DNA from: Lichtheimia corymbifera B2541
Taxonomy: Eukaryota; Mucoromycota; Mucoromycetes; Mucorales; Lichtheimiaceae
Length of the DNA: 64,000 nt
Reading direction: 5' to 3'
Assembly (NCBI GenBank): GCA_000697475.1
Contig: JNEU01000934.1
Span: 33,471 to 97,470 of the forward strand
Shown: piece by piece, positions 1 through 64,000 of the stretch
Numbering within the stretch: position 1 is the stretch's first letter
Layout of the letters: each line of letters opens with the position of its first letter
Translations under genes and position numbers: made by a program
Notes under the pieces: generated by a model
The model's input: only the letters and a program-made list of their open reading frames with translations
Database searches by the model: none
Told to the model about the DNA's origin: nothing

Positions 1-154
1 GTTTCTTTGTTTGTGGCGATCATGAACATCTCCTAAGAGGGTTAATGATGATTGGGAATTACTTAACTCCGCATGCATGGATGGTTTGCATCTGCTCATT
101 TTTTTTTCACGTTTCACGTTTCGCTCTCTTTCTTTTTCCCCAGCTTTTCTCATC

Positions 155-884
155 ATGAATAATTACGTTACACGCGCTGCTCTTGGCAAAGTAGCCGACC
201 ATGTTCAAGGCAAACCATCGATTGCGGAAACGGATCCTGAAATTCGAGCAGCTATGGAGACTGCTGTATCAACTACCAAGAAACACTGGTGGAAGAAACG
301 TCCCCAAGCAGACATCATATTGAGTGCTCATGATCGCCAAATACTGAGAACAGTCAAGAAACGAGCGTGGTATCTGGATCGTGGATGCAAATGTTGTTGT
401 CTACAAGTAGGATTGGATGGCGTTGTTGGTATGTTGATGATGATGATGATGGCACAGCCTTCGTGATGATGATGATGATGATACTCACATGGAAACGAGA
501 AAAGGCTTGATCCCAGTAGTAGGAGACCTTATCGGTGTCCTTTTGGCTTTACACCTTGTAAAGGTCGCGTGTCGCGCAGATTTACCCAATCATATTATTG
601 CCAAGATGCTAGTCAACGTGTTTATTGATTTTATGCAAGTGTGCTTTCAAAGTTGAGTGATACATTACACTAACGCACCTATCCTTCCATCCAGTCTCGG
701 ATTGACTCCGATAGCAGGTGATGTAATGGATGTGCTTTACCAATGCAACTGGCGAAATGCCATGATCCTAGAAGAATACTTGTTCCTTCGACGTCGTGAT
801 GAGATTAGAGCTGAACAAGGTGCTGCAGGTTATGGAAGTACAGGAAGTATCTTTATTTCCAAAAACGACAATAACGACAAATAA
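155..884 (+). CDS. DUF4112 domain protein
   Basis: Three exons (155-428, about 505-640, 695-884) join in phase to a 199-residue protein. The start is the ATG opening MNNYVTRAALG; an in-frame ATG at 77 lies in the pyrimidine-rich leader and is less likely. The family signature occurs twice: GLIPVVGDL near residue 93 and GLTPIAGDVMDVL near residue 138, followed by NWRNAMILEEYL. This is the small membrane-associated DUF4112 (PF13430) pattern. The two Gly/Pro-rich segments are hydrophobic enough to insert in or across a membrane. The biochemical function of the family is not known. The donor of intron 2 is the weakest point: GTGTGC at 639 or GTGCTT at 641, and only the second keeps the frame. The intron 1 region carries a (GAT)n run. 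Confidence 0.8.
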
Positions 885-1511
885 ATTTAAGATCCGGTGG
901 TAAAAAGACAAATTGTTAGTGAGCATTGCGAATAGCAAGAGCAATGATACGACTTACTTCTACCGGGCACGAGGCCCTACCCACCCGTCTTGATGGGTCC
1001 TATCTTGTAACAAAATTCCTCTTGTGCGGATGGAGGGACACACGAACTGAATCTTGATGACGATGGAATTATGCTGAAAGATGTATGACAGACAGCACCA
1101 CCGGACGACAGCCATTACAACCAAAAAACGAAGACGCCACAAGAAAAAAACGACAAGGACAAGCCGGAAAAAAACCTCCTTCATGTGGTTTGAAATCAGC
1201 GAATATTAGATGAAATGAAACTGTGTAAAGAAAAAATCACCACTGAAGTATCACGGCCTTTTATATGCAAAATGCTGTGAGATATGTAAAGGGGAAATAG
1301 TCGTCGTATTGGTAAACAGTAATGAAGGAGAGGTTGTCTGTGTGGTGTATCCTATAACGGTAATACCTTATTCTTTGTCTGGAGATCAGTGGTATACATA
1401 AACCATGAGACCGGTGCAAAGGTCACCTAGTATGGTATGTTTCCGGCGAATAACCATATTAATAAATCCAATGCATAAAGCCATCTAAGAAGAAAATCTC
1501 GGGGTTCCGGG
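885..1511. other. intergenic region, no gene seen
   Basis: No frame shows family-like protein and no structural RNA is visible. It contains the 3' flank of the DUF4112 gene and A/T-rich filler up to the repeat block. A 74-residue minus-strand ORF near 1184 is hydrophobic low-complexity sequence and looks incidental. Confidence 0.5.
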
Positions 1512-2030
1512 TTATATGGTTGGCCGTTTTAGTAAACCGAAGATGTATTCTCGATTCCTTGCACGTTTACGATCGTCCAACCAATGGGTATTACAGTCAT
1601 TTAAGGAGATTGAGAAGGAAAACCTTGGTATTGAGATTGATCGTTTTAGTAAACAAGGAAATAAGATGTATAGTTTCCTGAGAGTACGTAGTCGAAAATG
1701 CACAAAGCCCGCCGTCTACGATCTTCCAACCAATGGATGTTGCAGTCATTTGAGAAGGAAACCTTGGTACTGAAGATAATGAAGTTGGCTATTTTAGTAA
1801 ACAAAGAGATCCGCGGGTTTTTTCATAGCACGCAGTCGAAAATACATGAAGGTGGGCGTTTGCGATCCTCCAACCAATGGATGTTACAATCATTTAAGAA
1901 CGACTTTTTACTTTGTTGGTAACTTGAAATGGCGATGTTAATTTTCAGCTCTTCATGCATAAGGGCTAAACACACATGCAGTTGGTTGTTTTTGATCCGC
2001 CAACCAATGATTGATGTAATGCTTCAACTT
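1512..2030. repeat. degenerate tandem repeat, about 145 bp unit
   Basis: The core TCCAACCAATGG followed by TRTTRCAGTCATTT recurs near 1577, 1724 and 1869, and a weaker copy (GCCAACCAATG) near 1997. Spacings are about 147, 145 and 128 bp. Between cores a second shared block recurs (GTTTTAGTAAAC, then AGTCGAAAAT.CA). About four units are present, the first incomplete, and they diverge from one another by substitutions and small indels. Because of the regular period each unit gives short ORFs in the same frame, but these do not resemble any protein family. CCAAT lies inside the core, so a protein-binding array is possible but unproved. Confidence 0.8.
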
Positions 2031-2764
2031 CGAAACTAAACACCTGCCTCCTTACACTTTGATAGCATTAACAACAAGCGATATGACGTCTCCTGCAGCA
2101 GCCTGCACCCACCACGCGACCACTTTTCCTTGTAAACACTCCAAGAAGCAACCAAGCTAAACCGAGAACCAGAAAGGAAGATAGTTACTTTTCCTTCAAT
2201 GCTGTATTACCAATACTACTTTAATCTACGATTGAATAGCTTTTAGAATACAGAGCAAATCCATTCGGATATAGTGCATAATAGACGTGAATGTTAGGGG
2301 AAGTAAAGTTAAAACAGATAACAGGGACCTGATACAACCTTGCAACTAATATTCTCCCTTAGAAAACCCTATGGAAAGTTGCACTATGTCAGGTTTTCTA
2401 GATCTGAATATTAACCAGCGATTTGGAAGATCCAGAAAAAGCTCCATTAGGGGTGGTCATGCTGGATGTTGGTTGGAGCTCTGGGGGACTTGGATGTAGT
2501 ACAGCCAACTATGATTGGATAGGCAATCCTTGATGCGAGAATCTCACGGGGTAACTAAACAAATCTTTGTGTTTGTTTAGTATGATGTGGCGTTTTCGTG
2601 GTACAAAGAGCATCCCAAAATAAGAATGGATGCAGCAAAGACAATGAAATGGACGTATACATGGAACTACATTATCGAAAACAAATCATCCTCCTTTCCG
2701 AACCAAACCATCCGCACAAAGAACTCTTTTAAAGGATAATGACTCTCTTGAATGAGAACATAAG
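2031..2764. other. intergenic region upstream of acidic protein gene
   Basis: Nothing coding is recognised. It lies between the tandem repeat and the gene that starts at 2765 and presumably includes that gene's promoter; no clear TATA box was picked out. Confidence 0.4.
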
Positions 2765-4624
2765 ATGTTCTCAGCTTCTACGATACAATCAATGAATGGC
2801 AACGATTCTGATTCCTCTGACGACGACTGGGTAATCACCGAAACAGCCACCGATCTGTCAACCTCTATGACAACATCCTCGTCGCCTCTATTTGCTACTA
2901 TACGAACTATCCAATCATCATTATGCACGAGCCAACATACTGAAGACACATTCCTATCACAATGGACCACAGAGATCAGCTATATCAACCAAAAACAATT
3001 GGAATCGATATGTTCATCGATGGATGGCCATCTTCTTGTGCGACGATTGGTCGATGCGTTCAACAATACAGAGGCCTTCTTACGGATTAAAGATACAAAC
3101 AAAGCCAAAACATCGTTTGATACCAGACTCAGTGAATCGCTTCATCTATGTAGCGATCCAGGATGTTTCATATTGGTAAAGGAACAGAGAAGATTATATG
3201 CCGTTACCAAATCTAACGAATGTGATATAGGATTTCATCCGGGCAACGGATTCTTATCTTTCTCAGTACCAAGATCCTGATTCGACATCCATATTTTGTC
3301 GATACATTATCCAGTCCGCGTGTCAAGCTTATCAAACATTCCTGGATACGCCACTCAACCAGTACAAGGAACCAAACAAGAACCACATTATTTTATCAAC
3401 AACGACGACGACATTGAGTCAATCAGAGGAAATGGATATATTCTCTTTTACCGATGATGATGAACCCAACCTTATTTCTTTTGATGATGAGGACGATGAT
3501 CCACTATCAATCAAACCGAATAACGACTTGGATGTGACGATCACTGAGATATTGAGCTCCAGCGATGAAGAAGAGGATCAAACTGACGAGGATGACGATG
3601 AGGATGATATTGAAAATGGCCTGGCCAAGTTTACTTTTGCGGATCTTATGGATATCCCAGTTGAGATACTAGAACGGCATGTTTTGAAATACGCACATCA
3701 GGTTTCATGTATCCGTCTTCTCGAGGTGATCTCATCACCCATTCCTATCTATTATGCGATGGGCGTATTCAAATTACATTCCATGATGGCGCATGACTGT
3801 GATTATGAGGAAGAAGGTGTACGATTATGCCAGATGCTTATGCAGCACAAGCACTACGATGAAGCGATTTCATGCATACGTCGACTTGATCTTTTTCACG
3901 AATTCCCGGTGGAGCAAATGGCTGGAGATATGATATCCAATGGAATGTCGCATATCGTGCCAGTCTATGTCAGTGGCCATGAAGCATTGCAGCGGCAGTT
4001 ACTCGATTACATCAATAGACAGCTTCGGTATACATTTGCTGGATCACTAGGCATTGTGTCTGAAGGTACATATATTGGTATAGCCACAATCTCCCTTCAT
4101 GTGACTAATAAGTATGTATCGTGATAGAACATCTCAGAGACTTGGAGAGTGATCAACAAAGGATACCACCATTACCTCGTTTGGAGAAACGCCGATTTCA
4201 AAAGGATTTGAGAAGATGTTGCGACAAGATTATGCGAGAATTGAATGACCAACCGACAGCATATTATTTCATATGGCTTTCCCAGCAATACACGTGTTTG
4301 AGATGGCTCATTACGAAGAGGGCCAATCAACAATCAGCAGAGAACGACTATTCAGTACCCAGCAGCTCTAATTATAGCGGTCTCATTGATCTTATCACAG
4401 CGAATGATCCTGCACTTGCTAAGCTCGCCATCAAAGAGCTTGTTGATTTCGGTGATCCCGCGGCAGCAACCTATTTTGCAAGACGCTTGAACCAACAACA
4501 ATTCCTTGTTCAATGCTATCAACGACCAGTACAAGATCGTGCGGTGGGGGACGACATCCCCGATCCCTTCACCAACCATGCATTTTCTCATCCTGAGCAA
4601 GATCTTTTTTCAGTTTTGATCTAA
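2765..4624 (+). CDS. acidic hypothetical protein, possibly Mut-7/EXD3 N-terminal-like
   Basis: Exons 2765-3175, 3231-4065 and 4128-4624 join in phase (introns 55 and 62 bp, both with CTAAC/CTAAT-like branch sites) to 580 residues. The first 270 residues are Ser/Thr-rich and strongly acidic (runs such as DDEDDDP and TDEDDDEDD). The second half is helical, with repeated 'KHYDEAISCIRRLDLFHEF' and 'ALAKLAIKELVDFGDPAAA' type segments. These resemble the helical-repeat N-terminus of Mut-7/EXD3-type 3'-5' exonuclease proteins. No DEDDy exonuclease domain follows: the reading frame ends and AATAAA occurs about 20 bp later, at 4640. It could be a stand-alone regulator, a truncated Mut-7 relative, or unrelated. 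The splice structure is firm; the family call is weak. Confidence 0.65.
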
Positions 4625-4763
4625 AGGTGTCTATACCACAATAAAAATGAAAGCTTTTATATAATACTGAACACCAGAATTATCGATTTGTGTAGCAACC
4701 TGTCAAAGATGTGTTCGTGTAACGACCACGCGCGATTTCATTAAGCTCTCCATCTTTCCGTTA

Positions 4764-4928
4764 ATGCAGCCAACATCATCCACTAGGATAAAGCAACTCC
4801 GTCACGCTACAGCATGTAGGCGAGTCAATCATAGATTGGTTGAACAAATCCAGGAGCTGTTGATCCGCATTGATGTGCACGGACTTGATAGATGCCAATC
4901 CCACCACAGGAAACTAACGTATGCATAG
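4764..4928 (+). CDS. short ORF with weak BAG-domain resemblance
   Basis: A 54-residue ORF starts at ATG 4764 and is open through 'VEQIQELLIRIDVHG' and 'HHRKLT', ending at TAG after a possible GTATGC donor. The pattern 'LL.(K/R)(L/I)D......R..RK' recalls the third helix of BAG (Hsp70-binding) domains. No downstream exon completing such a domain was found, so this may be a lone exon, a relic or chance. Confidence 0.2.
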   Translation: MQPTSSTRIKQLRHATACRRVNHRLVEQIQELLIRIDVHGLDRCQSHHRKLTYA

Positions 4929-5499
4929 CTTAATTACAAGGAATGTATTCAGTGGTTGTTATTATTGACTCAAGCGTATAGGCTATTGTTGAGGTCCATG
5001 TGTGCATATCAGTAACTATAGCAAGCGGGGTGGGTTGTAGTGCACAAATTGGGAAGTGCGAGGAACATCAAGGAGCCCCTTCTTCACACGCAATTCACAA
5101 ACCAAGGTAAGCTTGTCTCCATTCCCCACCTACAACGCATTAACGGCTGCCATTCCTTTCATTGTACAGCCTCAACTGGGTGAACAGGTGGTCAATGATG
5201 ACTCTTTTCGGCTGCAGCATTCGAAAACAAGGACGCGCGCGATCGACGATGACTCAAGCTTCCGTTCCAATACAAAAGGTACGTTGAATCGCTGCAACTC
5301 TTTTGCTATTCAAGTTGGATATTGTGGTACTAATGTTCACGTGTAGATTACTGTTCTCTCGTTTATACAAGATCTAATGGGGTGTCGCGTGTGTTCATTC
5401 CTAAGCTGTTCACAACATGAAGTCTTTACACTGCTTCCTTTGGGTATGCTGACAAGCAGACGCGTTTAGACTGGTTTTCCTTGTTATCTTACAATGCGC

Positions 5500-8400
5500 T
5501 CATGGTAGATTGAACATGTTGGATGAGGGTACATCTGGCAGCAACAAGATATCGATTTCAAAGCAAGAACGCTGCATGGTTGGCTCAATGGTATGCAGGG
5601 TGTTGGATCTACAAGCAGGAACACTTAATTAACCAGCCTTACAATGAAACAACAGCAGCAGCACATACTGGATCGGTTGGATACAAGGCTATTTGCAAGC
5701 ATCAAGAAATGGTATGGGAATGCCACAAGGTAAAGTGATCATTTTAGGATTTCTCACCTTCAAGTGCACTGATGGAAGAAATAGAATGGCACAAACATCT
5801 CTTTCGGCGATATAATCATTATCACAGCAGCACGTCAAGGGATGGAGTGTACTGTCTTAAGGGGGAAGGCCACGGTGTGTTAGCGGAAATCATGTCCGGC
5901 TCATGGTGCGACTTCGGTTTAAAAATGCATCCCCTGATCGGTATTGGAGAACAAAGTATATGCTCCACCCTTTGCAGGGCTATACTTTACTCGACTTGGA
6001 GAGATGGTGGTTATCTTCATGGCAACGTGGCTGGACCCACGGCAAGTGGTTGATAAGTCAGCTGGGGAGGGGCTCATATGGGTCACCTGAAACCGGCGTT
6101 TTGATGCCACGTTCCTCCGGGAGGCTAGAAGGCAGTGCGGGTGCTTCATTCCTTAGCTGTGCGCTTTTATTATTACTTTTACATCCTGATGGTCTATTTG
6201 GTTCCAAGTCTACATGATGATTGGGTAATTCTGGTATGTATGAGTATGATGATTTCTGGAAAACTTTGCTGAAACGTCTGATATTATTTAGAGGGACCAC
6301 TGCAGAGTGCTACTTGTCTTTGGGTGCTTTGGAGTTTACAAGATCACGCCTATGATTGCTAAGTATTGTTGGGTGGGATTGGAAAACTTCGTTTACCGTG
6401 CATCTTTTATATGTAGTGAGCCATGTCAGCCATAAGGAAGAAAAGTGTTTATATGGTGGCACTGATCTTCATTCCGTTCCTGGTCGTTGGTTGCCAAGCA
6501 ACGGGCGATTTCTCTGAAGGGTGTCAGCCAGTGCACGACTCTTGCGGTGGATTGTATCATTCAATAAGCAACAGCATCCATATTATCGGTGTCATCTCAA
6601 GCTTTATCTCGTTATTTGGTGCTTCTTGTTATCGGCAATTGGGTGGACACCTTGTATATCTTTGGTGTCAGCAAACTTTCCACGTCCTGGCGGTTTGGAT
6701 GATCGGCGATTCCTTTGATGCACGGCTGCCATTAAACGTCTCTTATGAATGGATCATGTCATCAACAAGCAGTAAGAGTCTACGTCGACATCTTTAGTGA
6801 TACCAAGGACATCTATACATCTCTCCAAGCTTGTCGCCAATCCTTTGAAGGTATCTAACTTCGCATGCCTGTTATCGGTGGATCATATCAGCAACAAGCA
6901 AGGCGCAGCAGCAATGAACAGCAGAGTCTATATCTTTAGTGTCAACACCATTTACTCGATTCTCTGGTGGTTCTCGTTATTGGCCAATTGCTTTCAAAAG
7001 CATTCTGCAGCGCATGTCTCTTATGGGTGTATCACATCAGCAGCAAGCAAGGATGTCCATTTATCTTTTTGGTGCTATCAAGGTTTATCTCCCTTCCTTT
7101 GGAGATAAATTGGTATGCATATCATTGGATCTGCAATACAAGTGCTATCTATTAACGAGCTTTATGATAGAACAGCAGCATGATATGGCTGGCACGGAGA
7201 TACAGTTTTATTTGAAGGAAGGACGCTGTTGAGAATTACTACAAGGTAAGAGTATTCGTCGTGGGATGTCTCGCATGCATGTGCACTTATGATGGAAGAT
7301 ATGGAATGACAGGATCAAGAAGGCTCTTCCTCGGTTATATCACTGGCACGTCAAGGATGTTATTGTACTGTGTGCTGCCTTGGGGAGACCATGCTGCCCC
7401 TTTCACATGTGCTCATGATGCTATGGCTTAGTCCAATTCAAATGCATCCTCTCACCACAGTTGCAGCGTGCGGATCCACGGCTCAGGTGGTGTCAAATTC
7501 GACTGATGAAGGACTTATATGGGTCACTGTTAAATTCGGTGTTTTGGCGCCATGCTTCCTTCGGGAGGGGGCTAGTAGACAGTACTGGTACCTTGGCATT
7601 CTTTGGCATTGTGCCCTTTTCTTATCATTATTGTTTCTGGCGGCGGGAATTCTAGCGGATCACTGTACCCTGATTAAGAGATTCGAGTACGTATTATCCA
7701 AAAGAGGTTTGGATACTTTTGTACTGACATGTGTCTTTTCTAGATGGATTATCTTGCATTGGAGTCGTCAGGATTACAGTCATCATTGTAAGTATCGTTC
7801 TATGTGTTTGGAAAATTGTTTACTGACGTGCATCTTTATAGGTGAATAATGTCATGGTCAAGGAGCGACGTCTATAGCAACCCTCAGTACCAGCTGGCCT
7901 TATTACATCGTTCGATTGTTCTCGTTACCACCTGTTGTACACTTCCGTTTATTTGCATCTGCAACAACAAGCAACATCTTTTATATCTTTCGTTGTCGTC
8001 AAGGTTTATCTCGTCCGATCGTGGTTCTGGTCGTCGACAATTCTTTTGATGGATATTCAGCTGTGCATGCATGTTATCGGTGGATCATATCAGCAACTAA
8101 CACAAGAAGTAGTAATAATGTGCAACAGAATCCATACCTTTAGTGTCAACAACATTACTCGATTCTCTGTGGATTTTCATCATTGGCCAATTACTTTCAT
8201 CAAGCGCATCCTACAGCGTACATCTCTTATGGGTGTGTCACGTCAGCAACAAGCTACAATGTGTGTGTGTCTTTTGGTGTTATCAACGTCTATCGAGCAC
8301 CCAAGGCAGCCGTCATCAAGCAACACTCCTTCCTCTGAAATAGCGGCTATGTATCAGTAATCGTTATTGCACGGGCATCTCTGCAGCAAGGAAACCGGCT

Positions 8401-8960
8401 TTGGGAGTGCGTAGCATCAAGCATTCTATATTTCCATATGGCCTGGGTAAGTATTGTTACTACTATCTCAAAGATAAACTAGTAATATGCGCATTCATGC
8501 GTCAATCATTCCATCAAGGCATATTTTACATACTTTTTGGTGCCATGAAGGTCTATTTGTTCTCCCTGGAGTTGTCAGTGCCAGGTCTTATTGCTTTAAA
8601 AGACGAAGATCAACATTCGAATTTTGGATGGATTTTTCATACGCAAGCAAACAATCTCTATTGCATCATTTTTTGGCTGTCGTTGTCAAGGATACCGTTT
8701 CCATGGTTTTACAAATCAGCTAACTGCAAGGCGTCTCTTTATTGGTGGATCTTTTGGGCAATGTTTCTTATCGGTACCGTGGCGTATATCATTTCTCAAA
8801 TACCTGTATGGATGCTATTTCATCAAGACCGGATTTATTTGTTGCAGTGCATGATGTGTCTCTGATGACGCCGACCCAAAAAGGTCGCTTGATGGTAGCA
8901 ACTACTCATATGGCGGATGTTTATTTGCTATGGGTAGAACGGGATGGTGCTTTGTAAAGC
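5500..8960. repeat. large degenerate direct-repeat region, no credible CDS
   Basis: Two long diverged copies can be aligned by eye. 5763-5870 (TGATGGAAGA.ATAGAATG ... CACGTCAAGG) matches 7280-7360. 6075-6190 (CATATGGGTCAC ... TTTGGCGC/TTTTGATGCCA ... GGGAGG) matches 7515-7650. 6350-6425 matches 7780-7855, and 6868-7090 matches 8067-8300. Offsets shrink from about 1.52 to 1.2 kb, so indels have accumulated. Inside each copy shorter words recur, for example ATCGGTGGATCATATCAGCAAC and TCTTATGGGTGT.TCAC.TCAGCA. The many 60-150 residue ORFs change frame between copies and show no conserved protein, which argues against coding. A decayed multicopy gene or a repetitive non-coding transcript are both possible. 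Confidence 0.7.
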
Positions 8961-10072
8961 ATCGTTGGCGGCTATGATTTACATGCGACAGTGAGGTCAG
9001 CCCTATCTTGGCCCTATCAATTGCATTTGAGGATTACTGCCTTAGCCGCTGGAAGTCAGACTGTCACTCGTCAACCTTGTGGTAGATATGGGATCATGTA
9101 TTGCTTTTTGCTCTTATGGATCGGCTTCTGTGTCATGTCCATGTCCACGTGTCTCCATGACAATGACCCAACGCTTACAACAAAGACTAAAGGTGGAACC
9201 TGAAGGATGACATGGGCGATACAAAGAAAGTCAAGCTGCCGTCATGAGAAGACACCGTTAGACCGCAGGCATCGATGTGAAGTGGGAAAGGGTTTTAGTA
9301 AGGAGAAAGAGGTTAAAAATGCATAGAGCGGAGCGCTCACGCGCTTTTTTTAGGCGAACCGTGGATAATATGAGTCGGGTCACAAATAAGCGCTGTGAAT
9401 CGGTTCCATGACCCAGCCAGCGGGATCCAATTTATCTGTAATGTTTCATTATCCTCTAAGCTTCCCTGGAAAAGAGCCCCTCCTCCCCCTAGATAATCGA
9501 CTAAATATATATACACCATGTACATGAATATGCAATAAGAACCAGTTACCGGTCAATAAATAAGGAAATTATCCGTGAGTAATGATGGTCAGCGTGGATA
9601 AAACGTGGATACCAGGATTTTATTTGTTGGTCTTATGTTATCGGTACCGCCAATCGGTGGTCGTACCAACAACATCTCTTTCTATTCTTTACTCGGTGTT
9701 CCAATCTGCTTGACAACAATTCCCACGCCCATTCTCATATATAATCAAGGCTCTTTGTACTAACACTATTATATACCCTTTCTTTCTATTTGTATTCGTA
9801 TCATCGTCAACGATTTTTGGTAAACATCAATAACAGTCTTTATGTGGTCCTGATATGAGGGTACTTATTTGGATCTTTTCTGTTTTCATCTGTTATGTAT
9901 CACGTTATAGCTTTAACCTGAAGTGGTCATTGGTGTTTACTGATACTGATATCTGGCTGTGTTCCTTTGTCGTCTTTGTGGTCGGTATAATCATATATAC
10001 ATTTAAAGGAGGTCTAGTCTGATAGGAATCGGGATTCTCTTGTAGGTGACATGAGTACCTTTGTGCCATTGT
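8961..10072. other. intergenic region
   Basis: No coding signal or RNA gene was recognised. It has a small GC-rich inverted segment near 9325 (GAGCGGAGCGCTC) and a TATATA-rich stretch at 9735-9785 that may be the old promoter of the broken F-box gene downstream. Confidence 0.4.
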
Positions 10073-11276
10073 ATACCATAGGAGATCAAGCTGTACATGA
10101 TACTCGCAATTCTGACCTATGAAGCTCGCCTTCTCGATCTTACTCCGTACTTTGCAGAGGATCGCGGCATGAATATGGTCGATGGTTTTCTAGACGGGAT
10201 ACTGACCACTATACTATCCGAGAAACTTATCACTTATACCACGTGTTAAGGGTATGCATCACAAGAACAACGCAATATCGACAACAGAATCTCGAAGCAC
10301 TTGCACGGATGACCCAGAAGGATGACGCGTTTGAAGTTGCAACACCTATGGCTTTAAGAGATTAATCATCAGCATTGGACGAAGTCTATGTTCGCGTGAT
10401 TCAAAACTACAAGCACCACTTGCATGAAATGGAAAGAAAGAATCAGCAGCATTCAATGATGACAGCACAAAAGTTGACTCCATCAAGATGCTTCCATATG
10501 ACATTGTAGCCAAAATGGTCCCCTATTTGTGGCATGCCGTTTCCAACACGGATGATGATGAGACACCTGCCTTTTTATGTGTATCCAAGCATTGGCGCAG
10601 AGCGATCCTTGAAGCTACACCTTTTCTTTTTTACCGTTTTCTGGATCGTGACCGCAACAAGGATCTTTCCATCCCATACCAATTCCGTATTCGAAGAATG
10701 GATATCGTTACCTATCACGTACCTTGTAGGCAAGTGCTTTGGTACGTGGTTGGTTACTTACAGCACCTGCGTATCGGTAAGGCCCTCTTTCGGTTTTTTT
10801 TCTCCATGTACCTCAAATGTCTAAAGTACAATGGAGACACAGATGATCGGATCCAATGACCACATGCATGGGATACCAGCATAGAACCAGGCATCCAAGA
10901 TATCCCAAGTACGTTGACGCTGCAGAAGAGTTGAATCAGGAGTTTTTACTAACACCAAACACGATAAAGGGCATCAATTTGGAATAGTCCACGAATCACT
11001 GTGAACAAACGAACCCTCTTCCAAACGGGACGATATTTTCGTATTTGGTGTCTTTATCATCAGACCTAGTGGAGTATGAAGATCACTTTTGATTTTGCCG
11101 TTACCATGATCGATAACGCTCCAAACCTTGAAACGATCGACAACCGGAGCATCATTCGGATTGATCCAGCACCAATCATTCTTAAGGCCACTTATCATGA
11201 GTTGATACCTTTATTGTGTCGTGATCAAGAATGGCTGCAAAGCAAGGCCAGGACAACAATTGATAAAAGATGACTT
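10073..11276 (+). pseudogene. decayed F-box/TPR(-LRR) protein gene
   Basis: Fragments in shifting frames match the Mucorales F-box family in which TPR-like helices precede an F-box and leucine-rich repeats. 10090-10240 reads 'LTYEARLLDLTPYFAEDRG'-like TPR helix. 10275-10445 reads 'LEALARMTQKDDAFEVAT' then an in-frame stop, then 'SALDEVYVRVIQNYKHH'. 10488-10859 reads an F-box-like start (MLPYDIVAKMVPYLW ... FLCVSKHWRRAILEATP). 11080-11270 reads an LRR-like 'MIDNAPNLETID' and 'HELIPLLCRDQEWLQ'. At least one internal stop and several frameshifts separate them, and the N-terminus is missing. The order of fragments is that of an intact relative, so this is a genuine relic rather than chance ORFs. 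Any product from the 10488 ATG would be a truncated F-box protein. Confidence 0.65.
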
Positions 11277-11412
11277 TTTACGAGAGATGAAAGATGATGA
11301 TTTATTTTTGGATACGATGCGTTCTTATATTGTATGGATGTAGATTCTAGACACGATGGGAGAGGGGAGGGAAAGTGAAGGAAAGGTGTGACCGGGCATT
11401 GTGTGTGATGTA

Positions 11413-11566
11413 TCAAAAGGAATGTCAAGGAAACATGGATGGAAATCATATGATGCGTCAAATGGTAAAGAAGTATATCCGAAGTGTGCCAAAAGGAATG
11501 TCGTGGAATCATGGATCAAGATCATGTGATCTTGTCAAAAGATAAAGAAGTATACCGACATTTGTC
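11413..11566. repeat. 76 bp tandem duplication
   Basis: AAAAGGAATGTC at 11415 recurs at 11491, and the following bases (GGAA.CATGGAT ... ATCAT.TGAT ... GTCAAA.G.TAAAGAAGTATA) align for the rest of the unit. There are two diverged copies in a gene-free region. Confidence 0.75.
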
Positions 11567-12571
11567 ATGGAGAAGGAAGATCAAGTTCTCGAGGTATTGA
11601 AATTGTTTATTGGTGTTCATATTGAAGAGAGCTCATTAAGATCAATAACATTATGGACGCAGGATTGCGTTGAAGCGCTTTTACCACATATTACAGTACT
11701 GGGCTAGGCTGAAACGCCATCCTTCGTTCCTGGCTATTCATGGTGACCAAACCTGCTTGGCGAGCAGTGGTGATGAAAATTGTTCTGGATATCTTCAAAT
11801 GTGTCAGGTCAATAATAAAGCTTGCTGGTTAATTAATGACATCAATGTGGTGGGTCCTGCCGATTGAAGGATATCATGGGTCTTCTATTTCACGCTAGGA
11901 TGTGAGAACATTGGCAAAAGAGGCTTATTAGGTGGGATGTCATCCGGGAGAGAGCGACAAGAAACGGTGATAGCCGTATTATTCATTGTCAAGTAGCTCA
12001 CTCATGTCAAAACTAAAGACGGAGAAGAACCAAAATAGGTAACAAAACCGAGGGAGTAGATGTTGATGGGTTAATCTTACTGGTAGAGGGGTGCATGATC
12101 GTTCGAGACATCCACGCGGTCATGCGCTCGTGAAGCTAGACATGCATTTAGAAACAAAGAATATCAACATGCTCTTATCATGACTCCTTTGCTTATGTTA
12201 TTTTTATCATATTCCGTCACAACTCAGCTCAAAGTTGGATTGACATGATATTCATTGTCTTATTGTAGTAGCCAGTTTACTAAAATATTGAAAGACTTTG
12301 GTTGACATCCGTACCTGTTGCAAGAATCATCACAGCATTCATCATGTGACGGATATTGTAAGATGAAAAACGAGCAATAGCATTTGTCATGACAAAAGGG
12401 GTAATACTCGAAATAAAGTTGTCATGCATGCGTGCAACCGCAAGGGAATCGTGTATGGATCTGGATCATCATCATACCATGAGATCATAATGACGATCAT
12501 CACCATAAAAATCAGAGTGGTGAGAGTAATTTCGACCTCTTCTTTCTTCCCTTCAAGTTTTCCTGTAAAAA
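11567..12571. other. intergenic region
   Basis: No gene, structural RNA or repeat was recognised. The short ORFs here have no family resemblance. Confidence 0.4.
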
Positions 12572-13016
12572 ATGGACCACCCTTACGAAACAGGAGAAAA
12601 AGTCTGCTATAGATTACCCGACGATAGTAAGCATTATCCGTTATTCTTATTAGCTTATGTAGATTTTGGGATACATCACTCTAACATTTGCGTCGCTAGA
12701 AAACCTTCAGCGTATTGGAATTATCAAAGCAGTCTATATCAATCCAGTGCAGAGAGTCCCAAAGGTAATTATTGAATAACGTATCACGTGAATCTCGCTT
12801 ACCAATAACCAATTTACAGACTTTATTGAAAGGACAAGGGAAGAAGCAGATGGATCAAGCGACAGAACAGGCCCCAGTCTTTTGTATTGAAGATTCCTTC
12901 AACGGAGCTTATGCCTGTAAGTGCGAATATGTATTGGTAGTAATACGGTTGACTAATATCGTGGTCTTCAGTGGTCCACTTGTCTTTAGTCGTCCATCGA
13001 ATCAATAACCGACCTC
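12572..13016 (+). CDS. possible small or decayed gene, function unknown
   Basis: The first exon from ATG 12572 reads MDHPYETGEKVCYRLPDD and ends at a GTAATT donor near 12765. An acceptor (TTTACAG) lies near 12820. The phase-correct join gives a short tail beginning DFIERTREEADG and stops soon after. The better-looking downstream segments ('QAPVFCIEDSFNGAYA', then after a GTAAGT..TTCAG intron 'LVHLSLVVHRINNRPR' and stop) need a different phase. This pattern suggests either a misjudged splice site or a gene that has taken a frameshift. No family is recognised. Confidence 0.3.
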
Positions 13017-13039
13017 GCTGAACTACCAACTCCATGGCT

Positions 13040-13898
13040 CATATCTTTGCATTCTTGATATATTTGTACAACCCACATCTTAACCGCCTATATGGATATA
13101 TTTTGGCTTTGGCACAAAAATAAACGCCTTACAATTGCTAGGATGAATACTATTGCTGATAAATCATGGTGTGAAACTTGATTACGACTCGATTCATACA
13201 TGGAATATATGCGTTTTTAACAGTGATAAATGGATACTGAATAAGGGTACCGGTTGCCAAATGTAGGATATCATTCTACATTGACAACTTTTTTTTCCCA
13301 TTATTGTTGGTCCGGTTCATATTCGGATGGTGGTCTATAAACACCCACATAACATCTTCTTATAATAAAACTCGGTGATTCTTCTGGGTCATGTGTATAA
13401 GCGTATATGAAACGTGCGCGATTGACTCAAAAAGCCTCCATGTATTCTTTGTAACAGTATGCGTTTATGCTAAGCGATAGCGGTGTTGACACTTGGGAAT
13501 GGTGTTTATCGGTTGTGTGCGTCAGGATCGATGATTTCGATAGTATACGATCTCATAACGTAGGATAATGGCACCACGTATTATAGGGGGGAGAGCTATC
13601 AACATTGTACCATATATAGGTATGGTGTTAGTTGTCCTCCAGACAATGACGCTTGGAAAGACAATGACTACATTTGGCCAGTATCCTGTATTTACAGGTA
13701 CCTCGTCGACGGCAATAAGCATATTTCTCTCCCGACTTTTTTGTCTTGTTGTCCATCCGCATCCTTATACCACGTACCCTCTTGTGATATCAACATCTCC
13801 TTTGCTTGAAACTAACAAATCTATCGCTTCGTAAGTCACGACAACAACAGTAACCGATATATCATCGAGGATTAACATCATATAATCCTACGTAGATT
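13040..13898. other. 5' flank of the XPG-Fanzor gene
   Basis: There is no recognised gene. Two short perfect inverted repeats occur: ATGTAG/CTACAT arms at 13261-13281 and ACCATA/TATGGT arms at 13609-13626. An 88-residue ORF at 13568 has no family resemblance. The element boundary, if the downstream gene is or was mobile, should be sought here. Confidence 0.4.
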
Positions 13899-16800
13899 AT
13901 GGGTATCAAAGGCCTACATCAATATTTACGAACATCAAACAGCTTGCAACAGGGTGTGAATGTTCCCCAGCAACTTGGTGAAAACAACACAAACACCATC
14001 TTTGTCGACTTTTGCTGTGAATTTTTCCAGCTTTTTCAGATCACTTCAGCATTGGAACTTTTTCGCCTTCAACTTCGAGGTGCAAACACAGAAAATAACG
14101 TCAACACCTTCTATCTTGTACTGGGTGAATTCGTTGCCGTGGTGTTGGAGCGGCTTCATCATCTTCTTGACCAGGTACCAGGGCTTACTACTATATGCCT
14201 TGTTATCGACGGTGATCCGCTTTATGCCAAGAAGGAGACACACGTGGCACGCAAGAAACGTCGACAAGATGCTATCAAGTTGGCAAGAAGAAGGTTTCCG
14301 GGTAATCCCAACAATATTCCTGATCCCCAACTAAGCAAGTATGCAAAGCAATGGTTGACGTTCACTGCGGCTATGAAGAACTTTGTCATTGAAGATTTGG
14401 TATTCCGTGGGCACCATCAGTACGATGGAAATAATCCCAATCAACAAGGCATTGTTTATGTATCAGCCCCATTTGAAGCTGATCCAGTTGTCGTTCATTT
14501 GGCCAACAATCGACCAAACTCTGCCATCATTTCAAGGGACGGTGATTTGTTTGCGTATTATGGTGCTGTTGATGTTCCGGTAAGTAAAACGTACAAGCTG
14601 TTTCGTGACTTGGTAGCTAATATTATTATTTGATAGCGTATCCTAAAGTTCAACTGGGACATTGGTGCACAATTTGGTCAAGGTGACATGACAACCAAAC
14701 GCCAGCTATTGAATGCGTTAGCCGGTCATCCTATCGCAAATGATCAAGAATTACAAATGGTAAGCGCCTCATCACTTTACGTAAACCTATGACTCATTAT
14801 ATTTTCAGGCTCAAATCGAATTCGCTGTTCATGCTGCTGCTTCCGGCAATGATTATGCCCAGAACATACCTCAGATATCATTTATCAAGATCCATGAAAG
14901 CTTACAAGCATTACGTCCACATGCAGGAAATGCCAACAATGTCCTTCAAAGACTCATTGATGCATTGGGGAATCGGGCCACTCCTTTCTTTGTTCAAAGC
15001 TTCCAAGTTGCGTTATCACAATACGCTTATCCAATTGTAGGTGCAAATGGTCAACGCTCTGAAGCCATGCCCTTTGAAATCATTGGAAATGTTCTACAAT
15101 ACACTGGAGCTGAACCAGCATATCCAACCACTGGACCTCAACCACAAGGTTCGCGGTACACGTTCCTTCCACCTGATGGTAGTTATTTCCAGGAGCAGTG
15201 GGGTCATACGAGTCCCGAGAACGTTGATCCTTTACGACCAAGACCCCCGCCAAGGTTGGTGTCACGTGCGAAAAAAGCGAAAAGAAACATTTCATCCAAG
15301 GTCAAGAAAATAAGGGCTTTCGTGGATAATCAGCAATTCAGGCATCCAGACGGTGAATCTTCGACCACATACTCACAAAAATCTCGATACAAGGTGACAT
15401 GCCAAGCAGGATTGTATTCTTCGGTGCTGGCTATAGACAACCGCAGTGCCATTCAAGCTACCATCATTACGAATGCAATGCGTACTTTGGTCAACAAGAT
15501 GTCCTTTGCAAGATTTGCTTGTCTCCATATTGCGGATATTGCCATGAGACAGGCATTCACCACCTTGAACCCACAACAGTGCTATGTGTTCTATTCTCGT
15601 TTTTTCGATGAAGACGTCCAGATACGCACAGAAACATGGCGTAGACTTGTCCTTTGTGCTATGAATTACCAACCTGGTCGTACAGAAACTACATACGAAG
15701 ATCGTGGAGCAGCAATAGTGGCCACTGTTTCAGACAGAGTTAACGACATTGTGGATGTTAACGGCAATATACACAATGGCAACCATCACCTTTTCAAGGC
15801 TTATGAAGGCGATGTTGCGTACACTTACCTTTACAGCCTTATGCAAGATGATCCAGTTATTTGCCATATTTTTCTCAAAGCAAGAAAAATATGGTACAGC
15901 GGAGAATTCAGTGTGCTTCACGGATTAGTGCCTGCAAGTCTTTACATTGGACCCGTGGTGACCGAGATTGTACATGGTCTCGATTTGGCGTTTCGCCAAA
16001 ATATCATCAGGAATTTCAGGGCAAGATATTGTGATTACATACGACGACGATTACAAGAGACTGCGCAGTGTCCACAAGGTTGGGATAATAATGAAGGTTT
16101 CCGTAACACTACTATCCAAGCGGTACAAGCCCAAACACGGCAACAAGCTATAAACACCGTCCAGCAAGACCAGAATATTGCTCCAGGCATTCGGCCTGCT
16201 GTCAACAATTTTGTTCAAAGAATGAACAGCAAATATCACGTGAATCTACAAGGATTTGATCATAACGTGTGTATACAAGAGTTGATCAATGAAGCAACGG
16301 TTCCTCTGCAATGGCCTGCCAACCGAGATCGTCTCGTTCGTTATATTTTCCAGCAAATTTGGAACGTCCCTTTGTATTCAGGCGAAGAAAACAGGTATAA
16401 CACTTTTAATGTACTCATTACAGGTAGCTAATCTTGTTATTTTTTATTACATAGGGACATCGATGAGCAAGCCGATAACCAGCAGGCTCAACAAGAAATA
16501 CAGAATCTACCCCAGGGTATCCAAGATGCTATTAACGACTTTATAAATGGCGAGCGCGATCTTCAAGTCATCGACATACCAGTCCAACAATATGATCTTC
16601 GTGCATGTCTCGGTATTGATCCTCCTGGTGAACCACAAGTGATTAATGAACCGACTCCTGTTGAACTTGGAACAGTACGCCCTCGTAATGGTAATGGTAA
16701 TGGTAACGGCAACCATAACGCCAATCCTGACGACAATGCAAATTACCTTGGTAATGCGGACGACGATGAGTTTGAGGAAGATGACCTTGAAGACGATTAT

Positions 16801-18373
16801 TACGGCCGTCCACTTAAGGGATTAGCAACAAGACTTGTTCCGCTTATGGTGTATATGCTCCAGCATTGTAATGGGTACCTTACTTTCCCTCTGACTCCAC
16901 ATCAGCCATGGGGCCCCATTGCGATACCTTTCGATCACAGCGGCATAAAAGAAATATTCTTTACAGGAAATCATTTCAAACATTTCGTGGCTCCTCAAAT
17001 CAGTGATATGCAACAACGTATTATCGACGCTATCCAAGGTGGACACATGGAAATTGCAGATCAGTTAGAGCAAGGTAAACAAAAATGAATATGTTGTATG
17101 CAAGTTTACTTACATAGTATGTTCTTCAGAATTGGACACCATGAACGCCGAGATCGAAAACTTCATTGATTTGCCATTCAAAGTTAATCGTTTCGATCAG
17201 TTATTTGATATCAAGAGATGCGCGATAATAATCAACGGTGAAAAACAAGTGACCAATCGTGGCTATTTAAGGTGGTTAGGTTCTTATATTCCTGGGACCA
17301 GTACAAAACGTTTTACACCAAGACGGTTGATCCGTACCGATGGTATGCGCATCTACGTCATTTATGCTGACTGGTTGCGTGGTAAACGAGAAGGTGTCCA
17401 GGCCCGGTTCATGACGGAGTCACGGAGAACAACTCGGGAAGCAATGATCCCGTTGCTCTCGCCTGCCAATGAAGGGATGCGTCAAGGTGTAGATTTATCA
17501 GATCCATACCGTGGTGTCGTTGGTATGGATTTTGGAGAAGTTTGTTCGGTGGCTTCGGTATATAGGCCCACTGATCCTACGTTGCAAGGGTCACAGCTGG
17601 TTATTAAGAGAGGTTTTCTATACGGTCGAACTTTGTTGAACCGCGACCAATACAACAACATGAAGGCTGCAAATGGCATTGACCAGTTACTTTCCGAGTT
17701 GGGGACATCGACTTATCAAGGAACATACGAACAATTGATGCAGTACTTGGATTTGATCAAGGGAAACACCAGGGCGTATCGACTATGGATGTTCCAATCC
17801 AAGGCTTCCGTAATGAGATTCAAATGGGATAACTTCATGTCTTTGCGTTCGAGGTTGGATCAAGCTTGCTCCCTGGTCATTAACCAAGCTTCAGCAACTA
17901 ATGATGATGATGACGACGACAGACCTTTGATATTCGGATTCGGCTTGGATGGTATCAGTCAACGTAACAGGCGTGGCGCTGTCGCACCTATGGATCAAAA
18001 GCTCATCAACGCCTTATTCCAAAAAATCAAGCAAACGAATCGCTTAAAAGATAGGGAAGATCGTGATATATGCACTCGAGTGGACGAATACATGACTTCA
18101 CAGACATGTTGCCGTTGTATTAAGGAAAGTGTAATAAGCCAAGTCAACTATCTTGTCCGTCAGGCCACCATTTTCGATCGCATGGCACAAAATGCACAAG
18201 GTCAAGTAGAGGTTTTCCGAGTCGTTCGATGCCAGCATAACGATCAGCACACATACCATCGCGATGGCAACGCTGCCGAAAATATGGCGACTATACTCCG
18301 TTATATGATACGTTTCCAACAGCGACCACCCCGCTTCATCAGACAATCGCGTTTACCTCAAGAACAGCAATAA
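13899..18373 (+). CDS. XPG/FEN1-like nuclease fused to Fanzor (TnpB-like) RuvC protein
   Basis: Five exons (13899-14579, 14637-14759, 14809-16394, 16455-17074, 17130-18373) join in phase to 1,417 residues. Residues 1-320 form an XPG/FEN1 domain: MGIKGL start, acids D37, D104 (IDGDPLYAKK), E193 and D195 (APFEADP), D214 and D216 (SRDGD), and D283 in SGNDY of the helix-hairpin region. A basic linker near 421-437 could be an NLS. Residues about 460-900 match the helical part of Fanzor/TnpB proteins. An acidic Asn/Gly spacer encoded at 16680-16800 follows. The RuvC core is at about 1130-1395: D1137 (GMDFGE), E1323 (VDEYMTSQTC, the Fanzor-type relocated glutamate), zinc-ribbon cysteines 1330, 1331, 1333 and 1371, and D1382 (HRDGNAAENM). 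The second Cys pair is irregular (CQHNDQH). Known Fanzors are RNA-guided DNA endonucleases linked to transposons. The FEN1 fusion is inferred from continuous frames and needs transcript proof. No transposase is seen nearby. Confidence 0.85.
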
Positions 18374-18405
18374 GTAGTAGACTTTTTTTGTATGTATGAT
18401 GTTCC

Positions 18406-18421
18406 TCGATCAATAAATCGA
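18406..18421 (+). terminator. hairpin overlapping polyadenylation signal of the XPG-Fanzor gene
   Basis: TCGAT and ATCGA form a 5 bp stem around CAATAA, so the AATAAA at 18412-18417 sits mostly in the loop. It lies 33 bp after the stop codon, which is a normal place for a poly(A) signal. The hairpin may be fortuitous. Confidence 0.4.
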
Positions 18422-18468
18422 TTCGACATCTTATTTAGTAAAATGATGTTTGATATTACGTAAACATA

Positions 18469-18711
18469 TCAAAGGAGATCTTTCCCGTCATTTAGGCTTA
18501 CTGGGTCTAAGTTTACAATTACACGTATCTTCATCGATAATTGGGATGTGTCTATGACTAGAATTGCTTTCCTCTTTATGGCTTTATAATTTACCGTTAC
18601 TTGCTCTAGTTTAACTTTTCGTGCAAAGAAAACTTCATAATTGGTATTGTACTTTTGCAACGACAGAAATTGAGTATGACTAATATCTCGATGGAAGACT
18701 AGTATTGCCAT
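18469..18711 (-). CDS. orphan ORF, 80 residues, unrecognised
   Basis: Reads MAILVFHRDISHTQ through 'KLEQVTVNYKAIKRKAILVI' to a stop at 18469. The alternation of charged and hydrophobic residues is protein-like and it could be the last exon of a minus-strand gene or part of a mobile element with the neighbouring XPG-Fanzor gene. No upstream exon was found and no family is recognised. Confidence 0.25.
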   Translation of the reverse strand: MAILVFHRDISHTQFLSLQKYNTNYEVFFARKVKLEQVTVNYKAIKRKAILVIDTSQLSMKIRVIVNLDPVSLNDGKDLL

Positions 18712-19154
18712 AGATAATATATTCTTCCGCGAAGATGTAATGTGGAGTTGATAGTATCGGGTAAGGCATGCTTTCTGTTTATAATCACTTTATCATCATA
18801 CATATAATGCTGGTTTTACGATGTGTCTATCTGGGTGTCGTATTTCAAGTGTCAATACATCCCCGAATACAAGATGACAAGTCTTTGTATCACAGCGACC
18901 ACACTTATCCCGCAAGAGGATACCGTATACACATACACATTCAAGGTTCATTACACGACGTGCCAACATCTTCATATATAAACGTCATCTTTATATAGCA
19001 TCGTCACACAACCATCCCAGAAACCTATATAAGACATGTTGTAGTTGTAGCTGGAAACATTATTTTGAATACAGTATATTGATTCTCAACGTACCTTCTA
19101 TCCTTCTGTCTATCCTTTCTATACCGTAATATCTCACTGACCTTGTTAACACAG

Positions 19155-19382
19155 GAAGTACAAGCAATTCCACAAGATCAAACCCAGCAACGATCACTGC
19201 ATCAACTAGCAACAGTAGCGGAAATGCATTAAAAAAAGCTAGCGGGTCGAGCCGACAAGACAACAGTCGCCATGGCGACACAAGGAAGAAAGGCGATATA
19301 TCAAAGAATGTACGGAAAAACAGCAGTGGGCCAAAACCGCGTGAATATGCAACATTCATCTCTATTGATACTCGTGCATAGT
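19155..19382 (+). CDS. orphan 3' exon-like segment, Ser/Asn-rich
   Basis: After an acceptor-like sequence (CTGACCTTGTTAACACAG) the frame is open for about 75 residues, Ser/Thr/Asn-rich then basic, ending '..GPKPREYATFISIDTRA' at TAG. AATAAA follows at about 19479. No matching upstream exon was identified between 18720 and 19155, so this may be the end of a gene whose 5' part is lost or very short. Function unknown. Confidence 0.25.
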
Positions 19383-19799
19383 AGAGTGTTCCACAAGGCT
19401 GATCGATTGTTCTTTCAAGTCATGCATACCCTCTTTCCTATTGATCTCATACTGCCGCTCATACCATCATTGATTCTGAATAAAGATATGAACACTGCTC
19501 ATTGATCCTATCATCATGGACCCATTTTCAATCATGATAAGAGAGTGAAATAGTATTATCATTCAACATTGTAATAAAGGTATATGGGGCCTTTTTTCTA
19601 CTTTGGGTGCCAGATGAATAGGGAAGGGTTATCCTTGGCGGTAGTAAAACATACCGAGTGAATGAGCTCGCTCGCACTGCAGAGGCATCCGGTTGTGTCA
19701 CTTTCAAAAGTGGATTTTAGGTTTCAAATCACCACCACGCATATCAATCACTTCTTCTCTTTGCGGGCTCCTTTTACAGCTCTTCCCGTTCTTTTCTCT

Positions 19800-21536
19800 A
19801 TGGACTTTGCAGCATATGACTTTGGAGCTTCCGGTGACAATGGCAAAGGAGATCATTCCTCCCAAAACCAGCAGCATGCTATTGACGGCTCTGTCGATTT
19901 CTTTTCCTTTGCGGATGTCCCAGCGGATTACCATGGCAACGATCCAACCACCATGAACATGGACTATTCACAAGATCTTGGTTCGTCTTTTGCAATGACA
20001 CAGTTTGGGAACCACGACGCACCTCAGCTACAGGATAATATGATGCTACAAGGCCATGGCCATGTTGGTAACAGTGCTCAATATGACATGTCACCTGCAC
20101 ATACGCCGTTAAATCGCCCGCATGGTATGGGCTCAATATTTGGAGAGGATGAGGTATTATACAAGTTCAAATGAGTATTGGTGCACGTCTTCGTATAGCT
20201 CATGCCATCCAAATAGGATTTTTTCAGTCCTTTACTTTCCCCTGCGATTGGGCCATCATCATCGACATATCAGCAACATAACACGGCTGAATCGAGCTTT
20301 TCACCACTCACATCACCAGCGTTGCATTCACAACAAGGGATGGAGAACGTATTACAACAGAGATTGGTTATGATTGAACATCAGCAGCAACAACTAAGAT
20401 CCGCTCATCCCCACATGCCTCCTTCTGCCAATGCACATACAACAACTTCTTCACATCAACCATCAGCAACAGCACAATCACAGCCAATAACAACCACATC
20501 CTCATCAACCATATCCAAAGAAGCAATATACCCAAGGAAACTCGCTCCATCTTCAGTATCATCATCATCAAAAGCATCCAATAACAACAGCAATGACGAC
20601 CATGCATTTATTGCCCCAGCCACTCCATCGTTACTAATGAGGTTGGGTCAACAAGGTGGCAAGAGCAATGATAAACCTTCCATGACATCCACCAACAATG
20701 CAACATCCAAAATAACTGCACAGCATCAACCACCATCATCAGCAATATCATCATCATCGTCATCATCAGTGGATAACATGGCGTCGTTACCAGCTGCTAT
20801 GCTAGAGATGAGACCGGCGCCAACTAGAAAGCAATCTTTACCTGCTACTACAACCAAACGACGGAGGATATCACGTACATCAGCTGCATTTACATCACCT
20901 GCATTGGCTCCAACAGCGATGCATATATCACCAAGGGTGCATCCTACTACCCCATCAGGCACCGATCCCACCATTGCAGCTTTGGTATCACCAGCAGCTT
21001 TACGGCCTCAATCATCAACGGCCTCTCCACGAGCATTGAAACCTCTTATTTCACCTTCACTACAACCCAATGGAAAACGACTCACTGCCATTGAAGAGGA
21101 AGTAGCTGCTGCTGCATTAGCTTCTAAAAGCAACTATCAAAACATGCGGGAAGGCAAGGCAAAGAGTTTGGGCATTGAGTTTTCTACGAGTTTTCAATCA
21201 GGCGTTGAGAATCGGCGGTCGGCACACAAGGCAGCTGAACAAAAACGACGCGATACGCTTAAACAAAGCTTTGATGCGTTGCGTAAGGAAATTGCGGATG
21301 CTTTGGTGGAACAGCAACGACAAGAAGAGGAAGAGGAAGTTGCCAAGGATGATGTCCAAGAACGAAGGGAAAGCAAGGAAAAAGAAGTCAAGCAAATGAG
21401 CAAAGTGGTCTTGATTCAGCATTCTTATGAATACATCCTAAGGCTCAAGGAAGAAAACCGAAGGAAAGATCAAGAGATGGCATTGTTGCAACAAGAATTA
21501 GATAGTCTGCGCAAGCAAATCGATTCGAGTAAATAG
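19800..21536 (+). CDS. bHLH transcription factor
   Basis: Two exons (19800-20153 and 20217-21536, 63 bp intron) give 557 residues. The start chosen is MDFAAYDFG; an in-frame ATG at 19662 would add 46 residues of leader-like sequence. Residues about 120-400 are Ser/Thr/Gln-rich and disordered. The basic region is RRSAHKAAEQKRRDTLKQSF, with the H, E and R positions that specify CACGTG E-boxes. Helix 1 is followed by an unusually long acidic loop (QQRQEEEEEVAKDD..). Helix 2 is MSKVVLIQHSYEYILRLK, and the tail is a coiled coil ending at the C-terminus. This arrangement resembles fungal Pho4/Cbf1/Esc1-like dimeric regulators; the exact orthologue is not assigned. CAT and CAG repeats make up much of the middle of the gene. 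Confidence 0.85.
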
Positions 21537-21960
21537 ACATCATCATGCATAGTATTAGCGGTGTAGACATACATTACATTACTGAATCAAGGAGTTAACA
21601 TTGTCCTCCCCTTATACTTAAAAGATCTGAGTCTTTTCACCTTTATTGAATTATCCTTATGACTTGACAAGATAGTTAGTTAAATAACAATCCACCCATG
21701 AGGCCCCTCTCGTAACGTAAAGATTTCAAGTACGTGAAATGGAACATCATCTTTATTATAGGAATTGACTAGTCAAAAGGGTAGTAACTAAATTTGATGT
21801 GAGATATCCCGCTTGCCGGTAAGTACGGTTTCATTGGATCTAATAAACGGAGTCCACTACCAAATACGTCGCAATTGGTCCTCGCTTGCTTTTATTGCCT
21901 TTCCTTTCTACACTTTTACACTAACCAAGCAGTAACAACAATATCACGCAACAAAGAAAT
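21537..21960. other. intergenic, promoter of EDC3
   Basis: Contains the 3' flank of the bHLH gene and presumably the EDC3 promoter. No ORF, RNA or repeat was recognised. Confidence 0.4.
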
Positions 21961-24009
21961 ATGGCAGAAGCTTTCCTGGGACTTGTCATATCACTACAGC
22001 TACACTCTGGGCTCAAGCTCACTGGCACCGTCGCACACATTGAACCAAGCACACAACAGATGACACTTAAAGAGGGTATATAACGCACACCACCCTACAT
22101 GATGCCGACACACATGCAGTGTTTGCTTTAATTCCTGGAATACTGTTGACCGACATTCGACTGGTTTCTTCTTACGTTAGCTCAACTCCTGTTCCCCGGA
22201 CAGCCGCCTCATTTCACGTCTGTGTACGGTGTTTCTGGCAAAGATATTGCCGATCTCCAGGTTGTGTCAAAGCCAGCAAACGATCAGCAATCCAAGACTG
22301 CAACAACCAATGGCTCGAGCAAAAAGCAACAGACTTCAACAGCCACAATAGCAACTCACGAGCGGGTCTCCAATGAAAACAACCAACGTACTCGTCAAAA
22401 GAAAGTAAGGTGGCATCATCATCATTATTATGCAACCCCATTGATGTCTTGACCGTGCAACTCATATAAACCTCCTCTATGCTAGAACAACAACACACCC
22501 AAACGGTCTTCTTCAAGTAATAAGAAACCTCTGATGATGGATGGGGAGGATCGTACATTCAATTTTTTTTTCATTTGTTAGATCGAAAAGCACGTCAACA
22601 GCAACAGCAGCAGCAACACAATGGCAAAGGTGTGAGCAGTAATGGCTGGGCTGATGAAGATGTGGATGGCTTCAAGGAAAAGGAGTTTGATTTTCAAGCA
22701 AATCTGAGCATGTTTGACAAGGAAAAGGTGTTTGCCGAGATAAGGGCAAGTATTCAAGGAGATAAATGGGAGAGAGAAGGGTTATTAATTCCCCGTATCA
22801 TAGGAATTGGATGAGACAGCTCCCGAGACGTTATTAGTGACATTGAATCGACTACCACGCAAACCTGATGTTGCAAGAACCAAACTGCTTCCAACAGAAA
22901 ATGTGCTCGACAATGAAAGGGAGAGTATTGGCGAGGAGAGCGATACCGAATCTTCAACAACGGATGAGAGGAAACTTGTCAATGGCAACAACCACGCCAA
23001 ACACCTTACACCATCCATACGGACATTGGATACACATATCAGCTGCATCCCTGTGTCACCATTGCAGATGGCCCATGCAGAGCATGAATGCAGTAAGCAT
23101 TTTCTTTTCATCCATATTTGTCATTCTTGTTGCACAAGCTGATCGCCTTGTGTGTCCACTAGTCAAGACCGGTCCTTCCGAAGTGCAATTGATTGAAAAT
23201 GGAGGTCGAGGCGTATGTGCATTGACATTACAACTCATTGGTAAGGCCTGGAAACTATATATACACACATGGATATTAATATACTCCATAGGTGGCAGCC
23301 GGCGAATACAGTCCGATGATATCCCTGTCATCATCATGCTCACAGGCAATAACAAGATTGGTGCTTATGGTCTGGCCGCTGCAAGACACTTGATCAATCA
23401 TGGATGCCATGTTGTGGTATGTGCAAGTGAAAAACGACAAGGTTTAGGCGATGCTATCGCTCAGCAAGAAGCCATGTTTGAACATGTGGGTGGCAAGATT
23501 GTATATGACATTCAAGGTAACCTTGTGGTCCAGCAGGGTAGGATGATTTTTTTATATTAACATGCATTTGAAATAGAATTGAGCCAATGGTCAGCAGACT
23601 TAATCGTGGATGCCATGGTTGGATCACAGCACAATGTGTTGGAGAATGAAGATGATCAACAAGAATACGAATCCTTATGCAAGATGATCCAGTGGGCAAG
23701 CGAACAATCTTCACCTGTGCTCAGTATTGACTTTCCCAGTGCTCTTGGGGAAGCTAGAGGTATGATTTTATCATCACGACATTCTATTTTTACTGTTCAC
23801 TCATTGCAAAAATAGAATACTGCATTCATCCTCGATGGACTGTGTGCTTGGGAGCTCCAAAGACAGGGTGCTTGTCGAGTCAAGTGACAGGAACATTGTA
23901 TATAGCAGACATTGGTATACCCAAAACATGTTGGAAGCGAGCAGGTGTCAAAGGATGGAGCGCACCTTGGGGAGCCGATTTCGTGGTAGCTCTAGAATAT
24001 GTGTGTTAA
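21961..24009 (+). CDS. EDC3: Edc3, enhancer of mRNA decapping
   Basis: Nine exons (21961-22075, 22181-22404, 22486-22552, 22582-22745, 22804-23092, 23163-23240, 23292-23516, 23577-23759, 23816-24009) sum to 512 residues. The order is N-terminal LSm domain (MAEAFLGLVISLQLHSG ... GKDIADLQVV), Ser/Thr/Lys linker, FDF motif (EFDFQANLSMFDKEKVFAEI), and C-terminal YjeF_N Rossmann domain (MLTGNNKIGAYGLAAARHL ... WTVCLGAPK ... ADIGIPKTCW). Edc3 is a P-body scaffold: the LSm domain binds and stimulates the decapping enzyme Dcp1/Dcp2, the FDF binds the helicase Dhh1, and YjeF_N dimerises. Intron 4 is a GC..AG intron (donor GCAAGT at 22746). The gene ends 150 bp from the tail of MGM1, which runs the other way. 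Confidence 0.92.
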
Positions 24010-24158
24010 GCACGACTTCTATTTAAACAACAATATATTGTTTGTTGACCAGTCATATCAGCGTCTTAGTCTATACAAAGGATACTTTTATTATGTATAT
24101 CAAGAGAAGGGTAGGGGGGAGATAATAGGGCAGAGCAAACTTTATAAGAGGGTGAAAT

Positions 24159-27100
24159 TTATGGCATGGATCCCAATTTGCTTCTTGCTTGACGATCAGC
24201 TTGTCGTTTCACAAGGTAGTTGAGTTTATCCATGACATCTTCTAGCTTGGATTTTCGTTCTTGAAGGTCCAAATGCTTTTGAATTGGAGGGTTCTCACGG
24301 GCGAACTGCTGAATCTGTCGGCGGTTCATCTGGTATACCAAGCGATTATCAACCTCGCGGGGGAATTGGAAAAAGAACTCATTCAAGAGCTCTACTTGAA
24401 TAAACATGACAGCCTAGTTTTTTTTTTCGCTTATTAGAGGTGTGATATGAATCAAGGGCATAACACAAACTTACCGTGTATGTTAACTTTTCAGCAATCA
24501 CATTGAGGAAGGCTTCAGGGCAATATTGTTTGTTCTCTGATGTCTTGCATTGTCGGCTTTTGAGGGCAGCAATACGATACTTGAGGATCATGGATCGGTC
24601 TCGTAAGAACAATGCTTCTTTGGCCTTTTCAAGGATCTTTGGGTTGTAGAAAGGTTTGACGATTTCTTCATCATTCTCATGGAAGACTTGTTCCTCAGTA
24701 GCAATACCGCCTTCCTCGGCAATTTGTCTCAAGCGTTCTTGACGGCGATCATCTTCTCGTTCCAAATCCAGCAAGTACTTGATAGCACCCTTGAGCTTCT
24801 TTTTGCCAACAGCATTCTTGATAGAGCTGGCCATTTGATCACACATTTCCAATTCCTTTTCCAGCAATGCAACCGCTCGCTTGACACCATCACTCCATTC
24901 CATATCCGTGACTTCGACCTGATCGACAGTGAATAAGTAAGTATACTTGGATGTATATAACACGTTGTATAATAAAGCATCCTACCTCATACTTGTATGG
25001 CTTGATGGTATTTTCTACTTGATCACTGGTAGCCAAAAACTTGCTACGCAAGATCTCGCCTGTGAAGCTCATGACCTGCTTGCGTGTCTCGGGATGATAT
25101 GAAAAAGGTTCTGCATTTGCTAGTCGTTCCATATTGCTCATAAGAACATCGACGACCAATTGTGTAGTCGAACGACCAATACCGCTCTTGGTCAGTGCTG
25201 CTGAAGCCAAATCAATCTTATAGAGCCAATAAAAGTCATCAACGGCAGCCTTAGGCAACTCGGCAATCTTTGGATCGGACCAATATTGTTCGGCACAGAT
25301 ATCGAGTACTCTTTGTTCAAGCATGGTGCGCACTTCATGTCGTACTTGGGGCTTGCCGAATCGAGTGGCGAAATCCTTAAAGTTATGCTTGAGTGAATCG
25401 ATCGTCTCAGCAACATATGACTCTGCAGTGACACGACGATCATTGTATTGGACCTTGAATTGATATCGAGATTCCTCGAGTTCCTGTTGCACTGCATCCA
25501 CAATACTGTAAAGCGATCGACCCATGCTTTGCTCGAGGACGTTCATCAACTTGTGACGTAAAGTTGCCGTGCCGACTTGGATATCACGTTGGTTGTAAAT
25601 GAGATGATTGTGGAAGAAATCCTCCTCTTGACGAATAAGTGCATTGGTCATGTTGCCTTTGACACCTTCAGGAGAACGACATACAACACCGATATAACCA
25701 AGATGCAATGGATAATCAGCATTGCGAAGTACTGCTGCACCAGCTTCAGGGGTCACCAAATCCATCTTTGTAATGACACCAATGGTTCGTAAACCGAGAG
25801 GATCCATTTTGCGACTAGCACGCAATGCAGGCGAGTTGGCCAGATCGACATTGGCTGCACACACTGCAAGGATAATGTTGGGTCCACGAATATACTTTTC
25901 GCACAAGTCCTCAATCTTGGATTTCAGCGTCTCGGGTTGATTCTTGTTGGAGATTTGGATATAACCAGGCAAGTCAATCAGTGTCAAATCCGGTACATTG
26001 GGTGAATAGATCTTGAGCTCAATTGGCTTATCCGATACGCATTCTTCTTCAGACACGGCAAGGTTCATATCAACCAATGTCTTTTGCACCTTTTTGAAAT
26101 CATGCATCTTGCCAAGGCCTAGCTGTGGAAACTCGCCATATTCCTCATCTTCTCCAGGTGTATGGATCAATGTCAATTCAATAGGGCGTCGAGTCACCAT
26201 GTTAGATCCCCTATTATTATGATATTCATTAGTATCCTTCAATGTAAAACAATTCCGTCTACTTACTTTGGAAGAAACTCATGACCAACAATAGCTTCTA
26301 ATACAGAGCTTTTACCTGAACTCTGGGATCCAACAACGACAATACTCGGGAGTTTGAGCGTTTCATTGTGATCGATGGACATGAGGATACTGCGGATCTC
26401 GATCAATTTCTTTGTCAACATCATCAATTGCTCGTCTTGGTGTCCTCCTCCGTTCGAAGCTGACTTTTTGCTCTTCTTGGCCGGTCTAGTATCCTCTTCC
26501 TCTTCTTCATCGTTCATAAATGCAGCAACGGCTGCTGCTGTTGTGGCTGCTGCTGCTGCTTTTTCTCCATCCTTGTTACCGTTGCCACCACCATCACCAT
26601 TGCCACCGGTATTATTTTCATTGTTGACCTTGTCAAATGAATGCGTAGTCGAGTGTTGCTCTTCTCCTGACGTACTACTGCTGCTTAATGTGGCGAGAAA
26701 ATCTTTGACTGCATCCGGTACACGTAGATGGATTTCAGGGATTGAAATATCCAGTTCTTCTGCTTGTTCCTGCAACGTCGAAAAGACCTTTTGCGCTTCC
26801 TTGATACCATCCAGCACCAAAGCCGTTCCTTTATCAGTCCAATCTAGCATCCATTTTTACATGAATAATAATGTACATGGACATTTTGGGGGAGAGAAAG
26901 AAAAAAAGTTACCTGATATTTTGTTGTTTGCCAAGGTGACACCTGCCACGGTTGTCCCTGCCAACAGGGTCGGCAGTCGTAATACCGAAATGGTCATTCG
27001 AGGAATGGAAGAGAATCCAATGCTACGCACTTGCATAGCAGGCATAGTAGCTGCATGAGAGAAGAAACGAGCTCGAGTGGAATGTTGCAACAGGGGAATC

Positions 27101-27270
27101 GAGGATGGCTGCTGTTGAAGAGATTGTTGCTGCGCTCTTAATTGATGGTAAGTGCGATGGGTGGCAGCACTCCGAGTTGCTGGTGTGTATAAACGTGCAG
27201 GTTGAAGACCATGTATCGAAATGCCAAGCTGGCGATTCAAAGCACGAGATATCATTGTCGCATACCACAA
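24159..27270 (-). CDS. MGM1: Mgm1/OPA1 mitochondrial dynamin-like GTPase
   Basis: Five exons (27270-26913, 26843-26267, 26210-24986, 24918-24475, 24413-24159) sum to 952 residues. The N-terminus is Arg/Gln/Ala-rich as in a mitochondrial presequence, followed by a hydrophobic anchor ([20 protein letters not shown]). A low-complexity Asp/Glu/Ala/Gly stretch precedes the GTPase domain, whose motifs are clear: G1 [10 protein letters not shown]3 DLPG, G4 TKMD. The C-terminal stalk ends with the family pattern '[18 protein letters not shown]' and '[19 protein letters not shown]'. Mgm1 drives inner-membrane fusion and crista shape, and is processed by rhomboid protease near the anchor. A second in-frame ATG lies five codons downstream of the chosen start. 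It shares a 616 bp head-to-head promoter region with importin-4. Confidence 0.92.
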
Positions 27271-27886
27271 AGGGGAGTTGTGCAGGTTGAGTCAAAAGAC
27301 GTTTCATTTCTCTCTGTCCAAGGCAGTACAAGTTCTAATAAGCACTCCGCGACACGTGATGTTACCCACCATCCGGTCTTGAGACCTCTTGTTTCACCCA
27401 TGTTTGACACTTGTCCCATAGCATATTGCCATGTTGAATAGCTTAATAAAAAAGTCTATTAAACCTCGTTTGGGAATTGAGTATGGAATCATTTGTGATC
27501 GTTACTTTGTAGGAATACGCCTAAATGCTGCATAAAATCTTGCATTGAGGTACATCCGGTCTCCTGATAGATAGATTTCATTTACGATATACTAGAGTGG
27601 CATTGAATAAACGTAGCATTACAATGACAGTTCAAGCTGATAATGATTATTAAAAGTTCATTGTTATTATTCCCTCCACTCACATAACCCCCGGCTATCT
27701 TCTTTTTATACTGATTTATTGATAGGGCATAATAGGAAGTTATATAAAGCAACGTCTGATACTTGGATACGCGTCGACGCGAACAGCATCAAGGAACAAC
27801 CGTGTGACTGAAAAAGTCGTGTAAAGAGCACCTCAGCCGAACGTTTCACCAAAAAATACTTTCTCTTTCCTGCAAGGTTGGCCAAT
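27271..27886. promoter_or_regulatory. bidirectional intergenic region between MGM1 and importin-4
   Basis: 616 bp separate the two divergent start codons. CACGTG occurs near 27353 and an inverted CCAAT is not obvious. No ORF has support. It must hold both promoters, but individual sites cannot be assigned from sequence alone. Confidence 0.5.
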
Positions 27887-30800
27887 ATGGAGGTGAGCAA
27901 CGGTCGTCAATGCACCATTCTCTTGTTGACTAGGTACCCTGTTGTTATCTACTTTAGCAATATCTCGCAGGACTTGATGAGCTGCTGACAAAGCTAGCAA
28001 GTGCTCAAGATTCGGACACGATTCGCAATGTAAGCGGAAGAACGGCTCTGCACCATGCAACCCAAAGACTAATGAGCTTGCGTGAACGATCTGCAGGCCA
28101 CATCGTCCTTGAACACACACTATTACACGACCGCAGACTGTATTCCTGGTCTCGTCGAGATCATTAGTCGATCGCCTCATTTCCAAGTGCGCCAACTGGC
28201 TGGTGTCGAGCTACGCAAACGTATCAACAAATGGTGGCCAGAGATTCCTGATGCCAATAAGACAGCTATCCGTAGTCAACTCTTGCAGATTGCTTTGAAT
28301 GATGAAAAGTAGGTATATTGCTGTATGTATGTGTCTTGAATGGGGCCACTTTGGATTAAACAATGGGGGCGCAATGTTTTGCATGATTATTTAGGGAATT
28401 GGTCCGCCATTCAACTGCACGTGTCATTGCTTCCATTGCCAATATCGATGTACCCAAGGAATTATGGCCAGAGTTGTTGACCTTTTTACATCAAGCTTGT
28501 ACAAGTTCCACTGCCGCTCACAGAGAAGTTGGCACGTACCTCTTATACACCTTGTTCGAAGCCATCGCCGACTTTTTCATGAAGAACACGGCTCCCTTGT
28601 ACGAGTTGCTTGCCAAATCCATCGTCGATCCAGAAAGCCTAAAGGTTCGAACCACTACAGTGCTGTACGTTGATCTCTTGTTTGCATGATTGGACATGGT
28701 GATGAGTGTGCTCATATATGTGCGTACTTTTTTTCTTCCAGGGTGCTTGGTAAACTCGCGGAATTCATTGATCCTGAAACCAAAGAAGATGTGGTAGGTG
28801 GAAAAAGGATAACAAGTGGAACTCGGACAATGATACTAATGGAAAGTGTAGAAATGGTTCAGAGACATGATCCCAGCCATGGTCAACGTTTTGGAACGCT
28901 GCTTGGAGAACAATAATGAAGAAAGTGCAGCTGAGATCTTTGAAGTATTTGATACATTGCTCATGTTGGTAAGTGGTTGCAGATCCCTCTATTCTAGTCT
29001 TTTATTCATTATGATGGAATATAGGATACACCTCTCCTATCTACTCATCTCGTCGAATTGATCCGTTTCTTCTTGAGTGTGGGTTCCAACCGTGAAATCA
29101 GTGAATCGGTGCGTGTCATGGCACTCTCCTTTTTGATGTGGGCTGCAATCTAGTAAGTAAATATTGCGTGATTTAAAGGAGTGATATGCTGATAAGCATG
29201 ATGAAATAGCAAGCAAAACAAAATCAGAAGCCTCAAGCTAGTTGGATTTCTTATTGAAGGCTTGATGCCCATTGGTACTGAAGAAGACCCTGATGATGTT
29301 GACGAAGATTCCCCATCACGTGTAAGTTCTACCCACTAAACAGCATTCATGGAAAACATATATCTCATTTTTTATTGTCCCTTAGCTTGCATTCAAGGTT
29401 CTCAATGCACTTGCCAGCAATATGCCACCGCAACAAGTTTTCCCGATCCTTATGCCTATTGTTGTCAGCTATATGCAAAACCCCGATCCAGGATACCGAA
29501 AGGCAGCCATGATGGCATTCGCTGTGATTGTGGAGGGATGCGCGGAATTCATGAGCACCAAGTTACCGGAGTTGCTTCCAATTGTATGCAATGGTCTACG
29601 TGATCCCGAGATTATTGTTCGCCGTGGAGCATGTATGGCATTAGGGTGCCTAGCAGAGGAATTACAAGCCGAGATTTCTGAGCATCACCAAGTGCTATTG
29701 CCTTTGGTATTCAACCTGATGAACGACAACAATCCCGAAGTGACCAAACATGCATGCAATGCCCTGGATGCCATTCTTGAGGGCTTAGGCAACGAGGTGG
29801 TCCAATATCTCCCAATGTTGATGAGCAAATTGCTGGTTCTGTTGGATAGCGCAATGCAAACTGAGACAAAGGCAACCATTATCGCTGCCATTGGTAGTGC
29901 AGCTCATTCTGCTAGCGATGAATTCAACCGATACTTTGATGAGGTGATGCCGCGTATTCGTGCTCTTATGGCAGCCAAGGAAGGAAATGACCAATTGCTG
30001 CTTCGTGGTGTGGCATGTGATGCAGCAGGTGCTATTGCAGAAGCTGTGGGTGCCGACAAGTTCAGACATTGTACTCAGGACCTGATGCAGCTGGCTATTG
30101 AGCAATTACATCTTGATTCGCCTCGACTCCGTGAATGTTCTTATGCATTTTTCGCTATCCTCGCACGCGTCTTTGGTGAAGAATTTGCCCCTTACTTGCC
30201 TACCATCATGCCTCCTATCCTTGCATCCTGCAAAGCTGAAGAAAAGGATGAAGTTTTCCAAGGCGAGATCGATCTCACTTCCAGCAATATCGAAAGCGAT
30301 GACGATGATGATGACTTTGGTGCACTTGCTTTCAACTCGGCTGTGGCAGATGAAAAGGAATTTGCAGCAGATGCCTTGGGAGAACTGTTTGAAAACACCC
30401 AATCACACTTTTTGCCCTATGTCGAATCCTCTATACAAGAATTGAATCAACTATCATTCCACCTTTCTGATGGTGTACGCAAAGCTGTGGTCGGTAGCTT
30501 GTTTGCCTTTGTACGCACCTTTTACACCATTTCTAATCCTGGTGAATGGGTTCCTGGTTTGCCCGTCAACTATCCTGTGCACGAAAACGTCCAAAATATG
30601 ATTGATATGGTGCTTCCGACAGTGTTGGCGGTATGGCAAGATGAGGACGATCGTATGGTGGTTGTACAACTCTGTCAAGAAATGACCCAAGCACTCAAGC
30701 TAATGGGACCTGCCATTGTTGCCAAACGTGAGTTATTCATTCATCCATACGAAAAAGTACATACACTCATGAACTTTTATAGATGTTGAGGATATTGCCC

Positions 30801-31803
30801 GCTATCTGCTTGATATTTTTGAAAAGCGATCGATATGTCAACAAGAATACGACGAGGATGATTATATTGATGAGGATGAGGAAGCTGAATCAGAATCAGC
30901 TCTCATTGGAGCCGCTGCCGACCTCGTTGCTGCATTGTGTGAAGCCATTGGCGAAGGCTTTTCCTCTTACTTTGACGTATTCCTTCCTCTCATTGCTAAA
31001 TATTATGTGAGTGCACTGCGAAATACAGCGACATTCAAATACTCATTATCTTGATTATAATAGAAAAAGACCAAGACTCCTGCTGAACGATCAATGGCTA
31101 TTGGATGTTTGGGCGAATGCATTCGTGGTGTCAAGTCAGCCGTTACACCACATACCGAACGTCTGCTACAACTTTTCGTTAAAGGCACCAGTGATGACGA
31201 CCAGACAGTGCGAAGCAACTCGGCATATGCATTAGGCATCTTGGTCACTTATTCCCAAATCAATTTGAGCTCGTAAGTTTGTTTGACATTTATCTTTAAA
31301 AAGGCGGTTACTGATCAAAGGAAAATGTTTCATAGACAATACCCTACCATCTTGACAGCATTGCATCCCTTATTCCATCATCAACCTCTTCCAAATACTA
31401 CTGATAATGCCGCTGGCGCTGTCGCTCGTCTTATGCTCGTACATCCTGATGCCATGCCCATGGAACAAGTACTCCCTGTTTTATTCAGTGCATTGCCATT
31501 GAAGGCCGACTATGAGGAGAACGGGCCTGTTTTTGAGTGTTTATTCCAACTTTTCCATTCCAATAATGCATTTGTAAGTATATTCTTATGGCATGGTGTG
31601 GTAGGCACTTGGCTAATAATGAACGCATACTATAGGTATTGAATCACCTATCGGATCTCCTCAAGATTTTTGTGCATGTGCTGTCAGACGAGGAACAGCT
31701 CAACGCCAAGACACGTGCACAGCTCATTGAACTTATTCGTGCCATCCATACACAATCGCCTGATCTCAATCTGGGTGCGAGCGAACTAGCACACTTTCTG
31801 TAA
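27887..31803 (+). CDS. importin-4 / Kap123-type karyopherin beta
   Basis: Thirteen exons sum to 1,049 residues. The first coding exon is only 6 bases (ATGGAG, 27887-27892), the second 72 bases. The protein is all alpha-helical HEAT repeats: an importin-beta N-terminal segment ('HFQVRQLAGVELRKRI' and 'WWPEIPDANKTAIRSQLLQ'), then repeats throughout such as 'IVRRGACMALGCLAEEL' and 'NPEVTKHACNALDAILEGL'. An acidic loop (SDDDDDDFGALAFN) lies near residue 650, typical of the Kap123/IPO4 group. This receptor carries ribosomal proteins and histones H3/H4 into the nucleus. The gene ends 215 bp from the tail of the convergent hydrolase gene. Length is close to yeast Kap123 (about 1,110). Confidence 0.92.
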
Positions 31804-32018
31804 TCTGTTATTCATTTTCCTTTATCGCATCATCTTCTCTGACATGTACGAGAATGCAACCAAACAATCTTAGACTAGTGTTATCTATTATATATACATT
31901 TGTGGGACATTCCACCTATATCATCTTTATTGCAATCTATATGTGTATTCATGATAAATCAGGTATTAAAACGGAGGGAAAAGAGCACTTCCTATCATTA
32001 TATCTTTATGTTGTATGA

Positions 32019-34156
32019 TCATAAACGTGCCTTGAGTGGCTCGAGACGGAATTTGACCTCGCGCAACTTGGAACTTGAAGGCTTCCATCGCTCAAACAAA
32101 GTACGCAACTTTTCGAGTTCTCGACTAAAGATGGCATCACCTAGAACTTTGGCGTCGTCGCAGATACCGCGCATTGCCCATGGGAGATAAAAAGGATTGA
32201 GACGTAGTTTGGCTTCAAAGGGATCAAGCAATACAGTATCATCATCCTTTTTGATGTTCTTTTTGGTATTGGCGTTCTCATGATCTCGGCTTTCAAACAT
32301 GTACTGCACAGCAATGGTAAACACGCCCAGTTCTTCATATACGGTTGAATGGCCACCTTCCCATGAATATAAATCGCCTGCCAACACCTCGCTTAAATGG
32401 GTTAACAATCCATGGTCGGATAACCCAGCATTGCGTAGTCGAAGAGCAAATAAAATGAGATTGATCAAAAAGTCGTCTTCAGAGTACACGTGACCATCGA
32501 TATACATGGCTCGAAGGATATTGGGATGTGAAGCACCTGCCATGATGGCTGAATATAATGGAACCACTTGATCTTGCATCGATCCAATCAGTACAGTTTT
32601 CACCCCATGTCGTAGCAAATAAGCAAGGGATTCACGGTAGCGTTGTGATACGGTACTGGAAGAGTCCATGAATTCGAATAGCTCCCGTGCTGCATCCGCT
32701 TCAAAGTACTAGTAGTAAGAGTATAAACCTTGTGCTCATTGTTTGTGATTCTTTGTTCTTACCTTGACAATCATGTTACCCTTTAGAGAAGGAAATGGAC
32801 CATGTGATATACCTGCCATGGCAAGAAAGCACACTGGTTGATGAATCATGCCTTGTTCAAGCAATTGATGCAATAATATAGCAGAAACAGGGGTTCCTTG
32901 TGAATGGGTTGCCCAAAAGATGATATCGGCTGATGCTAAAGCGTTGACCCAAGCTGGATTGCTGACAAGGTTTTGATATAACATGTCGACTCGTTCGGCC
33001 ACTTTGCCTTCTCCCTCCAGGGAAATACTAGTGATAGCGTGATGGGGTATTGTCAATCCATGTGTATCTTTAAAGTAGTGTCTCATGCCAGCCACCATTT
33101 GCTCACAAAACTTGATGCTTGTTCCTGTGGGTTCGCCAATCACACTGCGTACCAACTAGGATAATATAAACAATGTAAGCAACCTGTCACTGTTCTTAAT
33201 GATATGATGCCAATTACCTTGGTTGGAAACCATCCATGGACACCAATAATGACAAACTTTTTGCCAGCGATATCTTCGGGATGAGATTGCATCGACTGGA
33301 CAAATTTGGCAAATCGAGGATTGACACGTGAATGCGATGATGACGAGGAAGGGTATTGAGAAAACATAGCATTGATAGCCCGCAACGCCTTATTGACAAT
33401 GGATGATGAAGATGCGCTATCATCATTTTGCTGTAGTTGCTTTTCTTCTGTCGATGTTGGATGGACTGATGGAAGCACCATGTTCTTTTTGATAGGACGA
33501 CTTTGTGGTTTTGTCTTTGGAGAAGGTGGTGATGATGGTGATGATGCCTCTCCTTCTGTGCCATTCTTTTCAATAACAACACTATCTCGTTGATCAGAGG
33601 TGGTCCAAAAGAAAGATCGCCATGAAGCACTCTTGACAGGTACAGGTTCTTGTTTCACTTGTTCAGCATCAATGCTTTGTTTGTCTGCCTTGGAGGATGA
33701 TACACCTTCTAACTTGCTCTCCGTAGATGCATTAGAATATCCAAACCAGGACCATATTCCACTCGATGGTTGTTGCTGTGGTTGTTGACCATTCTTATTC
33801 ATAGAACCATTATCGCTGCCACTATCATCATCATCATCATCTCCATTTCCTGCTGCTGCTGTTGTTGTTGTTGCTGTGTTGTCTGTCTGTTTGCCTTGGT
33901 TACCGTCGTTTTGGCTTTCCGTCATGGTCACTGTGTTGTTGTCATTGGATGGTGAATGGTCATTGGTAAGGTTGGTAGCTGAAGAATTGGAGGGATAGAG
34001 TCGTTGGAACCAAGACGATGTTCTGCTGTCGACGGAATCGGATCTCGGACGTTTTGTGAGTGAAGTAGGTAAGCTGGAAGTGCTCGCGTTGTCTGTGTTT
34101 GCTTTTGCAAGAGAGGACTGCTTGCGTTTAACCTGGACCCCTTCCGAGGTTGTCAT
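32019..34156 (-). CDS. YMC020W-like alpha/beta hydrolase (putative lipase)
   Basis: Three exons (34156-33218, 33155-32763, 32708-32019) give 673 residues. The first 280 are Ser/Thr/Gln/Asp-rich and disordered, with two Trp-containing patches (SSWFQRLYPS, SGIWSWFGYS). The hydrolase core starts at 'KKFVIIGVHGWFPTK', giving the first strand and oxyanion loop. The nucleophile elbow is THSQG ('IIFWATHSQGTPVSAILLH'), Ser with a non-standard Gly-to-Thr first position. Later, 'VLIGSMQDQVVPLYS' fits the acid-bearing strand. Proteins of this architecture are conserved across fungi; substrate is not established. The start is the ATG after a (GA)n tract; using the upstream ATG at 34228 would add 24 hydrophobic residues that are mostly translated repeat. 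Confidence 0.8.
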
Positions 34157-34173
34157 GTATAGGGAAAGGAAGA

Positions 34174-34194
34174 AGAGAGAGAGAGAGAGAGAGA
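34174..34194. repeat. (GA)n microsatellite in the leader of the hydrolase gene
   Basis: About ten GA units directly upstream of the start codon. Read in the sense of the gene it is a (CT)n pyrimidine leader. A similar tract occurs upstream of the BK channel gene at 58575. Confidence 0.85.
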
Positions 34195-34370
34195 TATACA
34201 ACGGCAACGTTTCAGTCAGCAGAATCACACCCCTAAAAGGAAGGCAATTGATGCAACAACGTATATGTGGAACCCAGGGACCGGACCGTATTATAGATAT
34301 TCATTGTAATAGACAATTTACTGATAGAGATATGACCCATATAACTTCTTTATGCTAAATATAAATGCTA

Positions 34371-35572
34371 TCACTCGCGGCTGTTTCGATACAATGATTC
34401 CTGTGTTACTTGGATCTCATCGAGTTCAGGTGCAAGATCAGTCAAAAGTTCATGAGCTTCCTTGAAGTAAGCAGCTTGAGCTGCCACAAGATCAGCCAAG
34501 TTGCGGAAAGGCTCAGGCTACATGGAAATAAAAGGTGTGAGATATGGAATACATGATTCTTCCTCTTCTTCCTTATGCCAACTTACATTCTCCAAAGCAG
34601 CCTTCATCAAGCTAGTAGCTTCTTCAACAGCGGCGACAAATTGATCCTCGGCTTGTTCAACTTCTAAACGAGCAGCTTCTTGTCTATCGGGTCTAGCGTT
34701 GCGATATCTGGCCTTGCATGCATCCAATGACAAGCGAACGGATTGGACGTTACGACGAGCCTTGAGAGCTTGTTCGATAGATGTGTTGAGCGTAGTTTGC
34801 ATGGGTTGATTGAACTTGCCCACAATAGCTTGGTCCATCCTTGCACGTGCATCGCCAACCTTTTCAGATACAGTGGCCACCTTGAACAAAGCAGTGCCAA
34901 GAGGATCTTCCACTCCCACAGTTTGTGCTCCTTGAGAAGATACACGAGCAAGTGCATGTGACAAAGTCTTGGGATGTTGCTTTTCATCTTGTTGCTGTTG
35001 CTGTTGTTGCTGCTGTTGTTGTTGTTCCATCTGTTGACGTTCGGCTGGAGATAAGGCCAAGTTTTGGAACTGAGAGGTCACCGTGCTCGAAAATCCAGCC
35101 AAAGACTCCTGCAACTGTACAGGATAATCATAGGATGGGTTGCCATACGTACGAGTCACCTTGAGAAGACCAGTGTATACACCACGCAATGCATCCACTC
35201 GCTTATCATGATTCCAAATGAGTGATCTCTTCAACACCATCTCCTCCTCTTGTTTACCTTTTCAAGATCCTTATACTCTTGAGGAAGCTCTGTAATGTCT
35301 TCGGCTGTACCCAAGCGTTCTTGTGCATACTATTCAACGCCTCAATGAGTCAACTGTGTCCATTCATCACGCCTGAGTTGCTTTACCTGTCTCACTTGGC
35401 CGATACCTTTGCCAAGTCGTTGAGCAAAGGGGTTAAACTTGGAACTGAGGTTCGCAAATCCATCCAAGGTATTATTGAGGAGAGCGTTGGCATTGATACC
35501 GCCTTGTTGACTAGGAGAACCTGTCGCTTGTTGCTGTGGTTCAGCGTCGATAACTTTGATATTGTCACCCAT
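34371..35572 (-). CDS. Gvp36-like BAR domain protein
   Basis: Four exons (35572-35387, 35329-35258, 35201-34587, 34517-34371) give 339 residues. Recognisable BAR_2 (Gvp36) features are 'FNPFAQRLGKGIGQVRQ' then 'YAQERLGTAEDITELPQEYKDLEKRVDAL', followed by 'LLKVTRTYGNPSYDYP'. Long charged helices form the three-helix BAR dimer ('ARLEVEQAEDQFVAAVEEA'). A poly-Gln run of about 13 residues sits in the loop after residue 160. Gvp36 of yeast is a Golgi-vesicle membrane-curving protein needed for endocytosis and vacuole integrity. The gene lies 214 bp upstream of the hydrolase gene on the same strand, and is divergent from TUL1. Confidence 0.88.
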
Positions 35573-36488
35573 GATGATTGTAATAAAGAAAGAGAGTTAC
35601 ACTGCACCAAAATCTACCCGCCTCTTTCTTGCCATAAGCGCATTTTAAACTCCACGCGTACCAAAGTGGGTTGTGCTTGGCATCAATAACAATACCCGAA
35701 GCACCTCCATCAGGAATGCATAACTATTTTGATAATGCAATGCAAGCTACCCAAATCACATATTCATCCACCCAATATATCATGTGCTTGATCGGTTGTA
35801 TGGCGGGTTTATATGCCAAGCTGCCGGGACAAATCAAATAATACTGGCTACTAGATTAATATTTGCTTTGGAACCACGTGATCCATGTCATCTGTTCAGC
35901 AGACCTCCACGTGATTGCCACCTATAAGTTGTTACCACAGTAACTACATTAAAAGGATGAGAAGGATAGCTTACCACTGCAACTACAACATGAAAACGAT
36001 TGTCCATAGTCTCCTTAGCTTGTCGTTGGCCATTGTATATATTCAGCGTGTCTAACATAGAGATAACTGCATGCCCGGTAAACGTATGCATGATGATACT
36101 CGGCTACATGTCGCATACATAGAGACAATCCCATACACCTTTTTTCACTTTCCATCGATGGAACATATTATAACACCAAGTTGGATGCTGAAGATTTTAA
36201 AGGTAGTTGACCACCACCCATTGTTTAGGTGCATTGTGCAAGGGCGGTCTTGGGTTGCACAAAGCATGATGGAACGTGTGTAGTGCATAAAACACAAACG
36301 CTGCATCTTGTACGCACATGCACTTTATATATTCAAAGGATCCCTCTTTATTAAAAGTAATGCAAATATTATGCTATAGGGTGATACAAGCAAAAGTGGC
36401 GACCAAGTGAGATAGCGCTGATACGGTTGTCGGGATACAATTTCTCGTAGCAAGTCTATGCTTCCCCCGGTTTTTGTTCTCTTTATTC
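35573..36488. promoter_or_regulatory. divergent intergenic region Gvp36-like / TUL1
   Basis: 916 bp without supported genes. Two CACGTG E-boxes lie 38 bp apart (35876 and 35914), a pattern that could be read by a class B bHLH factor such as the one encoded at 19800. CCACCAATAT-like CCAAT occurs near 35770. Confidence 0.4.
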
Positions 36489-39271
36489 ATGGACTCGCCT
36501 GACAATGCAGCATTTGTACAAAGACAAGCAATGAATCGCTCCACCTTTTACATGTTCCTTTTCTTCTTTTGGCTCTTGACACTCAACTTCTCCGAAGATG
36601 AAGCTGCACGACGAGCACGACCTTCCATTGACACCGTCATTGATGCTCTGAACGACGAAAAGGAATTCCTAGGCAATGTCTCTTTTGGTGTCAATGTGAC
36701 CCATGTATGTTATATATGAGACTTGAAGCATGCATATGGATAAGCTTATCGACGTGTGTGTATACGTTTAGCCCCTCCCATCCTCCGTCAAAGAACAGGT
36801 CCAGCAACTGCAAGAACTGAAACGCCCTGGTGCACATTACTATCACAACATTACTGGTGTTTTCAGAGGTATATCAATACTTCCATAGGTCATTTATTCG
36901 ATCAACTAAAGATATCGTATAGGCGACTGGCAAAGTGAGAACGTGACATTACCGGACAATGAGCCATCAAACAATCAAACGCTTCTCAATGAGGCCTGGG
37001 GCGAGTTTCAAGTAGAAGACAAAGGTTCATTCACGTTCAATATCATCAAATCTGTACAATCAAATGATGAAAATATCAATTACGTGGAGGTATGTCCCAT
37101 ACTCATTCAATGTGTAGACACACAACACTAATGATATGGATGGGGTGATGGTGTGTAGGGCTATATGCGACTACGAGATGCTAATAAGGTGGATTATGGC
37201 GCATTACTGCTGGCAGATGGCGTTCATTTTCGTAACGATGGATCTATCTACCTTGTCGGTGCTTCCAATAGGTATGCATTATAGCTGAAAGAGAGGAGGG
37301 AATCTTTGATGATTAATGCATGGGTTGTGGTTAGGTCAATCTCATATTCTGAAGACCTGCTACACATGTTGCCTACGAATCAATCAATGGCTCAGACACG
37401 CCAAGTCATCTTGGAAGAAATGGATAAGCGTATCGAGGAACTCGAAGAGTTGGCATCTTGGAGTGATCAGGGACCTGAAGGCAAGTGACAATGCAAAAGT
37501 GGGATATTTTCAACGTTCGTGTAACAATGCGATGGCTCCTTCTAGACATGTCATTTTCGACGGATTTCCAGTGCATGTTTGAAATGTTTATACAATTACA
37601 TCCAGTCCCCGATGATGTCAAACTCCTACACCTTTTGGAATATGAGAGAGGTTCGTTTTCTGACACATTACCATGACAATCACTGATTCTTCATCGTCGT
37701 AGAACTTGAGAATCCACAAGGCATCACCACCATCAAGGCACCTCCATTGAAAATGTCGAGCGTTATGTATTCACCAAACTGTGGAGTGTCTATTACATCC
37801 AATGACAGCGATGGCACACGCATTGAAAAGTTTTATAACAAGAGCATCCATTATGCTACCATGGCAACCATCATCGCCCTCGTTCAAATTTTCAGCTTGA
37901 TCAACCAGATGGAATATACCTCCACGCCTTCGGTAAGCAATTGGTTTTATATGTGCATATATGACTGTTACTTACATATATATATATATATATCTAGAGC
38001 GTGTCCAATGTCTCCTACTGGACTATTGCCATGCAAGCCATGATGGATGGTCACTTGTGTCTACTGCATTTGACAACAGGTGTTGTCGTTGAATCCGTAT
38101 TCATGCCATTTGCAGCTGCAGCATTCTTTAACTTTATTTTGGTGTCAGTATTCAGCATGCGATATTTGCTTCTCATTTGGCGAATCCAACGACCTGAAAA
38201 TACACGTCCTGCACCAGCAACACAATCACCGCATGAAGACAATCCAAATCAAAACGTGAATGAACAGCAAACAATCCTCCCCCTTGCCACCAATCGTGGA
38301 CGTTCAATGATCGCTGAAAACGACTCGCCACGTGATGTAAGCATACTTTATTATCGTCTATGTAAGTTGCATTTAACCTTTAACTGTGATCTTGAGTTAA
38401 CCAACCTGGAAACATTGGTAGATGTCTTGTTACTGCTGGGATTGTTTATCTTTTATCAAACAGCGGCGCGATCAGCCTTTGTGCAAAACATCATCATTGG
38501 CACGCTTGGATTTGGATTCTATTCATTCTGGGTCCCACAGATTGTCAGAAATGTGCTCCGTGGATGTCGCAAACCCCTCAGTCGACGTTATGTAATAACA
38601 ATGAGCATCACTCGTCTAGCCATTCCATTGTGTAAGTTTGAATCAAAATTTGGCTCTATGGATTTTAACTAAAATGCAATGGATAGATTTCTATGGATGT
38701 CCACACAATCTTATTGCCCATGAGACGTCGCCTTTGGTGTGGCTACTTGCGCTGTATGTCGGATTGCAAGCATTCATTTTGTACCTCCAAGATGTACTAG
38801 GCCCTCGATTCTTCGTTTCAGAAAGGGTAAATTGAAAATATTCCTTTTACAACTAGGAGCAAACCCCTTAGATCACTTGCTTATTTTAACTTCTCTGCAT
38901 AGTTTTTGCCACAAACATACAACTATCACCCCATCATACCTCCAAGCGATGAAGAAAATCCAAATGGTCCCAGTGTTGCGGAGAATGGAGGAGGAGGTCT
39001 GCCTCGCGATTGCGCTATATGCATGCTACCTGTCGATACCTCGGGTACGGGACCCCCTGGTTTACATGTACTGGGACGCGCTCAATACATGTTGACACCA
39101 TGTCAACACTTGTTCCATACTGAATGTCTAGAGAAGGTAAGTCCAAGGATTCGAGAAAAAAGTCTCCTGTGGCGCGTTCTTTATTCTCACCATCTTTGTT
39201 TTTTTCCCTAATAGTGGATGCGGATAAAGCTGGAATGTCCTGTGTGTCGGTCTTATCTCCCAGCATCATGA
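36489..39271 (+). CDS. TUL1: Tul1/Dsc1-type transmembrane RING E3 ubiquitin ligase
   Basis: Eleven exons sum to 712 residues. A signal-anchor (FYMFLFFFWLLTL) is followed by a large lumenal domain with N-glycosylation sequons (NVSF, NITG, NVTL), then a cluster of at least seven membrane segments from about residue 345 ('YATMATIIALVQIFSLI', 'LVDVLLLLGLFIFYQ', 'LVWLLALYVGLQAFIL'). It ends with a C-terminal RING-H2: CAIC ... C.HLFH..CLEK.W ... CPVC. This is the architecture of Golgi Tul1 / fission yeast Dsc1, the catalytic subunit of the Dsc complex that ubiquitinates Golgi and endosomal membrane proteins for quality control or SREBP cleavage. Intron 5 is GC..AG (donor GCAAGT at 37481). Intron 7 contains a (TA)n tract. 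Confidence 0.9.
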
Positions 39272-39580
39272 TTATTTCCTAGCTATTGGTTCATTATATC
39301 ATCAATACATGCGCATTTCAAAAGATCACATTGGTTGTCCATGAAGAGTTCATGCATATACATACCTGATGCCTAAGTCACAGTTACATGAGATTTATTA
39401 GCAAACATCATTCCTTTGCATTCTGGATTCTTCCGTGAAAGAGCTTTATGTCCGTTTTGAAAAAGACGGCAAAGAGATCTTTTTGTTCTGTTGCCAAATT
39501 AAAGTAAAGAGAGCGAAGTGGGCTATGCATGATGGCAAAGTTGACCAGGTGTAAGAAGAAGATGGTTGATATGTGCAAGG

Positions 39581-39588
39581 TATAAAAG
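39581..39588 (+). promoter_or_regulatory. TATA box of the Ala-rich secreted protein gene
   Basis: TATAAAAG lies 70 bp upstream of the ATG at 39651, correctly spaced for a strong TATA-driven promoter with a short leader. Confidence 0.55.
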
Positions 39589-39650
39589 CACAAGATGAAG
39601 GCAATGATACAAGAGACATCCACTACAAGTTCTAGTACATTATTATCAAA

Positions 39651-40202
39651 ATGCGTTTCTCTTTCTTCTCTCTTGTTGCTGCTACCGTTTGCTTGTCTGC
39701 TGGTGCTTTTGCTGCTGCTCCCAGTGCTGCTGCTGCATCCGGTGCCTCTGCTGCTGTTGCTGCTGAACGTCACTCCAATAGCGTTGCAGCATCTGCTCCA
39801 TCCTCTCTTGCTGCTGTGCACTCGGCCCCTGCTGTCCAAAGCAGTGCCGCCGCTGTATTCGTTGAAAAGAATGACGAGATCGACGAGATCGACGCAGAGA
39901 CCATGGAGACTATCCAACTCGGTGCTCTCGAAGACGTTGCAAGTCTTCTTGTGAGTCTTCTTGCCGGTATCCTTAAGCTTGTCATCCATGTTGTCCTTGG
40001 TGGTCTTGGTTTGAGCATGACCGATGCTCAAGTGGATCAAGTTCAACAAGAAGCTCTCGAACAAATCCAAAATATGGGTGGTGTTGAGACTTTGAAGGAA
40101 ACTATGCGCGCTGGTGGTCTCAAAAACGTGATCGATTTCATCATCAATGTTGTTATTCCCATCATTAAGAAGATCAAGGGTGCTGCTGGTGGTGGCCAGT
40201 AA
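39651..40202 (+). CDS. alanine-rich small secreted protein, unrecognised
   Basis: A single-exon gene for 183 residues. It starts with a clear signal peptide (MRFSFFSLVAATVCLSAGAFAAAPS). An Ala/Ser-rich segment follows to residue 70, then an acidic hinge (EKNDEIDEIDAETME). The C-terminal half is strongly hydrophobic/amphipathic: 'VASLLVSLLAGILKLVIHVV' and 'NVIDFIINVVIPIIKKI', ending GGGQ. It has no cysteine apart from one in the signal. Strong codon bias (GCT for Ala, CTT for Leu), the TATA box and lack of introns suggest high expression. The amphipathic helices suggest a surface-active or membrane-interacting product, but no known hydrophobin or cerato-platanin pattern is present. Function is unknown. 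Confidence 0.75.
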   Translation: MRFSFFSLVAATVCLSAGAFAAAPSAAAASGASAAVAAERHSNSVAASAPSSLAAVHSAPAVQSSAAAVFVEKNDEIDEIDAETMETIQLGALEDVASLLVSLLAGILKLVIHVVLGGLGLSMTDAQVDQVQQEALEQIQNMGGVETLKETMRAGGLKNVIDFIINVVIPIIKKIKGAAGGGQ

Positions 40203-40809
40203 GAAGGAAACATCTTAGTAAATTCATCCATGACGGATCTATATATCACCTTTTAATAAACTCTGAATCAACCAAAATAAGTGAATGACTTTCATGTTGA
40301 ATGGAGTAGGGATTGGTGTGCTATCATTCCATGATATTGTTTGGTTGACAACATTTTTCACAGCAATGACTGAAAGCACAAAGGACAAGCAGGTAACCTA
40401 TATCATATTTCTTTGGGTGTAAATTCAAAAAACCATGATCCGGTCTTCGGTAGTAATGACACTTTACTTTGGAGCTTGATGTTTGATGGGTAGATACATA
40501 TCATGCATTGCCAAAAGCACGTGATTTATTGCATGAAGAAGGTTGGTCCATCCAAATAAAAAGACTATAAGCTAATGTAATCAAGCATAGACAATAATGA
40601 ATTGGAACATCAGTTCTCTTTGGGTTGTGTGTGTGTGTGTGCGGTAGCCAATACTATTTAAAGGGGGTGATGGTGGATCCCTGCAAGAAAACAAGTGGGC
40701 GACGACGCCAAATGGGCGGTGTGACAGGCAAGACAAATCGGCACGGCAACACATTTTGTCTTCTTTCCTTTTCACCAACCTCCCCACTCTACTCACGCTA
40801 CCCTTCAAC
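40203..40809. other. intergenic, promoter of QCR7
   Basis: AATAAA at 40255 is the likely poly(A) signal of the secreted protein gene. A (GT)n tract lies at 40627-40642. No gene is seen. Confidence 0.45.
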
Positions 40810-41341
40810 ATGTCCATTACGCTCAAGAGCTTCGTCCAGAACTGCAAGGTTCTTAATGGTCTTGTCACTCCCATCGCCAACATGTATGCCAACGCTGCTG
40901 GCTATAGAAAAATCGGTAAATGTCGACTTTGAAAAACAACGCAGCTGTTTATTGCTATTGCCCATTGACCACGCCATGTTGCTTTATCTCTTTTAAAACA
41001 GGTCTCCGTTACGATGACTTGATCTCTGAAGAGAATGAGTTGGTTCAAGAAGCTCTTCGTCGCCTTGAAATTGCCGAGCCCCACGAAATGTACGAACGCG
41101 CTTACCGTATCCGTGTTGCCCAACAGTGCTCTTTGACCCACTCTCTTTTGCCCAAGGAGCAATGGGTAACTCCTTCGACTGTAAGTCATAAAGCAAGTGG
41201 ATGGGACAAGTCATTAGATAACATATATATGATATGGGTGATTAGGACAAGTCTTATCTCCGGCCCTACATTGAAGAAGTTGCTGCCGAATTTGCTGAGC
41301 GTGGTCAATTTGACAACATCAAGGTCACTCCCCGTCATTAG
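40810..41341 (+). CDS. QCR7: ubiquinol-cytochrome c reductase subunit 7 (14 kDa)
   Basis: Exons 40810-40915, 41002-41180 and 41246-41341 give 126 residues, the normal size. The sequence has the family blocks 'NAAGYRKIGLRYDDLI', 'EALRRLEIAEPHEMYERAYR', 'LPKEQW' and 'LRPYIEEVAAEF'. Qcr7 is a nuclear-encoded matrix-side subunit of respiratory complex III that contacts cytochrome b and is needed for its assembly. As in other fungi there is no cleavable presequence. Confidence 0.95.
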
Positions 41342-42030
41342 ATTATTCGTTTATGTTCTCAACAATGAAGATTATTGGACATTGACAATGTTGCATGATT
41401 GAGGAGATGTAGTGTGAGAGGATGTGAAGGGAAATCACGCATGAGTCGGGATCAAACAATGAGTGGGAGATGTTTTGGTAATTAAAGACTCGAATGAAAC
41501 AAAGGGGAATGTTCAGTTTGCTTGGTATTGGATCGATCGGGATCTCATATCTATTGTTGGCTTATGACAAAACAAGAGTCAACGAGAGAGAGATTCCTGA
41601 CATGCTATCTCGATTGCATTGGTTCCGTAACCTTGGATTTGAAACTCGATTGTGGTACTCCGATTTGACATGGCAACGTCCTGGGATTAATGATTAGTTG
41701 AGCGTATATCTTGCAAAGGCATTGATTAAAACATGGACAGTGTGTGTGAAAATGCATTGATTTGATTGTGGTACAAAACGATGCATGCGGGGTAAGTGAA
41801 GAACAAAGGGAAGGATTTAGGTGGAATCTCGGATCCGTGTGGTGCAAGAAATCAAAGCTATTTCCTGGATTTGTACGCGGGAATCTCAATGACATAACAA
41901 CCTGTCGTTTGAACACCCACACTCACTCGATCTGTCATTTCTCTTTTTGGCTTTGTGTTTCTTCATTTTGGCGTATATAAAAGTATCGCACATCATCTTT
42001 TTTGCTCATATCAAATCTCCAGATCACTTT
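41342..42030. other. intergenic, upstream of MFS transporter
   Basis: No supported gene. In the last 50 bases before the transporter start a TATATAAA lies at 41974. Short ORFs on both strands lack family resemblance. Confidence 0.45.
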
Positions 42031-43846
42031 ATGATGGTTGAAGAAAAGATCGAGGCACTACATACGAAAACAAGCACCCAATCCTCTTTATCCACTGATG
42101 AAGAGAAAGGTGGAAATGCGATTTCTGATAAAAGAGCTCAAGCAGAAAAGGCCTTGGTACGCAAGATTACATTCACAATCATGCCTCTGGTATCATGGAT
42201 CATTATCGTGCAGGTTCGTTTCTCCTTGCTGTATATTTGTGTATCCACGACAACTCACATGATATCTTTTATAGTTTGCAGACAAGGCAGCGTTGAGCGT
42301 TAGTGCAGTATTGGGGTTATATGAAGATACGGGGATCACCGGTTCCGAGTTTAGCTGGCTAGGCTCGTTGTTCTTTCTCGGTCATTTGGCTTACCAGGTA
42401 CACACGCTTTGCTATTATCATTCAGAGCAACATGTCAAGTATACTCAACATGCGTATGCCCTTTTTTTTGTGTAGCCCGCCAACAACTTTTTCGTACAAC
42501 GGCTACCGCTAGCCCGGTATTTGGGCGTGTGTATCGTCATTTGGGGTGCGGTATGTTCATTCGCTTATTATGTAACGCCGTGTAGTAGAATCCAACTCAC
42601 ATATTACATCCACCCACACAGGTCATGCTTTTCACAGCCATGTGTCACACATTCTCACAACTTGCAGCTGTGCGTTTTCTCCTCGGCTTATTTGAAGCTG
42701 CATGCATGCCCACCATTTACCTTATCATCAACACACTCTATCGACGCGGTGAGCAGACAACATTTTATGGCATTGTGACCATGTGCCACGGCCTAGGCTC
42801 TGTAGTGGGCAATCTTGTTGCCTTTGGCATCTCGCATATGGGTACACGTTTAGGCATTGAAATGTGGCGATGGTAAGAATTCAACTCATTGTGGATCAGC
42901 CACAGCCCCAAAAGGAAAGAACTAACCAAAAAATTGGGGTTGCAGGAATCATATCATCTTTGGATCACTCACAGTCTTTCTCGGTATATTGGCATTCTTT
43001 TTCCTTGCTGATAATCCACACTCATGGCTATTGAGATTGACGGAGGAGGAAAAGCTCATTGTGGAGGATCGTACACAAGACAACGCTATGGTACGCAACA
43101 CAACTATCAAAAAGTATCAAATAATCGAAGCGATCAAAGAACCACGGCTATGGCTCATTGCTTTGGCAACATTTGGTCTGCAACTTCAAAATGGCGGTTT
43201 GCTTGTGTTTAGTGCACAATTTATCAAAGGTCTTGGTAGCTTTACGGTATGTATTATCGGCACATAGATAGCCTGTGCTATTTTATTTACTCGTCTTGTC
43301 TATTAGTCTGGTGAATCGATCTTGCTCAAGATGCCAGGCGGTATCGCATCTACGCTGGGTGTGATCCTTGCGACCTATGTGGCCAGACGTACGCGACAAG
43401 TTTGTTACACGGGAATCTTGATGTCTGTTATCAGCGTGATTGGATGCATTATCCTGGCAGCTATCCCTGATGGTGCTGTCAAGCTCTTAGGCTACTATCT
43501 CAGCTGGGGAAGTACAGGTGGCTATGGATTATTAGCAACGACGATTGGAAGCAACGTGAGCGGATACACCAAGAAAGTGTTTTATAACAGCGTGCTTGTC
43601 GTTTTCTATACACTTGGAAACTTCACTGGCCCACTCATTATGCTCGAACACGAAAAGCCAAGATATCTTGGAGCAATCACGGGATTTTGTATCGGAAATG
43701 GTGTAGCCGTTGTATGCTTTTTACTCTTACGCATGCTGATGGCAGCCGAGAACAAACGACGACTTGCCAACTTACCCGATACTCCTACTGACGTACACCT
43801 GGACTTGACGGATCGTGAAGACAAAAGCTTTATTTATCGCCTCTAA
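42031..43846 (+). CDS. MFS transporter, Dal5/allantoate permease (ACS) family
   Basis: Six exons (42031-42213, 42275-42397, 42476-42550, 42622-42872, 42946-43246, 43307-43846) give 490 residues with about 12 predicted membrane segments. The start is the first ATG of MMVEEKIEAL, after which a soluble 40-residue N-tail precedes 'ITFTIMPLVSWIIIVQFADKAAL', the usual opening of anion:cation symporters. Also visible are 'FFLGHLAYQPANNFFVQRLPLARYLG' (the variant of the MFS loop 2-3 motif), 'VRFLLGLFEAACMPTIYLI' and 'GYTKKVFYNS'. These proteins import small organic anions such as allantoate, nicotinate, pantothenate or biotin precursors with protons. Which substrate is used cannot be told from sequence. 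Confidence 0.88.
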
Positions 43847-44388
43847 TATGAAACCCTTATTTTAATCAATACCTTGTACTTAGTATAAAAATGTTTATAT
43901 GCAAAGGATGATGATGATGGGTTATACAAAGAAAAGTGTGGTGGTGGTGTTGTCATGCATACATTAAGAGCGCGATTCATCCCGCCAATAATTACCGAAA
44001 TGCAGCCAGCAGTGACATGAATAAGATATGAAAATGACGCAATTGCTACTGAGATGAAAGGGTATTGATGGGTACGTGTCTCATTGCCTTTCCGAATTTG
44101 TTTACTTTATTCTAGGTGACAGGTATCACATATGCATATCAATGGTGGTAACATAATAATGCGTGGCATTTTTTACATATTCCAAGAGCAAAGGTATGAT
44201 GAAAGTGTATCTTTTTGCGGGGACGTTCGGGGCATGTTTAGAATACTAAAGGATGAATATATAGTGGGTGGTGATGGTGGTGGTGGTTGAATCAGCATTG
44301 CGTCACAACAGAAGGACATAGAAAAGGGCTTTTAGAACAACCGGTCAGCCCGCTGCAGATATACGCGCTTCTTTCACTTTTTACAAAC
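43847..44388. other. intergenic, promoter of SOD2
   Basis: No gene was recognised. A (GGT)n stretch lies at 44262-44287 and ATATATAG at 44256. It contains the 3' flank of the transporter and the SOD2 promoter. Confidence 0.45.
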
Positions 44389-45478
44389 ATGCTTTCTATC
44401 GCCACTCGCTCTCTCAAGTCTTCTGGCTTCAAGCCTGCTGTTCGTTGTCTTGCTGCTGTCCGCACCAAGGTCACTCTTCCTGATCTTCCTTATGGCTATG
44501 ACGTATGTTGACTACTCTCCCCCATGCAATACGCGTTTGACTTCATGCACTCATTCCAACTCGTGTCTAGGCTTTGGAACCTTACATTAGCACCGAAATT
44601 ATGAAGCTTCACCACTCCAAGCATCACCAAGCTTACGTCAATGGCTACAACCAAGCCGAAGAAAAGTTACAAGGCTCTTTCCAAGCTGGCAACTTGACTG
44701 AACAAATCTCTCTCCAAAACGCTATCAAGTTCAACGGTGGTGGTAAGTTGATGATGATGGATTAGGATATTGGATATGGATGATGATCATTGACAATGAC
44801 GTGTATCCAGGTCATATCAACCATAGCTTGTTCTGGAAGAACCTTGCTCCCAAGAGCGCTGGTGGTGGTGATTTGCCTCAGGGCGATCTTTTGAGTGCCA
44901 TTGAAAGCGAATGGGGTTCCTTTGATGCCTTCGTCTCCAAGTTCAATGCTGCTGCTGCTGGTGTTCAAGGTAAGCTGAGACAACAACAAATCATGCCGCA
45001 TATCCGCGCGCGCGTGTAATCTCTGACTAATCAATCACGGGATTCATTTTATAGGCTCTGGTTGGGCTTGGTTGGTAAGTAGTATATATGGTTTTATTCA
45101 TATGTCCATTGCTAATTTCGTGTAATCCAGGGTTACAGCAAGGAATCTAAGCGTCTTGCCATCGCCACTACGCCTAACCAGGATCCTTTGCTTTGTAAGT
45201 GGAAAAGCACGTGATGTACAGGAGACAAAAGACACTAATTGGATAAACGTTTATGATTTTCACGCTATAGCCCACGTTCCTCTTCTTGGTGTCGATGTTT
45301 GGGAACACGTGAGTAATTGATGTGAAATGTGATATGCAGCATGAGACACTTACATACCCTTTGTTGGTTCTAGGCCTACTACTTGCAATACAAGAACGTC
45401 CGCCCCGATTATCTCAAGGCCATCTGGGAAGTCATCAACTGGAAGGAGGTCGCTGAACGCTTTTCCAAGGCCCAATAA
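44389..45478 (+). CDS. SOD2: mitochondrial Mn superoxide dismutase
   Basis: Seven exons (44389-44502, 44571-44742, 44811-44969, 45055-45074, 45131-45194, 45271-45308, 45374-45478) give 223 residues. A short basic presequence ([19 protein letters not shown]) precedes '[19 protein letters not shown]'. Metal ligands are visible: His of '[13 protein letters not shown]', His of '[11 protein letters not shown]', and Asp/His of '[15 protein letters not shown]'. 'GSGWAWLGYSKESK' is also the family block. The enzyme converts superoxide to peroxide and oxygen in the matrix. A 20-base micro-exon (45055-45074) encodes most of SGWAWL. Confidence 0.95.
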
Positions 45479-45826
45479 GACAGCTTCGCATATGTTTCAA
45501 TATATACATACAAAGCATGCTTACTTCCTTTGAAATAAAAGAGATGCCCCAAATCTTTTGTGCAAGTGAAACAAGAACAACTGCAATGTAGATCGGGAAA
45601 AGCTGGCTTTTGGGGGGTGATGAAAAAGCATTCGCACAGCACACAAACATCAACCGACTAAGCCAATGTTGGGCGGCGATCAGTCGTTTCTCATTGGATA
45701 CGTCGATCATCGGGGTTGTGGGGGAGGATTATCCGCAGTGCACACAACAAATGGTAGGTTTCATGGTGAAAGCGAACAGCACTTTCTTTTCCCCTTTTCC
45801 TTCTTTTTTTTTCATTTTCCATCTCC

Positions 45827-46297
45827 ATGTCATCCACATTAACATTATCCAATAACAACATCGATCCTTTTATGCAATCGCAACAACAGCAACAACGACG
45901 TCCACGTCCAAGGAAACGACCCACACACCCTGATCGACATAGAGACACTTTTGAACTACTGCAGGCTATGATTGACGAAAACAATCGAATACAGCAGCAG
46001 GATCATGAAGCAATGCTACGTGACGTTCCAGATATTGTAGTGATGCGACGATCTTCGTCCTCGTCATCATCATCGTCATCCCATCATCATCATCATAACA
46101 GTGATCGACCCAGTATCCTTGCTACCACCAAAGCCAACAAGTCAACACAATCAGTCCGTTTTGCAGCTGACGTTATCGTCAGTCCGCCACCATCACCTAC
46201 CACAGCAACCACAAGCACCAATAACTCAAATACCAAACCTCCTCGTCGACGTTCCACAACAATAGCAAAACTTCGGAGCTTCTTGCATCTCAATTGA
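45827..46297 (+). CDS. Ser/His-rich basic hypothetical protein
   Basis: A single-exon ORF of 156 residues that starts MSSTLTLSNNNID. It is basic and low-complexity: a Gln run, RRPRPRKRP, a Ser run of about ten then five His, and a Pro/Thr stretch. Two segments look conserved rather than repetitive: 'DTFELLQAMIDENNRIQQQDHEAML' (helix) and 'STQSVRFAADVIVSPPPSP'. The tail 'RRRSTTIAKLRSFLHLN' fits a phosphosite plus amphipathic helix. The pyrimidine-rich leader and downstream poly-pyrimidine sequence suggest a real transcript. No family recognised; it could be a small regulatory protein. Confidence 0.5.
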   Translation: MSSTLTLSNNNIDPFMQSQQQQQRRPRPRKRPTHPDRHRDTFELLQAMIDENNRIQQQDHEAMLRDVPDIVVMRRSSSSSSSSSSHHHHHNSDRPSILATTKANKSTQSVRFAADVIVSPPPSPTTATTSTNNSNTKPPRRRSTTIAKLRSFLHLN

Positions 46298-47862
46298 AAC
46301 AAGCTTCTCCATCACTTTCCAAGTGCATTCTTCACTCTAATACTAAACCCAGGCATTCCCACACACTCACACCCACACCCACATATCCAACAGCCGTGTA
46401 TTGAAACCCAAAACACATTATTACCCTCTTCTCATAGCATCCTTTCATATAGCATCATTGTCATTTCTGTCATTATCCTCATTGTGTACCTTCTTATAAT
46501 GCATTCTTCGATTTTGTTCTCCATTGTGTAATTAAAAGTTTTTTTCATAAATGGGGTGTGTACAAACACACCTCTTACGCCTAATCGCAAATAAGAGACA
46601 CAGATTTTTTTTCTTTTTTGTTTCTTTCCCGCCGATCCCAATCCACAACACCACACTCTCCCCCCAAAAACTACCGAATCTGGTGTTAAGCCGGGGATGC
46701 ATTCACATTCATTTTTTTCCATTGGGAGTAGCCTATTGGTGTACGTGGTTGCGTGTAAAGGTGTGTGCGTGTGAGTACAATTTGCTGTCTGTGTCACATA
46801 TACACAAAGTAGATCCTTCTCCTTTCCATTCACCTTTCGCAGCACTTTTTTTTTCTTTCTCACGTGGTACTGCGCCCATAGCGTTGCCTTAAAAGTAATA
46901 CAAGAATGCGCTCACAACGGCGACACATACATTACTTGCAAAGGAGTAGAACAAAGAAAATACTTTCACCATTGTATACGCACAATGAATGTGTGTGCTT
47001 TTGTGTCAGTGTGTGCGTGTGTGTGAAAGAAGGAGTTACGGCGCCGGCTGTGAATTCATCCGAATGCCGATAAGCCAATGCGTTAGGGTAAGGGAATGTG
47101 CGGAGAGAACGAGGAAAAAGGGTGTGTGGCCCATGATCCTAGATTGCGGTTCATGTGGTACAGGTGGTAGCCATCAGGGTTTTGATAGAGAATTACATGT
47201 CATCCAAGTCGTATAGCGACTAATACATAGCATTACCTATCTCCATATCTCACATGTTGATTAACAAGTTGGGGATCAAAACGAAAGGAGAACCAAAAAT
47301 CGTGAAAAAGGGCACAATGGATCGCGTGAGCATCATGCTTATCATCATTTGCCACAATGAATGGTACCAGTGGCAAGCCATGATGACCTTTTTCAGCCAA
47401 CCAGCTTAAATGGGGACATCGTCATTGATGCAACTGTCTCGCAATTGTACCTCGCGATCTCTCACGTGGTCACAGGTGTGTCGATTGTAATGACGCACAT
47501 TATATCGTGAGAGCGAATAAAAGGGACCATTTCTTGAGCATACATCAAAAACAGGGTTGAATGATGGCTCAATTAGCTCGACCCTGATAGGAATATGTCA
47601 TGATAATGATAACGAAGCACACCTGGGATGAAACATACCACAATTGGTTCCTGAGATTCTCTTTGTTTGTTGTTGTCTCAATTGGCATGCAGGTGGGCAA
47701 AATGACGACACGGTTTAAAGTTCTTTTCCTATGCATCATGTGATGCCGAGTTAGAAAAACGATAAAGCGTTAGCGTGTCGTGGCCCATTTTTTATTTCTT
47801 TCCTGGGACGCGCCAAGGTCACTCGACCCTTTTTCTCATTCTTTTCCTTTTTTTTCATCTAC
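46298..47862. other. 1.56 kb gene-free region with CA/GT-rich tracts
   Basis: Contains a CACACACTCACACCCACACC tract near 46360 and GTGTGTG-rich sequence near 46760 and 46990-47025. ORFs in both strands are built of these tracts. No RNA gene or repeat element was recognised. The distal end must carry the fungalysin promoter. Confidence 0.45.
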
Positions 47863-50179
47863 ATGGTTTCTTTTCTAACCTTGAGCACAGCAGCTGTGCT
47901 GACTGGCTCAGCCATCATCACCAATGCTTCACCATTGAACACCGCGTTAAGACCGCACCAGGTCCGCAGCTTTGGTCCAGAAGTGCAAAGAACATTTGAA
48001 TCGTATCCAGTCGTTGATAATTCTCCTTGGAGCGTTACATCATTCGGTTATGTTGGTGATCCAGTCACTATTGCCGAGCAGTTTGTCAAGTCAAAGTTGG
48101 CAGAGGATGAAGAGTACTATATTGAATCAGCCTATACAAGCGATTTGACCGGAGTAACTCACGTCTACATGCGTCAGCGAGTGGATGGATTAGATGTCGT
48201 AAATGGACGCATCAACGTGCACATTGATAAGCAAGGACAAGTGGTAGCCTATGGCAACTCATTTGCACCATCAGCCAAAGCACGACAATCGCAACGAGCA
48301 TGGTATATCCAGGTACTATGCCATATACGTGTAATTCCAAGGAAACAATCCATAGTAACGATTTTGTTGCTAGGCAATGGAAAGAGGCATGCAAGTAGTG
48401 TATTCGACGTTCTTTAGGCAACAAACGCAGCAGCCATACATCAGCCCAACCCAAGCTGTCGAAGCACTTTTGCATCAAGTTGGATTATCATATGCATTGT
48501 CATCCTCTTCAGGCGAAATGACAGTAACATCCTCGTTACAAGGTTCAACTTTGCTTGTGGAAAATGTCCCATTAGCCTTATCACCGGTGCGTGTGAAGCC
48601 TGCATATCATCAACAAGCATCTGGAGCTCTCACTCGCGTATGGGATGTCGAGTTGGAACTTGAGGAACACTGGTACCATGCACAATTGGATGCGCGTGAT
48701 GGCACTCTGGGTGGATTAGTGGATTGGGTAGCAGATGCAGTGTATTATAACGTGATTCCTTTTGGTTTCAATGATCCATCAGCAACAGACCAAGTGTTAA
48801 CCAAGGATCCAAATGATCTCTATGCAAGTCCTGAAGGATGGCATGCTCAAGGTTCAATGTCGGGTGGTCACATGCTTACTTTTAATGTCACCATCGGCAA
48901 CAATGCTTACGCACACACCAACCCCGATGGTGGCTATGGCTGGGAACAAAATTATCGACCCAGTGGCATGATTGATGATGACACTGGTGATATTGTCTTC
49001 AACTACACTGCTCAATTTGACGTCCAACAACCCAAAGAGTATGAAAATGCTGCTGTTACGAATCTCTTTTATTGGGTCAACATGGTAATGGGTATATCTC
49101 AAGGTTCAAGTCTAGAGCAACCAGCTGACACACAATTTTATTACCTTATCCAAGGCACATGATCTCTTCCATCGATATGGTTTTGATGAAAAAGCTGGTA
49201 ACTTTCAAGAGGATAATCTCGGTCGTGGACGACCTGGGGATGATTGTGCAGGTGATGCTGTGATAGCTAATGCTCAAGATGGATCCGGTATGTATGATGC
49301 ATAAGATGGGTGTTGCTGTGGTGATGAGCTAACTCTAAATGTTGTTGTCCAGGACGCAATAATGCAAACTTTGCAACTCCACCTGATGGACGACATGGGA
49401 AAATGAGGATGTATGTTTGGGACAACACACAACCCATGCGAGATGGTGACTTTGAAAGCGGCATTATTATCCACGAATACACCCATGGCGTCTCTAATCG
49501 ATTGACGGGTGGTCCCCACGATAGCAGCTGCTTAGGATGGGGCGAAGCTGGTGGTATGGGTGAAGGTTGGGGTGATTTCGTAGCCACCATCATCCGCATG
49601 ACTCCTGAAGACACACGAGAATCCGAGTTTGGTATGGGCGGATGGGCCAATGGTGGCGAAGGTATCCGCAAGTACAAGTATTCTACCAGCATGGAAACCA
49701 ACCCAAGCACATATGCCATTATGGACCGTTTTGACTATTGGGGTGTTCATGCCAAGGGTGAAGTTTGGGCTGAGATGCTCTATGAAGTATATTGGAACCT
49801 TGTTGATAAGCATGGCTTCACTCCAAATTGGTTCCCACCCGTTCCTGCAGATGATGAAGATCAATCCGAAGCGCTTGACTATATACTTTCTTATGGCAAC
49901 ACACTCGCACTCAAGCTTGTCATTGATGGCATGGCAATGCAACCATGCAGCCCTGGCTTTATACAAGCACGTGATGCTATTCTTGCCGCTGATAAGGCGC
50001 TCACTGGTGGTGAAAACTATTGTGAAATCTACAAAGCTTTTGCCAAGCGTGGTCTTGGATATGGTGCCAAACTTTCACGTGAGGATCACTGGTACGAAAA
50101 GAGAATAGAAAGCTACACACTCAAAGAGGGAGAATGTCAAGATGACAATGACGACAATACCGAGTCTTCGTGGTGGTAG
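47863..50179 (+). CDS. fungalysin, secreted metallopeptidase M36
   Basis: Four exons (47863-48312, 48374-49084, 49155-49287, 49353-50179) give 706 residues. A signal peptide ([22 protein letters not shown]) precedes an FTP-type propeptide ('[20 protein letters not shown]'), then the catalytic domain. The zinc site is HEYTH at residues 472-476, with Glu473 as general base; the third ligand is the Glu of [10 protein letters not shown] at 502. '[16 protein letters not shown]' and '[16 protein letters not shown]' are also family blocks. Fungalysins are autocatalytically activated extracellular proteases for protein scavenging. The C-terminal tail is acidic ([10 protein letters not shown]). The only odd point is intron 2, whose sequence lacks stop codons in one frame. 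Confidence 0.93.
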
Positions 50180-50509
50180 ACAACCTTTTCTCTCTTTTTC
50201 ATTTCTTTTGTATATATATTCTATGAGCTCAGGGATGCCACTTTTAGTAAATGAGACATGTATGGGTGGAAATATTTTGTAGCATGATCAATTAAAGCAT
50301 AGCCTACCTATTGCTCATGCCATGTTAAGAAGATACACTGCTGTCAAACATATGCATTATGATATTGTTCGTTAAGGGATGCTGGTAATTCCAAAGATAC
50401 ATTTCAATGTTGGATTACTATATATGAACTGATTGCTTTTTACTAAGGAAATGCGAATGTCTACATACTCGTAGGCAAAATGAAGAACAAACTTCTGCCC
50501 TTCTTACTA
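50180..50509. other. shared 3' flank of fungalysin and forkhead genes
   Basis: Tail-to-tail intergenic region. TATATATATTC and ATTAAA elements occur; no gene seen. Confidence 0.45.
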
Positions 50510-51483
50510 CTATGGTTGTATCCAAAAGTTCCGATGATGGTTAGTGGTGGTGTCTGGATGATGGGTGTTAGGCAAATGTGTCTCTGGTCCCGATTGATGA
50601 TGTTGTTGCTGTTGGTATCTTAAACGGTGCTCTTGACAATTATCGATCGAGGAATTAAACATGCCACTTGCAAGAATCTGGCTGCCAAAGGTAGTATTGT
50701 TGAGCTCGGCAATGTCGACACACCAGTATCCACCCTTGCCTTTGGCTTTGCCCATGCTTCTTGGTTGCTTATAAAAGCAGCGATTCAATGACAGGTTGTG
50801 CCGAATGGTATTCTATTTTGAATAAAGCATACATTGTTTGTGTGTGGGTCATATGATCCCTTTGTTCAATCTCTTACCTGCCATCCAGGTTCATTAGCCT
50901 CGTACATACGTGGGTATCTATTTTGGACGTATTCGTAGATTTCACGCAATGTCAAGCGGTGCTCAGCTGAAGTGAGAATGGCTTGGGCGATCATGGATGC
51001 ATATGAATGGGGTGGCCGTCTTCTTTTGCGTTGAGGACGGCGTGCACTTTGATCTGGTGCTTGGTGTTGATATGGGATAGGTGATGGTTCTTGGATCAGA
51101 TTAGATGTAGGTTGAAGCATGGTTGCCATTCGAATAGGTGGCACAGCCAAATTGGATGTAGTGGTGGTGGTAGTAGCAGTAGGCTGGGCATGATTCATAT
51201 GATTTGAAATGGGTTGATAGGCATAAAATGCCTTATTCCATCCAGGTGGCAATAAGAGACTGCCATTACTATCCGTTGAACGCAACTTGTCATTTTCTAG
51301 AGCCAGCGATGATGTTGTATTACTCGACAGCGGATATTGTTGTGCAGCTACTACTCCTTCACCTCCAGGGTTTGACCCTATCATCATGGATGGTGGGTAG
51401 TTTTGCTGTTGTTGCTGCTGATGAGATGGTGGTACAGGCTGCGGTTGCTGCTGCTGTATAGTATAATGATCCTCCTCATTCAT
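50510..51483 (-). CDS. forkhead (FOX) transcription factor
   Basis: Two exons (51483-50878, 50812-50510) give 302 residues. The N-terminal 160 residues are Gln/Pro/Ser/Thr-rich. The forkhead domain spans about residues 168-245: '[20 protein letters not shown]' helix 1, '[15 protein letters not shown]' helix 2, and recognition helix '[15 protein letters not shown]' with the invariant N-x-x-R-H-x-L-S. Wing '[13 protein letters not shown]' follows. The single intron falls just before N of the recognition helix. The C-terminal tail is His/Gln-rich. The start MNEEDHYT follows a possible 5'UTR acceptor (TTATCACAG). Winged-helix factors of this kind control cell-cycle or developmental genes; the specific orthologue is not assigned. 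Confidence 0.9.
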
Positions 51484-52325
51484 AATCCTGTGATAAAGGA
51501 ACAAGAAAGAAAGGTATTATGTTTGTGTTTTCTTGGGGTATCCCAATGAAATAGTAAAAACAGCAGGTAAAACTTTCTGAATAAGGATCATTTATCGAGT
51601 TGAATCAGCGGTTAATATCAATACGGAGCATTCTAACAATCTAATTGTCTAATATTATTTGGATCGCACTCTATCGATCAGTTTTCCAGAGGCATCGGCG
51701 AATTACACTCGCATCCAGGTCAACAAGGTTTGTGTCAGGCACGACATGTGTCCGAGAATAAGCTGGCCATCCATAATAAGAGCACGAAGGCTTGTTTGGT
51801 GACATTCCAGGATTACAAGTTTCTTGCTTTGGTATCATCCGTGACATATCGTGATTCTTGCTATACATCCAATTATGTAAGGTGTTGTGTTGTTCATAAG
51901 CTGACAATAAGGTCATGCCGTATCTTGATCCAATACTACTAGGTGGTGACAACATGTAGCATGCTCAAGGCAAACTTCGCTATCGGAAACCAGATTCCAG
52001 CATGCTGAGAGCTATACTATCGGTAATTGGTTTTCTAGAAAATTAGACGCATTGGAGGTTGGTCAAGTAACCTGGGCACGTGCAAACAAGCGATATTGCT
52101 TATTACGTGAATGTTTGTTGCCGTAATGATATGCCGACAGTGGATGCCAAAATAATGGCTTCAAGTTTAGAAGTGTCTTCATCAATGCATTATCAGCAAT
52201 GCGGGATGACGTTTTGCGACAAGTCAATGCATAAGGTGAATCAGCAGGGTGTGTCATAAATCAGCACAGCGGGCGGTATTTCTCTTTTACCCTTTCCCTC
52301 TCTTATCCCTCCATTCGTTTCTCCA
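51484..52325. other. divergent intergenic region forkhead / GDA1
   Basis: Two minus-strand ORFs (51671-51955, 94 residues; 52063-52257, 64 residues) look protein-like ('LLNLKPLFWHPLSAYHYGN') but no splice pair joins them in frame, so no gene is called. The polypyrimidine leader of GDA1 occupies the last 50 bases. Confidence 0.35.
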
Positions 52326-53888
52326 ATGGCGTCCGCTCTTCGACCACCACAATCTAAACCGAGACGACTGGATCGCTCTTCGCCATATTCCATGTTGAGC
52401 AATTCTGCAAAGCACTCGTCACGACAAACGCATAATCGAATCCGGCTTGTCATTGCTCTTGTCGGGCTTGTCCTTGCTGGCCTGGTGTATTGGGCGCCGT
52501 TGGATGGATGGCTATCAGGCAAGTGACGAAAACTATCTCATGTCAATATCATACAATGTCTGATATGATATCTTGCAGATATCTCAAGTGCAAAGTGTTT
52601 GAAATATGCTATTATGGTGGATGCTGGATCGGCTGGATCACGACTACACGTTTATCGATTTCATCAATGCACACTTGAGGACCCGATTGAATTGAAGAAT
52701 GAGGATTTATTCGTGCAAACGATACCAGGATTATCAGCGTATGGTGATGCCCCACAACAAGGTGCCGAGTCACTCGATCCATTACTGCAAAAGGCATTAA
52801 AAGTGGTTCCATCACGATTGCAACGCAAAACACCTATTGCTGTCAAGGCAACAGCTGGCCTACGACTACTAGGAGACGAGAAGAGTGAATTGATTTTGGA
52901 TGCGGTGTATGACCATATCAAACAACGATATCCATTTCCGATTGTGGGAGGACGTGATCATGGTGTAGCCATCATGGATGGTCGCGATGAAGGTAAGAAG
53001 GATACGAGATTTGGGCAAGTTGGACATGCAGCTCATTTATAGAATGTAGGCGTTTATGCATGGATCACAGTGAACTTTTTGCTGGGAAACCTTGATGGAT
53101 CATCACAAAGCAACCAACGACCACCAACAGCTGCCGTATTTGACTTGGGTGGTGGATCAACTCAGATCGTATTTGAACCAGAACGCAGTGATCTACTTGC
53201 CGAGGGTGATCATAAATACACTTTGAATTATGATGGCCGCAACTATACCTTATATCAGCATTCTTACTTGGGCTATGGATTGATGGAGGCTCGAAAACGG
53301 ATGCATCAGCGTGCCATGGATATTGCAAAGGAGGCTGTTGAACATGTCGATCACCCGTGTTTGCCACTCGACGTTGCTTTACCTTTTCCCAAAAACGATC
53401 CCAATCCGCTTGTAACATTCAAAGGAGGTGCACAGCCTGGAGCTTGTACTGAAATGGTACTCGATATGCTCAACAAGAACGCCGTATGTCTTGCACCACC
53501 GTGCTCGTTTGATGGCATCCACCAACCACCTATTGCTGACGCTTTCAAGAAGGGTCCTATTTACATCTTTTCATACTTTTACGATCGCACACAACCTCTT
53601 GGCTTACCGGATCGCTTCCATCTACCACAATTACAGCGTCTTACCGAAAGAGTGTGTGCTGGTGATTATCTCGACTCTATCCCGGAAGGAGAACCTTTAC
53701 GTGATGAGATGCTTGATCGCCCAGAATGGTGTCTTGACCTCGCTTTTATCCATGGTCTTCTCTCACACGGCTATGAAATTCCAGATGACCGTGAGATCCG
53801 AGTCGCCAAAAAGATAGATGGCATTGAAACGGGTTGGTGCCTTGGAGCAGCCATTGCACTTTTAGATGCGGCAGATTTGCATGGATAA
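52326..53888 (+). CDS. GDA1: guanosine-diphosphatase Gda1 (GDA1/CD39 family)
   Basis: Exons 52326-52518, 52579-52992 and 53050-53888 give 481 residues. A short basic cytosolic tail and signal-anchor (LVIALVGLVLAGLVYWAPL) make it a type II Golgi membrane protein. Apyrase conserved regions are in order: ACR1 DAGSAGSRLHVY, ACR2 KATAGLR, ACR3 EGVYAWITVNFLLG, ACR4 FDLGGGSTQIVF. The enzyme hydrolyses GDP from mannosyl transfer to GMP, which exits in exchange for GDP-mannose, so it supports Golgi glycosylation. ACR1 has Ala in place of the usual Ser in DAGSSGSR. Intron 1 is GC..AG (donor GCAAGT at 52519), which is the only join that keeps frame. Confidence 0.93.
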
Positions 53889-53997
53889 ACTTAACACTAG
53901 AACACAACATGATACCACATCAATAGAACGTCTTCTTTTCAAATATATATTTATATTTCTATTTGTGGTGGAGGAATGGATGGTGGATACAAATGCT

Positions 53998-56900
53998 TCA
54001 GGGTTGTTGTTGTTGAGCCACTAGTACATAAACATGATCGGATGCTAGAAGCATTAACGATGGTACTGGATTTGAATAAACAAATGGTAACTCGTTCCCG
54101 AATGCCGACGTGGGTGCACGGAACAAGCCTAACGCTAAAATACCGTGGTCCAAGAGCCACGCTTCAAACAAGGTAACGAACGTCTTGCCTACAAATGAAT
54201 CGGGTACTGGCATGCTTGCAAACCGGCATGTGGGTGCTTTTGGTGTGGATGATGTATGCTGCTGATGCCTCGTCGTGTATTCTGTTTTATGTGATGATGA
54301 CGAGTATCCCAAATGCGATGCCAAATGGCTGTGATGGATAATCGGCATTCCACTCATTGCCCGAATTACCTGGACAATTTCAGGCTTGGAGTATGTTTGA
54401 CTCAGTAGCACATTGCTTATAAGGCTCTCGGCCACCACATCGCCTGCAGCATAGGCTGGGGTATAAAACACATCGATTTCTTCATCATCGACCTGCTTGC
54501 CTTGTAAAAGATGCATAAACTTGATGTTGCTACGCTCAACAAGATTCACAATTGTATATGAGTCTTGTCTACGTGAATGTAAAAGCAAATGAATGATATG
54601 GCTGGTCATGCTGTGAAAAGGATGATGAGCATCACTTGTGTCGAAATCTTTTGTTATCATACTCACATAGCAGCACTATCGGTTTCTTGACCATCAGCGC
54701 TTTCCTTTTCGCTATATATCCATCTATCAGCATCGCATTGCAAGCCCGAAAAAGATACACTCCTTACCTCATGACAACGACTTGCTTGGCTCTCTTGATA
54801 CCAGCATGAAGGAGATCGTCGGGCTGGCGGCAGTTGCCTTCCATTATATATACACGTGGAAATAAACTTATGGGATGAAATGCTTTTTCGGATGGGAGTT
54901 GTGAGCATAGGATGACAATATCTTGCAATTCATGCTGTTGCACGTGTGATGACCTAAATCCTAGTCTTAGCATGCATCACTGACGCCTTTGGATAACCCT
55001 ACACTTGCCTTAAATTGTATATGAATTTGAAAATGTTGATGAACTCTTGTTGCATGCATACTAAAATATGCCCTCGCATGCCAGATGCTTTATGGATCGT
55101 GATATCTTTCAGATTTGCAGGCCTGTCGAGCAAATGGCACATTAACGGTAACTTGTTTGCCAGTGGTAGATCGATATCATCCTCTTCATCATCGCCCTGG
55201 TCTTCTGCTTTAACTGCTTGTGGATCATGTGGCTGTGACAACTTGATAGGAAAAGTGCCACCCACGCTGATGCCACTAAGCAAAGAATGGGTCGTCGATG
55301 GTAGACGTGAAAGCTGATATCGCTGTTTAGATGGTGTTGATATTCTTGCAGGTTTGGTGGTGGGTAGGGTATCGGGTGGAGATGGATCAATAGAAGGTGC
55401 TAGCTGATATATTTGTTGTTGATGTCGCGAAGCCATGCTGTAATCTCGCATTCGCGCCATTTGCCACAAGTATACTGTATTCTAAAATCAATTTAGCTTA
55501 AAATGGATCAACCACGTTATAGCATTGCATATATTTACCAGGCTAGCAATGGAGCGGATCTCTTTTGAACTTTGTGCAATGTACACACAAACGTCGGATG
55601 GTTGGATAGTGTAGCCACTCGCCGCGGGATTAAGAATGATTTCGTTATCCAACGTACGCACAGCAAACAAAATCACTTGAAGCTCCTTGTACAGCAACTT
55701 TAAGATGATGTCAAACACAATGATCCATAGAATGTATCCCCGTATTCCTTCTTACCCATGCAGCGTGACTAAAGCTAATTCCGACAATGCATGCAGCTGC
55801 TGGAGCAGTGTAGATCTCATTACAGGAACCATCATCTGAAGAAGATTTCGGGTCAATGTATGATACCCACATCTATATACAAGATGCTCTTACCATATTG
55901 TGCTTCCCAAGGTGCATCATATTGATTCAATGGATCACGCTGGTGCAGTAAATTTGTGAGGAACGTGGATGCACCTCGACATCGGCAATTAAGCGCCAGT
56001 AGATATTGATTGAATTGACGAACACAAATAACTTCCTTTGCAACTTCTTGGTAGATGGCTGTAATGGGCGACAAGTTGTATGTATATATTGGCACATTAT
56101 GCCGGGATGTATAGCAGTGCATCGACCATAGGCGTACCGTATTACGTTCGTCTTCCTTTACTGGATCGGGTGCATTGCTGTCTATCCAAAAAGTATTCAA
56201 TCATACAAACGAGGGGTATATGTATTCTCCCGTGCGAGATGGTTACCTGAGATGCAAAAGATAGCTTTTGCCCTTCGAGATTGCTGTTGGTATAGTACCA
56301 AATTTAGTACGAGTATCATCAACCCCTCATCCAAAACCTACTGCGCGCTGCAATGTTTTTTCATCCTAGGGGGGGAGGAATGTAAACGTTTATCAGCCAT
56401 TGCTGTTCTAGCGCTTTACCATGTTTGTTTCTTCTTACCAATACGCTGCTGTGGAGAAAATGGATACGGTGACCCCATACAGAATTACGGCCCAGTAATT
56501 TCAGCTCATCGGTTAATGGCTTGGTATCTAAAAAGACAACCGATAACCGCTCATCCACGTTATCCTGCATGTTTATCGATAAGGAACGATGAGATCATGC
56601 AAATAGCTGATGTCATGGGATCTCCACGAGTCCCAACCAATGAGTCTACTGACCGTATTAAGAAAGCCATCAAGCATTTCCTTTGCTTGTTGCACCGTAA
56701 ATGTACCCACAATCAAAATGAATGGATCAGCATCCTTGATAATTTGGCCACCTGTCACTATTAGTGGGAAATTGGCGGGTTAGCCACATGTGGATAGTAA
56801 CATCATGTTGACCCTGACCCACCATCTCGCTTTTGCATCGTATCCAAAAGATCAGAGATAAGACTCGGAATCACTGCCACAGTGATGAGGATCAATAACA

Positions 56901-58554
56901 TGATAACAATTCGGCTACTTGCTGCCGACGGCGTGATATCTAAAAGGAGATTTTTTCCGGTAACCAGTGAACAATGATGATGCGACTACCGAATCATCCG
57001 ATCCATTTACCTCCATATCCCACCGTTGACAAGGTCACTACCACCATAAATCTAACCATATAGCATAAGTGATCGATTGCATCATACAATGCCTAAACAC
57101 CCACAAGGAATCCAAAACGTCGTAATGGATATGGCCAAAAACGGCTTCCGAGTACTGAAACGCCGCCATGCCATTATACAGGAGGATGACAATGTTGCCA
57201 ATAAGGTAGACTTGTTTGTATTGGAGTGCATCCATCGACTTATCTAACAAATAATGCATGATCAGCCATTGCAAACATGATGGATTGCGCTCGATACGCA
57301 CCAGTCATTCGCAGTGTAACCTTGATTTTTAATGCGCTCTTGATTCTTAGCAGAAAAACCCAACTGCGGAGAAAATAAGGAACTATATAATGTGATGAGC
57401 CATGATATCCAATGACATATTGATTGGGTCATGTATACCATAGATGTACTGGCCATTTGGAATCAAGCGTGATAGGAGAAACGGGATGGATGTCAACAAT
57501 TCAATCACGCCTCGAAAGCTAAAAAGTACGGACAATGGATATCGGCTAATGTAGAATCCTATATCAGGACATATACAATATTGCGGTTGCTCAGTATTTG
57601 TATGTGTATACGTGTGCTTTGTTTTTCCGCCGGTTCACATACGGATTGCATATGAGCACATGTTCCACAAGGAAAGGACTTGGCAAAACGACCTTGCACA
57701 AACACAGTTAATGACCCTGGACATCATCCTTTCACGTGCATACTATGTACCATAGGCCATGCGATCGACGCTTGAAAAGCCATGCCGGTGATAGATCCGT
57801 ATCATAGCCTTGCTTCATTTCCACCAAGTAGGCTATACACATTAACAAGTCGATCATTAGATCGAGATTTACCTAGGACAAACAAAGCTTATGAATAACA
57901 CCATACGCAGCATGAAGAGTAATATGGAGAAACTCACAAACAAAACGATGGTCTGGTTGGCGAAGAGGATCGACTTTAGCATAGAAAAGTAGATTGACAA
58001 GTGAAAATAAAGATCGTCAAGGAACCCGCAAACGTTTGAGTGATATTCCTCGCTGCAAAACCAGATTTATATATGTAAAATGAGCAGACGCACGCGCTAC
58101 TTTAGTCATTTGATGCAATGTTACCGTATGTGGGAGCGACTGGATTGATAATTTGCTCGGATGGTGCTAAGGTTCACTTGCTGTCGTTTTTTACGCAGAA
58201 AATGACGGCGTGGAGGTTGCAGTTCTGGCACGATAGCAGCTGCCACTTCTTGTGCCCTATAATAGACATATAGGTAAGCTTGAAAAAAGGTACCTATTGA
58301 GGATTGGTTATATACTTTGGATCAAGAGCTGGTAATACAAGATCTGTGGATGGCTTGGATGGACGACGACAAGGATGATCCATGCTAACAAATGCTTGTG
58401 GAGGAGGAGGAGGTGGTGGTGGTGGTGATGAATGATGAATAGCTGTACTACCATAAGAAGGCGAATGGATGCACAGGGCTCCACTCTCATCATCATCATC
58501 ATCATCATTGAGTTGTTGTTGTTGACCATCCGAGTACCCTGTTGTATAAAGCAT
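53998..58554 (-). CDS. BK/Slo-type calcium-activated potassium channel
   Basis: A multi-exon minus-strand gene. Exon ends were resolved in parts, not throughout. The start MLYTTGYSDG follows a (GA)n leader. The N-terminus has Asp and Pro runs. S1 reads 'NLDLMIDLLMCIAYLVEMKQ', and S2-S3 'GVIELLTSIPFLLSRL'. The pore 'VVVTLSTVGYGD' is split by an intron (56940-57010) inside the filter's last codon. S6 reads 'IVIMLLILITVAVIPSL'. RCK1 follows ('DPFILIVGTFTVQQAK', 'LSVVFLDTKPLTDELKLL'), then the BK-like block 'RHNVPIYTYNLSPITAIYQE' and 'CRCRGASTFLTNLL' with 'PLNQYDAPWEAQYGKSILY'. RCK2 and tail end at 53998 ('SDHVYVLVAQQQQP'). Channels of this class couple cytosolic calcium and voltage to K+ efflux. 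I did not locate a full S4 with regular arginines, nor the calcium bowl. Confidence 0.85.
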
Positions 58555-58574
58555 TGCATTGGAAAAAGGAGGAA

Positions 58575-58590
58575 AGAGAGAGAGAGAGAG
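58575..58590. repeat. (AG)n microsatellite in the leader of the BK channel gene
   Basis: About eight AG units 20 bp upstream of the channel's start codon, pyrimidine-rich in the sense of the gene. Confidence 0.8.
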
Positions 58591-58980
58591 AAAGCGAAGT
58601 TCAAGAAAAAAAAGTAACAACGAAACGCCACAGGCATACCGGATCCCAATGCAATGAGGCACTTTGAGAAATTCACTCGTTCTTGCATACACGTGCGGTT
58701 TATGAAGGGCTGGCAAAACTGACTCTGTTGCTCCAGATTCGATGTAAGGGGCTCTTCTCTTAACCCACAAACTCGAGCCGATTCCAAATCGCACAGCATC
58801 AAAAGCTGTCCAATGACATCCGCTCGACCAACAACTAATGTTGCATGGTGGGACAAGACATTTTCCACCACTGCATGGATGCACAAACAAATCAATGCAC
58901 ACATATTCTTTTTCTGTACACATGAGTTTATTGTAAAGGGTGTTGCTGGGTCTATTTCTTCTCATCACCAGTGGCACGAG

Positions 58981-59568
58981 CTAAAAATTTCCAGGTGAGC
59001 CTCCTGAAACATTAAATGGATCGACATGGTGACTTACTGTAGATGACCTGACGGTGGTGTTGAACGAGAGGCTTGATCAAACCCTGGGACTCGAGTTCAC
59101 GGATAGCAATGCGAGCAAGGGAGCCGTTCAAACGAAGACGATCAACCAACACGGATTGAGTAATCAACTTGTAGGTAGGAACTTCCTTGAAGAGACGCTC
59201 GTAGGTAGGCTTATCGAGAACGACCATGTTGTTAGCCTTATCCTTGACCTTCTTGGCAGACCATTTCTATTATACACAAGAATTAGTATACATGGAGCTT
59301 GTATTCGAGATATCATTCTATACCAACCTTTTTGGCCTTTTTGCCACCAGAGGAAGAAGAGGGAACCGCTTGCTTGCCCTAATATGAATATGATGCATAG
59401 GTGAGCTGAGTGAACGTGTGCGTATGTATGTATGTATGGTAGGTGATGTATGCAAGTCAATCCCGTTTCATCCGTTCACGTATTCATCCATCCATTTCTT
59501 CATCCATCCATCAAGCTATTAAAAGACTCATAATCATCACCCATCCATGTGTATAGTCAACTTACCAT
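58981..59568 (-). CDS. RPS25: 40S ribosomal protein eS25
   Basis: Exons 59568-59566, 59378-59328, 59266-59038 and 59003-58981 give 101 residues. The first coding exon is the ATG alone, immediately followed by a GTAAGT donor, a layout common in fungal ribosomal protein genes. The body is unmistakable: 'KKWSAKKVKDKANNMVVLDK', 'RLFKEVPTYKLITQSVLVDR', 'GSLARIAIRELESQGLIKP' and 'HHRQVIY'. The last exon adds a short non-conserved tail (GSPGNF). eS25 sits in the head of the small subunit and contributes to IRES use and reinitiation. It is divergent from the SOSS-C-like gene, 462 bp away. Confidence 0.95.
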
Positions 59569-60030
59569 TGTGGATGAAAGAGGGTCTACCAGATTTGTGC
59601 TGGGTTCCCGACCAAGTGCTCCACAGCCAACTGAGTTAAAATCGCTAGCTTGACTACACATTCACCCTCATGCAAACCCAACTCGTCCTCCAGGCAAGAT
59701 GCTAACAAAAGTGCATCGTCTATAAAAATGATATCCTAATAATGACACTTGCTAGTTCTCACTCGGCAAGCATGGGATCTTGGAAGGTTCAAGAAGTATT
59801 TATTGAATAGAAAAAGTACTAATCGTAAAATGATTTACTGTTCTCGCCTACCTCCTGCACAAATGTAATGTATGCAATGCATGTCTTTTTCTCTCCTTGA
59901 TAGATAAAGGCCATTCTAGGCCCTGTATGGCACCATTGTACTATATCGGTCGCCACCGCTTATATCCTTGATTCCTTCATGTACTTGTCTTGCAGCCCCG
60001 CCAACACTTTTCTTCCGGAAAAAGAACAGC
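59569..60030. promoter_or_regulatory. divergent promoter region RPS25 / SOSS-C-like gene
   Basis: 462 bp between the start codons. On the minus strand near 59625 a TAACTCAGTTGG segment resembles a Pol III A-box, but no complete tRNA fold follows. No other feature was recognised. Confidence 0.4.
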
Positions 60031-60558
60031 ATGAACAACCCACGATCCGTTGGCGACATTCCAGGTCAATTGGCTGCTCCATCACGAACGCCACCACCCT
60101 TGTATGTTATTGACAATATGTACGCTTCTTTTTGCTCACTGCATTGACAATGGTTAGCAAGAAACAACAAGTACTAGGCAAGCGCCCATTGCGAACAGGA
60201 CAAGGGTTGGTATTACCTTTTGAAAGACAATCGAACAACGTTTCTAAACCCATTCTAGTCAGCCTTCAGGTCCACGCGATCCATTTGGTCCACCTCCACC
60301 GTTGAGTGCCACTTTGGAGACCTTGGGGCCACAAGAAGAGGTAAATAATAACACACGTGGTCTTGGTTACAGCAAAGATAACATGGAAATCAATATTAGT
60401 TGTTACGCAAACAAACCGAGGAATACAATATTAGACAATCGATGAAGGCGACCATGGCACAAGCGAAGGCAACATCGAGCGGTTTTTTTGTCTCAAAACC
60501 ATCTCGACATGAAAACTTTCTTATCCCAGCCATACCAAGATCACCATCCAGCTCCTAA
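60031..60558 (+). CDS. SOSS complex subunit C (INIP)-like small protein
   Basis: Four short exons (60031-60101, 60158-60205, 60259-60340, 60400-60558) sum to 119 residues, so no single ORF is long. The N-terminus is Pro-rich and basic (KKQQVLGKRPLRTGQG). The C-terminal half has the INIP/SOSS-C pattern: a charged helix 'TEEYNIRQSMKATMAQAKA', then 'TSSGFFVSKPSRHENFLIP', ending AIPRSPSSS. Human INIP has an equivalent helix followed by SSGYF, a short spacer and LILPVLPR near its C-terminus. SOSS-C is a subunit of the single-strand-DNA sensor complex (with INTS3 and hSSB) that acts in double-strand-break repair. The assignment rests on that C-terminal pattern. The exon structure is supported by four matching splice phases. 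Confidence 0.7.
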
Positions 60559-60623
60559 ACCATCCTGTTGTCAAGGGCCCTTTTATTCACCCAAGGAGGA
60601 GGAGGAGGTTGTCAACTGAGCTC

Positions 60624-60631
60624 TATATAAA
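60624..60631 (+). promoter_or_regulatory. TATA box of small secreted peptide gene
   Basis: TATATAAA lies 56 bp upstream of the ATG at 60687 and argues for that start rather than the upstream ATG-less extension of the frame. Confidence 0.55.
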
Positions 60632-60686
60632 CGATGGTCAGAGCGGCTCGCCCTTTATACGCCTCTTTTTTTTCTCTTTATCAACA

Positions 60687-60863
60687 ATGAGAACCATCGC
60701 CATTATTGCTGTCATGCTCTTGGTGGACATCCATGTCTTTGCTTCCTTTCTACAAGAACCAACGCCTTTACCTGCATATCCTGAAATCAATCAAGAGAAC
60801 ACACACCTCATACGGCGCGTCACATGTAACCATATAGCTGGCAATCCTCAACCATACTGTTAA
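60687..60863 (+). CDS. 58-residue secreted peptide, unrecognised
   Basis: Starts MRTIAIIAVMLLVDIHVFASF, a clean signal peptide. The mature part is Pro-rich then has 'YPEINQENTHLIRRVTCNH' and ends 'AGNPQPYC', giving two cysteines that could pair. It is single-exon, with a TATA box at 60624 and AATAAA at 60894. A related 22-residue ORF (YPEIN..PHLARIC) occurs at 62653, so the peptide belongs to a local family. Function unknown; it could be a pheromone-like or effector-like peptide, or the residue of a longer gene. Confidence 0.5.
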   Translation: MRTIAIIAVMLLVDIHVFASFLQEPTPLPAYPEINQENTHLIRRVTCNHIAGNPQPYC

Positions 60864-60929
60864 TATCCTTCCACGTGCTGTCATCATTCTCAATAATAAA
60901 CCTTGCTCCAATACGCTCATTGTCGGATT

Positions 60930-62340
60930 GCCATGTGATGTTTGTTATCAGGTGCCGTAATGCTGATTCATGAACCCTCTTTCCCACTCATGCTTGGTGA
61001 CCGTGATCACATCTCCGTTACTAGTGAGTATCTTTGTAGGTAGCCACTTTGATGATCACAGATGGATGCTGACCTTGAAGATTAAATCCGTGGATGTAAA
61101 GCATCAATCCTGCTGTAAGTGTCCACTACCAATTCATCAATTCATGCACCACCGCTTATTACTCTTTGCTAACACGAAACATTCACACGCCCTGCATTGA
61201 TCATAAAACGTTGTTGTCGTGCATCATTTTCCTCCTCATGCCTCATCTTTCTTCTCCCATATTTCTTCCTTGATTTCTCAGACCGAAGCATTTGGGTCTA
61301 CGTGAGTATCGCTCTTGTCAGTCTTCTCTTGTGATCGGTACTGATCTTTGTGGTCATTCATTAGGTTCCATTGTTTTCCTACTTTCATTGTCTTATAGCA
61401 TCATTATGATATTTGACTCCTGATATGATGAGGTAAAACCCAAACATATTGCTCTACACCTTTATGAATCGGATACTCATATTACATTTCTTTGAATGTA
61501 GCTACCTGCCGTACTGCCGTAGTCAAGCGAGAAACGTCTTTATCCTCATTCGATTTCCAAGTCTCGATCAAAGAATGGACATATCACAAGTTGTTATCAC
61601 GAGAAAGGTTAGGAGATCGGTGAACCAGAATCCTACGTTGGGTGATATGATTGCCAAAGTATTTTACGATTGGGAAGGACTAGAACTGGTACTGAACGAC
61701 CCGGATGGCAAAGTGCCTCGATCTATGATTGTGATAGTGTTTATCTTGGTAAGTATTTTCGTCCCAATCGCGATCCTCGAGCTGCTGTATCTGATGGAAC
61801 ACTAGAAAGGTTTTGCCAAGTTAGTCTCTCAGCGGCTAATCGAGATTTGAAAGCCGAGGATCTTACAAGCAATACCCTCGTATATGTCTTCGGCAGTGGT
61901 CGTTGCACTTTTTCGGTATACACAGGTGACAATCAGACGCAACAGATCTCTGGTTTGGAACATCGTATGGAAGCCAACGATTTCTGCTGGATTATGATCC
62001 AACCATCAGCTGGCATGCAGTGGTAAGCATTATCATAACGAACAATGCAGGTGTTTGTTTTATATGATACTAATAACATGTGAAATGATAGGTGATCAAG
62101 AACCTGAACTGGGATATCATCATGTTGGAAAAAGGGACTATCAAAGCTATTTTATGATTACTCCAAAACATACCACCCATCATCCAAACCCAAGCTCGTG
62201 TATGTTACCCTATTCAGGGTTACTATCCATTCTCAGTTTTCCGGTTCTTTTCCAAATAAACAGAACTCACATCGATTATCGTTATAATAAATATCACGTC
62301 TCATTACAAATCGCATGGTAGCGTGAATGTTACGGACGAT
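60930..62340 (+). pseudogene. decayed or unresolved multi-exon gene
   Basis: Protein-like segments lie in different frames on the plus strand: 61560-61722 'LGDMIAKVFYDWEGLELVLN' and 'DPDGKV', then shifted by frame at about 61723 'YDCDSVYLGKYFRPNRDPRA', 'LERFCQVSLSAANRDLKA' and 'GSGRCTFSVYTGDNQT', open to 62024. A possible intron (GTAAGC at 62022 to GATAG at 62092) leads to 'GDQEPELGYHHVGKRDYQ', but phases disagree. The frame break at 61723 without a splice site suggests a frameshift mutation or assembly error. No family was recognised. Confidence 0.35.
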
Positions 62341-62652
62341 CTCAGCATCATCACAACTATGGATCCGACCCCTATGCGCCTATTGTAAGAGGTCCACCTA
62401 TGATAGCCCATACAGAATGATTCGTCATTCTTCACTTACTCGTGCCACGTTAATCATAGATTGTATCTCAGCTCACTCTTTTTTGAGCATAATGGATTAG
62501 GCTTACAATGATCCAAGCTGATGTAACAAGCACTATGTTGGGCATCATCACTCTCGCAATTATTATGTTTACCACACGGGGAGTTCAGGACTTCCGATGT
62601 TTTTCGTCTATCAACTAGGACGCTTTAACGAATGATGCATATGATGATGCAT

Positions 62653-62721
62653 ATGATCCCAGCCTCCTTTCCGACCTATCCAGAAATCAACAGTGATCCA
62701 CATCTTGCACGTATATGCTAA
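62653..62721 (+). pseudogene. relic copy of the secreted peptide C-terminus
   Basis: A 22-residue ORF, MIPASFPTYPEINSDPHLAR then IC and stop, shares YPEIN..(P/T)HL.R..C with the peptide encoded at 60687. The signal peptide half is missing. It is probably a truncated duplicate about 1.9 kb downstream. Confidence 0.4.
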
Positions 62722-62842
62722 TAGTACGATACCCTTCTATATAGTAATATAATGTTCTTTTAATGAAAGTCGAAGAATAGCAGATACAGTGTGGAAGTTT
62801 ATGAAGTAAATATGATAATAAGGAAGAGCATTGCCGGGCGAA

Positions 62843-63302
62843 TTACATAAAGGCAAATGTGTCATTGTGTTCCTCGTCGTTGCCGTCATAGCTATCCTCC
62901 ACACCATGATTGGGGAATAGTTGTTGCATGATTTGACTTGAGTATCCCAATGCCATCCATGGCTGCAAACACCTTTCGCCAATTCCATCCCATCCATCAT
63001 CGTGCTCAGACGTGTCCACGTGATATGATCCATCATTCCTGCTGACAACGCGACATGTGATCACCTTGATTCTCATTACTGCATTGATCGGACTCATCCA
63101 TCATAGTATGTATATGTATATGCTTCCTTTCCCATCCGGTCCTTGGTCTCTCTCTTTCTTGGCTTTTCAATCGCTGCTCTATCAGCTGAAGATTGCTTGT
63201 ATTGCTGCGTAGCTGATGGCTGATATGGTGTGTCGTTCCATGCACCAAAACAGTATTCAGATCCATATCCATATCCATAAAAAGCTGTAAGTACTGAAGC
63301 AA
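62843..63302 (-). CDS. possible minus-strand gene end, unresolved
   Basis: From about 63302 downward there is a protein-like frame ('QLASVLTAFYGYGYG', 'PYQPSATQQYKQSSADRAA', 'EKPRKRETKDRMGKEAYTY'). Then, in another frame, the stretch 'VSRNDGSYHVDTSEHDD', 'LQPWMALGYSSQIMQQLFPN' and 'DEEHNDTFAFM' reaches a stop at 62843. A 23-base gap (GTGATCACATG..GTTGTCAG) resembles an intron but is too short. The composition (charged, Gln/Asp/His) would suit the C-terminus of a regulatory protein. The gene may extend beyond 63560. No family recognised. Confidence 0.3.
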
Positions 63303-64000
63303 GTTGCTACACGTAACCTATACAATCGCTATCTGCTGTCCACGTGGCAAAGGCTGCAAGACAGGTCGCTGCAAGTAGCTGGAGACAATAGAGTAAAGGC
63401 CTTGCTAGCAGCTGCTGCAATGAATGCTGTTGCGTTTGATGGTGGTTGAGGATTGTACGAAAGAAGGTGGTGTGTCAAGAAACTAGGGTGTTGTCGTGGG
63501 GTGCATACGCCATGGAGTTGCCCATTCAGCTGGAGACAACAGGATCAAGACATTGGTAGCATTGACATGATGGGTAGAAGCAGGACAATCGTTCACAGAT
63601 GGTAGTTGTACTTGAATGCATCAACAGTTGAGAATGGGAAGAAGAGGGAAATAAAGTGGGAGTGGAAGAGGTGGAAATTAAATCTGTCAGGCAGTCAGAC
63701 AGATCTATATACACTGATATCAATGCATGATATTGGGATTGCCTCTCTTGAACCTCAAACTTCCACACAATATGCTCTAGGACATTCTGAACAACTTTGT
63801 ATTAATAAAGAACCCACACTTCATTTAAAAATTTCGAAAGGGAGAGCATAATGTGGGGTTTACTATGATGGGCGGAAATTGGGAAAGCGCCGGATTTATG
63901 AAAAAGTCAATTAGTATGTAGTTTCTTGGGATTCCCCATTTCGCACTTGAAACTTGGTCAGAAGGTACTCTCGCACATGCTGATCAACTCCATTCATTTA
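63303..64000. other. right end of the window, no firm gene
   Basis: Minus-strand reading near 63350-63530 has an open stretch rich in Ala/Ser/Pro that may be an upstream exon of the unresolved gene. The rest shows nothing recognisable. Confidence 0.3.

Follow-up and report, generated by a model that had tools for sequence, protein, structure and literature searches.

Fanzor1 proteins are established as RNA-guided endonucleases (PMC11423790, PMC10432273). According to the first of these sources, most of them are 600-700 residues long, and PpFz1 of Parasitella parasitica is a Mucorales Fanzor1 with an extra RuvC insertion (FRI) domain. The RuvC-I motif of Fanzor is described as "near exclusively DPG", and an alternative RuvC-II glutamate is placed just before the zinc finger (PMC10711439), while the motif D-X(125,275)-[TS][TS]XX-C4 zinc finger-X(5,50)-RD is given in PMC3627910. 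In this last source, the Fanzor genes of Mucor circinelloides MCi-2 lie in a constant right part of the element, the left part of which varies. Virus genes are named "Fanzor flap endonuclease homologs (Fendons)", an ambiguous expression, in PMC11071296, the available part of which describes no fusion. Among the open-access papers covered by full-text searches, no Fanzor-XPG/flap-nuclease fusion was found described.

Organization of the gene and of its copies

The window, i.e., the whole stretch of 64,000 nucleotides of Lichtheimia corymbifera DNA that was analysed, harbors on its forward strand (13899-18373) a gene of five exons (Table 1). The original prediction, that these exons and their four introns give one frame of 1,417 residues, is borne out by splicing: the joined exons (4,254 nt) form 1,417 codons plus a stop and are open throughout. 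When alternative GT-AG sites close to the introns were tried, the frame stayed open in four combinations (1,415-1,421 residues), the chosen one among them. The encoded protein consists of an XPG/Rad2-type nuclease (residues ~1-330), a middle region, and a Fanzor1-like RuvC with a zinc ribbon (~1120-1417), in this order, the limits of the domains being placed by eye from motifs.

Table 1. Features of the fusion gene and of the probable element that carries it (window positions).
Feature	Position	Strand	Remarks
Left terminus	847..860	+	GTATCTTTATTTCC; start shared with C61, C361, and C42 (one base different)
Probable small second gene	12574..12916	+	upstream of the fusion; at least 2 exons, by eye; partly conserved in the C61 copy
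Exon 1	13899..14579	+	residues 1-227; XPG N-region and matched part of XPG I-region
Exon 1 acids			D37, D104, E193, D195, D214, D216
Exon 2	14637..14759	+	residues 228-268; intron sites correspond to those of C61 and C364
Exon 3	14809..16394	+	residues 269-797; begins within the XPG fold (GNDY, D283)
Exon 4	16455..17074	+	residues 798-1003; middle region with acidic stretch
Exon 5	17130..18373	+	residues 1004-1417, stop codon; half with the RuvC and the zinc ribbon (TNB)
Fanzor1-like RuvC/TNB core	17480..18370	+	residues 1121-1417
D1137 (DFG)	17528-17530	+	
Alternative E1323	18086-18088	+	
D1382	18263-18265	+	
Non-coding right end (109 bp)	18374..18482	+	stop codon to terminus
Right terminus	18465..18482	+	CATATCAAAGGAGATCTT; common to the window and the C361 deleted derivative; flanks diverge beyond

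The genome contains two further intact, co-linear copies with the same domain order, C61 (1,416 aa) and C364 (1,564 aa), the two being 75% and 35% identical to the window gene; one of them shares all four of its introns and the other three. When the window copy (C281) is compared with C61, the identity of the introns (70-76% per aligned column) and that of the exons (75-90% at the compared codons) are so near each other that conservation alone barely separates them. The introns are told apart by their position, phase, and splice sites, and by a change in the length of intron 1 (57 vs. 58 nt) that would shift the frame. The differences between the two copies fall on the three codon positions with a clear bias in exon 3 (110/84/202) and exon 5 (64/48/153), and with a weak one in exon 1 (24/25/34).

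The presence of an XPG/Rad2-type nuclease and a Fanzor-like RuvC in one gene, which had been predicted from the window only, is also backed by other species and by selection. Proteins carrying both domains were looked for and found in other genomes: an annotated protein of Lichtheimia hyalospora (1,416 aa) matches at full length (67% identity over 100%), a protein of Apophysomyces spans from within the XPG nuclease to RuvC-I, and a shrunken protein of Rhizomucor keeps, by eye, pieces of both halves. Three further records (P0004-P0006) come from short contigs and may represent single exons, so that they were counted neither as fusions nor as non-fusions. The wide protein searches were restricted to records between 0.55 and 1.75 query lengths, one of them scoring only the 8,000 candidates sharing most words, and returned two, two, and five records. 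Three scans, each based on between two and six short peptide patterns, confirmed no relative in viral contigs or in prokaryotic genomes. The dN/dS ratio between the window copy and C61, the nearer one, is 0.234 overall, 0.26 in the nuclease and 0.12 in the RuvC, indicating that the fusion protein is under purifying selection. Against C364 only two segments gave ratios (0.384 and 0.375), selection being poorly measurable there because synonymous sites are saturated. Since exon 3 runs without interruption from the XPG fold into the middle region, the nuclease half is tied to the remainder of the protein. The comparative evidence supports the interpretation of the locus as one gene.

The two nuclease halves

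In the window protein, Pfam recognizes XPG_N (residues 1-125, E 0.02), XPG_I (184-223, E 3.1e-4), and Cas12f1-like_TNB (1319-1388, E 4.1e-5). The profiles that had been proposed as a check are matched, but each scores below its curated cut-off. In a six-frame search of the genome, the window locus reaches 25 bits for XPG_I with its neighbours (cut-off 24.9) and 27.2 bits for TNB (PF07282; cut-off 26.3). XPG_I matches five of five family members searched (best E 2.1e-4) and XPG_N two of the five (best E 2.3e-4), and the bit scores of the C281, P0001, and P0002 proteins for the two profiles are under the curated cut-offs.

Alignment with the EXO1-, Rad2-, and Yen1-like sequences of the same genome (partial, and labelled so in the present analysis) disclosed in the window copy seven acids, D37, D104, E193, D195, D214, D216, and D283, which we take to be the catalytic acids of XPG/Rad2 nucleases. 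All seven are found in the four full-length members (C281, C61, C364, and P0001), and P0002 has the five that it covers. As judged from these residues, the N-terminal half is catalytically equipped as a 5'-nuclease of the Rad2/EXO1/FEN1 type. Helix-hairpin-helix glycines usually follow GxDY in XPG/Rad2 nucleases, although they are not strictly defining. At this point the window copy reads IPQISFIKI and two of the three references PGIG; a single glycine is retained in P0002 and likewise present in the Yen1-like reference. Among solved structures, Exonuclease 1 (EXO1) is the best match for the nuclease half of the family profile (E 3.4e-4), FEN1 being matched weakly (E 0.48 and 0.87), and a single-sequence search with the window protein retrieved no relative. 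The original assignment of residues 1-320 to FEN1/XPG stands as to the XPG/Rad2 family and, closely, as to its limits, but EXO1 is a better match than FEN1.

The C-terminal half had been assigned to a Fanzor RuvC (residues 1130-1395); a Fanzor1-like RuvC with limits close to these is indeed present, but the DPG motif is replaced by DFG or DIG. This replacement is seen in 9/9 members with an intact RuvC-I (C281, C61, C364, and P0001-P0006), a count in which P0003 is nearly identical to C61 and from which a decayed piece reading DFL (C215) was left out, whereas DPG is present in the four ordinary Fanzor loci of the same genome that are readable there. The core of this half matches, along almost its entire length, two ordinary Fanzor1 genes of the genome in a profile-profile comparison (248 columns, probability 97%), which indicates that they are homologous. 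A seven-member RuvC profile gave three matches in the PDB, SpuFz1 being one of them (E 0.016); with a five-member profile it was not listed, the only match being a TnpB (E 0.02).

The alternative glutamate (DEY..S.[TM]C) is found in all ten members showing the region (C281, C61, C364, C312, P0001, and P0003-P0007); of two decayed pieces outside this count, C423 retains it and C425 does not. The gap from D to TS measures 188 residues in the window copy, 187 in C61, 181 in C364, and 198 in P0001, and RD follows. The zinc finger has four cysteines in C364, C312, P0004, P0005, and P0006, and a second knuckle of the form C-x-H (window copy) or C-x-x-H, not C-x-x-C, in C281, C61, and P0001. The TNB scores lie above 26.3 bits for P0004 (39.1), P0005 (28.1), P0006 (31.7), and P0007 (27.5) and, in the genome search, for C364 (35.9) and C312 (36.3) besides the window locus; they lie below for C61 (23.2), P0001 (22.7), P0003 (21.9), and the whole C281 protein (24.1), and P0002 gave no TNB match. 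The TnpB model NF040570 of NCBIfam reached at best 26.0 bits among six proteins (P0004), against a curated score of 100 bits; PHROGs and NCBIfam gave weak transposase/TnpB matches only, of which P0004 had the best, and the remaining proteins yielded nothing of use.

For the part of the middle region encoded by exon 4, no homologue was found beyond the family itself. The region preceding the RuvC was compared, as a candidate Fanzor REC/WED, with the N-terminal portions, approximately assembled, of two of the genome's ordinary Fanzor1 genes; it scored 18.4, below the best shuffled-column controls (highest 27.4 of 100), and the candidate was rejected on the level of sequence. That it might be the RNA-binding part of a Fanzor is a guess from its position. 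The AlphaFold models were poor (mean pLDDT 42.5 for P0003, 769 aa, and 40.8 for P0002, 1,036 aa; ten rows each) and were excluded from the evidence; a fold search of the PDB with the P0003 model gave no match at E <= 0.001, the best being Cas12f1 (E 0.99).

A probable mobile element

The fusion gene is probably the right-hand gene of a mobile element extending over window positions 847-18482. Its left end was found at four sites, each with a different flank, and a deleted derivative of 567 bp, located at C361, retains 18315-18482 at 94% identity. The genome also holds at least five further pieces that are partial or decayed, and these, together with ends common to a deleted derivative elsewhere, form the pattern of a mobile element. 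Neither a target-site duplication nor a terminal inverted repeat was seen by eye at its ends, and no transposase family was recognized in the six frames scanned inside it. The non-coding right end occupies the position expected for a guide RNA in such an element, and an RNA from it might guide the Fanzor-like half; the predicted fold of this end is no better than that of shuffled sequences (z -0.95 to +0.90), and Rfam gave no match in 12000-20000.

Possible function and comparison with known systems

To our knowledge, there is no settled account of how Fanzors serve their elements. The reading that we prefer, with a probability of about 0.45, is that a single gene on a probable Mucorales element encodes a two-nuclease protein whose targeted cut and 5' processing would favour recombinational copying. 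The Fanzor-like half would cut a chosen DNA site, probably one that the element has left or can enter, and might be directed to it by RNA from the right end; the attached 5'-nuclease would then clear the break of its 5' strand or of 5' flaps. This removal would discourage simple end joining and steer repair to copying from the chromosome bearing the element, which would thus be kept or spread. A more specific version, in which the protein is a natural RNA-guided nuclease with built-in EXO1-like resection, homing or restoring a fungal element and forming a separate eukaryotic Fanzor-like branch marked by DFG, appears doubtful.

The alternative that survives best, though we regard it as unlikely, assigns the excision or integration of the element to the 5'-nuclease half as the active enzyme, trimming flaps or branched intermediates, with the Fanzor-like half only delivering it to the site, either through RNA or by binding to the element ends. 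It would fit the lack of a recognized transposase family in the scanned frames, the catalytic residues retained by the nuclease half, and the departure of the RuvC from the Fanzor fingerprint, but D1137, E1323, and D1382 are kept and the RuvC is the most constrained part of the protein (dN/dS 0.12), in favour of a RuvC that is functional.

Given that flap and bubble junctions are where nucleases of the XPG/FEN1 type act, the 5'-nuclease half might instead process the nucleic acid around an R-loop, or mature a guide RNA by removing its 5' flap, rather than resect a break. The deleted derivative does keep the right end, the expected location of a guide RNA, but the unremarkable predicted fold of this end counts against this alternative, which we consider improbable. 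A domesticated host protein, acting in repair or in defence against invading DNA and no longer tied to mobility, would account for frames that are intact in copies diverged to 35% identity; set against the partial or decayed pieces and against the ends common to a derivative at another site, it has little probability. The least probable alternative is that of two products, the nuclease being made from the N-terminal part and the Fanzor-like protein separately, from a start within exon 3: a shorter product of this kind may exist, since the L. corymbifera record P0003 (769 aa, 764/769 identical to C61) is annotated from an internal methionine, and split annotations may have been missed by full-length searches that dropped records under 0.55 of the query length, but exon 3 is a single open exon in three copies, dN/dS against C61 falls from 0.47 in the linker to 0.16 after it, and the independent gene model of L. 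hyalospora covers both halves.

Returning to the preferred reading of a cut followed by 5' processing, the fact that the 5'-nuclease is kept with the Fanzor-like nuclease down to ~35% identity suggests that the element profits from end processing, and the idea of "cut and copy back" is thereby directly testable. If both parts work, the protein would be a natural cutter able to process its own break, and would set a precedent in nature for the linkage of programmable and resecting nucleases.

With the XPG/Rad2 nucleases (EXO1, FEN1, Rad2, and Yen1) the fusion shares the MG[IL]KGL start, the XPG N- and I-regions, and the seven catalytic acids; it differs from them in scoring mostly under the Pfam cut-offs, in being joined to a Fanzor-like protein and, in the window copy, in lacking the helix-hairpin-helix glycines of the references. 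The Fanzor1 elements MCi-2 and MCi-5 of M. circinelloides are likewise without recognizable terminal inverted repeats; the section describing them mentions no nuclease fusion, and three copies of MCi-5 encode a Harbinger transposase (PMC3627910). The RuvC, the zinc ribbon, and the alternative glutamate, which precedes the first cysteine of the ribbon by seven residues, are common to the fusion and to Fanzor1 (SpuFz1, GtFz1, and PpFz1), whereas the fusion protein is about twice as long as most Fanzor1 proteins, carries an extra 5'-nuclease at its N-terminus, and reads DFG/DIG instead of DPG. The FRI of PpFz1 is an insertion of ~100 residues inside the RuvC that binds cyclophilin (PMC11423790); the fusion carries instead a whole nuclease at its N-terminus.

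Structure and relatives of the fusion gene

The window corresponds to C281:33471-97470 of a 35 Mb assembly made up of 432 contigs. The gene model of the original prediction proved to be correct, with five exons, four introns and a frame of 1,417 residues starting from the ATG at 13899. Both of its domain types were recovered by Pfam as XPG_N (E 0.02), XPG_I (E 3.1e-4) and Cas12f1-like_TNB (E 4.1e-5), though all three matches fall below the curated cut-offs in the window protein.

Two other complete copies, with the domain order unchanged, are harbored by the same genome. The sites and phases of 4/4 introns of the copy at C61:33145-37602 (1,416 residues after splicing) match those of the window gene; the copy at C364:102716-107569 has counterparts of introns 1, 2 and 4 in matching positions but is devoid of intron 3, its 1,564 residues reflecting the best-looking splice sites among ten open combinations. 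At least five more loci, partial or decayed (C312, C118, C423, C215 and C425), were disclosed by the genome search, whose counts are minimum values. With the full-length query, two records were returned from 5.77 billion proteins. The first, P0001 from Lichtheimia hyalospora (1,416 aa, 67% identity across the whole query), carries the nuclease and Fanzor-like halves in one full-length protein of another genome, as the fusion hypothesis had it; the second, P0002 from Apophysomyces ossiformis (1,036 aa), spans from the XPG interior to just beyond RuvC-I, without the zinc ribbon. The RuvC half as query yielded five records, adding Rhizomucor pusillus P0007 (327 aa), which retains a TNB piece and, as seen by eye and not by Pfam, an XPG piece, the middle being missing; this protein looks internally deleted. 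Its XPG piece reads EAY in place of the EAD of the other members.

The annotation of the L. corymbifera protein P0003 (769 aa), which begins at an internal methionine and is identical to the C61 copy at 764/769 residues, speaks the other way, i.e., against a single gene. So close a match further suggests L. corymbifera or a closely related strain as the source of the window. Since exon 3 starts within the XPG fold and then runs for 528 codons uninterrupted, the nuclease and the middle region are linked within a single exon, and exons 4 and 5 are joined via introns common to the C61 copy.

The probable mobile element around the gene

Features of the window in and around the probable element
Feature	Position	Strand	Remarks
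DUF4112-match gene, left flank	26-846		E 1.3e-4, just below cut-off
Gene-like stretch inside the element	2756-4624		82% relative at C182
Abundant repeat (queried part)	5384-7400		158 genome matches
Probable small gene with several exons, immediately 5' of the fusion	12574-12916	+	exons partly conserved in the C61 copy
Exons of the fusion gene	13899-14579, 14637-14759, 14809-16394, 16455-17074, 17130-18373	+	spliced frame of 1,417 residues

The comparison by Blast of the window with the fetched copies revealed a common left boundary: the homology with C61 begins at 847, is patchy to about 2236 and resumes at 12381-18372. A 567-bp sequence (C361:27572-28138) joins window positions 847-1154, 2148-2314 and 18315-18482. 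The left end, G[TC]ATCTTTATTTCC, occurs with four different flanks at C281, C61, C361 and C42, and the right end, CATATCAAAGGAGATCTT, is shared by C281 and C361, whose flanks differ. This pattern is that of a mobile element, suggesting that 847-18482 is probably one, with the fusion gene as its right-hand gene, and that the 567-bp sequence is probably a non-autonomous derivative keeping both ends. The right end was not found in the C61 or C364 flanks fetched, and a three-mismatch match to it at locus L044 may be due to chance. Inspection by eye of the element ends disclosed ATCTT at both and neither a terminal inverted repeat nor a target-site duplication; also by eye, the 3' end of the DUF4112-like gene reads into the left one. 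Beyond the right end lies a repeat of about 300 bp (18836-19138) with many partial genome copies.

Between positions 2236 and 12381, the element contains material without a match in C61. The gene-like stretch embedded there, whose frame 3231-4121 shares 82% protein identity with C182:60447-61316, was possibly captured, because the C61 element has no match to it. The abundant repeat also adjoins the C364 copy, and the similarity to the C364 flank extends to 8421. Upstream of the fusion gene, 12800-13898 is 64% identical to C61, and a second small gene seems to be present from 12574.

The nuclease half, selection and a possible mechanism

A five-member profile of the nuclease half gave seven matches at E <= 1 in the PDB, with EXO1 entries at the top (best E 3.4e-4) and FEN1 at E 0.48 and 0.87; the single window sequence matched nothing there. 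Of the FEN1/XPG label originally assigned, the XPG family stands, with EXO1 as a better match than FEN1. In the alignment with the EXO1-, Rad2- and Yen1-like sequences of this genome, which are partial and carry labels assigned in this analysis, the catalytic acids D37, D104, E193, D195, D214, D216 and D283 (roles as in FEN1) are present, and the helix-hairpin-helix glycines are absent from the window copy.

The dN/dS between C281 and C61 (a simple Nei-Gojobori count) is 0.234 over the whole frame, being 0.26 in residues 1-320, 0.47 in the linker (321-480), 0.16 in 481-840, 0.32 in 841-915, 0.35 in 916-1120 and 0.12 in RuvC. Synonymous sites are saturated between C281 and C364.

The sequence evidence covers the architecture, the conservation of both active sites, selection and the probable element ends. 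The Fanzor-like half would cut DNA, the EXO1-like half would then remove the 5' strand at the break, and recombinational repair would use a copy that retains the element.

The RuvC half and its relation to Fanzors

TNB scores above the cut-off in P0004-P0006 (relatives on short contigs), P0007, C364, C312 and the C281 exon, and below it in C61, P0001 and P0003. Against the PDB, a seven-member RuvC profile matched a TnpB structure (E 8.9e-4) and, as two collinear stretches, SpuFz1 (E 0.016); TnpB was the sole match of a five-member profile (E 0.02). Among the four ordinary Fanzor loci of this genome, C396, C361 and C362 were compared with the fusion RuvC cores. The C396 and C361 sequences match them across 248 columns with 97% probability, from RuvC-I to the C-terminal RP..F.RPS, and score 31.3 and 27.5 bits in hmmsearch, the best of 900 shuffled sequences reaching 7.2; C362 scores 2.2 only.

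The Fanzor fingerprint is described as DPG plus an alternative glutamate (PMC10711439). This glutamate is kept in 10/10 fusion-family members covering that part, and DPG is missing from 9/9 covering RuvC-I, unlike in the ordinary Fanzor loci of this genome: of its eleven further TNB matches, the four such loci with a readable RuvC-I all have DPG. The fusion RuvC core is thus Fanzor1-like by descent, yet without one feature said to define Fanzors, and the protein is therefore not classed as a plain Fanzor1. The Fanzor assignment originally made holds for descent and not for plain membership. The ordinary loci L052 (C361), L054 (C396), L051 (C362) and L050 (C363), with both DPG and the glutamate, are useful controls.

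The original prediction knew of no described fusion of this type, and no report of an XPG-family nuclease joined to a Fanzor or TnpB protein came up in the open-access full texts searched. Fanzor1 families, some in elements without inverted repeats, are known from Rhizopus, Mucor and Phycomyces, and the passages describing them term their N-terminal regions highly variable and name no XPG-family domain there (PMC3627910).
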